From positions 1 to 61,057 of IMG/VR virus record IMGVR_UViG_3300046724_000355: a DNA stretch of 61,057 bases. One strand, given 5' to 3'. Of this stretch, positions 1 to 61,057 are shown in pieces. A program made the translations under genes and the position numbers. Each line of letters opens with the position of its first letter. Position 1 is the stretch's first letter. Below the pieces are notes generated by a model. That model worked only from the letters and a program-made list of their open reading frames with translations. It ran no database searches and had not been told where the DNA came from. Origin of the DNA: a virus.

Positions 1-179
1 CATGCGTCCTCTGCGGTGGGGATGCCACCGACGCCGACCACCACCCCCAGACCCGCAGGGAACTCGTCGACGCCGGCCTCAACCCCAACGACCCCCGATA
101 CGGGCGCGCCCTCTGCCACTCCTGTCACTCGGCACACACCGCCCGATCATCCGGGACCACCCACAACCTGCGGGACTGA
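1..179 (+). CDS. HNH endonuclease, C-terminal part (5' end missing)
   Basis: The frame is open from base 3 to the TGA at 177-179 and has no start. It reads CVLCGGDATDADHHPQTRRE, then a conserved Asn/Asp-Pro stretch, then CHSCHS near the end. The paired CxxC motifs with DHH between them are the zinc and metal-binding pattern of phage HNH nucleases that sit beside terminase genes. In other phages such proteins assist terminase cleavage at cos. The N-terminal part of the same protein is at the right end of the window (60917-61057). About 15 residues between the halves are absent, judged from the usual length of the family. Confidence 0.8.
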   Translation, partial: CVLCGGDATDADHHPQTRRELVDAGLNPNDPRYGRALCHSCHSAHTARSSGTTHNLRD

Positions 180-180
180 T

Positions 181-344
181 CACCACCCCCGCGAATACCT
201 CCCCGGCCCTGCACCACCCCCCACGGGATGGTGACCGTAGGGTCCCCCCACCACCCCACAGAACGATCAGGGTCCCCCCGAGGTCACCACCCCACCGGTC
301 ACCACCCCTGACCAGGGGAAAGGATGGCCACCCTGCACCACCCC
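181..344 (+). repeat. Six direct copies of CACCACCCC
   Basis: Identical 9-mers start at 181, 212, 249, 285, 300 and 336; four of the five gaps are 31-37 bp. Their place upstream of the small terminase gene suggests binding sites for the small terminase (cosB-like). The repeats are seen directly; the role is inferred. Confidence 0.6.
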
Positions 345-397
345 CGCCGGCACCTCCCGATCACAGAGGAATGGACCGGTCGGCCGCCCAGGTTGGG

Positions 398-434
398 TAC
401 CCCCCGGCGGTACGGAGGGTAGGGGTGGGGGGTA
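398..434. other. Candidate cos nick site: TACCCCCC/GGGGGGTA inverted repeat
   Basis: TACCCCCC at 398-405 is mirrored by GGGGGGTA at 427-434 around a 21-bp GC-rich centre. Symmetric GC-rich DNA between an HNH gene and terS is where terminase would make staggered cuts. The exact nick positions cannot be read from sequence. Confidence 0.35.
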
Positions 435-615
435 TCTCTGGCCCAGACAGTCCCGAACCGCAGCTCCAGCCCTTCTTCTGCCGGACCGAGTTTTGTGAAA
501 AATTGCACAAAGTCGGCCCTGGTCGGTCGGAAAAGGCCCTGACCTGCGGAAATGCGGCCAAAAGTGGCCGAAAGTCCTGGTAAGGGGTCGTTGAGCGCAC
601 CGAGAGGACTCCGAC

Positions 616-1092
616 ATGGGTAAACGTGGCCCGCGGCCTCGGCCGGCGCACATTCAGATCGTCGAGGGGGCTCGGGAGGGCCGGATCAACCGGGATGAGC
701 CGACCCCGGAGGATTCGGAGGTCTCATGTCCGGCCGATGTGGATGACGATGTGCGTGCGATTTGGGATCGGCTGGCTCCCGATCTGGTCGCTAAGAAGGT
801 TTTGACCAGCTGGGATGTGGATTCGTTTCTGATCTTGTGTCAGTCGATCGCTTTGCGTGAAGAGTGCTGGCGCAAGATGCGGGACCTCGGCGACGAGTGG
901 CATGGTGGCCTGATCAAGCAGGGTTCGGCGGGTGGTTTGATCCCGAATCCGCTGTTCCGCATCATCAATGCCTGTAATCAGGACATCGCGAAGTTCGGGT
1001 CGCGGTTCGGGCTGACGCCGGGGGATCGGGCTCAGCTGAAGATCGACGCCGACGAGGGTCCGTCTGCGGGCGCTGAACGGCTGCTGTCGTGA
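616..1092 (+). CDS. terS: Terminase small subunit (P27-like)
   Basis: This 158-residue protein opens with MGKRGPRPRP, typical of P27-family small terminases. It continues through a proline-rich linker into a helical region and ends with the GLTPGDRAQL box that marks the family. It would bind the packaging site just upstream and hand DNA to the large subunit. The ATG is preceded by GAGAGGA. It is the first gene of the late region, and a small GTG-started gene overlaps its stop codon. Confidence 0.85.
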   Translation: MGKRGPRPRPAHIQIVEGAREGRINRDEPTPEDSEVSCPADVDDDVRAIWDRLAPDLVAKKVLTSWDVDSFLILCQSIALREECWRKMRDLGDEWHGGLIKQGSAGGLIPNPLFRIINACNQDIAKFGSRFGLTPGDRAQLKIDADEGPSAGAERLLS

Positions 1093-1247
1093 CCGATCAC
1101 GCTGACGATGGGGTGCTTGAGGCGCGCGTTCCGGTCCTGAATCCCTGGGCCGGGGCCGCAGTGGTGGCGTTGCACTCGCACACGGCCGAGGAACTCTGTG
1201 ACGACCGGTGTTCGGTCTATGACCGGACCTCGGATGCCTCGCGGTAG
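1089..1247 (+). CDS. Small hypothetical protein (52 aa)
   Basis: The GTG start overlaps the terS stop codon (GTGA), which suggests coupled translation. The product is acidic at the N-terminus, has a short hydrophobic middle (PWAGAAVVALH), and carries two Cys near the C-terminus. I do not recognise a family. It fills the gap between terS and the next gene; the main support is the overlap and an intact frame. Confidence 0.45.
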   Translation: MTDHADDGVLEARVPVLNPWAGAAVVALHSHTAEELCDDRCSVYDRTSDASR

Positions 1248-1317
1248 TGCGGCAAACGTGCAGGTCGCATAAATTTCCCGGTTTGTTTTGTGACTGATGA
1301 TGACTGGAGGTGCTGTT

Positions 1318-1665
1318 GTGACCGATCCTGTCCCGAACGGCACCCCGCACGGCTTCCTGGAGCGGTTGCCGCTGCTGCTGTCGTCGAAGATCCTGATCGC
1401 CTTCGGCCTGTTCCTGTTCTTCTACCTCGTTCTGTTCGCCGGGATCGCAGCGCTGTTGGGGCATCCGGACGCCGTGTCGGTGCAGACGCAGCTGATCCTC
1501 GGCAATTACACGAACGTCTCCTCCTCGGTGGGCGCGTCGATCGCCGCGGGGGCGTCGGTGCATGCGGCTCGGTCGCGGCAGAAGACCAGCAAGGCGCTCG
1601 CCGAGGTGCACAGGCTGACGTCGGAGCTGCACACGCTCATGCACGAGAAGGGTTCCGCTGAATGA
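1318..1665 (+). CDS. Small membrane protein
   Basis: GTG at 1318 follows GGAGG at 1306-1310 with 7-nt spacing, a better start than the ATG codons further upstream. Residues about 20-45 form one strong hydrophobic helix (KILIAFGLFLFFYLVLFAG). A second weaker, glycine/alanine-rich segment follows, and the C-terminal tail is charged and probably helical. The topology resembles small phage membrane proteins, but the place between terminase genes is not the usual holin position. Function unknown. The stop overlaps the next start (ATGA). Confidence 0.7.
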   Translation: MTDPVPNGTPHGFLERLPLLLSSKILIAFGLFLFFYLVLFAGIAALLGHPDAVSVQTQLILGNYTNVSSSVGASIAAGASVHAARSRQKTSKALAEVHRLTSELHTLMHEKGSAE

Positions 1666-2435
1666 GGCTGGGCAAGAAGCCGGCGCGGTTGGATCGCTAC
1701 AAGCTGCGGCTCTCCGATTATCTGGTCGAGTCGAAGCTTCCGCCGGTGCCGCCGACCTTCGGCCACTACGGTCTGGTGTCGAATTACGGTGTCCTCGCCA
1801 ACGATTCGGTTGGAGATTGCGTCATTGCCGGGGCTCTCCATGAAACCCAGATCTGGAATGCGACGCAGGCCCGCACGGTCCCGGTGTCGGATGCGTGTGC
1901 GATCGCGAACTATTCGGCGATCACCGGCTACGACCCGACCCAAACCGACTCGAACGGCAACAATCCGACCGATCAGGGGGCGGATGTGGGGGAGGCCGCC
2001 CGCTGGCGGATCGCCCACGGCATCACCGACGCCGCCGGCCGGGTCCACAAGATCGCGGCGTTTGTGTTCGTGAACCCGCACAACCTGATCGAGTTGCGGA
2101 CCGCGGCTTACCTGTTCGGTGCGGTCGGATTGGGGTTCGACCTGCCCGATTCCGCAGAGGAGCAGTTCGCCCACAGCATGGCATGGACTCCGGTGCCGGG
2201 AGCGCGTTCTCTCGGCGGCCATTACGTGCCGTTGGTGGGCTGGAACAGCGGCTTCGGTATCGGGATCACATGGGGTGAGCGGCAGGCGATTTCGCCGGGG
2301 TTCATCCGCGATTACGCCGATGAGGCGATCGCCTATTTGACGGCCGAGGATCTCAATCGGCATCAGAAGAGTCCCGAAGGCGTCGATTTGGCGGCGCTTC
2401 GGGCTGATCTCGTCGCATTGGAGGCACATCAGTGA
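1662..2435 (+). CDS. Putative papain-like cysteine peptidase
   Basis: The 257-residue protein has a Cys in a GDCVIAGALHE context (C53), a GGHYVPLVGW block (H187) and a following ITWG segment (W204). That order and context match the Cys-His-(Asn/Trp) layout of papain-fold peptidases. Substrate is unknown. Between terS and terL it could act on a virion protein or the host envelope. There is no signal peptide or membrane segment, so it would act in the cytoplasm, in the virion, or after lysis. The fold call comes from motifs only. Confidence 0.55.
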   Translation: MRLGKKPARLDRYKLRLSDYLVESKLPPVPPTFGHYGLVSNYGVLANDSVGDCVIAGALHETQIWNATQARTVPVSDACAIANYSAITGYDPTQTDSNGNNPTDQGADVGEAARWRIAHGITDAAGRVHKIAAFVFVNPHNLIELRTAAYLFGAVGLGFDLPDSAEEQFAHSMAWTPVPGARSLGGHYVPLVGWNSGFGIGITWGERQAISPGFIRDYADEAIAYLTAEDLNRHQKSPEGVDLAALRADLVALEAHQ

Positions 2436-2755
2436 GCGAGATCGATTGGCGCGGATTCCTAGATCGGAACCAGCCGCATGCATCGGCCCCTGTCCCGTCG
2501 TGGGCGTGGGTCGCCATTCAGATGCTCGGGGAACTCCTCGAGGGATTGGAAAAGGTCATGGCCGACCAGGATGTTTTGAACCAGTTCGTTTCCGACTTGG
2601 GTACTGCTATCGCTGCGGTGGCCGCGGAGATTCAGGCGCTGAAGAACCAGCCTGCCGCGACTCCGCTGGACTGGACCGCTGCGGATGCCGCGCTGTCCAA
2701 CCTGCAGGGCCTCGAGCCCCCGGCTCCGGCGCCGAGCCCGGCCCCCGGCGCGTAG
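2432..2755 (+). CDS. Hypothetical helical protein
   Basis: The GTG start overlaps the stop of the cysteine peptidase gene. The 107-residue product has a central helical stretch (about residues 28-70) with regularly spaced hydrophobic residues, probably a coiled coil. The tail is Pro/Ala-rich (PPAPAPSPAPGA). No known family recognised. Its coupling to the peptidase gene suggests the two are made together. Confidence 0.65.
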   Translation: MSEIDWRGFLDRNQPHASAPVPSWAWVAIQMLGELLEGLEKVMADQDVLNQFVSDLGTAIAAVAAEIQALKNQPAATPLDWTAADAALSNLQGLEPPAPAPSPAPGA

Positions 2756-2785
2756 TTCAGCGAGCTGCAGGCGGGAGGTCCGACG

Positions 2786-4447
2786 ATGGAACCTCCCGTC
2801 TGCGGTCGTGTCCTCGACGGCATCGAATGCCTCGAGGTCGGTGACCACTACTGCATCCCTCGGGCCGATCATGTTGTGCGGTTCTTCTCCGAGCTGCTGC
2901 AGCACCCGAAAGGGACGTTCGCCCGCAAACGGTTCGTCCTGAAGTCGTGGCAGGAGAACGACATCATCCGCCCGTTGTTCGGGTCGACGGTGTGGAGTCC
3001 AGAGCACCAGGCGTATCGGCGTCGGTATGAGATCGCGTTCATCGAGCTCGGCCGCAAGAACGGCAAGTCCGCTTTGTTGGCCGGGGTCATGCTCTACCTG
3101 CTATTCGCTGATGGCGAGCAAGAGGCCGAGCTGTATTCGATTGCGAAGGACCGCAATCAGGCGTCGCTGATTTTCGATACCGCAGCTCAGATGGTGTTGA
3201 TGAACCCGGTGCTGTCGAAGCGCTGCAAGGTGATCAAGTCCGTCAAGCGGATCATCAAGCAGGACACGAACTCGATATACAGGGTTATCGCCAGCGACGC
3301 AGCGTCCGCGCTCGGAAGTAATCCGTCCGGTGTTGCGGCCGACGAGATCTTGGCGTGGCCCAACGGTGAGATGTGGGATGCGATGCGGTCCGGCATGGGT
3401 TCGATGGCACGGCTACAACCGTTGATCATCGCCGCCACCACCGCCGGTAATGACACCGAATCCTTCGGCGGCCAAATGCATGCGGAGATGTGCAAGGTCG
3501 CTGACGACCCGATGTACATGCCGCACGCGTTCGTGTACATCCGCAACACCCCGCGCGATGCCGATCCGTTCCTGGAAGAGAACTGGTTCCATGCGAACCC
3601 GGCTCTGGGGGACTTCCTGAGCGTCGAGACGATGCGCAAGCTCGCCATCGAAGCTCGCAATTCCCCGGCCCGGCTACGGGCGTACCAGCAATTTCAGCTC
3701 AACCAGTGGGTCAACAGCTCCGTGAGCTGGATGGCGATGCACGAGTTCGACGAATGCAAAGGCATCGTCTACAAGACCGCGCAGGAAGCCCGGGATGCGT
3801 TCAGCGGCCGGGACTGCTGGTTCGGTTTGGACCTGGCGAGCCGACAAGACTTGTGCGCCATGGCTTACTTGTTCCCGTCGGGCGATGAGTGTGATCTGTT
3901 GTGGCGGTTCTGGATCCCCGAAGCAGGGTTCGAGAAACTCAACGCCGCCAACGAAGGACGCCTCGGGCCGTGGGTTCGCGACGGTTGGTTGCAGGTCACC
4001 GAGGGTGAAGTTTTGGACTTCGAACAGGTGTATGCCGATATCGAAGCGGATTCGCTGCGGTTCCAGATCCTTGGCGGCGACGCCGATAAATGGGCCAGCG
4101 ACGCGGTGATCCAGGAAGTCGGGCGGCGCACCTACGTGCAGGACATCTACGCCTACGAAAACAAGTTCTCGGCGATGAGCGACGGCATGCACCGCGTGTT
4201 CGAGGGTGTGAAGACTCGAAAGCTGCGCTGGCACGGTAATCCTGTGGCGCGCTTCACCTTCGACGCGACCCAAGCGCGAATAGCGCCGTTCGACCCGGAC
4301 ATCATCCGCCCGGATAAGCCGAACCGGCAGAAGGTCAGCAAACGCATCGACGGTGTACCCGCAGCGATCATGGCGACCAATGCGTGGACAGGCCGAGGCA
4401 ACGCACACATGTCCGTATATGCGACATCCGACGTTCTGGCGCTGTGA
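2786..4447 (+). CDS. terL: Terminase large subunit
   Basis: This 553-residue packaging motor and nuclease has the expected order of motifs. An ATPase Walker A-like GRKNGKSA is at residues 89-96, Walker B with adjacent acids (VAADEI) at 183-188, and a coupling motif (AATTAG) near 217-221. The RNase H-like nuclease follows, with acidic residues at D349 (GLDLAS) and D432/D434 (GGDADKW). This is a Terminase_1-type protein as in HK97-like phages. It cuts concatemers at cos and pumps DNA into the prohead through the portal encoded downstream. Confidence 0.95.
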   Translation: MEPPVCGRVLDGIECLEVGDHYCIPRADHVVRFFSELLQHPKGTFARKRFVLKSWQENDIIRPLFGSTVWSPEHQAYRRRYEIAFIELGRKNGKSALLAGVMLYLLFADGEQEAELYSIAKDRNQASLIFDTAAQMVLMNPVLSKRCKVIKSVKRIIKQDTNSIYRVIASDAASALGSNPSGVAADEILAWPNGEMWDAMRSGMGSMARLQPLIIAATTAGNDTESFGGQMHAEMCKVADDPMYMPHAFVYIRNTPRDADPFLEENWFHANPALGDFLSVETMRKLAIEARNSPARLRAYQQFQLNQWVNSSVSWMAMHEFDECKGIVYKTAQEARDAFSGRDCWFGLDLASRQDLCAMAYLFPSGDECDLLWRFWIPEAGFEKLNAANEGRLGPWVRDGWLQVTEGEVLDFEQVYADIEADSLRFQILGGDADKWASDAVIQEVGRRTYVQDIYAYENKFSAMSDGMHRVFEGVKTRKLRWHGNPVARFTFDATQARIAPFDPDIIRPDKPNRQKVSKRIDGVPAAIMATNAWTGRGNAHMSVYATSDVLAL

Positions 4448-4458
4448 GGAGGGGCTGA

Positions 4459-4701
4459 GTGTTCCGACGAAAGCGCGTGCTGGACAAGGTGGTCCGCCAG
4501 AAGTTCGTTATCAGCCTCAAGTCGGGGGCGATGATGTCCGGCCTGTTGGCCGAGCACGACGAGCAGGTACTGGTGTTCGCTCACGTGAAGGTGCGGCAGG
4601 CGAACGATTCTTGGGTGGCCGCGCCCGAAGGGCTGACGTATCTGTTCGTCGCGGACGTCGAGTCGTTGCAGAAGGTGTCGGTGACCGATGCTCCTCAATA
4701 A
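4459..4701 (+). CDS. Conserved small protein between terminase and portal
   Basis: The GTG start has a GGAGGGG-type ribosome-binding site. The 80 residues look like a small beta-barrel (KFVISLKSGAMMSGLLAEHD, then alternating hydrophobic strands), reminiscent of Sm/SH3-like folds. Small proteins of this size often sit between terL and portal genes in actinophages, with unknown function. The gene overlaps the portal start by 14 bases. Confidence 0.75.
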   Translation: MFRRKRVLDKVVRQKFVISLKSGAMMSGLLAEHDEQVLVFAHVKVRQANDSWVAAPEGLTYLFVADVESLQKVSVTDAPQ

Positions 4702-6265
4702 TGGGCAGAAGATCGAGCTGGCACCGCAGGGGCTCGCGGAGCTGGTCCCGCAGATCGTCACCGGCTACTACTACCCGGACGTCGGTTTCGAGCTCGAACG
4801 CAACTTTGCCCTGTACGGGGAGATGTATCGGGCGCAGCCGTGGTTGCGGACGGTGATCGACAAGCGCGCCAACGCTGTTGCGCGGCTCTCGCTCGAGGTG
4901 TGGAACGACGCCGGCAATACTCGTCAGCTCGATACCACTTCTGGTTATGCGAAGTTCGCGGCGAAGCCGTGTGCGTTCATGTCGCCGTTCCGGTTCTGGA
5001 GCTGGACGCAGTCGACGGTCGACATTTATGGCGAATCCTATTGGGCTCTGGTGAAAGATAAGTCGACGGGCAAGCCGACGAGTGCGATGCCGATGCATCC
5101 GTCCCGGGTGGCGATCAAACGTAGCCCGGACACCGGCAAGTACTTGTACATGTTCCAATCCGGATCCGGTCCGGCATCGTCGCTGGTGACGTTCGCCGAG
5201 GAGGATGTGGTCGCGTTCCGGTTGTTCAATCCGCTGAAGCTGGAACGTGGTTTGTCTCGGCTGGAGAGCTTGCGCTCCACGATCCTGGCCGAGGATTCCT
5301 CCAGGAACGCGATGGCGGCGTCGTGGAAGACCGGCGGTCGTCCCGGCATGGTGTTGTCGTCGGACAAGGCCCTCGGCGACGCCGGCCGGAAGCGGCTGAA
5401 GGATTCGTTCGACGCCTCGTACTCGGGGAGCTCGGCGGCGGGGAAGACACTTGTCCTCGAGGACGGTTTGAAGCCGTTCCCGATCCAGATGACCGCAGTT
5501 GAGCTGCAGATGATCGAGACACGGCAGCTCAACCGCGAAGAGGTATGTGGCGTGTTCGATATCGCCCCGCCGATCGTGCAAATTTTGGATCACGCGACGT
5601 TCAGCAACATTTCGGCTCAGATGCGGGCCTTCTACCGGGACACGATGGCACCGGTGCTGGAGATGCTGGAGGACGACCTTGACGCCCAGGTCGGAAGCTA
5701 CTTCCAGGGTGCGAAGTCGGCCCGCTTCAGCGTTGATGAGGTGATGCGCGGCGATTGGGAGACCCGGGCCGATGCCGCGGCACGGCTGGCGCTTACGGGT
5801 GCGCTTACCCCGAACGAGGAGCGCGAGCTCATGGGTTACTCCCGCTACGAAGGCCCGGACGCGCACAAGGCAGACCTGTTGTACGCCAACGCCGCGATGC
5901 AGCCGCTCGGCGAGCCCGCGGAGCGCATCACCCTCACCGGCCCGGTCGGTCACGATCCGGACGGGGTCGCGCTGGACCTCACCCAGCAGGGAGTCCCGGC
6001 CACGCATGTGCCGTCACCGAACGGTTCTGGAGGTGCCGACGTGCCGCAATTGAATCACCCTGCCGCGCAAGCGGCCCTGCCCGCGGCTACGGCACCGGCC
6101 GCGTTGGAGCCGCCGAAGCATTTGCGGGCGGTGAAGGGCGCGCTCGGCCGCGGCCGGGACTTGAAGGAATTTGCGATGCAGCTGGCCGAGAAGTGTCCCG
6201 AGGACCTCGAGGACATCCTCCGCGCGGTCGCGATCGCTATCCAGCAGCGGGATTCCGCTGCGTGA
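4688..6265 (+). CDS. Portal protein (HK97 family)
   Basis: The 525-residue protein forms the dodecameric DNA entry port at one capsid vertex. Diagnostic segments are DKRANAVARLSLEVWND near residue 60, a central region with MHPSRVAI, and NREEVCGVFDIAPPIVQI followed by FSNISAQMRAFYRDT near residues 280-315. Beyond the usual end there is an Ala/Pro-rich linker and a short helical tail (about 440-525) that may contact the protease or scaffold. It lies between terL and the capsid protease as in HK97-type modules. Confidence 0.92.
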   Translation: MLLNNGQKIELAPQGLAELVPQIVTGYYYPDVGFELERNFALYGEMYRAQPWLRTVIDKRANAVARLSLEVWNDAGNTRQLDTTSGYAKFAAKPCAFMSPFRFWSWTQSTVDIYGESYWALVKDKSTGKPTSAMPMHPSRVAIKRSPDTGKYLYMFQSGSGPASSLVTFAEEDVVAFRLFNPLKLERGLSRLESLRSTILAEDSSRNAMAASWKTGGRPGMVLSSDKALGDAGRKRLKDSFDASYSGSSAAGKTLVLEDGLKPFPIQMTAVELQMIETRQLNREEVCGVFDIAPPIVQILDHATFSNISAQMRAFYRDTMAPVLEMLEDDLDAQVGSYFQGAKSARFSVDEVMRGDWETRADAAARLALTGALTPNEERELMGYSRYEGPDAHKADLLYANAAMQPLGEPAERITLTGPVGHDPDGVALDLTQQGVPATHVPSPNGSGGADVPQLNHPAAQAALPAATAPAALEPPKHLRAVKGALGRGRDLKEFAMQLAEKCPEDLEDILRAVAIAIQQRDSAA

Positions 6266-6312
6266 CAACACGATTCCAGCCGAGTCGCCCCGTCTATGAG
6301 GAGTAGATACTC

Positions 6313-7791
6313 ATGCTCGTAACGAAGGCCACAGCGGCAATCCAGCCGGGCGCCGACGACTCGGCTTCTGACACCGGGAGCTTCGATATCATCTTGTCCG
6401 CGCAGACCCGCGACCGTGACGGGGACGTGTTCAAGGCGTCGGAGTGGAAAACGCCTCTGCCGGAGTGGATCCCGATCGACGTCGATCACGCGATGAGCGT
6501 GGAGAAGACCGTCGGCAGCGGCAGGCCGTACATCAACGATGACGGCGACTTGCAGGTCACCGGCACCTACGCGTCGACTCCGTTGGCGCAGCAGACCCGG
6601 ACCCTCGTCAACGAAGGCCACGTCCGGTACGTGTCCGTGGCGGTCATGACCGATAAGAGCTTGAAGGACGGCAGCCCGAACCGGGAGCTGCTCAACGGCG
6701 CCTTCGTGAACACACCGTCGAATCGTGAGGCGGTCATCTTGGCGTCGAAGGGCCTCGCTCTCGGGGAAGAGATCGAGGTTAAGGCCGACGACTCGAAGAA
6801 GCCCTATGGCGATGTGGCGTATGCGGATCCGGGCTACCAGAAGGACGGTCAGCACAGGTATCCCCTGGACACGGCCGCACATGTGCGCAGCGCTTGGTCG
6901 TACGTGAACATGCCGAAGAACTCGAGTCTGTACACGGCCGCGCAGTTGGCGAAGGTCAAGGACAAGATCAAGGCCGCGGCCGAGAAGTTCGGCATCGAGA
7001 TCTCCGATGACACGAAGGCCACAGAGGCCGACGATGCGACCATGAAGGCGGGTGCCCGAAACTCGGGCGCGGACTCGAAGATGATCCAGGCCATCCACGA
7101 CGCCTCGAGCCTGCTCGGCGCCGAATGCGCCAGCGAAGCCGCCCCCGATGCCGGTTCCGGCGCGGATGAGGGCGCGAACAAGTCGGCGTGGCGCGCGATG
7201 ATCGTCGGCAAGGCTCTTGCAGGCAGCGTCGAAGACCTCCGTGACCGGCTCTCGGACGCGGTGCAGGATGTCGCCGGGGATGACTGCTGGATCTGGGTGC
7301 GTGCCACGTTCCTCGATGCGGGCGGCAACTCGGGGACTGTCGTCTATGACCTCGGCGAGGAAACCTACAGTCGCACCTTTACTGACGAGGACGGCCTGAT
7401 CACCCTCGGCGGCACTCTTGAGTGCGTCACGTTCGTCACTTCGGTCGCTCCGGCGCCAGCGCAGGTCGATGATGACCCGTCCGACACTGTCGAAGGCTCG
7501 GCTGACGAGCACGACGAAGAGGATGACGACGCCGAAATGCGTGGGCTGGACCGGTCCGCGTTTCTCGCCCAGCTCGACGCGATCACCAAGACTTCCGGCC
7601 AGAAGGCCGGATCGCCTGATTCACCCGCCGCACCCGCCGAACCTCCCGCCGACGCCGCACCTTCGGGTCCCGCTGACGCTGCAGGGGATGCCGCTGATAT
7701 GGCCGCTGAAGAGATGGCGCAGAAAACGGCAGCAGAGATGCTCGCCGGATTGTTCAGCGCTCAGGTCACGCTCTCGACCCTCGAGCACTAA
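6313..7791 (+). CDS. Capsid maturation protease with long C-terminal extension
   Basis: The N-terminal 150 residues match HK97-type prohead proteases: RDRDGDVF, a catalytic-type His in VDHAMSVEKT (H59) and Ser in YVSVAVM (S108). A conserved module (YGDVAYADPGYQ, about 165-230) common to actinophage capsid proteases follows. Then comes a separate alpha/beta-looking domain (about 290-375) and an Ala/Pro-rich tail. At 492 residues it is far longer than a bare protease, so the C-terminal half may act as scaffold. AGGAG lies about 10 bases upstream of the start. It would cleave the capsid delta domain encoded next. Confidence 0.85.
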   Translation: MLVTKATAAIQPGADDSASDTGSFDIILSAQTRDRDGDVFKASEWKTPLPEWIPIDVDHAMSVEKTVGSGRPYINDDGDLQVTGTYASTPLAQQTRTLVNEGHVRYVSVAVMTDKSLKDGSPNRELLNGAFVNTPSNREAVILASKGLALGEEIEVKADDSKKPYGDVAYADPGYQKDGQHRYPLDTAAHVRSAWSYVNMPKNSSLYTAAQLAKVKDKIKAAAEKFGIEISDDTKATEADDATMKAGARNSGADSKMIQAIHDASSLLGAECASEAAPDAGSGADEGANKSAWRAMIVGKALAGSVEDLRDRLSDAVQDVAGDDCWIWVRATFLDAGGNSGTVVYDLGEETYSRTFTDEDGLITLGGTLECVTFVTSVAPAPAQVDDDPSDTVEGSADEHDEEDDDAEMRGLDRSAFLAQLDAITKTSGQKAGSPDSPAAPAEPPADAAPSGPADAAGDAADMAAEEMAQKTAAEMLAGLFSAQVTLSTLEH

Positions 7792-7824
7792 CCAACTCAC
7801 CTTTTCCGCCTAAACGCGCTCACC

Positions 7825-7871
7825 CGCAACGGGTTTGACGCGCTGTTCGGCGTACCCGAAAGAAGGCGATA
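7825..7871 (+). promoter_or_regulatory. Leader of the capsid gene with small hairpin
   Basis: Between the protease and capsid genes is a hairpin (ACCCG-CAA-CGGGT) flanked by a repeated ACGCGCT, followed by the ribosome-binding site GAAAGAAGG. It may set capsid mRNA ends or translation level; this is inference. Confidence 0.3.
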
Positions 7872-9371
7872 ATGCCCAATTCAGCGCAGCTTGTCTCGCG
7901 CGCCAAGGAAATCGAGGCGGCGGTCAAGTCCATCAGCCAGGACCCGGAACTCACCGGTGCCCAGCGGCAGGAAAAGCTCGACCAGCTCAAGTCTGACTGG
8001 GAAGCCCATCAGGCGGAGGTCAAGAGCTCCGAAGCCGCCGGCAACTTCCTGAAGGTGCTCAGCGACGCCGCGACCGAGAAGTCCGCGGATGACGTCGGCC
8101 CCGAGTCCTACCGCGTCGAGATCCCCAACATCAAGCAGGCATCGCGTGCCCTCGGCATGGCGATTCTGAAGCATCCTGGCTACCGGCGTGCTCTCGCTGA
8201 GCTCGGCGGCCGGGACGGCATGGGGATGAAGAACAAGTTCGACACCGCGTTCGAAGTCAGCTTGAAGGACTCGACCGCCGCGGCGAATGTCATGGGTGAA
8301 GGTTTGTTCGGCACCACCGGACCGACCGCCGCCGGCCAGAACCCGTTCCTTCCAGGCGCGTTCGGTCCCGGCATCCAGCCGATGTTCATCCCCGGCGTGG
8401 TGGAGCAGCGGTTCTATGAGCTGACCATCGCGGACTTGTTCACCTCGATCCCCACCACCAGCCCGGATGTCACCTACCTGGTGGAGTCGGTCGCGAACTT
8501 CAACTCCGCGGCCACTGCGGAAGGCGGGACGTTCCCGTTCTCGTCCGAGGAATTCTCTCGGGTGTACGAGCAGATCGGCAAGATCACCAACGCGGCGCAG
8601 GTGACCGACGAAATCGTCCGTGACGCCCCGTTCCTGTTCAACTTCCTGCAGTCCCGTCTCATCGAGGGGATCCAGCGTCAGGAGGAAGTGCAGCTCCTCG
8701 CAGGCGGCGGCTACCCCGGCGTGAACGGTCTGCTCGGTCGCAGCTCGGGCTTCACCGCCAGCTCGGGCACTGGTTCCACCTCGGCTACCGGCACGAACGT
8801 CGTGTTCCCGACCTCCGGTACTCCCGGTGCGGGCGCGGCGGGCGCGACCATCGGCACCCTGCACTACGGTCGCGTCGTCGCGGGCACCGGCACCACCGGC
8901 ACCCCGGCCACTGCGGTGCAGATCGCGGAGGGCGTGTTCAGTGCGATCGTCGATATTCAGACCGCGCTGTTCTACAACCCCAACGCGATCATCATGAACC
9001 CGCAGGACTACCACACGGTCCGGATCGGTAAGGACCTCAACGGCCAGTACTACGGCGGGTCGATGTGGGGCGCGGACTACGGCTACACCCAGAACGTCGG
9101 CACCGGCTACCTCGGCGATCCCGGCAACAAGCTGTGGGGTGTGCGGGTCGTGCAGACCCCCGCAATGCCGGTGGGTTCGATCCTGGTCGGCTACTTCGGT
9201 CCGGAGGTGGCGAACACCCTTCGCCGCGAGGGCATCTCGATGCAGATGTCCAACCAGGCCGGCAGCAACTTCGTCGACGGCGAGGTCACTCTCCGCGCTG
9301 AGGAGCGTTTGGGTCTGGCCGTGTACCGGCCGAAGGCTTTCGAGCTGATCCAGGTCACTGCTGCTGCGTAA
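7872..9371 (+). CDS. Major capsid protein (HK97 fold) with N-terminal delta domain
   Basis: The first 70 or so residues are charged and helical (LTGAQRQEKLDQLKSDWEAH), the delta/scaffold region that the protease removes. The rest has HK97 capsid features: a FIPGVVEQRFYELTIADLFT stretch, the E-loop-like region, a Gly/Thr-rich insertion near residues 290-340, and the late block IIMNPQDYHTVRIGKD. The end (EERLGLAVYRPKAFELIQV) is typical of the P-domain. Length 499 residues. It builds the icosahedral head. Confidence 0.93.
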   Translation: MPNSAQLVSRAKEIEAAVKSISQDPELTGAQRQEKLDQLKSDWEAHQAEVKSSEAAGNFLKVLSDAATEKSADDVGPESYRVEIPNIKQASRALGMAILKHPGYRRALAELGGRDGMGMKNKFDTAFEVSLKDSTAAANVMGEGLFGTTGPTAAGQNPFLPGAFGPGIQPMFIPGVVEQRFYELTIADLFTSIPTTSPDVTYLVESVANFNSAATAEGGTFPFSSEEFSRVYEQIGKITNAAQVTDEIVRDAPFLFNFLQSRLIEGIQRQEEVQLLAGGGYPGVNGLLGRSSGFTASSGTGSTSATGTNVVFPTSGTPGAGAAGATIGTLHYGRVVAGTGTTGTPATAVQIAEGVFSAIVDIQTALFYNPNAIIMNPQDYHTVRIGKDLNGQYYGGSMWGADYGYTQNVGTGYLGDPGNKLWGVRVVQTPAMPVGSILVGYFGPEVANTLRREGISMQMSNQAGSNFVDGEVTLRAEERLGLAVYRPKAFELIQVTAAA

Positions 9372-9382
9372 TTCCCGGTTGC

Positions 9383-9408
9383 GTGCGCGCCTCTCCGGGG
9401 GCGCGCAC
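9383..9408 (+). terminator. GC-rich hairpin after the capsid gene
   Basis: A perfect 9-bp stem (GTGCGCGCC / GGCGCGCAC) with an 8-base loop lies 11 bases past the capsid stop. There is no T-run, so it more likely protects the capsid mRNA or slows polymerase than fully stops it. Confidence 0.45.
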
Positions 9409-9431
9409 GCCCCGAACGAAAGGGGCTCGTG

Positions 9432-9638
9432 ATGGCTGTCAGCAGGATCGACGCCTACCACCAGGCTCTCATCGATGAACAGAAGAATCGGCCGGCGGCA
9501 CGGTTGTTCGTGCCCGGCAGCAAAGCCGAGCCCGCCGAAAAGGTGGAGGAGGAGGCTGCCGAGGACGAGGTGGTCGCGAAAGTTGTTCGCAGCCCGCGTC
9601 GTAAGGCTCCCGCGACGTCCGAGGCCGAGACGAAGTGA
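9432..9638 (+). CDS. Small hypothetical protein after capsid
   Basis: The AAAGGGG ribosome-binding site fits the ATG at 9432 slightly better than the in-frame GTG at 9429. The 68-residue product has a short N-terminal helix (VSRIDAYHQALIDEQ), an acidic middle (EKVEEEAAEDEVV) and a basic tail. It is probably disordered. Small proteins of this kind occur after capsid genes in actinophages; function unknown. Its stop overlaps the next start. Confidence 0.7.
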   Translation: MAVSRIDAYHQALIDEQKNRPAARLFVPGSKAEPAEKVEEEAAEDEVVAKVVRSPRRKAPATSEAETK

Positions 9639-10207
9639 CCGGTCCGCTCGTCGACGCCGGGACCGCGCTCGACCCGTACGAGTTCGCGTCCGCAGTGGTG
9701 CGTGACTACTGCAAGCAGGAGTTCACGTTCCAGGCTGGCGATGTCGTGCTGATCGATCCGCGACCCAACCGCACGGCGCAGCTGCCGGAGATGCCGGTGA
9801 CCGCCGTGACGCTGGTTGAGGCGTACATGCCCGACGGCAACGGGGTGTGGGGTTGGCAAACCCTGTCCCACCCCGGCCAATACGGGTGGAGCACGCGCGG
9901 ATTGGTGTGGGATGCCACGCAGGTACGACCGCCGATCGACCCGGGCCTGTCGCCGGCGTGGCCGATGTACACGTGGCCGTGGCTGCCGGAAACCTTGCGC
10001 GTCACCTACTCCCACGGGTTCGCCACCATCCCCGCAGATGTTCAGGCGATCACGCTGCGGCTGGCGGCGACCTACGCCGCGAATCCGACGTTCGTGCAAT
10101 CGAAGAAGGTCGGTGAGGTCGCGACGGTGTTCGGTGTCGGCGGTATCGCGATGCTGCGCCCGGAGGAACGCAAGATCCTCGACCGGTACGCGGTGCAGGA
10201 AGTCTGA
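9635..10207 (+). CDS. Head-tail adaptor (connector) protein
   Basis: A 190-residue protein started by an overlapping GTG. The YSHGFATIPADVQAITLRLA segment, with an all-helical end, is characteristic of HK97 gp6/SPP1 gp15-type connectors that ring the portal base. Its position as the first larger gene after capsid agrees. It would extend the portal channel once DNA is packaged. Confidence 0.8.
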   Translation: MTGPLVDAGTALDPYEFASAVVRDYCKQEFTFQAGDVVLIDPRPNRTAQLPEMPVTAVTLVEAYMPDGNGVWGWQTLSHPGQYGWSTRGLVWDATQVRPPIDPGLSPAWPMYTWPWLPETLRVTYSHGFATIPADVQAITLRLAATYAANPTFVQSKKVGEVATVFGVGGIAMLRPEERKILDRYAVQEV

Positions 10208-10575
10208 TGTCCTACCCGCTGCCGTCGGGACTCGGGAACGACACCGTCACAGTGTTGAAACGCGCCTATGGGACGACCCCCAACCGGCTCGGCGAGTTCC
10301 CGCTGATTTCGACGCCCACCGTCGTGACCGGCTGCTCGGTCCAACCGAACAGTGTCGATGAGGTCATCAGCGACAAGGACTTCACGCTCGCGATGTGGCT
10401 GGTATTCGCGCCGGTGACCCCGATCTTCACGGCGCTGACCGCGCTCGACGCGATCGAGATCGTCATCGACACGGTCCCAACCGTTTTCGAGGACTTCGGC
10501 GACCCCGTCCTGTGGACCGACCTCGCCGGAAACCCTGATCACTACCGCATCAAGCTTCGGAAAGCGAGGGGCTGA
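10207..10575 (+). CDS. Head-tail stopper/connector
   Basis: The 122-residue product is beta-rich and has the size, order and motif pattern (CSVQPNSVDEVISDKD, later ALDAIEIV) of head-closure/stopper proteins. It would cap the portal after packaging and join head to tail. The start overlaps the previous stop (TGATG). Confidence 0.75.
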   Translation: MSYPLPSGLGNDTVTVLKRAYGTTPNRLGEFPLISTPTVVTGCSVQPNSVDEVISDKDFTLAMWLVFAPVTPIFTALTALDAIEIVIDTVPTVFEDFGDPVLWTDLAGNPDHYRIKLRKARG

Positions 10576-10576
10576 C

Positions 10577-10963
10577 ATGGGCGCCACCGCACACATCGAC
10601 ATGGCCATGATCGAGAAGTACATCGCCACCGATTCGAAGATCTGGTTCCAGCTCATGGCGGCAGGTGAGAAGGCTGTCGAGTACTGGAAGTCCGAAGCCC
10701 CCACCGGCGAGGTCACCCACACCTTCAAGGGCCGCACCATTCGCCCCGGTGACTACAAGGCGTCGATCCGCGCGACCATGCTGCACACCAAGGACGGCCG
10801 CCGGTTCATTCGCGTGCGGCCGTACATCTTCACTGCCGGTTTCGTCGAGTACAACACGCGCGGAAAGTTCGGCAACGGTCATGCCCCGTGCGCCAAGACT
10901 CGCTCCTACATGCTCGGTCAGGCGGGGTTCTCCTCAGCGTCCGAGCCGGTGCGGTCCGCCTGA
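10577..10963 (+). CDS. Tail completion protein (HK97 gp10-like)
   Basis: The order connector-stopper-this gene-terminator is the standard siphovirus order. The protein (128 residues) has an N-terminal helical part and a strand-rich end with FVEYNTRGKFGNGHAP, a pattern found in gp10-like proteins. It probably takes part in joining head to tail. Assignment rests mainly on synteny. Confidence 0.65.
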   Translation: MGATAHIDMAMIEKYIATDSKIWFQLMAAGEKAVEYWKSEAPTGEVTHTFKGRTIRPGDYKASIRATMLHTKDGRRFIRVRPYIFTAGFVEYNTRGKFGNGHAPCAKTRSYMLGQAGFSSASEPVRSA

Positions 10964-11361
10964 TGTTCATTGACACAGAGGAGCTGGTGGTCGCGTACCT
11001 CCAGCCACTCAATCCTGGGGCTGTGGCGGTGGAGATGCCGCCGAACCCCCCTCTGCCGTTCGTCCTCATTTCGCGGGTCGCGGGTGCGGATGACCGAATA
11101 ACCGACCGCGGCATGGTCCAGGTCGAGGTTTATCACTCCAGCCGAGATGGTGCGAATGCTGTTGCGCGCCAAATGCATTACCGGATCCAGCAGTGGACCG
11201 CGAAAGTCGGTGTGACGCTCCCGTCCACTGGTCTTCCCGTCTTCATCGACCGGATCGAAACCGTCCAGGGCCCCCACTGGGAGCCGTACGAGGACGAAAA
11301 CCTCAGGCGCTACATCGCGCGCTACGAGGTCATTTCGCGCATCACCTCATCCACTCTCTAA
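10963..11361 (+). CDS. Tail terminator protein
   Basis: The ATG at 10963 overlaps the previous stop (TGATG) and gives 132 residues. The fold pattern is alpha/beta: LVVAYLQPLN, then PFVLISRVAG and VQVEVYHSSRDGANAVARQM, matching the small tail terminators that cap the tail tube. It sits directly before the tail tube gene, as expected. Confidence 0.8.
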   Translation: MFIDTEELVVAYLQPLNPGAVAVEMPPNPPLPFVLISRVAGADDRITDRGMVQVEVYHSSRDGANAVARQMHYRIQQWTAKVGVTLPSTGLPVFIDRIETVQGPHWEPYEDENLRRYIARYEVISRITSSTL

Positions 11362-11374
11362 AGGAGCTAGCGCC

Positions 11375-12337
11375 GTGGCCTACGCAACTTGGGATCAAGT
11401 CACCGCGACGGACTCGTCGCGGATCCTGAAGGGTCAGTTCGGTCTCGTTCTCTTCCGTGATTACGGCGGAGTAGCGACCGAAACTGCCACCTACAACCCG
11501 TTCGACCCGACCAGCGGACACCTGTCGACGACCTTGCTCACCACCGACGGGTGGGTGGAGGCCGGGTTCCTCGACGAGAACGGCGTCCAGCATTCGCCGA
11601 AGCAGACCACCGTGGACGTGCAGGGCTGGCAGTCGCGTCAGATCCTGCGTTCGGACCTCACCCTCGACACCGAGGACTTCATGGTCACCCTCATCGAGGC
11701 GACCCAGCTCTCGGACGCCCTCTACTTCCAGACTCCTCTCTCGGCGATGCAGAACATGGGCGAGGAGGGCTACCAGGTCACCAAGCTCGTGACCCCGGTC
11801 CTGCTGCCGCGCCAGGCGCTGATCATCGGCGTCGACAACTCCTCGGGCAACAGCGAGTACTTCGCTCAGCTGTACCCGCTGGTCCGGATGGTCAAGGCCG
11901 ACAAGTACGACTGGAACAACAAGAACCCGATCAACACGGCTTTGAACTTCACCGCCTACGTCGACCCGCATTCCGGGTACTCGATGCGCCGCTTCCGTGA
12001 GGGGCCGGCCTGGCGTGCTGCGGGCGGCGTGACCGGCGTCCCGGGCACCCCCGTGGCGGCTGCGGTGACCGGCTCGAAGGCGACCCTGACGTTCACGCCC
12101 CCGACCTCGCTGAACACCCCCTTCACGTACACCGTGAAGCAGACCACCGGTTCGACCACCACCACGGTGGCGACCTCCAACGTCATCGTGACGTCTTCCT
12201 CGCCGACGTCGGTGGTGTTGACCGTGTCCGGCCTGACCACGTCGAGCGCGTACACGTTCACGGTGGCCGCGACCGGCGACAACGGTTCGACCTCCGCGTA
12301 CTCGGCGGCGTCGAACTCGATCACCGCGATCGCCTAA
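11375..12337 (+). CDS. Major tail (tube) protein with C-terminal Fn3-type domain
   Basis: GTG start after AAGGAG. Residues 1 to about 220 form the tube protein. The last 95 residues or so form a Ser/Thr-rich immunoglobulin-like (fibronectin type III) domain ending in TVSGLTTSSAYTFTVAATGD. Such add-on Ig domains decorate tail tubes and may aid weak binding to cell-surface sugars. It is followed by an intrinsic terminator, which suits a highly expressed gene. Confidence 0.87.
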   Translation: MAYATWDQVTATDSSRILKGQFGLVLFRDYGGVATETATYNPFDPTSGHLSTTLLTTDGWVEAGFLDENGVQHSPKQTTVDVQGWQSRQILRSDLTLDTEDFMVTLIEATQLSDALYFQTPLSAMQNMGEEGYQVTKLVTPVLLPRQALIIGVDNSSGNSEYFAQLYPLVRMVKADKYDWNNKNPINTALNFTAYVDPHSGYSMRRFREGPAWRAAGGVTGVPGTPVAAAVTGSKATLTFTPPTSLNTPFTYTVKQTTGSTTTTVATSNVIVTSSSPTSVVLTVSGLTTSSAYTFTVAATGDNGSTSAYSAASNSITAIA

Positions 12338-12342
12338 CAGAC

Positions 12343-12390
12343 CCCGTCGCAGCGCTTCTTCGGCTGGACGCTGCGACGGGCCTTCTCACA
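12343..12390 (+). terminator. Intrinsic terminator after the tail tube gene
   Basis: A 12-bp perfect stem (CCCGTCGCAGCG at 12343-12354 with CGCTGCGACGGG at 12369-12380) is followed by CCTTCTC. The T-run is weak, so it may only reduce read-through into the chaperone genes. Confidence 0.7.
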
Positions 12391-12466
12391 GCCGAACACC
12401 GCAGGCTCGGGCCGTCACCAAGGGAAGGGTGGCGGCCCGACTCTGTGACAGCCGAAGGGACTACAC

Positions 12467-12868
12467 ATGGCACCAAACCGCAAGATCCGACGCGAATTCA
12501 AGCTCGACGAATTCCGCGACCAGGCAGCCGACGCGTTGGGCATGATCCCGGGCATCGAAATCACGCTCAACGACGACACCGTCATCGCCATCCCGCATCC
12601 GATGTTCCTGTCCGACGACACGCAGATCGCTGTCGACCTGGTTCAGAATCGCGACGACGAGGACCGCGACGAGCACGGCAACCCCAGCGGAAAGATCGAC
12701 GGGGAGAAAGCGGTCCCCTTCACGATCCGTTTGGCGAAGGCGATCCTCGGCGACGAGGCGCATGAGCGGTTCATCGCCGCGGGCGGCTCGGCCAACGATG
12801 TCGCGTTGGCGTGGCAATACATGACCAAGGAAATGCAGCAGGACCAGGGCCCAAAACTCCCGAGGTAG
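12467..12868 (+). CDS. Tail assembly chaperone, short product (gpG-like)
   Basis: The zero-frame product is 133 residues and ends 12 bases after the slippery heptamer. It has the size, acidity and position (between tail tube and tape measure) of lambda gpG-like chaperones, which coat the tape measure during tail assembly. An AGGGA-type ribosome-binding site precedes the ATG. Confidence 0.85.
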   Translation: MAPNRKIRREFKLDEFRDQAADALGMIPGIEITLNDDTVIAIPHPMFLSDDTQIAVDLVQNRDDEDRDEHGNPSGKIDGEKAVPFTIRLAKAILGDEAHERFIAAGGSANDVALAWQYMTKEMQQDQGPKLPR

Positions 12869-13323
12869 TCGACCTGCTGCGAATCTTCCCCACCGAGATC
12901 GAATCCGACCTCTCGCTCTACCACGATTTCGATATAGCCGACTGGTGGCGTGGCAAGAAATCGTCGCGGTGGGTGTGGGTGCGCGTCATGGGCCTACCCG
13001 ATGATTCCGAGACGAAAAAGGCTATGCGGGAAGGTGATTGGACCGAGCAGCAGTACCTGCTCGCCCGCCTGATCAACGAGCTCGCCTACTTCCGCGCCGA
13101 TCATGCCGCGGTGCACGCCAATCACAAGATGCGCATCGACCCGATCGAGTCGCCCGCGCAGCGTTCCCAGCGTGCTCAGGAAACCAAGGAGCGCCACCAG
13201 ATTCACAGCATGCTGCGCGCTCAACTGCGCGGCGAGTACAAGCCCCAAGCGCGTGACGTGGCGTTCGTCCACGAGGACCGCGCCCCCGAACTGACCCAGA
13301 ACGGAGGTCCTGCCGATGGCTGA
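12467..13323 (+). CDS. Tail assembly chaperone, frameshifted long product (gpGT-like)
   Basis: A -1 slip at C CCA AAA (12850-12856) joins codon 130 of the upstream frame to a second open frame running to 13323, giving about 285 residues. The downstream part ([20 protein letters not shown] onward) has no start of its own at the junction and continues the protein naturally. Programmed -1 frameshifting here is conserved in long-tailed phages. The coding path is 12467-12856 then 12856-13323. Confidence 0.85.
12850..12856 (+). promoter_or_regulatory. Slippery heptamer CCCAAAA for -1 frameshift
   Basis: The heptamer is in the correct phase (C CCA AAA), fits the XXXYYYZ rule, and lies four codons before the zero-frame stop at 12866-12868. 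The -1 frame is open for 155 further codons. Confidence 0.88.
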
Positions 13324-16300
13324 AGGCGCTGGTGGCGGCATCTTCATGGACATCATGCCCCGGCTGGAGCAGTCCTCCCTGGGTACGGTGATCAATGATC
13401 TGACCTCGAAGATGTCGCAGCTCGGCAAGTCCTCGGGCGACGCCTTCGGCACGAACGTCACTTCGGCTTCGGCGAAGATGACTGCTTCTCTCGAACGCGA
13501 TATGCAGTCGGCTCAGCGGTCGGTCGAGAAGTCGATGGAAGGCATGATCACCGCCCAGAACCGGCAGGTTGTGGCATCGGGCAAAGTCGAAGCGGCGCAG
13601 GCCAGGCTGACCGAGACCCTCGGCAAGTACGAGGCAGGGTCGAGCAAGGCGATCAAGGCGCAAAACGATCTGACCGCCGCGCAGCAGGGTGCCGAATCGG
13701 CGGCACGTTCGATGCAGCGCGCTCTCAACGATCAGGCCGCCGCCACCACGGCACTCGGTGATGCGCAGGTCGCGCAGCAACGCCATTTGGACGAAGCGGC
13801 AGCATCGTCCACCGGGGTGATGAAGGCCTTCAACGCGGCGGGCGCGGCGATCACGGTCGGGTTTGTCGCGGCTATCGGTGTTTCGATCGACAAGGCCGCA
13901 GAGTTCCAGACCACACAAACCAGGCTGGTCACTTCTGCGGGCCAGGCAGCCGCAGGACTCAAGCAGGTTTCTGACGGCATCCTGCAAATGGCCGGGCAGG
14001 TAGGCGTTTCCGCACAGGATCTATCTACCGCCATGTACACGGTCTCCTCAGGCATGGTTCGCAGTGGCGACGCTGCGAAGGATGCCGCGGCGTCGCTCGA
14101 CATCCTGAAGGCGGCGTCCCAGGGCGCGAAAATGGAAGGCGCCGACGTCAAGACGGTGGCGGATGCCGTCACCACAGCGCTGCGCGACTATCACAAGCCT
14201 GCCAGCGACGCCGCGACTGTGACGTCTCAGTTGGTTACCGCAGTGGGGCTCGGCAAGACCACGATGGAGCAGTTCTCCGGTTCGCTAAGCGCCCTGACGC
14301 CGTTCGCTTCGGCGGCGGGAGTTTCTCTCGCGGATGCGACTGGTTCCCTGGCGGAATTGACCGCGCACGGAATTCCCGCGCAACAGGGTGCCGAAAACCT
14401 CGCGCACGCGATGGAAAACCTGATCAGCAGCACGAGTCCGGTGCGGGAGGAGTTGGCCCAACTTCATTTGACCACCGAAGACGTGCAGGCTTCAATGAAG
14501 GCGGCCGATCAGGGTGGCCGAGGCTATGCGGGCACGATTCAATGGCTGTCGCAAACAGTGTTGGACCAAATGGGTCCCAGTGGGAAGCTGCTGCTGAACT
14601 CCTTCAATTCTTCGAAGGATGCTGCGGCGAATCTTCAAATCGTGCTGGGCAAGTTGCCGCCGGACTTGAAGAATCTCGCAGAACAGCTCAATAGCGGCGC
14701 CATTTCGTCTACCGAATTCAGGAAGGAGTCGGGTGCCCTCGGCGGCAACATGAAAGATCTTGCTGCCGGGTTCCTCGCCACCTGGGACAAAGCGAACGGG
14801 TTCACCAATGCGATAAAAAACGGGTCGCCGCAGGCTCAGGACTATATGCAGGCGATGATCAAGCTGACCGGCACCCAGGATGCGCTGAAGACATCCCTGA
14901 TGCTGACCGGCGAAAACGTCAACGAAACAAACGACGGCATCAAAAAGATCGCAGACGCATCCGCGGACGCCAACGGAAATGTCGCGGGCTGGAACGAGAT
15001 CCAGGGCACCTTCAACCAACGGATGGGCGAGTTCAAGGCGTCTCTCGGTGCCACCGCGATTACGCTCGGCACCGACTTTCTTCCCGCCGCAACCAAGGTT
15101 GTCGGGGCTCTCGCAGACTTCGGTGGCTGGTTGTCACGCAACAAGGGATTCGCCGACGCGCTGGTCTACTCCCTTGGGGCGATCAGCGCCGCATGGCTTG
15201 CTTGGAAGGTAGCCAGCGCCACATTCGCGGTGGTCAAGGCGGGCATCGACGGTGTCGGGTTCGCGCTGAACGCGATCAAGGCAACGCCTGCTGCAGTAGG
15301 CAAAGCGTTCACGGCGATCAGCGACGGCGCATCCACCGCCTATCGGATGGTCGGCGACGCGTGGGCGTTCGTGCAACTGCGGGCTGAGGCGGCCAAGAAT
15401 TTCATCGCGACTACGGCGTCGGCCATCGCGGAGGGCGCGAAGACCGCGGCGGCGTGGGTGGCGAGCGCGGTGTCGTCTGCTGCGGGCTGGCTTGCGGCGC
15501 AGGCCAAAGCGGCGGTGGCGTTCGTTGCGACGACGGCCAGCGCGGTAGCGCAAGGCGCGGCCACAGCTGCCGCGTGGGTAGCGTCGCAGGCTTCGGCAGC
15601 CGCCGGCTGGGTCGCTGTGCAAGTAAAGGCGCTCGCGGCGTTCGTGGCGACTTCGGCGGGCGCGGTGGTCAATGCTGCGGTGGCGGCTGCTGCGTGGGTG
15701 GCGCAGAACGCTCGGGTTGTGGCGTCCTTCGTACTGGTCGAGGGCGCGGCTATCGCGGCGGGTATCGCACAGAAGGGCATGGCTGCCGCGACATGGCTGC
15801 TGAACGCGGCCATGGATGCCAACCCGATCGGGTTGATCATCATCGCGATCGTCGCCCTGGTTGCGGGCATCATCTACTGCTGGACGCATTTCAAGACGTT
15901 CCGTGACGTGGTGGAAGCCGTGTGGGCGTCCGTGAAACAGGAGTTCGATATCGCCTGGGCGGTCATCAAGAAGGTCTTCGCCGACGTGATGGCCATCGTC
16001 AAGGATGTCTGGGACTTCATCCAGAACTACTTCGGGTTCATCAGCGACCTGATCCACGGAAACTTCTCCGGGGCATGGCAGCACATCAAGAACATGGTCG
16101 GCGACGTCGTGGATGCGGTAAAGCACTACATCGACATCTTCGCGTCCACCTTCAAGGGCCTCTACGACGTCACGATCAAGCCGATCGCCGACGCCGTCGG
16201 CTCCGCTCTTTCCGGAATGAAATCCGGATTCAAGGACATGGTCGACTGGCTGGAAACCCAGTGGAACCGGATTGTCGGAATCGTCGGGCCACCGATCAAG

Positions 16301-18790
16301 TTCATCGTGGACGGCGTATACAACAACGCCATTGTTCCGCTGTGGAATGGTATTGCGAGCATCTTCGGTCTCGGCAAACTCGACAAGGTCGACGCCAGCT
16401 TCAAGGGCGGCGGGGGCGGTGACGCTGGCGCTAGCGGGGCCGCGCCTAGTGGTGCAGGCGCGGAGGCCACGGGCGCATTCGCGGGCGGCGGCGTCTGGTC
16501 CGGTCCCGGCGTACTGCCCGGCTACTCGCCCGGCAAAGACTCGGTCAACGCGCGTCTCAGCCCCGGCGAGGGCGTGGCTGTGCCGGAGTTGGTGCAGGCG
16601 ATCGGCCCGTCGAACTTCATGGCCCTCAACCATGCGTACTCCGGTGGCCGCAAGCCGGGCGCCGGCCCAGGATTCGACGCGGGCGGTGTCTTCGGGTCGA
16701 TCGGCAACGCGATCGTCAACGTCGACAAGTCCATCATCGGTGGCGCGGTCGACACCGCCAAGTTCATCGCGAAGCTGATGCAGGACCCGGAAGGCGCTGT
16801 CCGGGGCCTCTTCTCGAACGCCAAGGACAAGCTCGGCAGCCTGCCGGGGCAGACATCGCAGTGGCTCGCGGCGGCTGAGGCGATCCCGGTGAAGTTCATC
16901 GATTCGGTGGTGCAAAAGGCCATCGATTGGGCGAAGCACTCGCTCGGGCTCGGCGGCGGCAACGAAGCCTGGGTGAGCGGCGCGGGCGCGGAACAGTGGG
17001 CGCCGACCATCGTGCAAGCGCTCGCCGCCGAAGGGTTCCCGACCAGCGCGGACTACGTCTCGGCCACCGAGGGCCAGATCATGACGGAGTCGGGTGGCAA
17101 CCCGAACATTGTGCAAGGCATCCAGGACGTCAACAGCGGCGGGAACGAAGCCCGCGGCCTGGTGCAGGTCACTCCCGGCACGGCCGCCAGCCTCGGACTG
17201 GCGGAGCTGGGTGGCAACATTTACGACCCGTTGACCAATTTGCGACTTGGTTTGCGCTGGCTGAAAACCAAGTACGGCGGCGATCTGTTGTCGGTGTGGG
17301 GGCACGGGCATGGCTACGAGGGCGGTGGCATCGTCGGCTACGCCGGTGGTGGCGTGGCCGCGGACCGGACCGCGATCGACCGCGCCCTGTCCTGGGCGCG
17401 CAGCGAAGAAGGCGGCGCCTACAACAAAGACGGCTGGCTCGACTGCTCCGGTATGGCATCCGGCGTCTTCAACTCCCTCGAAGACAAAACCCCCGCACGC
17501 GCCTTCACCACCATGAGCGACTTCTCGGCACTCGGGTTCAAATCGGGCACCGGCGGCATCTTCGAAATCGGCGTGAACCCGAAACCGGGGCAAGAAGGCC
17601 ATATGGCGGCCACGCTGGACGGACACAATATCGAGTCCGGTGGCAGCCACGACAATATCGCCGTCGATGGTGCCGCGGCCGGTGCGATGGACAGCCAGTT
17701 CAGCGACCACTGGTATCTGCCCGGCTCGCTGTTCTCCCCGCAGTACACCGGCGCTGGTGCTACGCCGGGTGCGACGTCGAAGACGGCCGACAAGCTGTCG
17801 GCCGACGCGCAGAAGTGGTCGACGAAAGCCGAGAAGGCGAAGACCAACGAGCAGAAGGCCAACGACGCCGCCACCAAGCATGACCAGTCCGCCACCTCCT
17901 ACGAGCAGAAGGCGACCGACGCTGATGCGCTGGCCGCCAAGACGTCCGGCACCGCCAAGGCCAAGCACGAGCAGGCCGCCGCGCATTATCGAGAGCTGGC
18001 GCAGAAGTCGAAGGATGCGGCGCAGAAGTCCCGCGACAGTGCCGCCAAATATCAGCAGGCCGCCCAGGACGATCAGGCCAAAGCCGACGCTGCCCAATCC
18101 GACTACAACAGCAACAAGTCCAACACCGGCGGCACCAACACCGACGGCGGCACGAAAGCCACGACAACGACGACCGGCGACAACGGCGTGGTCAAGCCGA
18201 TGTCGTTGCACGACTTCGGGTCACGGCTGGGCGGTATCGCCGCGGACGCGTTCACCGAAACCCTCGGGATCAGCAACACGGTGTTCGCCGACCCCAACAA
18301 GAGTGCGTTCGTGAAGATCGGGTCCGCGCTGCTGAACGCGAAGTGGGGCCAGACCGACCAGAACAACACCAACGGCAACAACACCGGTGGTGGCACCACA
18401 ACCACCGTCGGCGGCGACACAGTCCAGCCCGCCACGGACACCGGGGGAGGTGACACCAGCGATGACAGCGACTACACCGACAGCTATCCCTCTGATGGCA
18501 TCGACACCCCAGATGCGGGTGACGGCACCACTCCCGAGGCCTCCGTGTATGACGACGGCGGATGGTTGCAGCCCGGCAAGCTCGCCATCAACCTCGGCAA
18601 GAAACCTGAACCGGTGCTGTCACCGCGTGACAGCGAAGCCTTCGCAGCACTGGCCAAGGGCGCGGGCGCAGGCTCCCCGAAGGCGTATGTGGTGATCGAA
18701 AACCAGCACGTCAACGGCGGCGACGGCCGCCAAGTCGGCCGCGACATCTACCGCGAGATGCTCGCCTACCAGGGGGCCGGCAGCCGATGA
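13316..18790 (+). CDS. Tape measure protein with SLT and NlpC/P60-like domains
   Basis: At 1824 residues this is the largest gene and sets tail length. Visible parts in order: an N-terminal coiled coil (about 40-160); a phage tail tape-measure core with [20 protein letters not shown] (about 180-400); Ala-rich near-repeats of about 45 residues (675-828); a hydrophobic segment ([19 protein letters not shown], about 835-857); a transglycosylase-like domain with [13 protein letters not shown] (E1258); an NlpC/P60-like peptidase with [12 protein letters not shown] (C1377) and [10 protein letters not shown] (H1429); and a Lys/Ala coiled coil (about 1480-1605). The two hydrolase domains would open peptidoglycan during DNA entry. 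The start overlaps the frameshifted chaperone. Confidence 0.93.
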
Positions 18791-19743
18791 CCTCGATTCC
18801 GTACACGCCGACGAGCCCGCCGCGGCTGCTGGAAACCATGCGGCTACTCACCGCCGACGAATCGATCGTGACGTGGATCGGGCCCGACCGGTCACGCCAT
18901 CCCATCTCGGGAGGGCTTGCTCCGCATCCCGGTGTCGATGAGGGTGTCATCGTCAGGGACGTCAAGGGGTTGATGGCGCCGTTCAAGCACCTCGACCAGC
19001 AGAGCGCCCGACAGGACGGTGTCGACTGGAAAGATACGGTGTGGGAGCCCGCTGAAATCGACTTCACCGTGACGGTTTTCGGTCAGTCGCCCAACGGGTT
19101 CCGGCGCGCACAAAAGGCGTGGTTCGATTCGTGGGATCCGAAGCTGCAGGGCCGCATGGTGTGGTTCTCGCGGCTGTCGGGGGAGCGGTGGACGGATCTG
19201 CGCCTGCTGAAGGAGCCGTCCGACCAGCTCAAGAACACACCTGCCATGATCGGCAGCCAGGACTACACGTGGTCGGCGCGCGCGGATCACCCGTTCTGGA
19301 CGGGCGCGGATTCCACGTCGAAGCTGGTGGCCTCGAACTCGACCACCCTCGGTCTCGTCGGCGGCGGCGCGAACAACTTCCTGCCGCTGTGGAACAGGGG
19401 CGATCAGGACTCGTGGCCGCGATTCCTCGTGGTCGGGCCGGGCACTTTCACCATCGGTGACGGAACCACCACAGCGAAGGTGATTTTCGGGCCGCTCACC
19501 GCCGGGCAGCAGGTACTCATCACCACGCTGCCGCGGATCCGCAGCATCATCGAGCTCACCACCAGCACGAATCTGTTCCCGCTGCTGCACGGCCGATTCG
19601 GCAACCCGATCCCCGCGACGGTGGATTCGCGGATCCCGGTGTCGCAGCGCACCATCCACATCCCCGTGACGGTCACCGGCGCCACGACCGGCGTCACCTC
19701 GATCACCGGTTCCTGCACCCCGTACTGGAAGTGGCCCGAGTAG
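18787..19743 (+). CDS. Minor tail protein, distal-tail (Dit)-like
   Basis: The gene directly after the tape measure (ATGA overlap) usually encodes the distal tail hub. The 318-residue protein has an N-terminal region with [20 protein letters not shown] and [13 protein letters not shown], then a beta-rich C-terminal part. This agrees with Dit-like minor tail proteins of actinophages. It would link the tube to the baseplate. Confidence 0.75.
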
Positions 19744-21372
19744 ATGGCCTTCGATGTGAACAGCCTGGATCCGCGAGTCGCGTTCCAGGCCGCTGACGCA
19801 TTGGTCGCGCAGGACAAGGCGATCGACCAAATCACGCATCCGCAATTCGCGGTCCGCATGTACGACCGGGACTACAACCCGCTCGGCGACATCACCGACT
19901 ACATCTCCTGTACGGCCACATGGAAGCGCAACGCGGCCGGCACGGCGACGATCGTTCTCAAAGGCGATGACCCGCTGGTCGAATCGGCGATGCTATGCGC
20001 GGAAACGGTCGTCGGGATCACCATCACGGTGAACGAGTTGCGGTGGTCCGGGCGAGTGGACACCTGCTCCGACGACCTGACTGATGGCGTGAATACCGTT
20101 ACGCTGCAGTGCATTTCGGACTGGAATTGGTTTAACAAGATATTGTGCTGGCCGTCGCCGCTCCTCCCCCTGGAGGTCCAGTGGCCAAAACGCTTCATCC
20201 TGGTCGGACCAGCGATTTCCGTGATCGAGGGCTTGATCACGATCAACGCGATCCGGCTGCAGCTCGGCCTCTGGGAGATCATCAACAACATCTTGGATCC
20301 CGCCGCGTGGTTCGCGACGGAGCTGACGAAAACCGGCCTGCTGACACCGATCGCGGTGGTCCCCTCGGACCTCCTCACGGACACATCCAAGTGGGTCGCG
20401 ATCTCCGCCCGCATGGACACCGTCGCCACCATCTCCACCCAGATCTGCAAAGACAACGGCCTGCAGCTGTCCGCGGACCTGTGGCTTCCGGGCGAACCCC
20501 AACCCACCACCGCCTATACCCTGACTGCGCCGACAATCGTTGTGCGCGTACAGGACAAGAGCGGCGTCACCGGCCCGACCGGAACGATTTTGGATGGCTT
20601 GATCGAGGACGTCGTCGACATCGTGGACGGCGCGTTCGGTGAGGTCGTCAACCCGCTCAACGGCTCGTCCGTGCTGCCGCCGGGCGTGGAGATCTCGCCT
20701 GCGTTCGGCGTGAACTGGACGCCGCCCTGGCCCGTCTACTACACCGACAACCCGCGCTCCGGCGTCAAGGAATGCCACGTCGTCGGCCATCACCCTTTGG
20801 CTCATACGGTCGTCGGTGGCGGCAAGTCGCCCGACTGGGTCAACAAGCTCATCGACCTGTTGTTGGAGCTGGTGCTCTCGGAGATCCTCTCCGCCCTCGG
20901 CGCTTCCGGCATCTCCTCGACGCTGCTCGATGGCGTGTTCGACGACGTGATCCTGGCGTTTCAGGAGTTCGAGAACGCCCCCCGCCGAGCAAGGCTGGGT
21001 ACGTACGCGTACCCGGAATTCTTTACATCCACAGGTAGTACTGCGTGGACGCTAGAGGAATTTTTCGCCTTGGAGATAGCGATGTGGGACACCCGCGGCT
21101 ATTACGCCTCCCAGATCGTCACCTACGACGGGGTGCCGTACACGTTCGGCAAGGACTTCGGCATCGGCGACCTGGTCAGCTGGGTACGGCGAGGCCGGAT
21201 GTACACCGATTACGTCGATGAGGCCACGGTCCTCGACGACCGGGGCAATCGCGTGCAGCTGACCGCGAAGATCGGTGACCTGTCGGCGCAGGAGTCGCCG
21301 TGGGCGCGGATTCAACGCCGCATCGCCTCCTTCGAAACGGCGATGCAGGTCGCCTTGCTCAGCTCCAACTGA
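19744..21372 (+). CDS. Minor tail protein (ReqiPepy6 Gp37-like, tail hub)
   Basis: A 542-residue protein directly abutting the previous gene. The N-terminal MYDRDYNPLGDITDYISCTA and the ATIVLKGDDPL / LRWSGRVDTC segments resemble the Gp37-like hub proteins of Rhodococcus and related phages. Late blocks with YVDEATVLDDRGNRVQLTAK also fit that family. It probably forms the central tail-tip hub together with the preceding Dit-like protein. Confidence 0.78.
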   Translation: MAFDVNSLDPRVAFQAADALVAQDKAIDQITHPQFAVRMYDRDYNPLGDITDYISCTATWKRNAAGTATIVLKGDDPLVESAMLCAETVVGITITVNELRWSGRVDTCSDDLTDGVNTVTLQCISDWNWFNKILCWPSPLLPLEVQWPKRFILVGPAISVIEGLITINAIRLQLGLWEIINNILDPAAWFATELTKTGLLTPIAVVPSDLLTDTSKWVAISARMDTVATISTQICKDNGLQLSADLWLPGEPQPTTAYTLTAPTIVVRVQDKSGVTGPTGTILDGLIEDVVDIVDGAFGEVVNPLNGSSVLPPGVEISPAFGVNWTPPWPVYYTDNPRSGVKECHVVGHHPLAHTVVGGGKSPDWVNKLIDLLLELVLSEILSALGASGISSTLLDGVFDDVILAFQEFENAPRRARLGTYAYPEFFTSTGSTAWTLEEFFALEIAMWDTRGYYASQIVTYDGVPYTFGKDFGIGDLVSWVRRGRMYTDYVDEATVLDDRGNRVQLTAKIGDLSAQESPWARIQRRIASFETAMQVALLSSN

Positions 21373-21409
21373 GACACGTCGTCTCCCAACACGTTTCAAG
21401 GGGTGATCC

Positions 21410-22279
21410 ATGCCGACCTATGTGACCAACTCGGATGGCAGTCTGACTTGGACGGGCAGCGTCACGTTCAGTGGCGCGAACGATCCGCTCACCTACGGTG
21501 TCGCGACGCTGACGCTCCTGCCGAGCGGTGGCGTCTCCAACCTGCCTGCCCTGGTGCAGGGCGATCCGGGCTTGTCCCCGACCTTGCGCAATGTCAACAT
21601 GACGCAAGTCGCTTACGGCACAACAGCACCCGCATCGACGTGGACGCTCGTCACACCGGGAACGTCGACCGTCGCACCGGTCTACGACTTGAATTTGTAC
21701 GTCAACTCCGGCCAAATCGGCGCGACGGGGTCGAGCACGAATATCAGCTCCGCGCCGGACGTCGAGGGCGGTCCGCCTGGATCCGGCACCGACGGGTACA
21801 CCCTGTACTGGGTCAACGCCGATTCGAAATGGAAGATCTCGCCGGCCAAGCGGACCGCGTACCCGTTCACGGTGCTGAATTCGTCGTTCTCGGCGGCCTA
21901 CAACGGCAATGCCGGGCAGTACATCGTCGCCTCGGTCGGTGTGCCCGCACAGCCGTACGCCTGGCGGCCGAAGGTGCACGCCGCGATGTACGCGACCGGC
22001 ACCGTCAACACGCACGTGGATTTGGTTGCGCGCCTGAACAATGCGACGACCGGCGACCAAGTCGGATATGGGCTCGGGTCGACCGGTGTCGGACCGTATC
22101 CGATCGTGTTGCAGAGCGCTTTCGGTGCGTCGGTGGCCGGCACCTCCACCTACGGGCAGGTGGCCGCGGGTAGTTCAGCGACGATTTTCCTTGTCGCGCA
22201 ACAGACCGCCTCCACCACCGACAACTGGCAGACGCTGAATACCAACGCGTATTTCACCGTGGAAGCCGTGCCTTCGTAA
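21410..22279 (+). CDS. Minor tail protein
   Basis: The 289-residue product is beta-rich and Thr/Ser/Gly-rich with no clear catalytic motif. It has a possible collagen-like bit (EGGPPGSGTDG) and repeated strand patterns typical of tail-tip decoration proteins. Good ribosome-binding site (AAGGGG). The stop overlaps the next start (TAATG). Specific function not recognised. Confidence 0.7.
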   Translation: MPTYVTNSDGSLTWTGSVTFSGANDPLTYGVATLTLLPSGGVSNLPALVQGDPGLSPTLRNVNMTQVAYGTTAPASTWTLVTPGTSTVAPVYDLNLYVNSGQIGATGSSTNISSAPDVEGGPPGSGTDGYTLYWVNADSKWKISPAKRTAYPFTVLNSSFSAAYNGNAGQYIVASVGVPAQPYAWRPKVHAAMYATGTVNTHVDLVARLNNATTGDQVGYGLGSTGVGPYPIVLQSAFGASVAGTSTYGQVAAGSSATIFLVAQQTASTTDNWQTLNTNAYFTVEAVPS

Positions 22280-23364
22280 TGGCGTTGACCGGGCAGTTCG
22301 TCAACGCCTTCGGGCAAGGTCTGTTCGACCTGATCGGCGCCAAAATCTGTGACGTCATCACCGGCGCGACGGGTGGATGGATCAATTTGTCCGGGTGGTC
22401 GGCGTCGTTGCGGGCCGACGCGACGAACGCGATCAACAACGCCGCCACCGCCCAATTCGCGGCCAACTCCGCGCAGGCCAGCGCGAACACGGCTCAAACC
22501 TCGGCGAATGGTGCGCAGTCGACGGCGAACGCCGCCCAGGCCGCGGCGAAGAACTTCGGCAACGCCAGCGTCACAACGTCCGTCATTAACGGCCAAACGG
22601 TTGTCAGAGCCACATACGCCTCGAGCTCGACCTGGACGATGCCGACCCCGCCGTCGGGTCAGAGCATCCAGCGCATCGGAGTGGCCTGCATCAACGGCGG
22701 CAACGGCGGCACCGGTGCTCCCACTGTTCCCGCAGATGGGTCCGAAGGTGGCCTGGGGGGCGGATATACGTATCGCGAGTACTCCGCTGCGACGGTCTCA
22801 GCGCTCGGGTCGCCGGTCACGGTCACCATCGGCGCGGGAGGCAGCGGAGGCAACGCGACCAATTCCGGTGTTGGACAGCCCGGCGGCGTCTCCAGTTTCG
22901 GGTCACTGCTCAACGGCAACGCCGGGCCCGGCAATGTCCAAACCGCTCAAGGCGCGATCGGAAGTTCCTGCGCACCGGGCCACGGCGGCAGCGGTGGCAG
23001 CGGTGCCTACGGCGGCAGCGGATCCGGTGCCGGATCGGGCATGTCCTCGCCCGGATTTCGGGGAGAGTCCACAGCTCTCGGCACCGGCGGCGCGGGCGGA
23101 GCTGCGCACCAGAACGGATCCAACGCCAGCACCACCGGCACGGACCCTCAGATCGTTTCCGGCGGCGCGGGTGGCGGAGGCGGCGGCGGCAGCCAGGCCA
23201 ACTCCAACAGCATCGGATCGACCAACGTCGGAGGTGGCGGCAACGGGGCGGCCCCGGGCGGTGGCGGCGGCGGATGCGGTGGCGGATACGCAGGGACGGG
23301 CACCTACGGAGCGGGTGGCAACGGCGCCAATGGCGCTGTGGCGGTGTGGGTCTACTACGGATAA
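22279..23364 (+). CDS. Glycine-rich minor tail protein
   Basis: The 361-residue protein has an N-terminal hydrophobic helix, then a regular Ala/Asn/Ser heptad region (AQASANTAQTSANGAQSTAN) likely to form a trimeric coiled coil. A large Gly-rich domain (GGSGGNA, GGGGGGSQ) fills the rest. Such polyglycine domains occur at tips of tail fibres and often bind receptors. It is the probable adsorption or accessory tip protein. Confidence 0.78.
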   Translation: MALTGQFVNAFGQGLFDLIGAKICDVITGATGGWINLSGWSASLRADATNAINNAATAQFAANSAQASANTAQTSANGAQSTANAAQAAAKNFGNASVTTSVINGQTVVRATYASSSTWTMPTPPSGQSIQRIGVACINGGNGGTGAPTVPADGSEGGLGGGYTYREYSAATVSALGSPVTVTIGAGGSGGNATNSGVGQPGGVSSFGSLLNGNAGPGNVQTAQGAIGSSCAPGHGGSGGSGAYGGSGSGAGSGMSSPGFRGESTALGTGGAGGAAHQNGSNASTTGTDPQIVSGGAGGGGGGGSQANSNSIGSTNVGGGGNGAAPGGGGGGCGGGYAGTGTYGAGGNGANGAVAVWVYYG

Positions 23365-23374
23365 AGGGAAGCCG

Positions 23375-23653
23375 ATGATCGCGACTCTCGAACATGAGAA
23401 CCACATCTCGTGGGTCTCGACCGAAACCAACATCTACCGCCTCGACGAGCCCTATCAGGGACACGACCACATCGCCGTATCCCGGCATGAAGTCGAGTAC
23501 GGACAGTGGCAGAACGCGGGCACCGAGATCATCGGCTGCCTCCAGGACGGCTCCATCGACGGCGACGAAGTGATCGCCGTCTACCAAACCTATGAGCCGC
23601 TGACCTTCGCCGAGGCGCTCGCCCGTATCGGCTACTCGCTCGAGGAGAAGTAA
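23375..23653 (+). CDS. Hypothetical protein (92 aa)
   Basis: ATG at 23375 follows AAAGGGA. The product is acidic with EHENHISWVSTETNIYRLDE and an ending rich in Leu/Glu. It lies between the tail-tip and lysin genes. No family recognised. Its stop overlaps the lysin start. Confidence 0.7.
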   Translation: MIATLEHENHISWVSTETNIYRLDEPYQGHDHIAVSRHEVEYGQWQNAGTEIIGCLQDGSIDGDEVIAVYQTYEPLTFAEALARIGYSLEEK

Positions 23654-24519
23654 TGGGATTCATGAGGCTCGGTCTGGACTACGCCGGAGGCTATCCGGGT
23701 GCGGCAGCGATCCGCGCCGTGGGCTACAACTTCGTGGTCCGCTATCTGTCCGACGGCGGCCCCGGCCTGCCCGGCAAGCTCCTCACCCCCGAGGAAGCCG
23801 ACGAGTTGCGTGCCGCCGATATCGACATCGTCTCGAACTGGGAAACCACCGCGGAGCGGATGCTCGACGGCTATGACGCGGGTGTGGCGGACGCCGAGGC
23901 CGCGCAAGCGCGAGTGTTGCTGTGCGGCGGCTCGGTCGACCGGCCGATCTACTTCTCCGCCGACTTCGATGCCGCCCCTGAGCAGCAGGCCGCGATCGAT
24001 GCCTACCTGCGTGGTGCCGGATCGGTGTTGCTGCAAGCGAATGTCGGCATCTACGGCGGCTATTGGCCCGTCTCGCGTGCGCTCGACAACGGGGCCGCGA
24101 ACTGGGCGTGGCAGACCGATGCTTGGTCCGGCGGCAATATCGATCCGCGGATCAACTTGCACCAGCGCATCGGGATCCAGAACATCAACGGCGTCGAGTG
24201 CGACATCAACGAGGCTCTCACACCGGATTTCGGCCAATGGTCGGCACCCACAACACCTCCTGGAGGCGACATGCAACTCACGGACACCTGGGCAGACGCC
24301 TACGGGAACCAAATCTGCGTCGGCGACTATCTGAAGTGGATGTCGCTGCATCTCGACGAGACCCTCGACGCGTTGGCCGGTCCCGGATCCCGCAACCTAC
24401 TGCCCCCGATGAAGTCGACCGGCCATGCCTGTCTCGGCGGCCACGACATCGTGACCGCGCTCGCGATGATCGGCCAAAAGCTAGCCATCCCCGGTTTCGA
24501 TCCATCGAAGGCGGAGTGA
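23653..24519 (+). CDS. Putative endolysin, Rv2525c-like glycoside hydrolase domain (DUF1906)
   Basis: Residues about 5-200 follow the pattern of the glycoside-hydrolase-like family: LGLDYAGGYPGAAAIRAVGY, then FVVRYLSD, IDIVSNWETTAERM, RPIYFSADFDA, and GGYWPVSRAL with aromatic residues. The last 80 residues form a separate helical region that could bind the wall. Being next to membrane proteins, it is the best candidate for the main cell-wall lysin (LysA role). Enzyme activity for this domain family is not firmly established. Confidence 0.75.
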   Translation: MGFMRLGLDYAGGYPGAAAIRAVGYNFVVRYLSDGGPGLPGKLLTPEEADELRAADIDIVSNWETTAERMLDGYDAGVADAEAAQARVLLCGGSVDRPIYFSADFDAAPEQQAAIDAYLRGAGSVLLQANVGIYGGYWPVSRALDNGAANWAWQTDAWSGGNIDPRINLHQRIGIQNINGVECDINEALTPDFGQWSAPTTPPGGDMQLTDTWADAYGNQICVGDYLKWMSLHLDETLDALAGPGSRNLLPPMKSTGHACLGGHDIVTALAMIGQKLAIPGFDPSKAE

Positions 24520-24779
24520 TGAACAGACTCATGGAACTACTGGATTCCGAACCGGTCCTCACCCGCGTCGGCCCTGTAGTGGGGGCGATCGTGGTGTATC
24601 TGGTCGCCAAGGGCCTCATCGACCAGGACACGGCGAACCTGTTCGTCGGGTTGGCGGTCGCGGTGGTCGGCAGTGGTGCCGCGTTCGGCGCCCGCGCGCT
24701 GGTGACGCCCTGGCCACCGAAACCGGAACCGCAGAAACCGGAGTCGGATTCCGATCCTGTCGATGATCGGCATGTGTAG
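24519..24779 (+). CDS. Putative holin
   Basis: Overlaps the lysin stop (TGATG). The 86 residues have two hydrophobic helices (VGPVVGAIVVYLVAKGLI and LFVGLAVAVVGSGAAFGARA) and a short hydrophilic, proline-rich C-terminus. That topology and the place right after the lysin gene match small two-span holins, which time lysis by piercing the inner membrane. Confidence 0.75.
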   Translation: MNRLMELLDSEPVLTRVGPVVGAIVVYLVAKGLIDQDTANLFVGLAVAVVGSGAAFGARALVTPWPPKPEPQKPESDSDPVDDRHV

Positions 24780-25117
24780 TGCTGCAGAACGTCCTGTCCG
24801 CGCTGCCTTGGTCGACGATCACCCCCGTCGGGCTGTCCGTCTCGTTCGCATGGGTGGTCATCAAAGGCCTTCTGATCCCGCGGTCGTGGGTCGACAAGTC
24901 CGCAGCGGACCAGGATTCACGCATCGAGTTCCTCGAGAACGCCAACACCGCGCAGAGGGCCACTATCGATAGCCTCGTCCAGCAGAACGCTGAACTGTCG
25001 GCATCTGGACGATTGTCGGTCGCGCTCCTGCAATCGCTGCAAGCCCTCAGCACCAATCACGCGGCGGGCAGCATCGAACCAGGGAGCGGCCATGTGGCCT
25101 CGCCGTCGATCGACTGA
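24779..25117 (+). CDS. Membrane-anchored coiled-coil protein in lysis cassette
   Basis: The GTG start overlaps the holin stop. It has an N-terminal hydrophobic segment (VGLSVSFAWVVIKGLLIP) followed by a charged helical region (DSRIEFLENANTAQRATIDS) with coiled-coil spacing. The layout resembles spanin-like or holin-accessory proteins, but no specific family is clear. It overlaps the next gene by 26 bases. Confidence 0.65.
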   Translation: MLQNVLSALPWSTITPVGLSVSFAWVVIKGLLIPRSWVDKSAADQDSRIEFLENANTAQRATIDSLVQQNAELSASGRLSVALLQSLQALSTNHAAGSIEPGSGHVASPSID

Positions 25118-25307
25118 CGCTAGCGAATCCGATGACCTGCGACGTGCCCGCAAGGATGCCGAGCGCGCCGAGGCCGAACGGCTACGGGTCGAATCGGGCA
25201 TGCCCGAAGCTCGAGCGATCGGCGACACCATTCGTAATGCTCTGGACCGCAACCACTTCGGTGAGTCGATCGAGCGTGCTCTAGCCCGGAGAGGACGCCC
25301 ACTATGA
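25092..25307 (+). CDS. Small charged helical protein
   Basis: The 71-residue product is rich in Arg, Glu and Ala, with a single helix (RRARKDAERAEAERLRVESG) and an RNHFGESIERAL tail. Similar small proteins occur in lysis cassettes of other actinophages, with unknown role. It is embedded between membrane-protein genes and overlaps both neighbours. Confidence 0.65.
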   Translation: MWPRRRSTDASESDDLRRARKDAERAEAERLRVESGMPEARAIGDTIRNALDRNHFGESIERALARRGRPL

Positions 25308-25681
25308 ATATTCGTAAACGCACCGCCATCCTCGCGGCGGCCACTGCGGTCAACGCGGGGATCATTGTCACCGCATACCCGAATCTGAATTCCGCCGCCA
25401 ACGTGTTCCTGCTGGTCCTCACCATCAAGTCCTGGATCTTCGTCTCCTTGTACGCATTTCGCTCCAACTGGACCGCCACAGCACCGGGCCGCGCGGTGAT
25501 GCGGCTGATGTTCTGCATCGCCGTGTTGTGTACGCAGGGCACCGCGACGTTGTACTTCGGTGCCGACTATTTCGGCCGCGCGTTCGTTCGGGTGGCCCTC
25601 ATCGGATTCATCACCCTCGCGGTGCTGGATCTACTGCTCACCCTTGTTGCCGTTCAACGCACTGGAGGAGATACCCCGTGA
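25304..25681 (+). CDS. Multi-span membrane protein (holin-like)
   Basis: The 125 residues contain about four hydrophobic segments (TAILAAATAVNAGIIVTAY, FLLVLTIKSWIFVSLYAF, MRLMFCIAVLCTQG, VALIGFITLAVLDLLLTLVA). A YAFRSNWTATAPGRAVM loop lies between them. Such proteins are common near lysin genes in Gordonia- and Nocardia-type phages and are often called holins. It may be a second holin or an anti-holin. Confidence 0.65.
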   Translation: MNIRKRTAILAAATAVNAGIIVTAYPNLNSAANVFLLVLTIKSWIFVSLYAFRSNWTATAPGRAVMRLMFCIAVLCTQGTATLYFGADYFGRAFVRVALIGFITLAVLDLLLTLVAVQRTGGDTP

Positions 25682-28668
25682 GCATCCCTTCCGGTGTGAC
25701 CACTGTGCAGGTGTGCGCGCTGCCGTCGACCGATAACGCGGTCGTGTCTGCGACCGTCACGGTCACGCCGTCGCAGGATCTGGTGTGGTCGGCGACCGGG
25801 CAGCGACTCGCATCGATGTGCAACGTCTTCCCCGCCATGGGCTGGGTGACATTGCCGGCCGTGGATCAGGCCGGATTCACCACACCCGACACGCATGCCG
25901 GGGTGACGGGGTGGACGTATCTGGTCACGGTGTCGTGGGTGGAGGAGAGCGGGGCGAGCCACCAGGAGAGCGGGTCGATCCAGGTCTTCAGCAACACCAC
26001 GAACGCCTACGTCGTCGGCACCTCCGGCTCACTGACCGCGGCACCGAATTACCCCATCGGCGGCATCGCACTTAGCGGGTGGGTCGATACGTACGCGCAC
26101 CTTCCGACCGGCCTCGGAGCCTCTGCGGCCGGTAAGGCTTACATGGTGCAAGCCGATCAGCGCATGTATGTGTGGTCGGGCAGCGCCTGGCCAGCGTCAG
26201 GGCAGGGATTCGCCGCCTCCGGCCCGGCGGGCTCGACTGGCGCGACAGGGCCCGCAGGACCGGCGAATTCACTGGCGGTCGGGACCGTGCAGACCGGATC
26301 ACCAATCTCGGTCACGATCACCGGCACCGCACCCACACAAACGATCAACTTCACGTTGCCGGAAGGGCATTGGTGGACGGGATCCGGTGCGCCCGGCACG
26401 ATCTCGGCCGCAATTTCGGGCGACTTGTATTTGGACACCTCCGGCACCGGCAACGTTTACCAGTTGCAGACGAGCACATGGGTGCTGCAAGGGTCGCTAC
26501 TCGGGCCGACCGGCGCAACCGGTGCCACCGGCTCGACAGGTGCCACCGGTTCCACGGGTGCGACGGGCCAGCGCGGATCCAAATGGTTCTCGGGATCCGG
26601 TGCGCCCGGCACGGTTTCGGGCTCGCTGTCCGGTGACCTGTACATCGACACGGGCGGCACCGGAAACTTCTACAGCTATAACGGAACGTCCTGGTCACTG
26701 CTCGGCACCTTGATCGGCCCGACTGGCGCGACGGGTGCGACCGGCGCCACCGGGGCCACTGGAGCGCGCGGAAGTGACTGGTTCACGGGCTCAGGTGCAC
26801 CGGGCACCGTGACCGGCTCGGCCAATGGCGACTTTTACCTCGACTCGGCGAGTGGCACCTTCTACAAGTACAACGGCACCTCTTGGACGTCTCAGGGATC
26901 GCTGCTCGGCCCCACAGGATCGACAGGCGCGACCGGCGCTTCCTCGACGTGGCGCGTCGGATCCGGTGTCCCGTCGTCGGGGCTCGGCACCAACGGCGAC
27001 ATGTACCTGAACACGGCGACCGGAGATATCTACGGCCCCAAAGCGTCCGGGGCGTGGGGCTCGATCGTGGAGAACATCGTCGGCCCCGGCGCGGTCGCGG
27101 CGACCACCACCAGCACCGGCCTCATCCAGCTGGCGGGCATCCTCGCGGGCACCGCGACGTCTCCCACCTTCAACGCTGCCGCGTTTGGCACCACGTCCAC
27201 GACGGCCGCCGCCGGCAACGACTCCCGCATCGTCGGTGCCGCACCCGCAGCAAGCCCCACCCTGACCGGCACCATCACCCTCAACGGCACTCCCGCCGGT
27301 ACCGGTGTCGCCACTGCCGCGACCGCGAGCACGCTCGCTTTGCGCGACGCCAACGGGAACTTGGCGTCGGCCAACATGCTCGAAGGCTATTCCACGACGG
27401 CCACCGCGGCAGGCACGACGACGCTGACGGTGTCGAGCAACGGGCTGCAGTACTTCACCGGAACGACCACCCAAACCGTCACTCTGCCAGTGGCTTCCAC
27501 CCTGGCGCTGGGGCAGTCGTGGATCCTCGTCAACAACAGCACCGGTGCCGTGACCGTGCAGTCCTCGGGCGCGAACACAGTGGTGACGCTGCCCGGCGGT
27601 TCGCAGTCGACCGTGACCTGCATTCTGACGTCCGGCACCACCGCCGCGTCATGGTCGGCGTCCGCACCTTATGCGCCGTTGGCATCCCCGGCATTCACAG
27701 GTACCCCAGCCGCGCTGACGCCGACGGCCGGCGACAGCAGCACGAAGCTCGCCACTACCGCGTTCGTCGCCACATCCTTCGCCCCGTTGGCCAGCCCCGC
27801 GCTGACGGGCAACCCTACCGCCCCGACACAGACCGCGGGCGACTCCAGCACGAAGCTGGCGACGACTTCGTTCGTAGCGACGTCGTTCGCGCCATTGGCG
27901 AGTCCCACGTTGACCGGCACTCCGGCCGCACCCACCGCATCGTCGGGAACCAGTACAACTCAACTCGCGACCACCGCGTTCGTGCAGACTGCAGCGCAGA
28001 TCACCGGCGGCACCGTCGCCATGCAAGGTTCGAAGACCAGCGCCTACACCGCGGTTGCAGGCGACTTCGTGCCATGCAGCGCTTCGGGTGGCGCGTTCAC
28101 CGTGACGCTGCCATCCGCACCGAGCGCCGGCACCCGAGTCACGGTGATGAAAACCGACACCTCGACGAACGCGGTCACCGTCTCGCGTGGCGGCACGGAT
28201 GTCATCAACGTCTCCGGCAACAACACCGTCGCCGTGGCCAACTATCTCGGCGTCGTCACTCTCGAATACAGCTCGGGTATCTGGTACAACCAGGAGTCCA
28301 GCGCCCCAGCGCATTTCACCTATGCGGTTCAAAGTGGAACCAGGGCCACCGGCTACGGAGACCTACCGGAGGGCGTCTACGTGCCGCAGGCAATGGAATT
28401 GCAGGCAGTGCAGTTCCGGATCGGCACCGGCGATGCCAGCGGGACCAGCGCGGCCGGGATCTACACCAATACCACGAACGCCTCGACTGGCAGCGCCCTC
28501 TCGGGTGCTTCGGTCAGCTCGGCCGCTTGGAACACGGCGAACACGAAAACATTGGTCACAGGGCCATGGGCGATCGCTGCTGGGACGTTCTTGCAATGCA
28601 ACGTCACCGGCGTCGGCACCACACCCGGCAGTCGGCTCTCGGTCGACTTCATTGGTGTGTGGCTCTGA
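25678..28668 (+). CDS. Collagen-like modular tail fibre
   Basis: GTG at 25678 follows GGAGGA; the product is 996 residues. After a beta-rich N-terminal domain come four collagen-like GxT/GxA runs (near residues 180, 274-299, 346-366 and 410-421). Each is followed by a repeated module of WxxGSGxPG, GDxYLD and YNGTSW. Next is a beta-helix-like part, then three 37-38-residue repeats beginning APLASP (about 663, 701 and 738), and a unique C-terminal domain, the likely receptor-binding tip. The repetitive G+C-rich DNA favours recombination between phages. Confidence 0.9.
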   Translation: MSIPSGVTTVQVCALPSTDNAVVSATVTVTPSQDLVWSATGQRLASMCNVFPAMGWVTLPAVDQAGFTTPDTHAGVTGWTYLVTVSWVEESGASHQESGSIQVFSNTTNAYVVGTSGSLTAAPNYPIGGIALSGWVDTYAHLPTGLGASAAGKAYMVQADQRMYVWSGSAWPASGQGFAASGPAGSTGATGPAGPANSLAVGTVQTGSPISVTITGTAPTQTINFTLPEGHWWTGSGAPGTISAAISGDLYLDTSGTGNVYQLQTSTWVLQGSLLGPTGATGATGSTGATGSTGATGQRGSKWFSGSGAPGTVSGSLSGDLYIDTGGTGNFYSYNGTSWSLLGTLIGPTGATGATGATGATGARGSDWFTGSGAPGTVTGSANGDFYLDSASGTFYKYNGTSWTSQGSLLGPTGSTGATGASSTWRVGSGVPSSGLGTNGDMYLNTATGDIYGPKASGAWGSIVENIVGPGAVAATTTSTGLIQLAGILAGTATSPTFNAAAFGTTSTTAAAGNDSRIVGAAPAASPTLTGTITLNGTPAGTGVATAATASTLALRDANGNLASANMLEGYSTTATAAGTTTLTVSSNGLQYFTGTTTQTVTLPVASTLALGQSWILVNNSTGAVTVQSSGANTVVTLPGGSQSTVTCILTSGTTAASWSASAPYAPLASPAFTGTPAALTPTAGDSSTKLATTAFVATSFAPLASPALTGNPTAPTQTAGDSSTKLATTSFVATSFAPLASPTLTGTPAAPTASSGTSTTQLATTAFVQTAAQITGGTVAMQGSKTSAYTAVAGDFVPCSASGGAFTVTLPSAPSAGTRVTVMKTDTSTNAVTVSRGGTDVINVSGNNTVAVANYLGVVTLEYSSGIWYNQESSAPAHFTYAVQSGTRATGYGDLPEGVYVPQAMELQAVQFRIGTGDASGTSAAGIYTNTTNASTGSALSGASVSSAAWNTANTKTLVTGPWAIAAGTFLQCNVTGVGTTPGSRLSVDFIGVWL

Positions 28669-29090
28669 TGTTCCTTTTCCGTGCCGCCGCCCTGAACAAG
28701 CCGGCGTCTCAACGCATGACCCTGACGTCGACCTACACGTCGTCCACCACTACCGCGACTCAGGTCACGTCGTGGACGGCGGACGGCTCGTACCCGGCGA
28801 CCAACATTGTTTCGAACGCGCTGGTCGTCGATAAAGCGGGCACGATCAACATCACATCGAACGCGGTGGTGTCGGGAAACTCCCTCGGCGCGACCGTCAC
28901 GGCGTCTCTGCACAAGAACGCCACTTCGATCAGCTCGGCGTCGACGAGCAGCACCGGCACTCTCAATCTCAACGTCAGCGGGGTGGCCGTTTCCCCTGGG
29001 GACACCATCGCCATGTACGTAGGCGAAAGCTTCGGGTCGACCCTGCAGCTGGCCGCCACAACGACGTTCATCACCATCGTGTCCGCATAG
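28668..29090 (+). CDS. Putative minor tail/fibre-associated protein
   Basis: The start overlaps the fibre stop (TGATG). The 140-residue product is Ser/Thr-rich and beta-rich (TINITSNAVVSGNSLGATVT, TGTLNLNVSGVAVSPGDTIA), like jelly-roll fibre-tip or chaperone domains. It probably forms part of the fibre complex. No catalytic motif. Confidence 0.65.
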   Translation: MFLFRAAALNKPASQRMTLTSTYTSSTTTATQVTSWTADGSYPATNIVSNALVVDKAGTINITSNAVVSGNSLGATVTASLHKNATSISSASTSSTGTLNLNVSGVAVSPGDTIAMYVGESFGSTLQLAATTTFITIVSA

Positions 29091-29122
29091 CAAATCGACG
29101 AACACCTACCACGGAGGCGTTC

Positions 29123-29497
29123 ATGACATCCGATCCGATCATCCCGGCCCCACCGGCTCGGTCGCTGCCGCTCCCGTTCGATGGAGATCTGATCGTCGAT
29201 TTCTGCAACCGCGACCCCACCAACTTCACCGCATATCTCGACTACCCGAGTGGGGTCTCCGGCGTCTTCGCGATCTACAGCGACCGCAAAACCCCGGGCA
29301 CTGACCGGATTTCGGTCACGGCCACCCCCAGCGGTGCGCACTGCATCATCAAGGTCGACGCCGCGGCGCTCAATGGGGTGAAGGCCGGAACGTATTGGTC
29401 GTTCCGGCTGATCTATCCCGATGCCGATCTGACCGGCGGATACGACAAAGTCGTGGTGAACGGGCTGATCGTTCGGGCCGATGGGTTGGGCTCGTGA
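29123..29497 (+). CDS. Beta-sandwich tail protein (LtfC-like)
   Basis: ATG follows GGAGG. The 124 residues begin LPLPFDGDLIVDFCNRDPTN, then a predicted all-beta domain ending GGYDKVVVNGLIVRADG. The pattern resembles the small LtfC-like domain found near fibre genes of corynebacterial and related phages. Role in tail fibre attachment is inferred. Confidence 0.6.
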   Translation: MTSDPIIPAPPARSLPLPFDGDLIVDFCNRDPTNFTAYLDYPSGVSGVFAIYSDRKTPGTDRISVTATPSGAHCIIKVDAAALNGVKAGTYWSFRLIYPDADLTGGYDKVVVNGLIVRADGLGS

Positions 29498-29868
29498 CCG
29501 ACGTCGTCATCGAGGTCTTCGTCCCCGACTCAGCGGATATCGAGGCGATCACCGACACCGTCGACCTGACTGCTGATCCGTCCGGCGCGGCCGTCGTCCT
29601 GGTCGCCGCCCCCGGACCGCCCGGACCCCGCGGTGTGCCAGGCAATGGCGCGAGCGTCTACAACGAGCCACCCGGCGGTGCCCGCAATGGGATAAATGCG
29701 ACGTTCACGCTGGCATTCACCCCCGTACCGGGATCGACCGCCGTCTATCGGAATGGACTCCGGGAAATCCCAGGCGTCGGCTACACGCAGAGCGGAACAA
29801 CCCTCGTCTTCGCCACCGCTCCACTCGCTGACGATGTATTAACCGTGGACTACCTGATCGGAAGTTGA
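29494..29868 (+). CDS. Short tail fibre protein with collagen stub and C-terminal repeat domain
   Basis: The GTG start overlaps the preceding stop. After an 40-residue lead-in there is one collagen-like stub (GPPGPRGVPGNG). A roughly 60-residue domain follows (NATFTLAFTPVPGSTAVYRN, then YTQSGTTLVFATAPLADDVL). The same domain closes the next fibre gene, so this small protein is essentially a stand-alone copy of the fibre's end domain. Confidence 0.7.
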   Translation: MTDVVIEVFVPDSADIEAITDTVDLTADPSGAAVVLVAAPGPPGPRGVPGNGASVYNEPPGGARNGINATFTLAFTPVPGSTAVYRNGLREIPGVGYTQSGTTLVFATAPLADDVLTVDYLIGS

Positions 29869-29869
29869 T

Positions 29870-31459
29870 ATGACGCAAACGCAGCTCAACGGCGGAACGC
29901 AGATCCGCTCGGGCACCATCACCGACACTCAGATCGCTGCCGGTGCCGCCATTGCGGACAGCAAGCTCGCAACCAGCTATATCAAGACCGACGGGACGCG
30001 CGCCTTCACTGGAGAACAGGCCGGCGTCACCCCCACCTCTTCCTCGAGCCTCGCGACCAAGGGCTATGTCGACTCCGTCGCGCAGGGCCTGGATCCGAAG
30101 CCGTCGGCGCGCGTGGCGACCGCGACCGAAACTCTGACGATCGTCTCGGGGTCGGTCACCCAGATCACGGGCACCACGGTTGACGGTATTTCGCCCGCAG
30201 TAGGTGACTACATCCTGATTCCGAACGCCCCGACATCCACCGGTGCCGCAGGCGGGAGCGCGTTCAGCACGCAGCCCGCGAACGGCTTGTACAAGGTCTC
30301 CGCGAACACGACGAACCTGACGGTCGCCCGCGCACCCGAGCAGTCTGGGACGATCCAGCCCGCCGGAGACTATGTGTTCGTCGAGGCCGGCACCTACGCC
30401 GCCGCCGGCTTCGTAGTCAGCACGCCCTCGTCCACCTCAGGTTTCACCTACGGCACCAGCAATGTCGCGTGGACCCAGTTCAGCGGCGCCGGTGAGATCA
30501 CGGTCGACGCGACACTCGTCAAGACCGGCAATGCACTCAAGCGCGCCCCCCTGACCGGCGATGTCGCCGCCGCCGACGGCTCCAACGCCACCACCATCGC
30601 AGCCGGCGCAGTCACGCTGGCGAAGATGGCGAACCTGGCTGCCAATTCGGTCATCGGCAACCTCACCGGCTCGTCTGCGGTGCCTGCCGCCGTATCTGCC
30701 ACGGCCGCCGCGACCGCTTCCACGGTGGTGACGCGTGATGCGAACGCGAACGTCCGGTTCAACAACGCGATCGAGAACTTTCAGTCGGTCGCGTCCGCTG
30801 CGGGCACGACGACTCTCACCGTCAGCTCGCCGAGAACCACCCAGATCACCGGCGCCACCACGCAAACGGTTGCGCTGCCGGACGCGACGACCCTGGTAGT
30901 CGGGCAGCGATACACGATCACCAACCGCTCGTCCGGCACGGTCACCGTCAACGACGCCAGCTCCACGCTGGTGCAAACTATGGTGTCGGGATCGTTCCTG
31001 ACGGTCACTGTCACCAGCATCGGTTCGGCTGCTGGCGCATGGGATGCCGCCTACACCTCCGCCGGCGGCTCCGGCAGCGTCACTACGGTCAGTGTTGTCA
31101 GCGCCAACGGCTTCACGGGCACGGTGTCGAATGCGTCCACGACTCCGGCGATCACTCTCACGACGTCGGTTACGGGGGTGCTCAAGGGCAATGGGACCGC
31201 AGTCAGCGCCGCGACGGCGAGCACCGACTACATGGCTCCGAGCAGCTTCGTCACCCGGGAAACCCCATCGGGGACCGTGAATGGTTCGAATACTTCCTTT
31301 ACCCTTGCGAATACTCCAATCTCAGGTAGCGAGATGCTCTACGAAAATGGACTCCTCCAGGAGCCCGGAGGGCAGGACTACACAATTTCAGGGACGTCCA
31401 TCACGTTCGCGGTAGCCCCTATCTCCGGGGATCGCATTAGGTGTTCGTACTTCAAGTAG
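29870..31459 (+). CDS. Tail fibre protein
   Basis: The 529-residue fibre opens with a GTITDTQIAAGAAIADSKLA phage-fibre motif and an SLATKGYVDSVAQGLDPK box common in actinophage fibres. A middle domain with SAAGTTTLTVSS and TTQTV..LP matches part of the large collagen-like fibre upstream. The C-terminal domain (SNTSFTLANTPISGSEMLYE) matches that of the short fibre just before it. It is probably a side fibre or receptor-binding protein. Confidence 0.8.
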   Translation: MTQTQLNGGTQIRSGTITDTQIAAGAAIADSKLATSYIKTDGTRAFTGEQAGVTPTSSSSLATKGYVDSVAQGLDPKPSARVATATETLTIVSGSVTQITGTTVDGISPAVGDYILIPNAPTSTGAAGGSAFSTQPANGLYKVSANTTNLTVARAPEQSGTIQPAGDYVFVEAGTYAAAGFVVSTPSSTSGFTYGTSNVAWTQFSGAGEITVDATLVKTGNALKRAPLTGDVAAADGSNATTIAAGAVTLAKMANLAANSVIGNLTGSSAVPAAVSATAAATASTVVTRDANANVRFNNAIENFQSVASAAGTTTLTVSSPRTTQITGATTQTVALPDATTLVVGQRYTITNRSSGTVTVNDASSTLVQTMVSGSFLTVTVTSIGSAAGAWDAAYTSAGGSGSVTTVSVVSANGFTGTVSNASTTPAITLTTSVTGVLKGNGTAVSAATASTDYMAPSSFVTRETPSGTVNGSNTSFTLANTPISGSEMLYENGLLQEPGGQDYTISGTSITFAVAPISGDRIRCSYFK

Positions 31460-31494
31460 CGACGTCGAAGCCCAACCAGCGCAGGGCGGTATAG

Positions 31495-32046
31495 ATGGCT
31501 CGCACGAATATTCGGGGCACCCAGATCGCGGACGGCACAGTCGATCTGACGGTCGACGTTGCCGGTACGCTCCCGGTCGCCAACGGCGGAACAGGTGCGG
31601 TAACGCTGAGCGGCGTGCTCATCGGGAACGCGACATCCGCGGTGTCGGCGGTCGCGGCACCATCAGGCGCGGTGGTGGGCACCACCGACACGCAGACGTT
31701 GACCAACAAGACGATTCAGCCGCGCGTCAACACCACCGCGTCCTCGGCTACCCCGGCTATCAACACCGACACCACGGACCTTTTTACGATCACTGCCCTC
31801 GCGGCGGCGATCACGAGCATGACCTCCGGCCTGACCGGCACCCCGGTCGCCGGGCAACGCCTGATGATCCGCATCAAAGACAATGGGACGGCCAGGGCGA
31901 TCACGTGGGGGACCAGTTTCGTCAGTTCCGGTGTGGCCACACTTCTTTCCACCACGGTGATCAGCAAAACGCACCATATCGGCCTGATCTGGGACGAGGT
32001 CGCAACGAAATGGGTCTGCCTCGCATGCGATGCGGCGGGGTATTGA
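31495..32046 (+). CDS. Tail fibre-related protein
   Basis: The 183 residues start MARTNIRGTQIADGTVDLTV, the same kind of head found on the previous fibre. An LPVANGGTGA motif follows, then TLTNKTIQPRV, a typical phage-fibre connector. The C-terminal part is a compact beta domain (GLIWDEVATKWVCLA). It probably adds to or replaces the fibre tip. Confidence 0.75.
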   Translation: MARTNIRGTQIADGTVDLTVDVAGTLPVANGGTGAVTLSGVLIGNATSAVSAVAAPSGAVVGTTDTQTLTNKTIQPRVNTTASSATPAINTDTTDLFTITALAAAITSMTSGLTGTPVAGQRLMIRIKDNGTARAITWGTSFVSSGVATLLSTTVISKTHHIGLIWDEVATKWVCLACDAAGY

Positions 32047-32047
32047 C

Positions 32048-32707
32048 GTGGTGATGCCTTCCTTCGCCGCTGTTGGTTCGACGTTGACCGGGTCGAACTC
32101 CACGACGGCGGCCGTTCCGGTGCCGGCGGGGGTGCTGCCCGATCACGTGGTGTTCGTGTTTCTCTATGTCGAGACCACGCAGGCGGTCACACCCGCCTCC
32201 GGCTTCGCGGAATGTCCGTCGTCCCCGGTGGTCGTCACCGGCGGTAATGACAGTCACGACCTGCACATCTTCTGGAAGCGGGCGACGGCGGCGGACAGCG
32301 GCACGTATACCTTCACGATTGCGTCCGGCCTCGGCTGGCGGATGGGGGTCGCGGTGCGCTTCATCGGCTGCGTGCGGTCGGGTACACCCGTCGAGGCGAC
32401 CACCAGCGCCATCGACATCACCGGAACCGCGACCCACAGCCCGGCCGTGTCCTCGACATCGCTGGGTGTGGACCGTGAGTGGTTGTGGGTGGCCTCCAAC
32501 TATGGCGGCGCCAGTTCGACGCCGCCATCCGGTGTAACCGAGCGCGTGGACGTGACCAGCAGCACGTCCATCACGGCCGGTACCAAGGATCAGCCTTTCG
32601 TCGGCTCGTCGGGATCACTGTCGAATACCTGGACGACCGGCGCCGGGTCGGCTGCGTGGCTGGGCGCGTTGAAGCCGGAGAGCCCGGGGCAGTTCTTCAG
32701 AATGTGA
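32048..32707 (+). CDS. Putative minor tail protein, last gene of late operon
   Basis: Possible starts are GTG 32048, GTG 32051 and ATG 32054; the GGCGGGG upstream best fits 32048. The roughly 219-residue product is beta-rich with an Ig-like pattern (VVFVFLYVETTQAV, YTFTIASGLGWRMGVAVRFI). Similar proteins close tail operons in related phages. It is followed at once by a strong terminator that ends the late region. Confidence 0.7.
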   Translation: MVMPSFAAVGSTLTGSNSTTAAVPVPAGVLPDHVVFVFLYVETTQAVTPASGFAECPSSPVVVTGGNDSHDLHIFWKRATAADSGTYTFTIASGLGWRMGVAVRFIGCVRSGTPVEATTSAIDITGTATHSPAVSSTSLGVDREWLWVASNYGGASSTPPSGVTERVDVTSSTSITAGTKDQPFVGSSGSLSNTWTTGAGSAAWLGALKPESPGQFFRM

Positions 32708-32715
32708 TGAAACGC

Positions 32716-32756
32716 AAAGCCGCCTCGGATCTTTCGGTCCGGGGCGGCTTTTTCGC
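32716..32756. terminator. Strong terminator ending the late operon, probably bidirectional
   Basis: A 13-bp stem (two G-T pairs) with a TTTC loop runs from GCCGCC near 32719 to GGCGGC near 32748, followed by TTTTT on the plus strand and preceded by AAA. It lies between convergent genes, so it can stop transcription from both sides. Confidence 0.9.
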
Positions 32757-32765
32757 TGTCTAGGG

Positions 32766-33116
32766 TCAGCCGGGGATCTGTGCGCCGATTGCGCTGCCTG
32801 CGCCTGCGCCGATGCCCGCGCCGATGACTCCACCGGCGACGGCGCCGATTCCGACGCCGATGATCGCGCCGGCCGGGCACACGGGCAGGGTGACGGCGCA
32901 CGCCAGGACGCCGCCGGCGACGCCGCCGATCACGACGCCCGCGACGGTGCCGACCGCGGTGCCGATCTGCTCCCCGGCGAGGGCTTGGGTTTGTCCTGCG
33001 GCGACGGGGGTGACGGGCTGCGGCACTATGTCGGGGGTCGCGGCGGAGGCGAGACCTGCGCCTGCTCCGGTGAGGGTGGCGGCGGTGATGAGGGTGGCGG
33101 CGATTCTTCGGAACAT
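32766..33116 (-). CDS. Secreted glycine-zipper protein
   Basis: The 116-residue leftward gene starts with a signal peptide (MFRRIAATLITAATLTGAGA, cleavage likely after ASAA). A Gly/Ala-rich region with repeated GxxxG spacing follows (GTAVGTVAGVVIGGVAGGVL). Glycine-zipper proteins insert into or coat membranes. An AGGAGA ribosome-binding site is present. Being leftward and after the late terminator, it is probably made in the lysogen or early. A role in superinfection exclusion is possible but unproven. Confidence 0.75.
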   Translation of the reverse strand: MFRRIAATLITAATLTGAGAGLASAATPDIVPQPVTPVAAGQTQALAGEQIGTAVGTVAGVVIGGVAGGVLACAVTLPVCPAGAIIGVGIGAVAGGVIGAGIGAGAGSAIGAQIPG

Positions 33117-33139
33117 CGGTGTCTCCTGGCTGGATTCGG

Positions 33140-33628
33140 TTAGAACGCTAATTGGCGTGTTGTTCCCGGTTGGGACATGCCGGTGCTGTACCAGAGGCTG
33201 ATCAGTTGCGCGTCCCCGTATTGGCCGGTGACGTCACGGTTGACGACGACGTCGATCCAGAGTGTTTGCTTCTGGCCCGGTTTCAGGATGTCGGTGTGGC
33301 CGGTGTTGGTGCCGACCACCTCGTTGCCTACCGAGTATTGGACTTCGGGCTGTGCGACGCCAATGAAGTTCATCGACGTGTTCTCCACCAGTACTTCGCT
33401 TCCCGTGACTCCGCGTGGTTCCTGCGCGATGCCTTGAACCAGGGTGATCGTGAACGGTCCGACGTTGTACTTGTTCTTGTGGGTGTCGGGGACCGGCTGG
33501 ATGGGTGCCGCGGCGGTGGTCGTCGGCTGGTGCACGGTGGTCGGCTGGCTGGCGGAGTTGCTGGAGCAACCGGCGGTGGTAGCGAGGGCTGCAGCGACTG
33601 CGACACTCGCGAGAATGCTGGAACGCAT
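33140..33628 (-). CDS. Lipoprotein with Ig-like (DUF4352-type) domain
   Basis: Start chosen at MRSSILASVAVAAALATTAGC, a signal peptide with a lipobox ending in Cys 21; a GAGG site lies upstream. After a Thr/Pro-rich linker comes an all-beta domain (YNVGPFTITLVQGIA, SEVLVENTSMNFIGV, KPGQKQTLWIDVVV) like the DUF4352 group. The protein would be lipid-anchored on the outer face of the membrane. Phage-encoded lipoproteins in lysogens often block superinfection. The specific role is not known. Confidence 0.78.
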   Translation of the reverse strand: MRSSILASVAVAAALATTAGCSSNSASQPTTVHQPTTTAAAPIQPVPDTHKNKYNVGPFTITLVQGIAQEPRGVTGSEVLVENTSMNFIGVAQPEVQYSVGNEVVGTNTGHTDILKPGQKQTLWIDVVVNRDVTGQYGDAQLISLWYSTGMSQPGTTRQLAF

Positions 33629-33679
33629 GAAGCGGTACCTCAAGTTGAAATCGGCTGATGTCCTGAGCAAACCAGCAGC

Positions 33680-33720
33680 GTGCCCCGACCGGTAGCCGGT
33701 CGGGGCACGTTTCGCTGTTT
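33680..33720. terminator. 13-bp hairpin between leftward genes
   Basis: A perfect stem GTGCCCCGACCGG / CCGGTCGGGGCAC with a 3-base loop (33680-33708). T-rich DNA follows on the plus side (GTTTCGCTGTTT). On the minus strand the T-run is weak. It separates the lipoprotein gene from the genes to its right and could terminate either way. Confidence 0.7.
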
Positions 33721-33795
33721 ATGGCACAGATTGACCATCGACTACCCACCGGATGCCCCGGCGGGAACCGGTCGCGGTCAGTGACCGCAATGAGA

Positions 33796-34041
33796 TCAGC
33801 CCTGTTTGCTCTGTCCGATCACAGAGGGGCTGTAACCGGAGGTCCGCTCGCGGCCACGCTGAGGAAGTATGCCCGGTTCACCCAGCTTATCGGCCGCCTG
33901 ACGCAGCAGTACGGCGCTGGGATGCTCGCCACCGAGTATCGCGCCAAGCTGGTGGCGCATCGCGTTCAGTTGATCGCGGTAGTCGGCGAGCAATTCCGGT
34001 GCCAGCACCACTGTTTCGGGCTGGGTTTCGTTGTCGGGCAC
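33796..34041 (-). CDS. Hypothetical protein (81 aa)
   Basis: GTG start after AAGGA. The product has a helical middle (APELLADYRDQLNAMRHQLG) and a polar end. Nothing recognisable. It sits last in the leftward run before the 33680 hairpin. Confidence 0.6.
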   Translation of the reverse strand: MPDNETQPETVVLAPELLADYRDQLNAMRHQLGAILGGEHPSAVLLRQAADKLGEPGILPQRGRERTSGYSPSVIGQSKQG

Positions 34042-34062
34042 GAGGCTGTCCTTCCCTGTCTG

Positions 34063-34521
34063 CTAAGTCCGGCGAGCACACTCGCTCTCCGGAACATCGA
34101 TGTTGCCGGACACGTCGGAGTACTCGAATTCCTTGCCTTCTCCGGACTTGCCGGTGATGGACACGAGAGCGTGCCATGTGCCAGCAAAGCAGTCCGCATG
34201 ACCACCATAGTTCGCCCAGGGTGCCGGAATCTGGTCGTCGGCGGGACCAGTCCCCATCGTTTCCCAGTTCTGCGAACCCAGCGGGCGGAAGGTCAGAAAC
34301 AAGGTGACGTGATGTTCGAGTGGCGTGACATCACACTCCGCCCGGCCCCGCACATTGATCAGCGGAGGCTTCACGTCGGGGACACCGAGGTTGGTCGTGA
34401 ACGACCAACCGCATTGGTAACGCTCCGGTTCCGCGTGCGCCATCGGGGTGGCGATAACCACCCCGGTGGCGGCGACGCCCAGAGCGGCAGCGGTGGTGCG
34501 GGCAAGTAGGTTGGCGCGCAT
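34063..34521 (-). CDS. Secreted protein with four cysteines
   Basis: A clear signal peptide (MRANLLARTTAAALGVAATG, cleaved after AHA) precedes a roughly 123-residue beta-rich mature domain with four Cys (CGWSFTTN, RAECDVTP, HADCFAGT, ESECARRT), enough for two disulfides. The ribosome-binding site is GAGGTGAAA. It resembles small exported actinobacterial proteins. It is a candidate lysogen-expressed envelope or exclusion factor; no family is named. Confidence 0.72.
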   Translation of the reverse strand: MRANLLARTTAAALGVAATGVVIATPMAHAEPERYQCGWSFTTNLGVPDVKPPLINVRGRAECDVTPLEHHVTLFLTFRPLGSQNWETMGTGPADDQIPAPWANYGGHADCFAGTWHALVSITGKSGEGKEFEYSDVSGNIDVPESECARRT

Positions 34522-34559
34522 CGGGTTTCACCTCATGTAGTTGTTATTCTCTTGTGCAG

Positions 34560-34841
34560 TCAGAGCGGCTTTCGTGTTTGGCCGGACATCCAGGCGTCGG
34601 CTTCGCGTTGGGCATCCCACACGCTTGCCGCCGACTTCTCGCGGAGAACGGTCTTCTGGTCGTCGGCGTAGATGGTCCATGCGCAGCCGTTGGCGTTGGT
34701 GGCGCGGATTTTCGCGCGGCCGTCGTACTTCGACAGGGACCACTTGAGGTTGTCGCCTTCGACCAGCCAACCGTCGGTAGCGTCGTCGGGCCGGATTGGG
34801 CCGTAGGGCACCACAGGCTGCCACATCATCGGTTCGGCCAT
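34560..34841 (-). CDS. Hypothetical protein (93 aa)
   Basis: ATG at 34841 follows GAGG. It begins MAEPMMWQPVVPYGPIRPDD and continues with a small alpha/beta domain (AKIRATNANGCAWTIYADDQ, then a helical SVWDAQREADAWM end). It overlaps the upstream gene by 16 bases. Small proteins of similar build occur in actinophage accessory regions; function unknown. Confidence 0.65.
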   Translation of the reverse strand: MAEPMMWQPVVPYGPIRPDDATDGWLVEGDNLKWSLSKYDGRAKIRATNANGCAWTIYADDQKTVLREKSAASVWDAQREADAWMSGQTRKPL

Positions 34842-35110
34842 GGCACCTCGCCGGAGCCGTGGTGGACGGTCGCCGGTAAGGCAATCGGTTGGCTGGCGTC
34901 GATCATGCCGAGTCGAACCAACTCGCCCCACGCGACGGTCATCGCGACGCACTCGCCGATGAGGCAGCTCTTGTGGAGTTCCATCGCCTTGTATGGATGG
35001 TCTTGTGCCCATTCGGCATTTCTGCACGCGAGGATCTTGTGTAGCTCGATGACGGTGGCGTCCGCGGGAACCTCGATGGGGTCGCCCGTTTCGGACGGCT
35101 CGATCCCCAT
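34826..35110 (-). CDS. Hypothetical protein (94 aa)
   Basis: ATG at 35110 overlaps the stop of the upstream gene (ATGA). The product is a mixed alpha/beta protein with a Cys-containing middle (KILACRNAEWAQDHPYKAME) and a C-terminal VHHGSGEVPW. No family recognised. It is part of the coupled leftward set. Confidence 0.6.
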   Translation of the reverse strand: MGIEPSETGDPIEVPADATVIELHKILACRNAEWAQDHPYKAMELHKSCLIGECVAMTVAWGELVRLGMIDASQPIALPATVHHGSGEVPWPNR

Positions 35111-35283
35111 CACCTCACCGCCGAGACACAGTCCAGCGCAGCGATGAGCTGGAGGCACTTCTCATCGTGCGCGCCGTGGTCGTCGAGGACGGCCCGCGCG
35201 TGATCCAGAGATTCGAAGGGCGGCGGGGTGTCGGTGCAGAACCTGTGGCGTTGTCGCCACAGGTCCCGCTTGGCCGCGTTCAC
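35110..35283 (-). CDS. Small hypothetical protein (57 aa)
   Basis: The GTG overlaps the stop of the upstream gene (GTGA) and its own stop overlaps the next start (ATGA). The product is helical and His/Asp-rich (FESLDHARAVLDDHGAHDEK). The tight coupling on both sides supports expression. Confidence 0.55.
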   Translation of the reverse strand: MNAAKRDLWRQRHRFCTDTPPPFESLDHARAVLDDHGAHDEKCLQLIAALDCVSAVR

Positions 35284-35588
35284 CGCTTCCTCGGCGTGAT
35301 GACACCAGCGTCTATCAGCGTGTCGATCGCGGCGGCTTTGCGTGCGCATTCGCTCTTGGGGCACCCGCTGTGTTGCTGCCAAGCGGCGTGCGCTTCGAGG
35401 CGGCTGAACGGGTGGAGGGGCGCGTTGTGGTTGGTTGCGTCCAGCCATGCTGTGGCGTCGTTGGGGGAATTGGGCATAAGTCGGTGCCTGGCAGCAGATT
35501 TGGGCGCGCGCAGTGGCAGCAGATACCAACACGCGGTCGCCATTATGAGGGATGCGGTCAGGCCGATCAACGCAAAGTTCGTCGACAT
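35280..35588 (-). CDS. Membrane-anchored small protein, first of leftward cassette
   Basis: ATG at 35588 follows GAGG. Residues about 5-25 are a membrane anchor (NFALIGLTASLIMATACWYL). The rest ends with a compact motif, HSGCPKSECARKAAAIDTLI, seen in many small actinophage proteins (two Cys and an RKxAA helix). The promoter must lie in 35589-35756. It heads the leftward run of small genes. Confidence 0.65.
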   Translation of the reverse strand: MSTNFALIGLTASLIMATACWYLLPLRAPKSAARHRLMPNSPNDATAWLDATNHNAPLHPFSRLEAHAAWQQHSGCPKSECARKAAAIDTLIDAGVITPRKR

Positions 35589-35756
35589 CGGAACCTCGGG
35601 GTGAGCAGTTCGGTTAGGTGTGTCCCAGTGCCGGGGGCACCGCCGGCCGAGTCGTTTGGCTACGAACGCGGACCGGCGGTGCATCCCCTTGCGGGGGGTG
35701 GGGCAACCCGGCAACGGGCGCTGACAAGAACGTAAGCCCGAAATCGTAAGGATCAG

Positions 35757-35773
35757 TAGTGCATGACGCACTA
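35757..35773. promoter_or_regulatory. Palindromic operator TAGTGC-N5-GCACTA
   Basis: A perfect inverted repeat (TAGTGCATGACGCACTA) lies in the 255-bp gap between the leftward cassette and the rightward XRE-TPR regulator. It is well placed to control both, and the regulator is the obvious ligand candidate. Promoter hexamers could not be assigned with confidence. Confidence 0.5.
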
Positions 35774-35843
35774 GTCTTATGCCGAATTGTCGGTACGCTT
35801 GGCGGTAAGGGGAAACACACAGCCGAGCATCAGGACTCAACCC

Positions 35844-37037
35844 ATGACCGACGAAACGATCGGCGATCGCATCAAGCGCTTCCGCGGCAGAGCCTTCACC
35901 CAGGCGCAGCTCGCAGAGGCTTCCGGCGTATCGAAAACGGTGATCTTTCAACTAGAGCAGAACCGCAAGACCAGCGCATCCCTGCCGACGCTGCGCGCCA
36001 TCGCCAAGTCCCTCGACATCGATGTCGCCGAGCTCGTCGGCAAGCGGGCAGGCATCCCGACCGGCGACACCGAAGCCGGTGTTGTCGCGATCCGCAAAGC
36101 GCTCTCGTCGGTCGATGACCTTATCGGCGACATCGACGAGGTTGAACCGCTCACGCTGGAGACGGCGCAACGCGAGGTCACCTACGCGTGGGGTTCGTAC
36201 TGGAGCGGCCGGTACAAGAAGCTGGTCTCGATTCTGCCGCCGGGTATCACCCGGCTGCGGGCGACAACGCACAGCGTCTCGACAGACGAGGCGCCGCGTG
36301 CGCACGAACTGTATGCGTGGCTGTTGTGGACGTCGGCGTGCACGCTCGTGCACCTCGGCCAGCCCGATCCCGCATGGATGGCGATACGCCAGGCCCTCGC
36401 CGCGGCCCAGAAAGGCAACGACCAGTTCCTCGAGGCGACGCTGCGCGGCAGTGTCGGATGGCAGCTGCTGGTACAGGGCCGCTACGAGGAGTCGCGGCGC
36501 GTCGTGCTGAAGGCGGCCGAGGACATCGAGCCTCACGGGGACGTGTCGCAGCAGCATCTCTCCGTGTATGGGAGTCTGCTGCTGCAGGGCGCTACCGCCG
36601 CCGGCCGTGGATTGCAGATCTCGGAAGCGCGCGCTCTCGCCGACGAAGCGGGTGCTGTGGCGTCGCGATTGCCGGGTGACACCAATTGGTATGAATGCAA
36701 TTTCGGGCCGTCTCAGGTAGCGATGCAGCGCACGGACATCGAGGTGTCGAACGAGCGGTATCCGGAGGCGCTGGAGGTCGCGAAGACGATGCCCAAGCGC
36801 GGGATCGGCCTGACTCCGGTGTCGCGGGCGCGGCATCTGCTGGATCAGGCTGCGGCGGCGGTTCGGATGGGTAGAACGCAGATGGCTTTGGACATGCTTC
36901 TCACTGCCGAGCAGGTGGGTGGCGAGGAGTGGGCCCGCTATCAAACGCTGCTGAAGACGGTGGTGGCCGAGCTGCTGGAGAGTGACCGGCAGAGTTCTCT
37001 GCGGGAATTCGCTCAACGTCTCAACGTGACTGCGTAA
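35844..37037 (+). CDS. XRE-family regulator with TPR-like C-terminus
   Basis: Start chosen at MTDETIGDRIKRFRGRAFTQ, which opens the helix-turn-helix (about residues 4-65: TQAQLAEASGVSKTVIFQLE). The remaining 330 or so residues are helical tandem repeats with TPR-like spacing. The architecture (397 residues) is that of actinobacterial XRE-TPR regulators, some of which sense peptides or small signals. It is transcribed away from the leftward cassette, across the palindrome at 35757, and closes with its own terminator. Confidence 0.8.
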   Translation: MTDETIGDRIKRFRGRAFTQAQLAEASGVSKTVIFQLEQNRKTSASLPTLRAIAKSLDIDVAELVGKRAGIPTGDTEAGVVAIRKALSSVDDLIGDIDEVEPLTLETAQREVTYAWGSYWSGRYKKLVSILPPGITRLRATTHSVSTDEAPRAHELYAWLLWTSACTLVHLGQPDPAWMAIRQALAAAQKGNDQFLEATLRGSVGWQLLVQGRYEESRRVVLKAAEDIEPHGDVSQQHLSVYGSLLLQGATAAGRGLQISEARALADEAGAVASRLPGDTNWYECNFGPSQVAMQRTDIEVSNERYPEALEVAKTMPKRGIGLTPVSRARHLLDQAAAAVRMGRTQMALDMLLTAEQVGGEEWARYQTLLKTVVAELLESDRQSSLREFAQRLNVTA

Positions 37038-37053
37038 CAGCTACCTCCGAGGA

Positions 37054-37092
37054 GCCGCCCCGATCAACGATCGGGGCGGCTTCTTTGCTTCT
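37054..37092 (+). terminator. Intrinsic terminator of the XRE-TPR gene
   Basis: Perfect 12-bp stem (GCCGCCCCGATC / GATCGGGGCGGC) with an AAC loop at 37054-37080, then TTCTTTGCTTCTC. It isolates the regulator as a single-gene unit. Confidence 0.9.
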
Positions 37093-37519
37093 CTGGGGCG
37101 CAGCTGCTGAGCCACGTCGATGGCCTGCCGAAATTCGAGAGGGGCCGATACGGTTGGTTGTCTTTCGGTGGAACGCAAGGGCATTAGGTCACTAATTGGT
37201 CCCTATTTGTGTCAAGGGGCTGAATATTAGCTGACGTGACAACGCAATTCACGTTACGGACTGTCTCACTATTCGCCAGTTAACGCGTGCCGTACCCGCA
37301 TGCGTCCACCATCACACCGACCGGTTCGCTAATTGAAGATCAAAAACCCTTGCGTTGCTGCACATTCGCGAAAGACAATCCGTGCCACCGATTTTCTGCA
37401 CAGTGCCAACCAGCAGGTCAGACTCTATGGACTTCACGCTGGAGGAACTACGATCCCTGACACATCTGCGACATAAAGGGCGTAAGAGTTAGGGCACATA
37501 ACTGAAAGGTGGCAATACG
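37093..37519. other. Non-coding stretch with inverted repeats
   Basis: About 430 bases with lower GC than the surroundings. It has a perfect inverted repeat ATTAGGTCACTAAT (37183-37196) and no convincing long gene. A 21-codon frame (37427-37492) has no ribosome-binding site. The ribosome-binding site of the next gene (AAAGGTGG) is at the end. It probably holds the promoter and operator for the 37520 gene. Confidence 0.5.
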
Positions 37520-37939
37520 GTGAGCGAGTGGACATCCGATGATCACTTGGACCGAATTTGCCCCACAGCAGGCGATCTCGCCGTGCCCGGCACCAGTATC
37601 TCGGTATGCGAGCCGAGTGGGGACGTGGTGTTGGGCGATGGATGGGCAACAATCGGAACTTTGATCGAAACCGACGGCCCCATCGACGTGATTCCCTGCC
37701 TCGGGCTCACGGCAACGCAAATTGAACGGCTGCTCGCTGCGGCCGTTCAAGTGTGGGTTTTCGGCCGGATCTGTCTGACTGGCTGGTACTTCCAGTTCGG
37801 GATCGGCTGGATTGTGGATGTGAAGATGCGTTATCCGGCGTTCTCCGGTCGCCGGCGCGACGCTGCGCGCGCAATGCTCTCGGCCGAGGGGGTTTGGCCC
37901 TTGGTGTTCGCTGGGTCGAGTGACCCGTCGGTGAGGTAG
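37520..37939 (+). CDS. Hypothetical protein convergent with the repressor gene
   Basis: GTG after AAAGGTGG with 8-base spacing. The 139 residues show alternating hydrophobic strands (WVFGRICLTGWYFQFGIGWI) and a basic C-terminus. No family recognised. The last 109 bases overlap, tail to tail, the 3' end of the leftward repressor gene, so each transcript is antisense to the other. Confidence 0.6.
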   Translation: MSEWTSDDHLDRICPTAGDLAVPGTSISVCEPSGDVVLGDGWATIGTLIETDGPIDVIPCLGLTATQIERLLAAAVQVWVFGRICLTGWYFQFGIGWIVDVKMRYPAFSGRRRDAARAMLSAEGVWPLVFAGSSDPSVR

Positions 37940-38205
37940 ACGTCCTCGGTGGTGGCGACCTGAACCTTCACCCAAGCGGTATGCAGGACGTCGTCAGGGC
38001 CAACGTCGAGAGCGACGGCCATTGCCGCCAGTTGATCTACATAGATCGGTGTCCGGGCCCCCAGTAGGGACGAGAGGGTCGCCTTAGGAATCTTGGACTC
38101 CCTGCTCAGGTCTACCTGTTTCCATTTCCGCAGGCCGAGGAGGGCCCGGATCTCGGCAGCAACGGCTTCAGAGAGTCGCCCTGTCTCGCGTGCGTTCGTA
38201 GCCAT
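37831..38205 (-). CDS. Putative immunity repressor (XRE helix-turn-helix)
   Basis: The 124-residue protein has an XRE-type DNA-binding domain at about 13-75 (KQVDLSRESKIPKATLSSLL, then VALDVGPDDVL). A short C-terminal tail follows, with no self-cleaving peptidase domain, so induction is not by the LexA-type route. No Shine-Dalgarno lies before the ATG, and a promoter 7 bases upstream suggests a leaderless mRNA. Divergent from a Cro-like gene with shared operators, it has the layout of the CI role. Confidence 0.78.
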   Translation of the reverse strand: MATNARETGRLSEAVAAEIRALLGLRKWKQVDLSRESKIPKATLSSLLGARTPIYVDQLAAMAVALDVGPDDVLHTAWVKVQVATTEDVYLTDGSLDPANTKGQTPSAESIARAASRRRPENAG

Positions 38206-38211
38206 GGATGA

Positions 38212-38241
38212 AGTCTAGGTTCCGTTTGGAGACACAGACAA
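38212..38241 (-). promoter_or_regulatory. Repressor promoter (leaderless start)
   Basis: Reading leftward: -35 TTGTCT (38241-38236), an 18-base spacer, and -10 TAGACT (38217-38212). The ATG of the repressor begins 7 bases past the -10, where transcription should start. The spacer holds a degenerate operator (GGTTCCGTTTGGAGAC, 38218-38233). Confidence 0.65.
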
Positions 38242-38287
38242 TGGGTGACATGGGGTCCGCCTCATGACCGCCTGGTCTGCAAACCTC

Positions 38288-38316
38288 TTGCAACGATCTC
38301 CAAATGGAGATATAGT
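38288..38316 (+). promoter_or_regulatory. Cro-like gene promoter (leaderless start)
   Basis: TTGCAA at 38288-38293, a 17-base spacer, and TATAGT at 38311-38316. The predicted start point is the A of the ATG at 38323, so no leader and no Shine-Dalgarno. The perfect operator lies inside the spacer. Confidence 0.75.
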
Positions 38317-38330
38317 CTCTACATGGAGAC
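38296..38330. promoter_or_regulatory. Two switch operators flanking the -10 of the Cro-like promoter
   Basis: ATCTCCAAATGGAGAT (38296-38311) is a perfect palindrome around AA. GTCTCTACATGGAGAC (38315-38330) is the same site with one mismatch and covers the start codon. A third weaker copy is in the repressor promoter (38218-38233). The spacing lets one repressor block both promoters to different degrees. Confidence 0.72.
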
Positions 38331-38565
38331 AAGTTGGACCTGGTCAGAACGGGTCACAGCAAGAATCCGAAGGGCAATCTCCGAATCCGGGTTCACCGAA
38401 CAGTACGTCGGAATCCACGCAGGCGTACCGAATTCGACATTGAGCAACTGCCTGAACGGATTCCGCGCATTCAACCTTAAGCAAGTCGAGCGCATCGCCG
38501 ACGTCCTCGGCATCTCGCCGGACGAGTTCATCGATAGCCGCAGCCACGAAGACATCGCGTCATGA
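38323..38565 (+). CDS. Cro-like regulator (XRE helix-turn-helix)
   Basis: An 80-residue protein that is almost all DNA-binding domain: AISESGFTEQYVGIHAGVPN, then STLSNCLNG and ADVLGISPDEFI. The ATG coincides with the expected transcription start. Divergent from the repressor and first gene of the long rightward early operon, it fits the Cro role. An upstream in-frame ATG at 38245 would include the promoter and is not used. Confidence 0.78.
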   Translation: METSWTWSERVTARIRRAISESGFTEQYVGIHAGVPNSTLSNCLNGFRAFNLKQVERIADVLGISPDEFIDSRSHEDIAS

Positions 38566-38587
38566 AGTGCATGGAAAGCGCTACGGC

Positions 38588-38842
38588 ATGACCAGCGTCC
38601 TGATCTTCATCGGTGCCTGGTGCGTCATCTCCGTGCCCTCAGCGCTGTTGCTCGGCCCTGCAATGCGGGACGCCGTGGCACGCACGTCTTTCCCGATCCC
38701 CCTCGGCGGTACCCGCGCACATTCCGCCGCCGAGGGCCGGGCGCGCCCGGTTGCAGCACCCGAATCCCCCCGATCGGTGCTCCCGGGCGCGTCCCAACCC
38801 GCGAAAAGCGCGCCGACTCCGTCACTGCCCCGCAGGTGGTGA
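38588..38842 (+). CDS. Small membrane protein
   Basis: Start at ATG 38588 (MTSVLIFIGAWCVISVPSALL), giving one N-terminal membrane span, then a Pro/Ala/Arg-rich tail. A start at 38567 is also possible. Role unknown. It is the second gene of the early operon. Confidence 0.5.
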   Translation: MTSVLIFIGAWCVISVPSALLLGPAMRDAVARTSFPIPLGGTRAHSAAEGRARPVAAPESPRSVLPGASQPAKSAPTPSLPRRW

Positions 38843-38952
38843 GGCGCGCGTGCCCCGCATGTCGACAAGAGCGTCATGCGGGGCACGCCTTCCAAACATC
38901 CCGTCAAGAACGGGATTGGCCGCCGACGGCCCCACCGTCGACGGCCTGCTGA
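38839..38952 (+). CDS. Tiny zinc-knuckle-like protein (37 aa)
   Basis: The GTG overlaps the previous stop. It starts VRRACPACRQERHAGHAFQT, which has a CxxC with two following His that could hold a metal. Support is the overlap and this motif; no ribosome-binding site beyond CAGGTGG. Confidence 0.45.
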   Translation: MRRACPACRQERHAGHAFQTSRQERDWPPTAPPSTAC

Positions 38953-38981
38953 TAACCGAACAGCACAAAGGATTCTACCCA

Positions 38982-39203
38982 ATGGCTATCCATTCCCCGG
39001 CGTGTGAACAGCTGCTCAGCGAGTTGCTCACCGCGCCAATCGATTCCGTCGCGCATCGCATGGCCGCCGAGATCGAGGCCCTCGACGATGTGGCGGCTGT
39101 CGCCTATCTGTGCGAGGTCGTCACCGAAGACCCGGCCGACTCGGCCCCGTACGCCGTCGCGGCGCTGCTGTTTCCCCACTTGCGCGCGGAGGTGGCGCGA
39201 TGA
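38982..39203 (+). CDS. Hypothetical protein (73 aa)
   Basis: ATG after AAAGGA. An all-helical acidic product (LLSELLTAPIDSVAHRMAAE, then DVAAVAYLCEVVTEDP). No family recognised. Its stop overlaps the next start. Confidence 0.6.
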   Translation: MAIHSPACEQLLSELLTAPIDSVAHRMAAEIEALDDVAAVAYLCEVVTEDPADSAPYAVAALLFPHLRAEVAR

Positions 39204-39448
39204 CTCTCGCCGAGTACTCCAAGCGCCTTGATGAGGTGCTGCGTTATGTGGGCCGCTTGCTGACGGCTCCGGAAGGTTCTCCCGAATGGTCGGTCGGTCG
39301 CGCGTTCGTGATGACGCCGGACGCTGACCGGCTCGGCCTGGTCGACCGCCTGGTAACCGATCACGGCGAGAAATCCCGTGAGCATGAGATCGGCTGGGAC
39401 CTGCAGGCGATCATGCGTGGCTGGCCGGACGGGGGCGCAGCAGCATGA
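39200..39448 (+). CDS. Hypothetical protein (82 aa)
   Basis: The ATGA overlap with the previous gene and GGAGG in that gene's end support the start. The helical N-terminus (YSKRLDEVLRYVGRLLTA) is followed by a mixed region ending IGWDLQAIMRGW. Function unknown. Confidence 0.6.
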   Translation: MTLAEYSKRLDEVLRYVGRLLTAPEGSPEWSVGRAFVMTPDADRLGLVDRLVTDHGEKSREHEIGWDLQAIMRGWPDGGAAA

Positions 39449-39612
39449 GCGTCCGTCTGCATCTCCCGCACCCGCGCATTGCGGACCGCTTCGCCGAGGC
39501 ATTCGAGCACGCACTCCACCATGGTCGCCCCGAGGATCCGACACCCCGGCAGGTTCCGGCCGCCGACGACTGGAACGACTGGCACTGGGACGGCCGAGGG
39601 GGCGACTGGTGA
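39445..39612 (+). CDS. Small hypothetical protein (55 aa)
   Basis: Overlaps neighbours at both ends (ATGA and GTGA). His-rich N-terminus (LHLPHPRIADRFAEAFEHAL) and a Trp/Asp-rich end (DDWNDWHWDGRGGDW). Unknown. Confidence 0.5.
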   Translation: MSVRLHLPHPRIADRFAEAFEHALHHGRPEDPTPRQVPAADDWNDWHWDGRGGDW

Positions 39613-39758
39613 CCACGCCATGGTGGGCACCGTTTGACGAGGCCGCGAAGACCCACCGGCGACACCGCGAAGACGCCGCCATGTCGGAGTTGACGTTCGC
39701 GCTCGAGGGCGTGCCCTGGTCCGATCGGCGGGAGGTAGTCGATGACTGCGAAGCCTGA
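39609..39758 (+). CDS. Small hypothetical protein (49 aa)
   Basis: The GTG overlaps the previous stop. The helical product (APFDEAAKTHRRHREDAAMS) overlaps the next gene by 17 bases. Support is the frame and the coupling. Confidence 0.45.
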   Translation: MTTPWWAPFDEAAKTHRRHREDAAMSELTFALEGVPWSDRREVVDDCEA

Positions 39759-39984
39759 ACTACCCGCGGATGAAACCTGGTTCCCGGCCGCTGATCGCGC
39801 CGCAGAACGGATCGTCACCCACGTCTGCGACGCGTTGGACCGCGCGATGGGGCGGGATCCGCTGGCGGAGAAGGTAACCAAGTTGGCCACCTTCTATGCC
39901 GGCCTCGACTCCGGCGTCCTCGTCGGCCCGCACTCGGTCGCCGCGAAGCTGTTCGCGCTCGTCGAGGAGGCGGGCCGTGGATGA
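39742..39984 (+). CDS. Hypothetical protein (80 aa)
   Basis: An N-terminal DETWFPAADRAAERIVTHVC segment and a helical, Ala/Leu-rich end. GGGAGG upstream fits the ATG. Unknown function. Confidence 0.55.
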   Translation: MTAKPELPADETWFPAADRAAERIVTHVCDALDRAMGRDPLAEKVTKLATFYAGLDSGVLVGPHSVAAKLFALVEEAGRG

Positions 39985-40165
39985 CTGCCAGGCTGCCGCC
40001 GATCGGGTGCAGAGCAGATATCAGGAGCTACGCGACAAGTGCCAGCACCTGAGCGACATCGTCGACCGCGTACAGCGTTTAGCGGAAGCCCTTGCTGCAG
40101 ATACCGATCCGAGCCGCCGCGAGGTGGCTACCGAACTCATCGAAATCGTAGGAGTACCAGAATGA
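39977..40165 (+). CDS. Small coiled-coil protein (62 aa)
   Basis: GTG start inside the end of the previous gene. A single long helix with heptad spacing (VQSRYQELRDKCQHLSDIVD). Similar short coiled coils are common in early phage operons. Its stop overlaps the next start. Confidence 0.5.
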   Translation: MDDCQAAADRVQSRYQELRDKCQHLSDIVDRVQRLAEALAADTDPSRREVATELIEIVGVPE

Positions 40166-40299
40166 GTTTCTGGAGGGACCTGTTCGGCCGCGGCTGGGAA
40201 TCCGTCGCGGCCGGGGTACTACTACTGGCACTGATCGCGATCTGGCTGCAGCCGCGCGAACACTCCTGTGCACCAGACTTCGACGGCGAGGGGCAGTGA
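40162..40299 (+). CDS. Single-span membrane peptide (45 aa)
   Basis: The ATG follows AGGAG. MSFWRDLFGRGWESVAAGVL continues into LLALIAIWL, one transmembrane helix. Acidic tail. Unknown role. Confidence 0.55.
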   Translation: MSFWRDLFGRGWESVAAGVLLLALIAIWLQPREHSCAPDFDGEGQ

Positions 40300-40661
40300 T
40301 GGCCCCCAAACCGACGCTCACCGACGACAACGTGCTCGAGATCGTGCGCTTGCATGAGCGCGGGTTGCATCCGGACCAGATCGCGCCGCAATTCGGCCGT
40401 GCCCCCGGCACGATCCGGTCGATCGTCACCGGCAAGTCCTACCGCCACGTGACCGGCCTCGGCCATCGAACCGGGCCGGACTGCGACTGCTATCTGTGCC
40501 TGATCGTGAAACGGGAAGAGGCGAATCTCAATGTCGCCGAATCAACTTGCTGTGCCGTGCACTGCTTGGGCTGCCAGAAGCCCATGCGACTGCTCGTGAC
40601 CACCGTGCTTCGCGACCATGGCGCCATCCGGTGCACCGCCTGTGGTGGGAGGCGCAAGTGA
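40299..40661 (+). CDS. HTH and zinc-finger-like DNA-binding protein
   Basis: The product has an N-terminal helix-turn-helix (VLEIVRLHERGLHPDQIAPQ, then RAPGTIRSIVTG). Cys pairs follow that suggest one or two zinc sites (CDCYLCLI, CCAVHCLGCQKP, CTACGGRRK). Start could be GTG 40296. It is directly followed by a second HTH and Cys-rich gene with similar parts, so the two may be diverged relatives. Confidence 0.6.
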   Translation: MAPKPTLTDDNVLEIVRLHERGLHPDQIAPQFGRAPGTIRSIVTGKSYRHVTGLGHRTGPDCDCYLCLIVKREEANLNVAESTCCAVHCLGCQKPMRLLVTTVLRDHGAIRCTACGGRRK

Positions 40662-41206
40662 CCGAGTGGATCCACAAAGCCGCCTGTCGCCAGCATGAGA
40701 CCCCGAACTGGTGGACACCGCTGAATTCTGATGATCCGGCCACCGAGGCGCTTCGCATCTGCCACAAGGAATGCCCAGTCCGGTTGGCGTGCGCCGAATG
40801 GGCATTGCGAAGCGGTGAACGGGACGTAGTGGCCGGCGGTTACCGCACCTGGGACGAAGAAGACCTGGAGAAGCTGAGCAAGGAACTGCCGCATATCGCG
40901 GCTCAGGTCAAGCGAGCAAAGCGCCGATCTTTTGTCTGCGCGGATTGCGGTGAAACGTTCCAGACCACCAGGCCATCGACGAGGTGTTCCCCGTGTCGGC
41001 AGGGTCTCGTACCGGCTGGCCCAGTGCGGGAGAGCCTGCTCATGCTGCGGAAGCTGATGTCGACCGACGAGATCGGCGCAAGCACGGGGGTGGCACCGAC
41101 CACGCTGTCGGGGATCGTGAGCAAGTCGAACCCGCCGAAGTGGGTGAAGGCCGTTACCGCACAGCGGGTTATGGCGTTCAGGGTCGCGATGGAGGTTTCG
41201 GCATGA
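40658..41206 (+). CDS. WhiB-like protein fused to a zinc ribbon and HTH
   Basis: Residues 1-70 match WhiB-type iron-sulfur regulators: C10, C35, C39 and C45 with ICHKECPVRLACAEWAL and the later VVAGGYRTW turn. One gap is CxxxC rather than the usual CxxC. A second module has C94xxC97...C110xxC113 (VCADCGET, TRCSPCRQ), a zinc ribbon, then a helix-turn-helix (MSTDEIGASTGVAPTTLSGI). WhiB proteins bind sigma factor and adjust host transcription. Phage WhiB proteins are usually about 80-120 residues; this is 182. GTGA overlap at the start. Confidence 0.7.
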   Translation: MTEWIHKAACRQHETPNWWTPLNSDDPATEALRICHKECPVRLACAEWALRSGERDVVAGGYRTWDEEDLEKLSKELPHIAAQVKRAKRRSFVCADCGETFQTTRPSTRCSPCRQGLVPAGPVRESLLMLRKLMSTDEIGASTGVAPTTLSGIVSKSNPPKWVKAVTAQRVMAFRVAMEVSA

Positions 41207-41379
41207 CGCGTCGCGTTATCGCCGACGCCGACGTGTGGCGCGGCGTTGACGGCTACTCGGAGCTCGTCATCAGCCGCGCCCTCGACGGCCGCATCCACAT
41301 CACCGTGAACGGCACCACGGCCTCGTTCGGTGCTCAGGCTCAGGCCGAGATCGCCGCATTCATCGCGGGAGGGGAATGA
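41203..41379 (+). CDS. Small hypothetical protein (58 aa)
   Basis: ATG after GGAGG. Compact alpha/beta pattern (SELVISRALDGRIHITVNGT, then a helical end). Overlaps the next gene. Unknown. Confidence 0.55.
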   Translation: MTRRVIADADVWRGVDGYSELVISRALDGRIHITVNGTTASFGAQAQAEIAAFIAGGE

Positions 41380-41537
41380 ACGACATCTGCGACCACTGCG
41401 ACCTCGACCGCGAGATCTGCTCCTGCTCAGCGGCTTCGGTGTCTCTGGCGAAGCGCCGGCACCTGTTCCCCACCTGCCTGCCCCACTACTTGCGCGACCA
41501 GTACGACCCGCGCGACTTCATGAAGGAGACCTGGTGA
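41376..41537 (+). CDS. Small Cys-rich protein (53 aa)
   Basis: MNDICDHCDLDREICSCSAA carries four Cys in a zinc-finger-like layout. The rest is basic with HYLRDQYDPRDFMKE. The overlapping stops and starts support expression. Unknown role. Confidence 0.5.
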   Translation: MNDICDHCDLDREICSCSAASVSLAKRRHLFPTCLPHYLRDQYDPRDFMKETW

Positions 41538-42352
41538 CCGCGATATTGGAGCCGCCCACCGTGCCGGGCATCTATGGCGGAATTTCCGACGCGACCTATC
41601 ACGGCGACCGAAACAGCCTGTCGTCCACGGGCATGCGGACGCTGCTCGAAGACGGCGGCCCGGCCCGGTTCAAGGCTGCGGTTCCCGTGTTCTCTGACGA
41701 GTTCGATGAAGGCACCGCTGCCCATTCGCTGCTGCTGGGCGCCGGCCCGGAGGTCGTGGAGGTCAAGACCGAGACATGGACACCGAAAGCCAAGGCTGAG
41801 CGTGAGAATGCCCGCGCCAAGGGGCAGGTCGCGTTGAAGACCAAGCAGTTCCGGATGGTCCATGACATGGCAAAGGCTGCCCGCGAGGTGCCTGAGGTCG
41901 CCGAGCTGCTGGCGTTGCCCGGCCAAGCGGAGATGTCGGCGTACGCCATGGACCCGCAGCAGTGGGTGATGCTGCGTGCCCGCTTTGACTGGCTGGTCCT
42001 GACTGGAGACCGGGCATTGGTCCTGGACTACAAGACCACCAAGAGTGCCAGCCGACGATCGTTCGAGCGGTCAGGCGCGGACTACGGGTACCACATCCAG
42101 GACGTCGCGTATCGGCGCGTGCTGCGTGAGCTGGGTATCGAGGTGGACCAGTTCGTGTTCCTCGCCCAAGAGAAGACCCCGCCGTATCTGACATCGCTGC
42201 ACGAGTGGGATGCCGCAGCCCTGGCCGAGGCCGAGCGGCGAGTGGACGACGCGATCGCCCTCTATGCGCGGTGTCGCGATCTCGATCAATGGCCCGGCTA
42301 CGGCAGCCACATCAACCAAATGAGCTTGCCCTCTTGGGCATTCGGGGAGTGA
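41534..42352 (+). CDS. RecE/Cas4-like PD-(D/E)XK exonuclease
   Basis: The 272-residue protein has a GTAAHSLLLG block (H64), an acidic segment (QAEMSAYA, E133), FDWLV (D152) and the catalytic core LVLDYKTTKSAS (D165, K167). A later YHIQDVAYRRVL helix matches the Qxx(x)Y element. This is the pattern of phage RecE-like and Cas4-like nucleases that make single-stranded tails for recombination. The next gene is a likely annealing partner. GTG start after AAGGAGA. Confidence 0.82.
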   Translation: MTAILEPPTVPGIYGGISDATYHGDRNSLSSTGMRTLLEDGGPARFKAAVPVFSDEFDEGTAAHSLLLGAGPEVVEVKTETWTPKAKAERENARAKGQVALKTKQFRMVHDMAKAAREVPEVAELLALPGQAEMSAYAMDPQQWVMLRARFDWLVLTGDRALVLDYKTTKSASRRSFERSGADYGYHIQDVAYRRVLRELGIEVDQFVFLAQEKTPPYLTSLHEWDAAALAEAERRVDDAIALYARCRDLDQWPGYGSHINQMSLPSWAFGE

Positions 42353-42354
42353 GC

Positions 42355-42909
42355 ATGGCAGACAAGAAGTTCGACACCGGCGACTATGTCGAGGTCGCTG
42401 AGCGGATCCGCGAGTTCCGGCAGCAGTACCCGAACGGCTCACTGCGTCCGGTGGATCCGGCGAACCCGTATCGCGTCGAGACGATCGGCGACAAGACATT
42501 CATCGTGTACGCGGCTGCGGCCTACCGGACCCCGGAAGACGCCCAGCCCGGTATCGGGACGGCGTGGGAATCGTTCCCCGGCAAGACCAACTTCACCCGC
42601 GACTCCGAGCTGATGAACGCGGAGACCTCGGCGTGGGGCCGCGCGATCGTCGCGGCCTTGGCCGCCGATACCAAGCGCGGTGTCGCCTCGGCAGACGAGA
42701 TCCGTGCCCGCACTACGGTCGCCGCAGCGAATCTCCCGCCTGCCGACTTCGCCCGTACGGAGCTGTTGCGCCTGCTGAACGTGCGCGGAATCGACGCGAA
42801 GGCGGTTGCCTCCGAGTTCGCGAAGGCCAACAACGGCGACGATCTCCGGACCTCCAACAACCATGCGGCGATCCAGGCACTGACAGACCGTTATCGGGAG
42901 ACTGCATGA
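42355..42909 (+). CDS. Putative single-strand annealing protein partner
   Basis: The 184-residue protein contains a FIVYAAAAYRTPED block and SELMNAETSAWGRAIVAALA, a segment like the ETSAxGRAL motif of Erf-type annealing proteins. A small helical C-terminal region follows (LLRLLNVRGIDAKAVASEFA). Its place straight after a RecE-like exonuclease strengthens an annealing role. The family call is by motif only. Confidence 0.6.
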   Translation: MADKKFDTGDYVEVAERIREFRQQYPNGSLRPVDPANPYRVETIGDKTFIVYAAAAYRTPEDAQPGIGTAWESFPGKTNFTRDSELMNAETSAWGRAIVAALAADTKRGVASADEIRARTTVAAANLPPADFARTELLRLLNVRGIDAKAVASEFAKANNGDDLRTSNNHAAIQALTDRYRETA

Positions 42910-43256
42910 CCGACTACAACCCGGTGAGCATTGAACAGGCTATCCGCGACTGCGCCAACAGGATCGCCAAGGGCGTCTCTATCTGCAGTGAGCGATACAA
43001 GGAATACCAGGATGCGGAGCGCGAGTTCGTCGAGGCGTACGCCCACGCACGCCTCAATGCCCCCGGCCCACAGTTGGAGAAGCGCTACCACGCGGACGCG
43101 GAAACGATCGGGCTGCGTGAGCGGCGCGATGTCGCGAAGGCCGCGTACAAGCACGCCGAGGGGCTGGCCCAAGCCTTACGAGACGAATTGCGCGCTCTGC
43201 AATCCGTCGGAGCATCTCTTCGGCAGGCATACGGCGTAGCGGGGAGGGGCGAATGA
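42906..43256 (+). CDS. Helical protein in recombination block
   Basis: 116 residues, almost fully helical with heptad-like charge (ERYKEYQDAEREFVEAYAHA, then VAKAAYKHAEGLAQALRDEL). Probably a coiled coil. It overlaps both neighbours. Function unknown. Confidence 0.55.
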   Translation: MTDYNPVSIEQAIRDCANRIAKGVSICSERYKEYQDAEREFVEAYAHARLNAPGPQLEKRYHADAETIGLRERRDVAKAAYKHAEGLAQALRDELRALQSVGASLRQAYGVAGRGE

Positions 43257-43696
43257 CGGTGCACCCGACTCCCCTGAACCTGGCGAAAGACGTTGCCCGG
43301 CAGGCATGGCCCAAACGTCAACCGAGGCGACCCAAACCGGCGAGCGAGTTCCCGAAGAGCGTCAAGGAACTCATGTGGACCCGCTCCGGCGGCCTTTGTG
43401 AGCTCGACGGCTGCGGCCCGGTGGAGGTATTCCACCATCGCGCCCCACGAGGCCGCGGCGGTTCCTCGCTGGCATGGATCAACCGGGCCGCCAACGGGTT
43501 AGGTCTCTCGAACCGCTGCCACGACCGGGTCGAAGGCAGGCTGACGGACTCGTCGCGGGTGACCTCCTACGTCAACGGCTGGCTGGTGCGCCGCAACAGC
43601 CACACGATCGCCGCCGACGTTCACGTCCTCTACCGCGGACGTCTGGTAGCGCTCACCGACGACGGCCAGGTGCGCTCCCTCGGCGGTGCGGCATGA
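43253..43696 (+). CDS. HNH endonuclease
   Basis: The 147-residue protein has a Cys/His core CELDGCGPVEVFHHRAPRG, then LGLSNRCHDRVEG. The HH and second Cys-His place it with HNH/McrA-like nucleases. It may process recombination intermediates beside the RecE-like gene. ATGA overlap at both ends. Confidence 0.75.
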   Translation: MTVHPTPLNLAKDVARQAWPKRQPRRPKPASEFPKSVKELMWTRSGGLCELDGCGPVEVFHHRAPRGRGGSSLAWINRAANGLGLSNRCHDRVEGRLTDSSRVTSYVNGWLVRRNSHTIAADVHVLYRGRLVALTDDGQVRSLGGAA

Positions 43697-43959
43697 CCCG
43701 AATCGTGAAGGCCATCCAAACCTGCTGGGCGTGCCCATCTCAATGGGACGCCTGGACCGACCGCGGCGACTACCTGTATCTCCGATTCCGCCACGGCTAC
43801 GGGACGGCGACGTGTTACGCGGGTGGCTATCCGAACAACGTCAACGAGTCTCGGCTGGTTGGCGAGTTCTCCGACCCCAACCCGTATGCGGGATCTATTG
43901 GCCTGGAGGAGTTCTGCCGACGAGCCGGTCTCGTTCTAGACCTCGGGGGTGAGGCATGA
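43693..43959 (+). CDS. Hypothetical protein (88 aa)
   Basis: Begins TCWACPSQWDAWTDRGDYLY, with a strand-rich middle (LYLRFRHGYGTATCYAGG). Resembles small phage proteins of unknown role. Overlaps both neighbours. Confidence 0.55.
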   Translation: MTRIVKAIQTCWACPSQWDAWTDRGDYLYLRFRHGYGTATCYAGGYPNNVNESRLVGEFSDPNPYAGSIGLEEFCRRAGLVLDLGGEA

Positions 43960-44132
43960 CCCAACCAATCTGCCCCGGCTGCTGGGCCATCCTGCACCTC
44001 GGCCGGCCACCTGAACGGATCGCGGGTGCCGACGAAGAAGACTGCTGCCTCTGCGGCGACCCCACCGTGTCCGGCCTCACCGTTCACGTCGATCCCACCA
44101 CCGTGCCGTACCCGACCAAGGAGGACGCATGA
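43956..44132 (+). CDS. Small zinc-ribbon-like protein (58 aa)
   Basis: Cys pairs CPGC near the start and CCLCGD in the middle suggest one zinc site. The tail is Val/Pro-rich. ATGA overlap with the LysB gene. Function unknown. Confidence 0.55.
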   Translation: MTQPICPGCWAILHLGRPPERIAGADEEDCCLCGDPTVSGLTVHVDPTTVPYPTKEDA

Positions 44133-44884
44133 TCACAGTCGTTCATCTCCGCGGCACCATGGAACCGCTTACCCAGGGCGGCATCTCGATGACGCTCCTC
44201 GGAGCCCTCGACCCAGCGAAGTTCGCGTACGTTCTCGTTCGATATCCGGCCGACTATGGCGATCCGATCCCCTTCGGCGAATCGAACCTCATCGGCCGCA
44301 CCAACGCCATCAAGGAAATCGCCGCCGCCCCGGGGCCGGTGATGCTCACCGGCTACTCGGCTGGAAGCTTCATTGCCGGAGACCTGGCCATGGACATCGT
44401 GAACGGAATAGTCGACGGCATCGACCCGAGCAAGCTGGTCGCGGTCGCACTGCTCGCGGACCCGAAACGCCCGGAAGGTGCCGGGGTCCCGCAGATCTAC
44501 ACGCCCGGCGGCTACGGCATCGCCGGACAACGCGACATCACCGGCGTCCCAGTGTTTTGGGGCACGGCGAGCATGGACCCGATCGCCGCATTGGATGGCT
44601 CGAATCCGTTGCGGACGGTGGCTGACCTGTCGGTATTCGCGTCGATCGATCCGGACCGGTGGGAGACGTGGGCGCTGTCTATTCAGGCGACCGTCGTGAA
44701 CCGGTCGCTGCAACCGGCGTGGAAGTTCTGGCTGCAGCCGTGGATGTGGGTCGACGCCGCGCACGCCCTCGATCTGTACATCAGGTTGGGCGGGCACACC
44801 GATGACTACCTGCGCCAGGGAATCTGCACGGCGCTCGCCGAGGCAGTGACCGCGGCTGTCAGCGTCGAAGGCGGTGCGGCATGA
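44129..44884 (+). CDS. lysB: LysB mycolylarabinogalactan esterase
   Basis: This 251-residue alpha/beta hydrolase has the nucleophile motif TGYSAGS (S77), an acid likely at D150 (D111 is an alternative) and the His in GGHTDDYL (H223). This matches phage LysB, which cuts mycolic acids from arabinogalactan and finishes lysis of mycolate bacteria. Oddly, it lies in the early operon 20 kb from the lysin-holin genes. It has no signal peptide, as is normal for LysB. Confidence 0.85.
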   Translation: MITVVHLRGTMEPLTQGGISMTLLGALDPAKFAYVLVRYPADYGDPIPFGESNLIGRTNAIKEIAAAPGPVMLTGYSAGSFIAGDLAMDIVNGIVDGIDPSKLVAVALLADPKRPEGAGVPQIYTPGGYGIAGQRDITGVPVFWGTASMDPIAALDGSNPLRTVADLSVFASIDPDRWETWALSIQATVVNRSLQPAWKFWLQPWMWVDAAHALDLYIRLGGHTDDYLRQGICTALAEAVTAAVSVEGGAA

Positions 44885-45033
44885 CGACATGGCTGTTTTC
44901 TATTCTCGCGATCGTCTTGAGCTGCGCCTCAATCGGCATGTCGGCGTGGACGTTCCGCATCCTCCGCCAGACGGCCCGGCTTTGGAAGCAGGCGGCCCAG
45001 ATCCAGAAGCGAAACGATGAGGCGCAGCCATGA
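44881..45033 (+). CDS. Small membrane protein (50 aa)
   Basis: One N-terminal transmembrane helix (TTWLFSILAIVLSCASIGMS) and a basic helical tail. It overlaps the LysB stop (ATGA), so the two are likely translated together. A lysis helper is possible but unproven. Confidence 0.6.
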   Translation: MTTWLFSILAIVLSCASIGMSAWTFRILRQTARLWKQAAQIQKRNDEAQP

Positions 45034-45380
45034 AGTCCTACGAGGAATACGAGCAGACCGCCAAGGATGGCCGCCCGTTCTCATGCGGCACCGATTGGGA
45101 GGTGTGGCAGTACGCCGTGTGCCTCGGCAACGGTCGAGATGACCGCCGCTGCCTCAATGACGACGGCATCGACGAGGGCGAAGGCTGCCCGCTGATCCTG
45201 TTGTCCCTCAATGACAGAACGCCCGTCGAATGGCTCAGCCCAAGAGGGCATGTGATCAAGTCGTGCCGCGCGAAGACCACAGCCGCGGACGCTCGGAGAG
45301 CCGAGTGGTACGCCGCAGCCGACGCCAGGCGAGAGGCACTCGCCGCCGCCCACTACCCGATGTTCCCGGAGGTGCCTTGA
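45030..45380 (+). CDS. Hypothetical protein (116 aa)
   Basis: The Trp/Cys-rich N-terminal half (SCGTDWEVWQYAVCLGNGRD, then CLNDDGIDEGEGCPL) may bind metal. The C-terminal half is helical and Ala-rich. No family recognised. Confidence 0.55.
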   Translation: MKSYEEYEQTAKDGRPFSCGTDWEVWQYAVCLGNGRDDRRCLNDDGIDEGEGCPLILLSLNDRTPVEWLSPRGHVIKSCRAKTTAADARRAEWYAAADARREALAAAHYPMFPEVP

Positions 45381-45847
45381 TGGGCTGTTTCGAAATCTCA
45401 GACCGTGCGGCCTTCGATATCGCCATTATCGACGCGGGTAATGCCGCGGTCGGTATGTGGGTACGCGCAGGCTCATGGGTCGCGCAATACGGCACCGACA
45501 TCCCTACGGCCGCGCTGCGGATCATGGGAACCCGCAAGGACATCGACCGCCTGGTGTCCGCAGGACTGATAGCTCCGGCTGGCCCGGACGCGTGGCGGTT
45601 GACCGAGTCACCGCTGGGGCGAGTCGTTCGCGAACAGAACCGCGCGCGTATCAGCCCCGAGGTTCGGCAGGCAGTCTTCGCGCGCGACCGCTTCCGGTGT
45701 ATCGACTGCGGTTCTGCCGATGATCTGACCCTCGATCACGTCCACCCGTGGTCGCTGGGCGGAAGCGATAAGCCGGAGAACCTCCAGACCCTGTGCCGTC
45801 CGTGCAATTCGAAGAAGGGCGCACGCATCGATCCGGAGGTGACGTGA
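45380..45847 (+). CDS. HNH endonuclease with N-terminal winged-helix-like domain
   Basis: The first 85 residues look like a small helical domain (ALRIMGTRKDIDRLVSAGLI). Residues 90-155 are a clear HNH: RDRFRCIDCGSADDLTLDHV, then LCRPCNSKKGARID. TGATG and TGATGG overlaps on both sides. The pairing with the replication-initiator-like gene next door is common in actinophage early regions. Confidence 0.82.
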   Translation: MGCFEISDRAAFDIAIIDAGNAAVGMWVRAGSWVAQYGTDIPTAALRIMGTRKDIDRLVSAGLIAPAGPDAWRLTESPLGRVVREQNRARISPEVRQAVFARDRFRCIDCGSADDLTLDHVHPWSLGGSDKPENLQTLCRPCNSKKGARIDPEVT

Positions 45848-46944
45848 TGGCTCTGGACCCGCGCGAGTTCATCCGGTTGCACGCCGGAATGCCGGAGCAC
45901 CCGAAGGTCGATCCGCTCTCGGATGCGGCATTTCGGTGCCTGATCGAGGCGTGGTGCCTGTGTCGGCGAACGCGCAACGACGGACGGATTCCTGTCGGAA
46001 CTTGGCAAAAAAAGTGGAAGGCGAAGGCACGGAAGGAGCTCATCGATGCGGGTCTCGTTGTGCTCGACAAAGATGCGGCAGTTATGCGGGACTGGCTGGA
46101 GCATCAGCCCAGTGTCGAGGACCTGGATCTGAAGCGTCAGGCACGGATAGAGGCTGGTCGGAAGGGTGGAGTGAAGTCCGGCGAGTCCCGAAGGGGAGGA
46201 AGCAAACCGGCAACCAAACCTGAAGCAAATGCTTCAGCACTTGCTTCGCCTGAGCTTGAGCAACAGCTGAAGCAAAACCCCAACCAAATCGAACCAGAGT
46301 TAGAGATAGAGAAAGAGAGTTCTTACGTTGGGGGGGTCTCTTACGTAGGCAACGCGCGCGAAATCGAACCCCCACCCCCCAGCTGCCCAAGGCATTCCGA
46401 GTTCACGAACGACTGCGCCGACTGTGTGGGTTCGAGCGTCGGCCGCGAGCAGTGGCTGCGCGACCGGATCGCTGCGACCGAGCCGCCGCGCTACTGCCCA
46501 CGCCATCCCACCGGCACGGACATCCCGTGCCGCGATTGCCAGGCGCTGCGCCTGCTTCACGAGCAGTGGCGGCAGGACCGGGAGGGAGCGCTCGCGGAGC
46601 GCCGCCGCGCTGATGCCGCCGCGCAGTCAGCGGCAGCGCGATCTACCGCCGAGGACCGCGCCCGCGCCATCGAGAACTGCACGATGTGCGACGCCGAGGG
46701 CCGCATCGACGGCTGGGTGTGTGGCCATGACCCGGCCCGCATGCCGAAGCCGGGCCGGGGTGCCGCGGCGGTTCGGCTCGCCCGGTGCCGCATGTGCGAC
46801 GCGGACGGGCTCCAGCCGGATGGTGCTCGCTGCGATCACAGCAGTCCCTCACCCGACCCGCCTCCGTCCGCGAGCGTGCCGACTGGCCGGTCGGAACAGG
46901 CATCCCAAGATCAGCCCACCACCCAGGAGAACGCCCATGCTTGA
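45847..46944 (+). CDS. Putative replication initiation protein with Cys-rich C-terminus
   Basis: The N-terminal 100 residues form a winged-helix-like domain (AGMPEHPKVDPLSDAAFRCL, later KELIDAGLVVLD and RDWLEHQPS) seen in phage replisome organisers. A low-complexity linker follows (about 115-165). The C-terminal part has repeated CPRH..CxxC units (CPRHSEFTNDCADC, CPRHPTGTDIPCRDC, CTMCDAEG, CRMCDADG), probably zinc-binding. At 365 residues it is the only replication-type gene here. Iteron-like repeats lie inside the linker-coding part, as in lambda O. Confidence 0.6.
   Translation: MALDPREFIRLHAGMPEHPKVDPLSDAAFRCLIEAWCLCRRTRNDGRIPVGTWQKKWKAKARKELIDAGLVVLDKDAAVMRDWLEHQPSVEDLDLKRQARIEAGRKGGVKSGESRRGGSKPATKPEANASALASPELEQQLKQNPNQIEPELEIEKESSYVGGVSYVGNAREIEPPPPSCPRHSEFTNDCADCVGSSVGREQWLRDRIAATEPPRYCPRHPTGTDIPCRDCQALRLLHEQWRQDREGALAERRRADAAAQSAAARSTAEDRARAIENCTMCDAEGRIDGWVCGHDPARMPKPGRGAAAVRLARCRMCDADGLQPDGARCDHSSPSPDPPPSASVPTGRSEQASQDQPTTQENAHA
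46199..46345. other. Candidate replication origin: GAAGCAA iterons and A-rich tract
   Basis: GAAGCAAA occurs at 46199-46206, 46222-46229 and 46269-46276. Inverted TGCTTC copies are at 46230 and 46242. Two of them form the perfect palindrome CTGAAGCAAATGCTTCAG (46220-46237). An A-rich, C-poor stretch (about 46275-46325) and a G-run follow. This arrangement inside an initiator gene resembles lambda ori. Function inferred. Confidence 0.45.
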
Positions 46945-47248
46945 ACCCCAGCGGTACCGCAAGCGCCCCGTCGTCATCGAGGCGATGCAGTGGACCGGCG
47001 ACAACGCCGACGCCATCACGGCGTGGTACGTCAGCGATTTCACCGACCACGAGTTCAGCACTCTCGATCCCGAAGACGCGACAGACAACCCGGTCGCCAC
47101 CGCGCAAATCTGGGTGGCCGCGAATGGCGTGTACGCGCCGATCGAAACCGGCGAGTGGATCATCCGCGACAGCCGCGGCTATTACCCGTGCAAGGCCGAT
47201 GTCTTCGCTCAGACCTACGAGCTGGTGGACGAGGAATCCCATGCTTGA
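46937..47248 (+). CDS. Conserved small phage protein (YRKRPVVIEAMQW family)
   Basis: The 103 residues open with RYRKRPVVIEAMQWTGDNAD and end with GYYPCKADVFAQTYELVD. This pattern is widely conserved in phage genomes but of unknown function. AGGAGA upstream. The last 8 bases overlap the next gene. Confidence 0.75.
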   Translation: MLEPQRYRKRPVVIEAMQWTGDNADAITAWYVSDFTDHEFSTLDPEDATDNPVATAQIWVAANGVYAPIETGEWIIRDSRGYYPCKADVFAQTYELVDEESHA

Positions 47249-47573
47249 GATCGCCGTCTACGGCCGCCCCGGTTGTCAGCAGTGCACCGCCACAACCCGT
47301 CACCTCACACGCCTCGGTTTGCCCTATGCCTACCGCGATGTCACCGCGGATCCGTTGTGGTCGGACACCGTCACCGCGCTCGGCTATCAGTCGCTGCCGG
47401 TGGTCACGGTAGGTGATCTGCATTGGTCCGGGTACCGGCATTCCCGGGTCCAGCGCCTGGGTGAGATCCACGCTGCCGCTGCGGATATCGCGGCCCTTGA
47501 GCCTGCGGCGGTGGCATATCTGCTCGCCGACGACGACAGTCCCACCACCCAGGAGAACGAGATCCATGCCTGA
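47241..47573 (+). CDS. Glutaredoxin/NrdH-like thiol redox protein
   Basis: It opens MLEIAVYGRPGCQQCTATTR, the thioredoxin-fold start with a CxxC site. YQSLPVVTVGDLHWSGYRHS follows, matching the cis-Pro and W-SG elements of NrdH. The protein (110 residues) has an extra C-terminal helix. NrdH feeds electrons to ribonucleotide reductase. No reductase gene is visible here, so it may serve the host enzyme. Confidence 0.78.
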   Translation: MLEIAVYGRPGCQQCTATTRHLTRLGLPYAYRDVTADPLWSDTVTALGYQSLPVVTVGDLHWSGYRHSRVQRLGEIHAAAADIAALEPAAVAYLLADDDSPTTQENEIHA

Positions 47574-47964
47574 CGATCGCAATTGCAAACCCGATGATCC
47601 GTGCCTGCCATGCCGGGCCGACTCCGACACCTACGCCAGTCCCGCAGGCGATGACCGCGTCGCCCTGGAGCGGATCGCACGGGATGTCCTGATCGACGGC
47701 GAGTTCCATTCCCCGGCTACGACGATGCTCGGTCTTGTCGATGCCGTCCTCGAGAACGGCTGGAGTCCTCCCGCCCGGGTTATCGAGTCCGCCGAGGACC
47801 TCGAGGCGCTCCCGGACCGCACGGTCATCCGTACCGGCTACGACACCGCAGCCCAGAAGTCTGATGACGTGTGGGAGTTCCCGAACGAGGTCGGCCAGTT
47901 CACGAGCGAAGCCGTCGACCTGCCCGCCACGGTGCTATGGCAGCCCGAGGTGTCCAATGCCTGA
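47566..47964 (+). CDS. Hypothetical protein (132 aa)
   Basis: N-terminal Cys cluster (CKPDDPCLPC), then a helical middle (ERIARDVLIDGEF) and a strand-rich end (DRTVIRTGYDTAAQKSDDVW). Part of the ATGCCTGA-start run of genes. Unknown role. Confidence 0.6.
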   Translation: MPDDRNCKPDDPCLPCRADSDTYASPAGDDRVALERIARDVLIDGEFHSPATTMLGLVDAVLENGWSPPARVIESAEDLEALPDRTVIRTGYDTAAQKSDDVWEFPNEVGQFTSEAVDLPATVLWQPEVSNA

Positions 47965-48502
47965 CCGAGACCTCAGCGCCGAACAGCTCTCCGCGTTCCG
48001 GGCTCATGTGCAGGCCGCTCACGATGAGGTAGAAAGCGGCGTCATTCTCGGCCCGGCATGGCAAGCCCATGCGGCCTACACCGGCAACCCGGCCACTGTG
48101 CTGGAGCTGCTCGACGAACTGGAGCAATTCCGATCCGGCGCGCGGATGAACGTCTACGTCGCCGAAGAGCTGATGACTCGGCACCGCCGGACCGCCGAGC
48201 TGGAGCAGCAGGCGGCCGACCAGACGCTCATGGACCCCAAGCAGTTCGGGGCGATGGTCGCGGCCCTGGACACGGCGGACGCCGCACCGGGGTTGGCCGC
48301 CGTAGTGGCCAAGCGTGCACCGGTCGGGTACATCACCGCCTACCGCACTCCCGAGGGCGAATGGCTGGTCGAGTTCGACGGCGCCCCCTGGCCCACACCC
48401 AAGGCTGCACGCGAAGACCTGTTGGACGCGATCGATCACTGCCTGCCCGGTCTGACGTGCCGCACCCTCACCATTTACGACGAGGAGATTTGGGATGTCT
48501 GA
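47957..48502 (+). CDS. Hypothetical protein, LLDELEQ-type (181 aa)
   Basis: Begins MPDRDLSAEQLSAFRAHVQA and has NPATVLELLDELEQF near residue 50, a motif also present in the next gene. A helical middle and a compact C-terminal alpha/beta part (GYITAYRTPEGEWLVEFDGA) follow. It is probably a duplicate-derived relative of its neighbour. Confidence 0.6.
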   Translation: MPDRDLSAEQLSAFRAHVQAAHDEVESGVILGPAWQAHAAYTGNPATVLELLDELEQFRSGARMNVYVAEELMTRHRRTAELEQQAADQTLMDPKQFGAMVAALDTADAAPGLAAVVAKRAPVGYITAYRTPEGEWLVEFDGAPWPTPKAAREDLLDAIDHCLPGLTCRTLTIYDEEIWDV

Positions 48503-48986
48503 CCGAAACCTCATCGCCGAACTCCGGCGCCTCGCAGTTGCCACATTGGACGAGACGTACGCCCCGGGGTGGCCGTATGGCGGCGGCGGCCCGCCGGTGT
48601 GGTCGGGGTGCATCGACGGCTTGCTCGGCGGCGCGGCTGGAGCTTATTGCGCCGCAGTGAATCCCGAGGTTCTGTTCGGGCTGCTCGACGAGCTGGAGCA
48701 GTTGGAGACCGGCACTCAGGAGATCGTTGACTCCCGCCTGGATTCCGAGGTGTCCACTGCGACAGCGGAACTCCAGCAGGAGCTGGAGCAGGCCCGCGCC
48801 CGCATCACCGAGTTGGAGGCTCCGCAGGCTGATCATGCCGGATATGTGGTACTCCACGGCGACTTGAACCGGGACGACCTGGAGCTTGTGGACAAGCGAG
48901 TGTTCTCCGACCTCGAAATCGCGGGCGATCGGGCCGAATTCGGCGGCAGCGTGTACGAGCTGCGGGAGGTGACCGACCATGCATGA
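48495..48986 (+). CDS. Hypothetical protein, LLDELEQ-type (163 aa)
   Basis: Shares the NPEVLFGLLDELEQLE block with the previous gene. It adds a coiled coil (STATAELQQELEQARARITE) and a C-terminal beta part (YVVLHGDLNRDDLELVDKRV). The N-terminal half carries a Gly/Trp-rich loop. Unknown function. Confidence 0.6.
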   Translation: MSDRNLIAELRRLAVATLDETYAPGWPYGGGGPPVWSGCIDGLLGGAAGAYCAAVNPEVLFGLLDELEQLETGTQEIVDSRLDSEVSTATAELQQELEQARARITELEAPQADHAGYVVLHGDLNRDDLELVDKRVFSDLEIAGDRAEFGGSVYELREVTDHA

Positions 48987-49440
48987 CCGAGAAGATCTGG
49001 CGCGATTGCTAGCTGAGCAGCTCTACGACCGCGGCGAGTACGTCCCCGACTGGCCCGAGGACGAGAAGACGCTGCACCGCGACCACACAGCGTGGACTGA
49101 CTTCGCGGATCGGGAGACCAAGGTACAGGCGCTGCGATTCCAGAAGGCTGCGGACGCGGTCCTCCGTGAGTTCCTGGTGGTGCCGCGCAGCGACATCACC
49201 GACCCGATCGCCGCTGAACTCCTGCCGGTGCCGGTGGGTTTCGTTGTCCTCGCCAAGCGGCCGGATCGCCACGAGAAGGACGCGTTCCGCTACGAGGTGG
49301 CCGGATCCATCTGGCCGACCCGCGAGCCCGTAGAGAACCACCAGGCGTACTGCGAGGGCACTGCGGCGGCCGACCCTGAGCGGTACCGGGGCGTCGAGTA
49401 CGTCACCGGCGAAGTCCGGGAGGTGCCCGATGGCCCCTGA
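48979..49440 (+). CDS. Hypothetical protein (153 aa)
   Basis: Helical N-terminus (REDLARLLAEQLYDRGEYVP), a charged middle, and an alpha/beta end (GFVVLAKRPDRHEKDAFRYE). No family recognised. Overlaps both neighbours. Confidence 0.55.
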   Translation: MHDREDLARLLAEQLYDRGEYVPDWPEDEKTLHRDHTAWTDFADRETKVQALRFQKAADAVLREFLVVPRSDITDPIAAELLPVPVGFVVLAKRPDRHEKDAFRYEVAGSIWPTREPVENHQAYCEGTAAADPERYRGVEYVTGEVREVPDGP

Positions 49441-49648
49441 CCGGTTCAACGACGACACCTTGGACGACGGCCACGATCCCGACCGTTGCCCGAAGTGGTT
49501 CGGCGAGGACAGCGAAGGCCGGCCGCGGCCATGTCTGCGTTGTAAGCCGCATCTGCGTCCCGGGTTTCGCCGGGACTATTACCCCGAATCGCTCCCGTCC
49601 GCCGCCGCCCAAGCAGCGATTGAAGCAGCCGAAAGAGAGGACCCCTGA
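49430..49648 (+). CDS. Small Cys-containing protein (72 aa)
   Basis: Three Cys (DRCPKWFG, RPCLRCKPHL) and His suggest a zinc site. ATG after GGGAGG within the end of the previous gene. Unknown role. Confidence 0.55.
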   Translation: MAPDRFNDDTLDDGHDPDRCPKWFGEDSEGRPRPCLRCKPHLRPGFRRDYYPESLPSAAAQAAIEAAEREDP

Positions 49649-50154
49649 TGGGGATGAGTCTGAGTGGAGATGTGTTCTGGGGCTTCGACCTCGGATGGAG
49701 TGACGACATCGAAGAGGACGAGATGCCGCAATGGTGGCAGAACGACGAGGAGTGGGAGGAGGTCCTCGCGCGTGCCCTCGGCTGGGTCGAAGCACCTCAT
49801 CCGACATGGCCCGAAGGACTGAATGACTACCGGATAGCCGGAGAAGAGCGCGACCGCATACGAACACAGTTCGAGACGACGCCCGAGTATCAAACGTGGT
49901 CGGAGAACCGTAGCCAACTGCACTCTCTGGTCGAGAGCATCGGCGTCGAAATCGACAGCTACGGCTACGAATACGGCGCGAGGGCAGTTCGTGTGAAGGC
50001 GTCGGCGCAACGCTGCGATTACAGCGCTAGGCGGCTGACTGACCTTGTTGTCGGTCCTGGGTGGCCAGAGGAGCTGGCGCGGTTCTGTGAGCTGCTGGAG
50101 CTTCGGGTACCCGCAGAAGGTCCGGGCTGGCACGTTTGCGCGTCGTGGGGATGA
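49648..50154 (+). CDS. Hypothetical acidic protein (168 aa)
   Basis: Starts MGMSLSGDVFWGFDLGWSDD and has a Trp/Glu-rich region (MPQWWQNDEEWEEVL). Then comes a more ordered part (IGVEIDSYGYEYGARAVRVK). Acidic Trp-rich phage proteins are sometimes DNA mimics that block host proteins; that is only a guess here. TGATG overlap at the start. Confidence 0.6.
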   Translation: MGMSLSGDVFWGFDLGWSDDIEEDEMPQWWQNDEEWEEVLARALGWVEAPHPTWPEGLNDYRIAGEERDRIRTQFETTPEYQTWSENRSQLHSLVESIGVEIDSYGYEYGARAVRVKASAQRCDYSARRLTDLVVGPGWPEELARFCELLELRVPAEGPGWHVCASWG

Positions 50155-50393
50155 GCCGAATGATCCTGCGTACCTTCCAGCTTCACCGCACAGAGGACGT
50201 GAACGGCCTGAGCGGATCCGGTGTCGTGGCTGACGGCGTGGTCTTCCCTGACGGCCGTTGCGCATACCGGTGGCGTACCGGTGTCGCGAAGGTGGCGACA
50301 ACGGTGACCGCGGACCGGATCGAGGACGTGGAAGCGCTCCACGGGCATGAGGGCCGCACCCGCATCGTGTGGACGGGAGCCGACCATGCCTGA
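50151..50393 (+). CDS. Hypothetical protein (80 aa)
   Basis: ATG at 50151 overlaps the previous stop. A beta-rich small domain (VVADGVVFPDGRCAYRWRTG, then EALHGHEGRTRIVWTG). This strand pattern recurs in actinophage small proteins. Unknown function. Confidence 0.55.
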   Translation: MSRMILRTFQLHRTEDVNGLSGSGVVADGVVFPDGRCAYRWRTGVAKVATTVTADRIEDVEALHGHEGRTRIVWTGADHA

Positions 50394-50580
50394 GCCTGCC
50401 GCCTGGATCCGGCAGATCGAGGACGCCGCAGAGCGTGGAAGCCGCGGCACCTTCGGCCCCTGCGGCGAACAAGGCTGCGACGCCTGTGATTGGCGCCCGC
50501 CGGTCGCACCGACCCCGACAGGCATTGTCGGCGAGGCTATCTCGATGCTGTCCCAGCTCACCCGTGGGGGTGGAAAGTGA
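50386..50580 (+). CDS. Small protein with CxxxxCxxC (64 aa)
   Basis: PCGEQGCDACDW gives three close Cys; the rest is short helices. The gene overlaps both neighbours. Unknown. Confidence 0.5.
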   Translation: MPEPAAWIRQIEDAAERGSRGTFGPCGEQGCDACDWRPPVAPTPTGIVGEAISMLSQLTRGGGK

Positions 50581-50894
50581 CTCCCGAGGAAATCGGGGCC
50601 GAGGCCATCAATCGGCTGGCGCGCATGCAATTCGAGCACGACGAGCCGAGCCCTGGTGACCGGTATGAGGATTGGGCTCCGCAGTACCGGCGTGAGGCCA
50701 CCAAGTTCGTGGACGCCCTCGGCGACATGCTGCCGACCGCCATCGAGTGGGGTTATGTCTGCGGCGAATGCGATGTCGAGCAGCCCGGTGTGCCGTGCGT
50801 GCGTTCGACCGACGAGGTTGCCATCCGGAAGATGCATTCCGGGTTGCCGATCCTTCGCCGTTACCACCACGACTGGCAGGAGGTGACCGAATGA
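50577..50894 (+). CDS. Hypothetical protein (105 aa)
   Basis: GTG overlapping the previous stop. Helical N-terminal half (AINRLARMQFEHDEPSPGDR), a Cys pair (VCGECDVEQPGVPC), and a helical end. Unknown. Confidence 0.55.
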   Translation: MTPEEIGAEAINRLARMQFEHDEPSPGDRYEDWAPQYRREATKFVDALGDMLPTAIEWGYVCGECDVEQPGVPCVRSTDEVAIRKMHSGLPILRRYHHDWQEVTE

Positions 50895-51139
50895 CGCTGG
50901 TCTTGCCGGATGGCTGGCCCGATGGCCCGATGGATGAAGTGCTCGGCGAGCTTCTGAAGGCCGCGTTCATCGCCTGCTGCGAGCCCGGCTCATATGTGAA
51001 CGGGGATCGATCGTATTCCCCGGCTTGCACTCGCTTGGACGGCTGGTTTGATCTGCGCCGCATCGGCGTAGCCATTGCCCCGCACATGCGAGCGCTCATC
51101 CCCAGCGCCGAATCCAACGACCAAACCCCTCAAATCTGA
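50891..51139 (+). CDS. Hypothetical protein (82 aa)
   Basis: Begins MTLVLPDGWPDGPMDEVLGE, then a helical stretch with three Cys. ATGA overlap with the previous gene. Unknown. Confidence 0.55.
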   Translation: MTLVLPDGWPDGPMDEVLGELLKAAFIACCEPGSYVNGDRSYSPACTRLDGWFDLRRIGVAIAPHMRALIPSAESNDQTPQI

Positions 51140-51152
51140 ACCAGGAGACCCC

Positions 51153-51416
51153 ATGTCCGACCACCCGACTTTGTCGATGCACGAATCCGAGCTCGCCGAT
51201 TACCACCCCGACACCGCCGCGCCGTCCACCATCAACAACCGTGGCGACCTCGAGCTCGCCTTCGCCCACGCCATGTACGGCAGCCATGTGGACTCCGGCA
51301 CCCCCATCGGTTTGGAGGTGGTCAACACGATCGGCCGCGAGCTGGTCGCCCCGTACGTCGACGCGTTGCTGCGGACCCCGGGCCTGCACATCACCTACGC
51401 GCCGGGACAGCCCTAA
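51153..51416 (+). CDS. Hypothetical protein, last gene of early operon (87 aa)
   Basis: ATG follows AGGAGA. A helical product with STINNRGDLELAFAHAMYGS and a GLEVVNTIGRELVAPYVDAL helix. A weak hairpin (CGCGCGG/CCGCGCG, 51431-51458) follows and may end the operon before the excisionase gene. Confidence 0.6.
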   Translation: MSDHPTLSMHESELADYHPDTAAPSTINNRGDLELAFAHAMYGSHVDSGTPIGLEVVNTIGRELVAPYVDALLRTPGLHITYAPGQP

Positions 51417-51430
51417 CCGATTCTGCGGTC

Positions 51431-51470
51431 CGCGCGGCAACCGGTGAGCGACCGCGCGACCTCTTGTTAT
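51431..51470 (+). terminator. Weak hairpin between early operon and excisionase gene
   Basis: A 7-bp stem CGCGCGG (51431-51437) / CCGCGCG (51452-51458), followed by ACCTCTTGTTA. Partial termination is plausible. Confidence 0.35.
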
Positions 51471-51496
51471 CCCTCACTCCGGCAAGGAGATTCGCT

Positions 51497-51685
51497 GTGT
51501 CGACCCAGGCATACCTCACCAGAGATCAAGTCGCGAAGCGGCTCGGACTCGCACCCAAGACACTCGCCAATTGGGCGTCCGAGGGTAAGGGGCCGAAATT
51601 CATTCGGTTCGGACGTAAACGCGGGCGCGTCCGATACCCAGCCGAAGAATTCGAAGCGTGGGACAAGACACACACCGAAACCTAA
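51497..51685 (+). CDS. xis: Excisionase / recombination directionality factor (HTH)
   Basis: GTG start after AAGGAGA. The 62 residues are a MerR-like helix-turn-helix (YLTRDQVAKRLGLAPKTLAN, then KFIRFGRKRGRVRYPAEEFE), the usual fold of actinophage excisionases. It sits 18 bases upstream of the integrase on the same strand. It would bend attP/attL-attR DNA and favour excision. Confidence 0.8.
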   Translation: MSTQAYLTRDQVAKRLGLAPKTLANWASEGKGPKFIRFGRKRGRVRYPAEEFEAWDKTHTET

Positions 51686-51703
51686 CAACACCAAGGGGAA
51701 TGG

Positions 51704-52990
51704 ATGTCGAGCGAGCGATTGGTGCCGGGCGGCCGGCCGAAGAAGCATCTCCTGGAACCCGTCAAAGGGCCCGACGGCATCTGGCACCTCGACCGGATCC
51801 GTCACAGAACCCTCAGTGGTGCATACACGCGAACCAGTGCGAGCGGCCGGACGAAGAAGGAGTGTCTGGCGCAGTGGGAGGACAGGTTCGAGAAGAACCG
51901 GCACAAGGGGTCGGTCAGGACCACGCGCTCCGACGTCGCGAGAATACGATTCACCGCCGACGACAAGATGATCGACGTCTTCGAACACTTCATCAAGATG
52001 TGTAAGAAGAAGGTCGAGCAAGGAAAGATCAAAGCCCAGACCGTCGACGGATACAGCCGCGCCATATTCCCATGCCATGGCAAGAACTCCTCCGGGGACG
52101 CAATAAAACTGGAGAAGGAGCTCGGACACCTGACGGTCGGCGAGGTGGGGGACACGGCGTTCCTGTGTGACTACCTTGACGACATTTACGCACTGAAGAA
52201 GGGCACCGCGAGTGTCCACTATCAGATCTTGACGCAGGTCTTTCGGATGCTGACCCGGATAGGGCCGTTCAAATACGATCCGATGGCGCCGGTGTCGAAC
52301 CCGTACGTCTCCGGTGGGACGCAACGAGCGTTGAAGCCGGCCGAGCGTGACGCCCTGTTCGATCTGTTCTGCACTCGAGCCCCGCACACGAAGTACCGCC
52401 GCATCCTGTTCCTGCTGCTGCTGGGCACCGGCATGCGGATCGGCGAAGTGCTGGGCTTGCGCTGGACCGACGTAGACCTCCGCGAGGGGAGCGAGTGCGC
52501 CGTGATCCACGTGTGCGGCACCATCGTGCAAGCGGCGTCCGGCGGCAAGGCGCACAGGCAGGACAAGCGCAAGAACAACGGGCAGTTCTACTTCCTGACC
52601 CTTCCCCTGTGGCTCACGGTGGAGCTTCGGGAGTGGCGATCCCAGGCCGGCCCGGTCGATGACAGCGACCACGTCTTGGTGACGATGCGCAAACGATTCC
52701 TGTCGATTGCCGCGGCCGAGGGATTGTTGAGGCGGATCGTGGGCGGAACATCGATGGACTGGGTGCAACTCAGCAACTTCCGGGATACTGCCGCGACCCA
52801 CGTCAAGGGAAAGACCGGGGATGCGTCGCGGGCGAGTGCCCAGTTGGGGCATTCGGAGGCGTCTACGATGGCGATCGTCCACTACATCGACAAGGACGGC
52901 TACCAGCATCCGGCGGTGGACAATTCGGCTGCTATGGAATCGTTGAAGCCGTCAAAACTGGAGCAGAACTGGAATTTCAGTGCAGCCTAG
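51704..52990 (+). CDS. int: Tyrosine integrase
   Basis: The 428-residue protein has an N-terminal arm-binding region, a SAM-like core-binding domain (about 80-200), and a catalytic domain with R245 (GTGMRIGEVLGLRW), R360 (LSNFRDTAATHV), H383 (LGHSEAST) and Y394 (HYIDKDG). The first His of the usual HxxR box is Ser here. It integrates the phage at a host attB and excises it together with the excisionase. The attP site probably lies just downstream. Confidence 0.92.
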   Translation: MSSERLVPGGRPKKHLLEPVKGPDGIWHLDRIRHRTLSGAYTRTSASGRTKKECLAQWEDRFEKNRHKGSVRTTRSDVARIRFTADDKMIDVFEHFIKMCKKKVEQGKIKAQTVDGYSRAIFPCHGKNSSGDAIKLEKELGHLTVGEVGDTAFLCDYLDDIYALKKGTASVHYQILTQVFRMLTRIGPFKYDPMAPVSNPYVSGGTQRALKPAERDALFDLFCTRAPHTKYRRILFLLLLGTGMRIGEVLGLRWTDVDLREGSECAVIHVCGTIVQAASGGKAHRQDKRKNNGQFYFLTLPLWLTVELREWRSQAGPVDDSDHVLVTMRKRFLSIAAAEGLLRRIVGGTSMDWVQLSNFRDTAATHVKGKTGDASRASAQLGHSEASTMAIVHYIDKDGYQHPAVDNSAAMESLKPSKLEQNWNFSAA

Positions 52991-53121
52991 CGGGATAGCA
53001 GGCGGCTGAGCTGGCCCGGGGCCGTGATTACATAGTTCCTGTTGCAGAGTTGATGAATGGCTGTGCGTCCAGGCGTTGAGTACCGGAATCGTGCTGGCAT
53101 CAAAGGGTTTCGGAGTCGTGA

Positions 53122-53188
53122 GGATTCCCGGGGCTTCCCTCGGTTTCCTGGGGATTCCTAGGTTCGGGCCCGAAAATTGCAGGATTCC
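53122..53188 (+). repeat. Three GGATTCC direct repeats at exact 30-bp steps
   Basis: Copies at 53122, 53152 and 53182 are on the same face of the helix (about three turns apart). Such phased sites near int are typical of integrase arm-type or excisionase sites. Their role is inferred. Confidence 0.5.
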
Positions 53189-53418
53189 GGCGCGCAAGGT
53201 TGGAGCCGGGCGTGGAGTGAGATTCCCGCTGTTTCCCGCACAGATAGGCTCGATCCGACGGCAATCATGGAGTCCTGAGCCGACTTATGAGGGGTCCGCC
53301 AGGACGGCTGAGCAGCGCAGCTGTACACCGTGCTCGATGTCCTTCCCGGCGTGTCAGGTTATCGACACGCTGGGAGGGTCGGAGGCCGGGCAATCGGGTA
53401 GCAACCGGACGGGGGAGT

Positions 53419-53470
53419 GGGTTGTCCCGGGAGCGTCATTGCTCCCGCACGCTGTTGTGCCGGACAACCC
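53419..53470 (-). terminator. Nested inverted repeat after leftward gene
   Basis: GGGTTGTCC (53419-53427) pairs with GGACAACCC (53462-53470) and encloses GGGAGC/GCTCCC (53429-53446). It starts 13 bases past the stop of the leftward 53483 gene. No T-run, so its role as a terminator is uncertain. Confidence 0.4.
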
Positions 53471-53482
53471 GATTCGGGTGGT

Positions 53483-53839
53483 CTACTGCTCGAACCGCGC
53501 GCGGTCGGTCACGTACCAGACCTCGACATCGGAGTACACGCCGTGCTCCCCGGCGAACGACCGCGTCCCGTGCTCGTCATCGACGCCGTCACCCGGCCCG
53601 AGCTGAGAACTCCACGCCTGCGCCACCGATTCCGGGCGCGCGTACTCGTACTCGGGAACTTGGCCTTTCAGCTGGAACGGTGGCCGGCAGGACCAGCGGA
53701 TCGGCGGCAGGTCCGGGAAGACGCCATTGATGTACTCCGACACCGCTTCGGACATCCTCGATTCCAGCTCGAGGAAATTGATCTCGGGCAGCGGATCGGG
53801 TGCGCCCTCGTGGCGGCCGTCGTCGGACATTCTGCTCAT
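53483..53839 (-). CDS. Hypothetical protein (118 aa)
   Basis: ATG at 53839 after AAGGAG. It is acidic, with INFLELESRMSEAVSEYING and a C-terminal part ending SDVEVWYVTDRARFEQ. No family recognised. It overlaps the gene before it (ATGA) and is transcribed leftward from the promoter at 54136-54164. Confidence 0.6.
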   Translation of the reverse strand: MSRMSDDGRHEGAPDPLPEINFLELESRMSEAVSEYINGVFPDLPPIRWSCRPPFQLKGQVPEYEYARPESVAQAWSSQLGPGDGVDDEHGTRSFAGEHGVYSDVEVWYVTDRARFEQ

Positions 53840-54102
53840 CGGGGCTCCTTGGCGTGATGCTCGCGGATCGCGCTCTCGACGGCCTGCTGTCCGGCTTCCT
53901 TGGAATCGGCACGGCCGCGCCCGATCTCGCGAGTCACGAACTCGATGTCGAACTCCTCCGCAGTGTGATTCGCCCACCAGGTGAATCGGCCGCGCCGCCC
54001 CATCCGGTAGACGTGTGCGGCGTAGGTTCCGATCGTGAGCGTGCTCGACTCCATAGTGGTCGGCGGAGTATCGAACCACTCCGCTGTGTAGGTGAGCTGC
54101 AT
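53836..54102 (-). CDS. Hypothetical protein (88 aa)
   Basis: ATG at 54102 after AAGGAG. A beta-rich N-terminal half (MQLTYTAEWFDTPPTTMESS, then AAHVYRMGRRGRFTWWANH) and a helical end. Its pairing with the next leftward gene and the separate promoter suggest a two-gene lysogeny or control unit. Function unknown. Confidence 0.6.
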   Translation of the reverse strand: MQLTYTAEWFDTPPTTMESSTLTIGTYAAHVYRMGRRGRFTWWANHTAEEFDIEFVTREIGRGRADSKEAGQQAVESAIREHHAKEPR

Positions 54103-54135
54103 GTGAATCTCCTTGCCTGAGTGGCTGATAGCCCA

Positions 54136-54164
54136 ACAATACATCTATAGGGATTTATAGTCAA
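54136..54164 (-). promoter_or_regulatory. Leftward promoter, near-consensus
   Basis: Reading leftward: -35 TTGACT (54164-54159), a 17-base spacer, -10 TATTGT (54141-54136). This is one of the best promoter matches in the window. It drives the two-gene leftward unit. Confidence 0.75.
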
Positions 54165-54175
54165 CCAGGCGGATG

Positions 54176-54181
54176 TATAGT
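54176..54181 (+). promoter_or_regulatory. -10 element of the AlpA-like gene
   Basis: TATAGT lies 7 bases before the GTG at 54189, so the mRNA would be leaderless. There is no good -35, which suggests a weak or activated promoter. The GCGGATGTAT around it is repeated at 54424. Confidence 0.5.
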
Positions 54182-54188
54182 CTTCGAT

Positions 54189-54398
54189 GTGATCAGGTAC
54201 CTAAGCCTCAAGGAGTTCGCCGAACGCGCCGGCCTCGCCTACGGCACCGTCAAGCACTACTGGCACGCGAAGCGTCACCTCATGCCCGAGCCTGACGCCC
54301 AGATCGGCGACGAGCCGCCGCATGTGGGGTGGCTGCCGGAGACGGTCGACAACTGGGAGCGGCCCGGTAGGGGCTCGCGAACAGACCTTCGAGGGTGA
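54189..54398 (+). CDS. Small AlpA/MerR-like DNA-binding protein
   Basis: The 69 residues start VIRYLSLKEFAERAGLAYGT, then VKHYWHAKRHLMPEPD, a winged helix-turn-helix of the AlpA/excisionase kind. It is flanked by divergent and downstream promoters that share the motif GATGTAT(A/T)GT. It probably controls this local switch, or it may be a second directionality factor. Confidence 0.65.
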   Translation: MIRYLSLKEFAERAGLAYGTVKHYWHAKRHLMPEPDAQIGDEPPHVGWLPETVDNWERPGRGSRTDLRG

Positions 54399-54407
54399 GG
54401 GATTCGA

Positions 54408-54436
54408 TAGACAATAAACCCATGCGGATGTATTGT
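54408..54436 (+). promoter_or_regulatory. Rightward promoter of the right-arm genes
   Basis: -35 TAGACA (54408-54413), 17-base spacer, -10 TATTGT (54431-54436). The -10 region GATGTATTGTTGGG (54427-54440) is an inverted copy of the DNA at the leftward promoter (CCCAACAATACATC, 54132-54145), so one regulator could bind both. Confidence 0.7.
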
Positions 54437-54479
54437 TGGGTGAGCGCCCTCCGCAACGCTTCTCCAGAACGGACAGCCC

Positions 54480-54680
54480 ATGATCACCGTCACTGACATC
54501 CACACCGGCGCACACGCCACCATCAACGTCTACGCCTTCACTGAAACCGTCACCCCCTGGTTCCCCGACGCCCCCGCTGAAGTCCTCGAAGGCATCGCCG
54601 ACGTGCAGGGACAGCTGAACCGGAACGAGTTCATCGCCAGATCTGCGGTCGACTCCCTCGGCCTCGAGATCGAGGCGTAG
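54480..54680 (+). CDS. Hypothetical protein (66 aa)
   Basis: First gene after the 54408 promoter. It starts MITVTDIHTGAHATINVYAF and ends in a helix (EFIARSAVDSLGLEIEA). No ribosome-binding site of note. Unknown. Confidence 0.6.
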   Translation: MITVTDIHTGAHATINVYAFTETVTPWFPDAPAEVLEGIADVQGQLNRNEFIARSAVDSLGLEIEA

Positions 54681-54682
54681 TC

Positions 54683-55171
54683 ATGGGCTGTGACATCTAC
54701 ACCTTCGTCGAATGGCGGACACCCGAAGGCGAATGGCAGCAGGTGGACGCCGAGAAGGAGCTGTTCGGCTGGCGCTCCTACAACACATTCGGATGGCTCG
54801 CTGACGTCCGGAACTACTCGGCCGTCCCGTTCATCGCCGCGGGTCGCGGACTGCCTGCCGACGTCTCCGACACTGTGCGCGCCGAATATGAGGAGTGGGG
54901 GCTCGATGCCCACAGTGCCTCATGGGTGTCTCTGGAGGAGCTGGCGAAGTTCGATTACGACCAGCCGGTTGAAGACCGACGCGTATCCGGGGTGATAAAG
55001 GAGGGCATCGCCGCAGGCATCCGGACCGGTGCGTACACTGCCGAGCCTGGCGGCGGCGAGATGACCACCTACCGAGAGTTCCTCGGAACCGGGTTCTTCG
55101 ATGACATGGCTGTCCTGGCGCGGATCGGCAAGGACGGCCCGACGCGTCTCGTGTTCTGGTTCGACAACTGA
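54683..55171 (+). CDS. Conserved phage protein, MGCDI family (162 aa)
   Basis: The opening MGCDIYTFVEWRTPEGEWQQ, then FGWRSYNTFGWLADVRNYS, is typical of a protein family conserved in many phages, of unknown function. The start is 3 bases after the previous stop. Confidence 0.75.
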   Translation: MGCDIYTFVEWRTPEGEWQQVDAEKELFGWRSYNTFGWLADVRNYSAVPFIAAGRGLPADVSDTVRAEYEEWGLDAHSASWVSLEELAKFDYDQPVEDRRVSGVIKEGIAAGIRTGAYTAEPGGGEMTTYREFLGTGFFDDMAVLARIGKDGPTRLVFWFDN

Positions 55172-55201
55172 CCACACCATCTACCGCATCCTGGAGAAGT
55201 C

Positions 55202-55426
55202 GTGAACGACACCCAAACCCGCCCGGCACTCCCTGGTGAGCGCTGCACCTGCGGCAGGCAAGCCACCGAAGTGTTCATCACCGCCGACCATGGCGACGTC
55301 GGCTACTGCGGCCGATCGGATGGCGGCCAGAAGGGGCCGTGCGTGTTCTGTGGCGCCCCCCGGCATGTGGGGCGATGCCCTGACTACCGGCTGCGTGCCG
55401 ACGACGCCGAGGGAGCGAATCCATGA
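55202..55426 (+). CDS. Cys-rich small protein (74 aa)
   Basis: Cys at CTCGRQ, YCGRSDGG, CVFCGAPRHVGRC form a likely zinc-ribbon. GTG after GGAGAAG. ATGA overlap with the next gene. Unknown. Confidence 0.6.
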   Translation: MNDTQTRPALPGERCTCGRQATEVFITADHGDVGYCGRSDGGQKGPCVFCGAPRHVGRCPDYRLRADDAEGANP

Positions 55427-55785
55427 CCGCCGATGCCCTGTCCCGGTTGCGTGCCGGACTCGCGGAGGCAGAAGGTGCGGCGAACTTCGCGCTGGAGTTG
55501 GAGCGTCCATATCGCGAGATGACAGACCAGACAGCCGAGGTCAGCTACGAATGGGTACGGCACACCCGCCTGAGCAACGGCGGCAGCGGCGCGATGTTCG
55601 TCGATGGAGCACCCGCGCCCGAGGACGTCCTACGCACGGTGGAGGCGATACGGAAGGTGATCGACAAGGTGGGGCTGGTGCTTCATTGGCATTCTGACGC
55701 CACCGTGCACCTTGCCGCTGAGGATATTTACGAAGCCCTGGCCTCCATCTACCCCGCCGACGAGACGGAAGGAACGAACCCGTGA
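55423..55785 (+). CDS. Hypothetical protein (120 aa)
   Basis: All-helical N-terminal half (SRLRAGLAEAEGAANFALEL) and a strand-rich segment (LVLHWHSDATVHLAAEDIYE). Unknown role. Confidence 0.6.
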   Translation: MTADALSRLRAGLAEAEGAANFALELERPYREMTDQTAEVSYEWVRHTRLSNGGSGAMFVDGAPAPEDVLRTVEAIRKVIDKVGLVLHWHSDATVHLAAEDIYEALASIYPADETEGTNP

Positions 55786-55913
55786 GTGGAACCGGAACCC
55801 GATCAGCGATGGAGGCGATGGAGGAGTGGTTCCGTGCGGCCATGATGCGCGAACACCGTTATGGCGTGCCCCGTACCTACGCCACCACCGAATCCCGGTC
55901 GGCGACACCGTAG
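55782..55913 (+). CDS. Small hypothetical protein (43 aa)
   Basis: GTG overlapping the previous stop. Helical, Met/Arg-rich (SAMEAMEEWFRAAMMREHRY). The last gene before a terminator. Confidence 0.5.
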   Translation: MSGTGTRSAMEAMEEWFRAAMMREHRYGVPRTYATTESRSATP

Positions 55914-55962
55914 TGGCGTACCCTTGCACCTGTCCATCAAGCGCAGTATCGCAACTCGCTGC

Positions 55963-56010
55963 CGAGAGCCGGTCCCGGAATTCCCCCTCCGCGACCGGCT
56001 CTCGTCGTTT
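55963..56010 (+). terminator. Intrinsic terminator
   Basis: Perfect 12-bp stem CGAGAGCCGGTC (55963-55974) / GACCGGCTCTCG (55993-56004), loop 18 bases, then TCGTTT. It ends the unit begun at the 54408 promoter. Confidence 0.75.
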
Positions 56011-56138
56011 CCGGGGGCGCGCGGCGACTCGAGATCTCACCGCGGCTCGAGTACCCTCGATCGGGAGTCAGCGCTCACTTCTCCTTTCTCTCTGGGTTGA
56101 GTTGGTTCGGGTGTCGCAACTTGTTCCGTGCGCTGACG

Positions 56139-56203
56139 CTGCCGCAACGCGCTGCGGCAGATGCTGTGGCCGCCGCTCCATCCCCCCGAGCGGCGGCCAC
56201 AGC
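56139..56203. other. Two tandem strong hairpins
   Basis: CTGCCGCA / TGCGGCAG (56139-56160, 6-base loop) is followed after two bases by a perfect 16-bp stem GCTGTGGCCGCCGCTC / GAGCGGCGGCCACAGC (56163-56203, 9-base loop). No T-run follows. It could be a structured RNA, a replication or transfer signal, or an mRNA block. Confidence 0.5.
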
Positions 56204-56249
56204 AGTGTCAGGCTCGAGATCAACAGCGAAAATGCCTACCCTGCAACGT

Positions 56250-56780
56250 ATGGGCAATCTCGCGAGCGTGGACAACCCTGGGGAGAGATGGCTTCCCGTT
56301 GTCGGATTCGAAGATCTCTACGAGGTAAGTGATCGCGGACAGCTGCGAAGCCTCGCCCGGCTCGTGCACAGGCCACATCGCGGTCCCTACATGATCCGAT
56401 CACGCATCCGGAAGACTGTCGTCAATCACACCGGGCATGTGATGACGACGCTGTTCCGGGAAGGCGACAAGAAGCTCGTCTACGTCCACCGACTTGTACT
56501 TGAGGCGTTCGTAGGGCCGCCTCCGGTCGGCCTGGTTGGGTGCCACAACAATGGGTCACCGACAGACAATCGCGTCGAAAACCTAAGGTGGGACACGCTT
56601 AAAGCCAACTCGCAAGACATGGTCAAGCATGGCAACTGCCACTCTCTACGCAAGACCCGTTGCCCAGCAGGCCACGAGTACGACCGCGTAGATAAGCACG
56701 GATACCGTCAGTGCACCCCGTGCAGGCGAGAGCAGAGCGCCCGATCCAGGGCGAAGCGGCGGCAGGTGACGCCGGTATGA
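56250..56780 (+). CDS. NUMOD4-HNH endonuclease (homing type)
   Basis: The 176-residue protein has an N-terminal NUMOD4-like motif (ERWLPVVGFEDLYEVSDRGQ), then the HNH core (KLVYVHRLVLEAFVGPP, GCHNNGSPTDNRVENLRWD). A zinc-like tail (CPAGHEY, CTPCRRE) follows. It is typical of free-standing homing endonucleases. The ATG follows a TACCCT by 7 bases, without a Shine-Dalgarno, suggesting a leaderless mRNA. Confidence 0.82.
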   Translation: MGNLASVDNPGERWLPVVGFEDLYEVSDRGQLRSLARLVHRPHRGPYMIRSRIRKTVVNHTGHVMTTLFREGDKKLVYVHRLVLEAFVGPPPVGLVGCHNNGSPTDNRVENLRWDTLKANSQDMVKHGNCHSLRKTRCPAGHEYDRVDKHGYRQCTPCRREQSARSRAKRRQVTPV

Positions 56781-57463
56781 CCGACCACCTGAACCCCAAC
56801 CACATGTTCATCGAGCGGCACGACCTCAAACTGTTGCGCGAACTGCTCCACGGGATCCCTGAACTGGCAATCCAGCTCGGCATAGCCATCACCAAACAGG
56901 CGCGCCTCGGCGAAGTCGGACGCTCCCGCAAACCCCGCCGGCCATCCGAACAGCCGCTCCCGTATCACGCCGCCGCCGCGGACATTGCCGCCGAACTGCA
57001 CAACGCCCTGGTCGGCTGGGTCCGCTTGACTTGTGAGCAGCGGGCCATCGAATATGGCGGCCCCACCGGCACACCAGGATTGGCGCGATGGCTCGAACGC
57101 AACGTCTACGCGCTGGCGATGACCGAAGGGTCCGACACCGCTCTCGATGAGCTCCGCGACTGTGTGCGCCGCGCCGAATGGATTGTCTGTCCACCGTCGA
57201 TGCCGATGGTGATCGATCAGGAAAAGATCGACCGCGCACGCAAGCTACGGTTGAACGCTTCCGGAATCGCCGCGATGGCAAGGGAGCTCGGCGAAGAGTA
57301 TCGGCATCTGACCAGGCGCAGGGTTCATGTGCTGCGTGAGGCGAAATTGGTCTACCCCGTTCCGGGGCCGTGGCGGTCGGATTGGGTGCTGTTCGTGGTC
57401 GGCGACGTACTCGATGCACATCTAGTACTGCCGATTCGCGAACGACATGCCGAAGCCTGCTGA
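56777..57463 (+). CDS. Hypothetical helical protein with C-terminal HTH-like part (228 aa)
   Basis: ATG overlaps the previous stop. Mostly helical: HDLKLLRELLHGIPELAIQL, then AELHNALVGWVRLTCEQRAI. A later segment (LNASGIAAMARELGEEYRHL) looks like a helix-turn-helix. Similar proteins occur in the right arms of actinophages; the function is unknown. Confidence 0.65.
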   Translation: MTDHLNPNHMFIERHDLKLLRELLHGIPELAIQLGIAITKQARLGEVGRSRKPRRPSEQPLPYHAAAADIAAELHNALVGWVRLTCEQRAIEYGGPTGTPGLARWLERNVYALAMTEGSDTALDELRDCVRRAEWIVCPPSMPMVIDQEKIDRARKLRLNASGIAAMARELGEEYRHLTRRRVHVLREAKLVYPVPGPWRSDWVLFVVGDVLDAHLVLPIRERHAEAC

Positions 57464-57574
57464 CCTCGCACGGACTGTTACGGACGGTCATTTTGCTACG
57501 CTAAGCGCGTGGCGCACGTTGTGTCCGCGCCCCGGATGGATGTTCCGGACAATCCCACAAATCCTGGAGCATCC

Positions 57575-57772
57575 ATGCAGAACATCACCATCGGCCGCTA
57601 CAGCGAAGCCGAGGGCATCGAAAAAGCGTTCGCCGGTTGGATCGAAGGCGTCCGCGACGACGGAACCAGCTGGATCATGTACCTCGATGCCGAGGGCAAT
57701 CCCGAAACATTCTGGGCGCAGAGGGAATCCGACGGGGCCGTCATCGGCGACGCGATGATCCTCGCCCCTTAG
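57575..57772 (+). CDS. Hypothetical protein (65 aa)
   Basis: ATG at 57575 after GGAG. It is beta-rich: MQNITIGRYSEAEGIEKAFA, then GTSWIMYLDAEGNPETFW. A longer start at 57509 has no good ribosome-binding site. Unknown function. Confidence 0.6.
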   Translation: MQNITIGRYSEAEGIEKAFAGWIEGVRDDGTSWIMYLDAEGNPETFWAQRESDGAVIGDAMILAP

Positions 57773-57907
57773 TCTCCGCAGTGCGTTCCCCGCTACTACC
57801 AATCGGGCGGTAAGCGCATCCATGATCCCGTTCCTCATCTCGGGTAGATGCTGCTGCGCACTGCGGGTTTCACGCCTTCCCCGCATCCCTCCGGAACGGA
57901 AGTCGCC

Positions 57908-57985
57908 ATGGACTCGAACATCATGCTGATGATCACCATGATCGGCGTCATAGTGCTGGTGATACTCAATGTCGAGGAGTCCTGA
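57908..57985 (+). CDS. Tiny membrane peptide (25 aa)
   Basis: MDSNIMLMITMIGVIVLVIL is a single membrane helix, then NVEES. GGAACGGAAG precedes the ATG. It overlaps the next start (TGATG). Confidence 0.45.
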   Translation: MDSNIMLMITMIGVIVLVILNVEES

Positions 57986-58080
57986 TGGATCTGTGTTCGT
58001 GGCTGCATTCCCTGCTGCAGTACCCGGTCGCCAATGTGCCTCGCGTGTATGAGCTTCCGCTCAAAACCTGGCGCTGGTGA
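57985..58080 (+). CDS. Tiny protein (31 aa)
   Basis: MDLCSWLHSLLQYPVANVPR, then VYELPLKTWRW. Overlaps both neighbours and follows GAGGAG. Amphipathic helix possible. Unknown. Confidence 0.45.
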   Translation: MDLCSWLHSLLQYPVANVPRVYELPLKTWRW

Positions 58081-58319
58081 GCGATGCGCGGGAACAGCTC
58101 GCGAATGCTGGTCTGCCGCGCATCATGCGAGTTCGCATGAATAGTTCGCATGTCCGGGAGCTGCTGGCTGGCGCACTGATCAAGCTGGCGCACCGGATCA
58201 ACCCGCCCACAGTGACCGAAGTCCACGTCAACGTCCACGATTTCGCCGCGGCGCGCGCCGGCCTCACCAACTGGGAAGCGCAACAGCGCGCCATGCACCA
58301 AGCCACCAGGTGGAACTGA
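58077..58319 (+). CDS. Hypothetical protein (80 aa)
   Basis: GTG overlaps the previous stop. Helical with MNSSHVRELLAGALIKLAHR and a VTEVHVNVHDFAAARAG strand. Unknown. Confidence 0.6.
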   Translation: MSDAREQLANAGLPRIMRVRMNSSHVRELLAGALIKLAHRINPPTVTEVHVNVHDFAAARAGLTNWEAQQRAMHQATRWN

Positions 58320-58564
58320 TGGACGGCTGGGACCAGTGCGAGTGCTTCCATGAGCGTGCCGACCACGGCCGCAGGCGCTGCATGGCTGCCGATTCGTACG
58401 GGATCCGCTGCGAATGCGACGGATTCATCTTGGACCGGTCATGCGATGACGACGAGCCCGAAGACCCAAACGACTTCATGCAGCGGCGCAAGGTCGCCCG
58501 CCAGGAGGAAATCCTGCACGCGAGCGACTGCACCGACTTCTACGCCGAGGCAACCAGTGATTAA
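58319..58564 (+). CDS. Cys-rich acidic protein (81 aa)
   Basis: MDGWDQCECFHERADHGRRR, then CECDGFILDRSCDDDEPEDP; six Cys suggest a metal site. TGATG overlap. Similar small proteins are found in actinophages. Confidence 0.6.
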   Translation: MDGWDQCECFHERADHGRRRCMAADSYGIRCECDGFILDRSCDDDEPEDPNDFMQRRKVARQEEILHASDCTDFYAEATSD

Positions 58565-58724
58565 ACGCCTGGACGCGTTGATCGTCCGTTTTACCCAGTT
58601 TCTGGTTGCACACTCCAAGATCGGCCCAGACTTCGCGAGCTGGGAGCCCTACCCGGCGGGGCTGCAAAACAAGGCCGGGATCAGGAGATGTCGCACAGTT
58701 CGGCCTAGTGCGCTGCCCTGCTAA
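58557..58724 (+). CDS. Small protein whose frame runs into the tRNA gene (55 aa)
   Basis: GTG overlapping the previous stop. The first 40 residues look like a normal helical protein (VIKRLDALIVRFTQFLVAHS). The last residues and the TAA stop fall inside the tRNA-Ser gene. Either the tRNA was inserted within this gene or the frame is not used. Confidence 0.35.
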   Translation: MIKRLDALIVRFTQFLVAHSKIGPDFASWEPYPAGLQNKAGIRRCRTVRPSALPC

Positions 58725-58770
58725 GGCGGTAGGCGGTCACGTCTCGCGGGTTCGAATCCCGCCATCTCCG
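58684..58770 (+). tRNA. tRNA-Ser (anticodon GCT)
   Basis: Cloverleaf read by eye: acceptor GGAGATG (58684-58690) pairs with CATCTCC (58763-58769); D-arm GCAC/GTGC; anticodon stem CTGCC/GGCGG with loop CTGCTAA, anticodon GCT at 58720-58722; a long variable arm with GGCG/CGTC; T-arm GCGGGTTCGAATCCCGC. The long variable arm is typical of tRNA-Ser. CCA is not encoded. It reads AGC/AGU. Confidence 0.9.
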
Positions 58771-58805
58771 CGTTCAACCCGTTTCACCCAGCCGAGGAGT
58801 AACCC

Positions 58806-58922
58806 ATGCTTGGAACCGTCGTATCCGCTTTGTGGACCATCTTGTCGGCCGACAACTTCGCCGTCCCGCTCTGGATCTTCCACGAGATCACCAGCGTGCT
58901 CGGCTCTATCGGCTCCGCGTAG
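58806..58922 (+). CDS. Small hydrophobic protein (38 aa)
   Basis: MLGTVVSALWTILSADNFAV, then PLWIFHEITSVLGSIGSA. GAGGAG precedes the ATG. Probably one membrane-associated helix. Confidence 0.5.
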   Translation: MLGTVVSALWTILSADNFAVPLWIFHEITSVLGSIGSA

Positions 58923-58929
58923 GTCCACC

Positions 58930-59253
58930 ATGTCCAGCCGAAACCCTGAACCCGTCGCCGCCGAGCTCGCCGATCAAATCCCGCTCCTGAAACAGCGTGA
59001 CGGAACGGTCATGTGGCTCGCCGGCCTCAGTTCGGAAGCCATGCGCCCCCACCGCATCGGACTCGCCGAGGCCATCATCGAATGGCTCCGCGACAACGGG
59101 CACATGCCGAAACCCAAATCGGCCAAGTCGAAACGCCGCCCAAGTCCGGACGGGAGGGGCGCGCGCCCTACGGCGGAAGATGTTCCCGCTATGGCACCGC
59201 CAATGCGCAACCGGCCCGGCGGTGGCGCTGGTGAAGGCAGGGCGCGCTCATGA
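58930..59253 (+). CDS. Hypothetical protein (107 aa)
   Basis: It starts MSSRNPEPVAAELADQIPLL, with a helical middle (MRPHRIGLAEAIIEWLRDNG) and a long basic Pro/Gly-rich tail that is probably disordered. The tail could bind nucleic acid. Unknown. Confidence 0.55.
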   Translation: MSSRNPEPVAAELADQIPLLKQRDGTVMWLAGLSSEAMRPHRIGLAEAIIEWLRDNGHMPKPKSAKSKRRPSPDGRGARPTAEDVPAMAPPMRNRPGGGAGEGRARS

Positions 59254-59414
59254 GCAAGGAAACGGTGCTCACGGAGCATCTCCTCGAGCACACCGAGCGT
59301 GATACCCGCGCCGAGGCCATCGTCCGCATGGTGCAGCGCATGGGTATCGGCGCGAAGGTGAAGACCAACAAGGCAGGCGACACCGTCATCACCATCCCGA
59401 AAGTGGGGAAGTGA
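59250..59414 (+). CDS. Small hypothetical protein (54 aa)
   Basis: ATGA overlap. MSKETVLTEHLLEHTERDTR, then a helix and a short beta hairpin (AKVKTNKAGDTVITIP). Unknown. Confidence 0.55.
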   Translation: MSKETVLTEHLLEHTERDTRAEAIVRMVQRMGIGAKVKTNKAGDTVITIPKVGK

Positions 59415-59602
59415 TGAACGCCAACCCCGCCGTGGAGTACGCCGTCTATGACCCGGCGAGCGACGAATACGTCACCGACAGCGGCGGGTCTGTCGCGATA
59501 TGGTCGACAAAGCGCATGGCTGCCGAAGTCGCCACGAGGTTTCCTGGCAGCGAGGTCCATTCGCGCCTGAACTATGCGATCACGCCATGGGTGAAGCCAT
59601 GA
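59414..59602 (+). CDS. Hypothetical protein (62 aa)
   Basis: TGATG overlap. Begins MNANPAVEYAVYDPASDEYV, then a helix (STKRMAAEVATRFPGSEVH). Unknown. Confidence 0.55.
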   Translation: MNANPAVEYAVYDPASDEYVTDSGGSVAIWSTKRMAAEVATRFPGSEVHSRLNYAITPWVKP

Positions 59603-59889
59603 TCCTCGGAACCTCCTACACACCGGAATGCCTCGAATGGTTCCGCAAGCGTCACGAAGCCCGCGCAGCCGCCGAAACCACCGAGGAACTCGGCAAAGTC
59701 GGCACTCCGACGATGGTCACGGACGAAGTGCTCGCCCAGGAGAACGCTGCACACGACGCATGGATGCAGCTCGCGAAGCAAGGCGCCCAAGACGTGCATG
59801 ACTGGATCGGCCGCGAACGCGCAAAGCTCGCCAGCGACAACCCCGAAACCCCACCAGGAGAGGAACTCTCGTGCCCTACACGAACGTAA
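59599..59889 (+). CDS. Hypothetical protein (96 aa)
   Basis: ATGA overlap. Helical with YTPECLEWFRKRHEARAAAE and an AQENAAHDAWMQLAKQGAQD stretch. The end overlaps the next gene by 19 bases. Unknown. Confidence 0.55.
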   Translation: MILGTSYTPECLEWFRKRHEARAAAETTEELGKVGTPTMVTDEVLAQENAAHDAWMQLAKQGAQDVHDWIGRERAKLASDNPETPPGEELSCPTRT

Positions 59890-60197
59890 TCGCGACCGCT
59901 GCCGCAGCGACTGCGGTCACTGTCTCCCTGCCCGCCGCACCCGGCGCTCAACGCGTCATTCAGGCGGTCATCGTGTCCTGCTCGGGTGCCGCATCCGGCC
60001 CGATCACTCTCACCGTCAACGACGCCTCCACGCCCGTCCTGGTCACCGACTTGTCCTTGACGATCGGTGTCCCATACGTGCTGAACCTCCCCGCCGGCGG
60101 TCTGGCGATCGGCACCGGCGACGCGTCCACCATCGTCGCGTCGGCCGGTGCTGCCTCGTCGATCCTGAAGGTCGACGTCGGCTACATCGACAACTAA
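59871..60197 (+). CDS. Beta-rich small protein, possible virion accessory (108 aa)
   Basis: GTG after AGGAGAGGAA. The product is Ala/Thr/Val-rich with alternating strands (TAVTVSLPAAPGAQRVIQAV, SGPITLTVNDAS). It has almost no charged residues. It looks like a decoration or fibre protein and differs in style from its neighbours. Function not recognised. Confidence 0.55.
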   Translation: MPYTNVIATAAAATAVTVSLPAAPGAQRVIQAVIVSCSGAASGPITLTVNDASTPVLVTDLSLTIGVPYVLNLPAGGLAIGTGDASTIVASAGAASSILKVDVGYIDN

Positions 60198-60238
60198 GCC
60201 CGAACCCCGCTGTAACCCAACCGATTTAGGAGAACGTC

Positions 60239-60325
60239 ATGTCTGTTGCTCTGCTCGCTTCCGGTCTCGCCGCTGTTCCCGCCCTGCTCGCATCGCTGGC
60301 TGCGGCGATCATCGGGTTCCTCTGA
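60239..60325 (+). CDS. Tiny hydrophobic peptide (28 aa)
   Basis: MSVALLASGLAAVPALLASL, then AAAIIGFL, one membrane helix. AGGAGAA gives a strong ribosome-binding site. Such peptides can act as toxin-like or membrane-active factors. Confidence 0.5.
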   Translation: MSVALLASGLAAVPALLASLAAAIIGFL

Positions 60326-60353
60326 CCTCACCGAACACTCCTCCAGCCGAGAT

Positions 60354-60632
60354 ATGTTCGACATGAATTCAGACCCGCCAGCGAAGAAGATGAGCTTCGC
60401 CGAGATGGTCGACCTGGCCCGACGGCACGAAGATCAGATTCATTGCAGCAACTGCATCCGCGACCTCTCGAGACGCGGGTACGCAGACTGGCGCATCTGC
60501 CTTCAGGCGCAAGAAGTCCTGCAGCTCTACCCATCTCAAGATCCCGATCCGAATCCGCTGATCAACGGCCCGTACTATTTCTGCGATAGCGGCTGCCTAC
60601 GCAACTGGGTCGAGAACGAAGGGCCGTGGTGA
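60354..60632 (+). CDS. Cys-containing protein (92 aa)
   Basis: Start at ATG 60354 or 60363. It has HCSNCIRDLSRRGYADWRIC and later YYFCDSGCLRNWV, suggesting a zinc-finger. TGATG overlap with the next gene. Unknown function. Confidence 0.55.
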   Translation: MFDMNSDPPAKKMSFAEMVDLARRHEDQIHCSNCIRDLSRRGYADWRICLQAQEVLQLYPSQDPDPNPLINGPYYFCDSGCLRNWVENEGPW

Positions 60633-60697
60633 TGTGGCTCCTGAACTTGATCCTCACGTTCGTCGCCCTGTACGAACGCAGCATGGGCCGATGGTGA
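60632..60697 (+). CDS. Tiny membrane peptide (21 aa)
   Basis: MWLLNLILTFVALYERSMGR is hydrophobic. It overlaps its neighbours on both sides (TGATG and GTGA). Confidence 0.35.
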   Translation: MWLLNLILTFVALYERSMGRW

Positions 60698-60945
60698 GCG
60701 ACAACCAGCAGGCTCCGACTGTCGAGTGGATAGGTAGCGCCGACGGTTGGAGCCGATGCCGGATAGACGATGATCAGCTCATCGCCGAGACCTGGGCATA
60801 CGGCGACAGCATGACCGGGTCGCACTCCGTGAACTTCGACCTCACTCCGGCGTTCGTGGCAGCGCTTCGCTCTCAGCTCGACATGTGGGAGCAACAGCAC
60901 TCGATCAAGCCAACAGATGCCTCAGCGCCCACCACGCCCCTGTAG
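60694..60945 (+). CDS. Hypothetical protein (83 aa)
   Basis: GTG start. Acidic N-terminus (VSDNQQAPTVEWIGSADGWS) and an alpha/beta end (FDLTPAFVAALRSQLDMWEQ). Overlaps the start of the HNH gene by 29 bases. Unknown. Confidence 0.55.
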   Translation: MSDNQQAPTVEWIGSADGWSRCRIDDDQLIAETWAYGDSMTGSHSVNFDLTPAFVAALRSQLDMWEQQHSIKPTDASAPTTPL

Positions 60946-61057
60946 TAGATGCGGTGCACCGGCCACACACAACGGCATGTGCGCTACCCACAGGGCACAG
61001 CAGCGCACACGCAGCGACAACAAGCGCGGCACAGCACACCAACGCGGCTACGGCGTA
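60917..61057 (+). CDS. HNH endonuclease, N-terminal part (runs off the window)
   Basis: From ATG 60917 it reads MPQRPPRPCSRCGAPATHNG, then RTRSDNKRGTAHQRGYG up to the last base. This is the standard opening of actinophage HNH nucleases placed before cos. The remainder with the HNH core is at 1-179; about 15 residues between them are absent. Confidence 0.8.
   Translation, partial: MPQRPPRPCSRCGAPATHNGMCATHRAQQRTRSDNKRGTAHQRGYGV

Follow-up and report, generated by a model that had tools for sequence, protein, structure and literature searches.

A candidate lysogenic-conversion cassette, apparently built mostly from host gene families, in a temperate phage that very likely infects Nocardia

Eight leftward genes (g1 to g8, positions 32766-35588, all on the minus strand), together with a divergent XRE-TPR regulator, fairly probably form a lysogenic-conversion ('moron') cassette of a temperate phage. 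It would occupy a variable slot that has the late tail genes on one side and the lysogeny module on the other; on this reading g8 to g3 and the regulator are the phage's version of a cluster known from Nocardia chromosomes, and g2 and g1 are a second block. The window, by which we mean the whole stretch of DNA analysed, is a virus record of 61,057 bases with a siphophage layout. It belongs to a temperate phage and includes the terminase (phrog_9, E 2.7e-126), tape measure, endolysin and tail genes, a tyrosine integrase and an excisionase at 51497-52990, and a pair of HTH genes at 37831-38565. The members of this pair, a CI-like HTH protein (37831..38205, minus strand, phrog_4583, E 2e-11) and a second HTH gene (38245-38565, E 1.1e-10), are probably the lysis-lysogeny switch.

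The host is very likely Nocardia, because a scan of GTDB genomes with the endolysin gave 28 loci, all of them in Nocardia, Aldersonia or Antrihabitans except one Bacilli MAG, and because a family sample of 401 genomes yielded g4 relatives in Nocardia alone. Temperate Nocardia phages are little sampled: megablast of positions 20000-44000 against INPHARED returned zero phage matches, tblastn of g2 and g4 against phages and IMG/VR scans with single g1, g4 and XRE sequences as query returned none either, and mycobacteriophage terminases (e.g. that of Bask21) share no more than about 59% identity with the one in the window. The attP search 3' of the integrase gave no convincing attB, and in the literature on Nocardia phage cargo we found nothing directly relevant.

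The original prediction placed eight leftward genes beside the late operon, and open reading frames, ribosome-binding sites and codon usage bear it out. Genes were called with in-house scripts, and signal peptides and lipoboxes were predicted with a heuristic. Taken alone, g7 and g8 have weak codon-usage scores; both are considered real because homologues exist (g7, E 8.8e-16 in locus L100; g8, E 2e-11 in L103). Export signals are present in g1, g2, g4 and g8, and the four kinds of protein that had been proposed were recognised: g1 has a signal peptide ending in ASA followed by a glycine zipper, g2 a lipobox (TTAGC) and an Ig-like model, g4 a signal peptide ending in AHA and four cysteines, and g8 one N-terminal hydrophobic segment that would anchor it in the membrane. 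The start of g2 had to be corrected, from 33670 to the ATG at 33628. In one heuristic run on all 99 called genes of the window, a signal peptide or lipobox was assigned to 3/8 cassette genes versus 1/91 elsewhere (Fisher p = 0.0014, heuristic); with plain hydrophobic N-termini added, the ratio becomes 4/8 versus 19/91 and is not significant (p = 0.08).

The cassette lies on the opposite strand from the late operon and converges with it. Between the tail gene 32048-32707 and g1, a hairpin with a T tail (32716..32751, plus strand, inverted repeat I17; RNA fold -36.2 kcal/mol, z -3.8) is the predicted terminator of the rightward late operon; since it stands ahead of g1, late read-through would yield antisense RNA only. 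A perfect 14-bp hairpin without a T tail (33679..33709, z -4.8), assigned to neither strand, is located between g3 and g2 and is possibly the end of the g8-g3 transcript. Because this hairpin separates them, g8-g3 and g2-g1 are probably two leftward transcription units. A scan for consensus promoters and terminators remained at chance level, and no promoter stood out.

The first unit contains the pair formed by g4 (34063..34521, 152 aa), which carries the signal peptide, and g3 (33796..34041, 81 aa, family A7), its small cytosolic partner, 21 bases downstream. The g4 family is present in 50/150 Nocardia genomes, with several paralogues per genome, and its cysteines 37, 63, 111 and 148 are invariant across 14 aligned members. 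A g3 relative lies directly 3' of the g4 homologue in 16 of the 17 Nocardia loci scored, with a gap of 10-15 bases, and g3 itself has a 63% identical relative in L057. When the g4 alignment was compared with PDB, Pfam and NCBIfam only chance-level matches were obtained, and its model is all-beta and of low confidence (pLDDT 66); a Foldseek search with this model gave no trustworthy match and was set aside, and L008_6919-7281, a secreted protein considered as a homologue of g4, was dismissed because it did not align convincingly. To judge from its sequence, g4 represents a secreted protein family, common to host and phage, that has no name in Pfam, NCBIfam or PDB. The tight pairing, the cysteine-stabilised secreted product and the multiple paralogues, with the comparable genomic setting offered by Mycobacterium abscessus prophages (PMC8092301), would suit a secreted effector acting on competing bacteria or the environment, with g3 protecting or folding g4; we consider this very unlikely, as neither a toxin domain nor a WXG motif was found, g3 appears cytosolic and L060/L075 has g4 without g3.

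Upstream of the pair, the remaining genes of the first unit also have relatives in Nocardia. A homologue of g5 (34560..34841, 93 aa), L055_6451-7026 (E 4.6e-16), sits in a g8-MTase-g4-g3 operon, and one of g6 (34826..35110, 94 aa), L070_7495-7701 (E 5.5e-11), lies upstream of g4-g3. The product of g8 (35280..35588, 102 aa) consists of the N-terminal hydrophobic anchor and an HxxC-x4-CxxK domain; its homologues are found in L055, L056, L073, L101, L102 and L103, several of them have the motif (a similar one occurs in L008), and in L055 and L073 they share an operon with g4-g3. Part of the HxxC...C motif is kept in g6, and g7 (35110..35283, 57 aa) is probably a distant paralogue of g6 and g8; its homologues in L100, L103 (E 2.3e-10) and L104 (E 5.8e-4) are divergent from an XRE-TPR gene.

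The XRE-TPR regulator of the window (35844..37037, plus strand; phrog_5823, E 1.1e-85) is likewise divergent from g8. At E <= 1e-20 it has matches in 98/150 Nocardia genomes, of which the best are mostly full-length at 53-63% identity, the two closest reaching 74% and 78%. The arrangement is also conserved: in L055 and L074 a distant homologue is divergent from the g4-g3 operon, as in the window; in L102-L104 genes resembling g8 or g7 lie divergently from a window-type regulator; and L100 is a prophage end where a 78% identical regulator is divergent from the g7 homologue. This conserved divergent pair suggests that XRE-TPR may control the g8-g3 operon.

The same linkage of XRE and small proteins, kept in host and phage, could point to a regulatory or signalling module in which XRE-TPR would sense something encoded by the divergent operon, as RRNPP regulators or XRE-DUF397 pairs do, and influences lysogeny or host development. 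XRE genes accompany DUF397 in some slots (L076, L100), and in Streptomyces XRE-DUF397 pairs regulate antibiotic production and differentiation (PMC6262351, PMC10364602). Such a role is unlikely here, since PDB profile matches cover essentially the HTH only, no short exported pro-peptide was seen, and g4, a disulphide-type protein of 152 aa, is large for a signal peptide.

The second block has a different composition. The exported glycine-zipper protein g1 (32766..33116, 116 aa, with Shine-Dalgarno sequence and ATG) scores below the cut-off against Pfam Gly-zipper_Omp (E 0.027) and is of host type: full-length relatives, 55-73% identical, are present in 17/150 Nocardia genomes, and the 12 loci inspected all have ordinary chromosomal surroundings, four of them adjoining the same sugar-transporter genes. 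The lipoprotein g2 (33140..33628, 162 aa) appears instead to be phage-restricted and the sole cassette gene with no host relative. A scan of GTDB genomes gave no match, and in Nocardia genomes only weak N-terminal matches were seen; the family has two members, the other being a 60% identical protein (lipobox TLAGC) at the same place in the Nocardia prophage L002/L008, a record whose far end matches a Nocardia chromosome over 2 kb at 93% identity. The AlphaFold model of g2 is an Ig-like beta sandwich with a core mostly at 72-93 pLDDT, the structure models being built on two-sequence alignments, and the Foldseek matches, to FnIII/MSP-type domains, were weak, with no E value under 1e-3. Searches of Pfam, PHROGs and PADLOC gave no match of substance for g2, and PADLOC models matched nothing in the cassette and regulator except the helix-turn-helix domains of the latter.

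Lipoprotein exclusion factors are known from other phages, namely Ltp of Streptococcus phage TP-J34 and Cor of coliphages phi80 and N15. By analogy, g2, perhaps with g1, might be dedicated to superinfection exclusion, blocking DNA entry of related phages from the outer face of the membrane. It is the one gene with no host relative and yet has a conserved relative at the same position in another Nocardia prophage, an unrelated lipoprotein occupies this position in L010, and in Cutibacterium a role in superinfection resistance has been suggested for an Ltp-like phage protein (PMC11480721). That g2 keeps out other phages is the most natural specific guess, and a plausible one, drawn from phage restriction, position and analogy only; as an explanation of the whole cassette it is doubtful, because g2 is not similar to Ltp, Cor or any PADLOC model, its family has so few members, and the host-type g1 and g3-g8 would be left unexplained.

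A comparison of the slot after the tail genes points to conversion cargo more generally. The loci were picked because they resemble the window in late or lysis genes, in g4 or in the regulator, which makes the comparison a survey rather than a random sample. Six other Nocardia prophages or virus contigs carry at this place a cassette whose content varies and which converges with the late operon. L008 has a lipoprotein, a Clp_N-like protein, a secreted protein of 120 aa, small proteins and XRE; L010 the unrelated lipoprotein, Methyltransf_19 and XRE; L100 a DUF397 protein (PF04149), the g7 homologue and XRE-TPR; L110 a membrane protein of 229 aa; L111 secreted and membrane proteins; and L076 XRE, two DUF397-like proteins (by sequence) and a g4 remnant. 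Exported proteins are clear in L008, L010, L110 and L111 and truncated in L076; in L100 the stretch from the late genes to XRE encodes none. In two late-gene relatives, L112 and L113, the tail genes run into the terminase and there is no cassette. The cassettes of L008 and L010 are at a prophage end; that of the window, unlike these, need not be, because the integrase (51704-52990) is 15 kb away. The empty slots, the lack of an exported protein at this place in L100 and the distance of the integrase were counted against the moron reading.

Early lytic genes, or passengers with no effect in the lysogen, are a further reading: the slot is empty in L112 and L113, and among actinophages small genes without a known role are common. 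We regard this too as improbable, because the cassette has its own regulator, the conserved cysteines and the gene pair, which argue for a selected function, at least in the host.

The lysogenic-conversion reading is the one that we favour. Our searches showed the marks of a moron: a unit separate from the late operon, by strand and predicted terminator; variable content at a conserved place; and homologues (of g1, g3, g4 and XRE-TPR) on bacterial chromosomes outside prophages. Since g1, g4-g3, g5-g8 and XRE-TPR all have relatives on Nocardia chromosomes, the cassette seems to be mostly put together from chromosomal gene families of Nocardia plus one phage-specific lipoprotein. The original prediction was that leftward genes might be expressed in the lysogen and alter the host envelope. 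It is supported in part: its idea of lysogenic-conversion cargo gains indirect support from the convergence with the late operon, the own regulator, the mostly host gene families and the slot content varying among Nocardia prophages. It had included neither an origin in the host nor the pairing of g4 with g3, and had not counted the regulator as a member of the unit.

In the proposed arrangement, the main block corresponds to the cluster on Nocardia chromosomes, where an XRE gene adjoins an operon that encodes small proteins of cytosol and membrane and closes with a secreted four-Cys protein and its partner; a second block, probably with its own transcript, adds the phage-restricted g2 and the host-type g1. 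Strand, own regulator and position suggest that the genes are on in the lysogen, and RNA-seq of lysogens has shown expression of such cassettes in other actinobacteriophages, including similarly placed, partly leftward operons of Sbash (PMC6426596) and of several M. abscessus prophages (PMC8092301); not all of the latter do so, as prophiGD21-1 expresses the repressor only (PMC8092301). The products would reach the envelope or the medium, g2 as a lipid-anchored Ig-like protein and g1 and g4 by export, and may modify the surface of the cell or have their effect beyond it, g2 being the strongest candidate for keeping out a second phage. For none of the homologues of g1-g8 is a function known, which was also counted against the moron reading. 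Most likely the cassette would alter the host while the phage is dormant. It is tentatively possible that XRE-TPR, the HxxC...C small proteins and g4-g3 constitute an undescribed Nocardia-wide secreted-protein system captured by temperate phages, in which case lysogens would gain an extra copy of that system with its own control. The cassette offers a few candidate genes with which such phages might remodel the surface or secretome of Nocardia, some members of which are human pathogens, and brings to light an unnamed secreted family with a tightly linked partner, whose function is open to direct testing.

Several known systems resemble the cassette in part. Like Ltp and Cor, g2 is a small phage-encoded lipoprotein with a lipobox near lysogeny genes; unlike them, it has a predicted Ig-like fold and no sequence relation to either was found. 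RRNPP-type regulators combine HTH, TPR and a cognate exported pro-peptide gene, and in the window the HTH is established and the TPR match is weak (E 0.013). As in the Streptomyces XRE-DUF397 systems (Scr1/Scr2, WhiJ-type; PMC6262351, PMC10364602), an XRE gene stands beside small proteins and there are many actinobacterial chromosomal copies, but the C-terminus of the window regulator is TPR-like and the operon has a secreted four-Cys protein; an XRE-DUF397 pair was ruled out, neither DUF5753 nor DUF397 being found in the regulator or g1-g8. In position the cassette is likened to the central defence genes of the mycobacteriophages Sbash and Butters and the Gordonia phage CarolAnn, which are variable, lysogen-expressed genes between structural genes and immunity module (PMC6426596, PMC7542560, PMC6426606), whereas their make-up, a four-TM membrane protein with a cytosolic protein, is not that of the cassette. 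The toxin-immunity cassettes of M. abscessus prophages (PMC8092301), which are expressed in lysogeny, are similar in being a leftward block among mostly rightward genes with host-like cargo and exported proteins, several of their immunity proteins being lipoproteins; they differ in adjoining attL/attR and in carrying WXG-100 polymorphic toxins, the cassette described here having no toxin domain and lying 15 kb from the integrase. As a kind, then, this is probably a moron cassette, and the novelty lies in what it carries: a secreted four-Cys family that has no name and comes with a linked partner, common to Nocardia chromosomes and phages, beside an XRE-TPR regulator.

On several Nocardia chromosomes (loci L061, L063, L064 and L069), the genes for the secreted four-Cys protein g4 and its small partner g3 are divergent from a conserved cluster encoding an XRE regulator, a protein of ~170 aa and one of ~110 aa. 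The XRE member of these clusters is DUF5753-like, as judged by eye. This arrangement suggests varied XRE coupling of the same operon, so that g4-g3 can pair with differing XRE regulators. A 110-kb virus record (L075), whose integrase is a relative of the window's, also carries a g4 homologue and a gene for a TROVE/Ro60-like protein (PF05731, E 2.9e-15) at 2241-3824, which corresponds to 3978-5561 of locus L060, the same element.

In the window, a rightward ORF of 139 aa without a family match (37520-37939, +) overlaps the 3' end of the opposite-strand CI-like gene (37831-38205, -); an end may have been misplaced in one of them, unless the two genuinely overlap. A phage-encoded tRNA-Ser (GCT) gene lies at 58684-58771, ~5.7 kb past the integrase.

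The early region of the window contains an alpha/beta hydrolase gene (44129-44884; Abhydrolase_6, E 0.001), whose product is a possible lysin B or esterase. Homologous or similar proteins are encoded in the Nocardia prophages L100 (5138-5896, E 5.8e-16) and L111 (11648-12382); because both counterparts are located amid late genes, the window copy looks displaced. The phrog_19005 protein gene precedes the terminase in the window (1662-2435), whereas its L111 counterpart (16657-17445, E 1e-66) adjoins the lysis genes.
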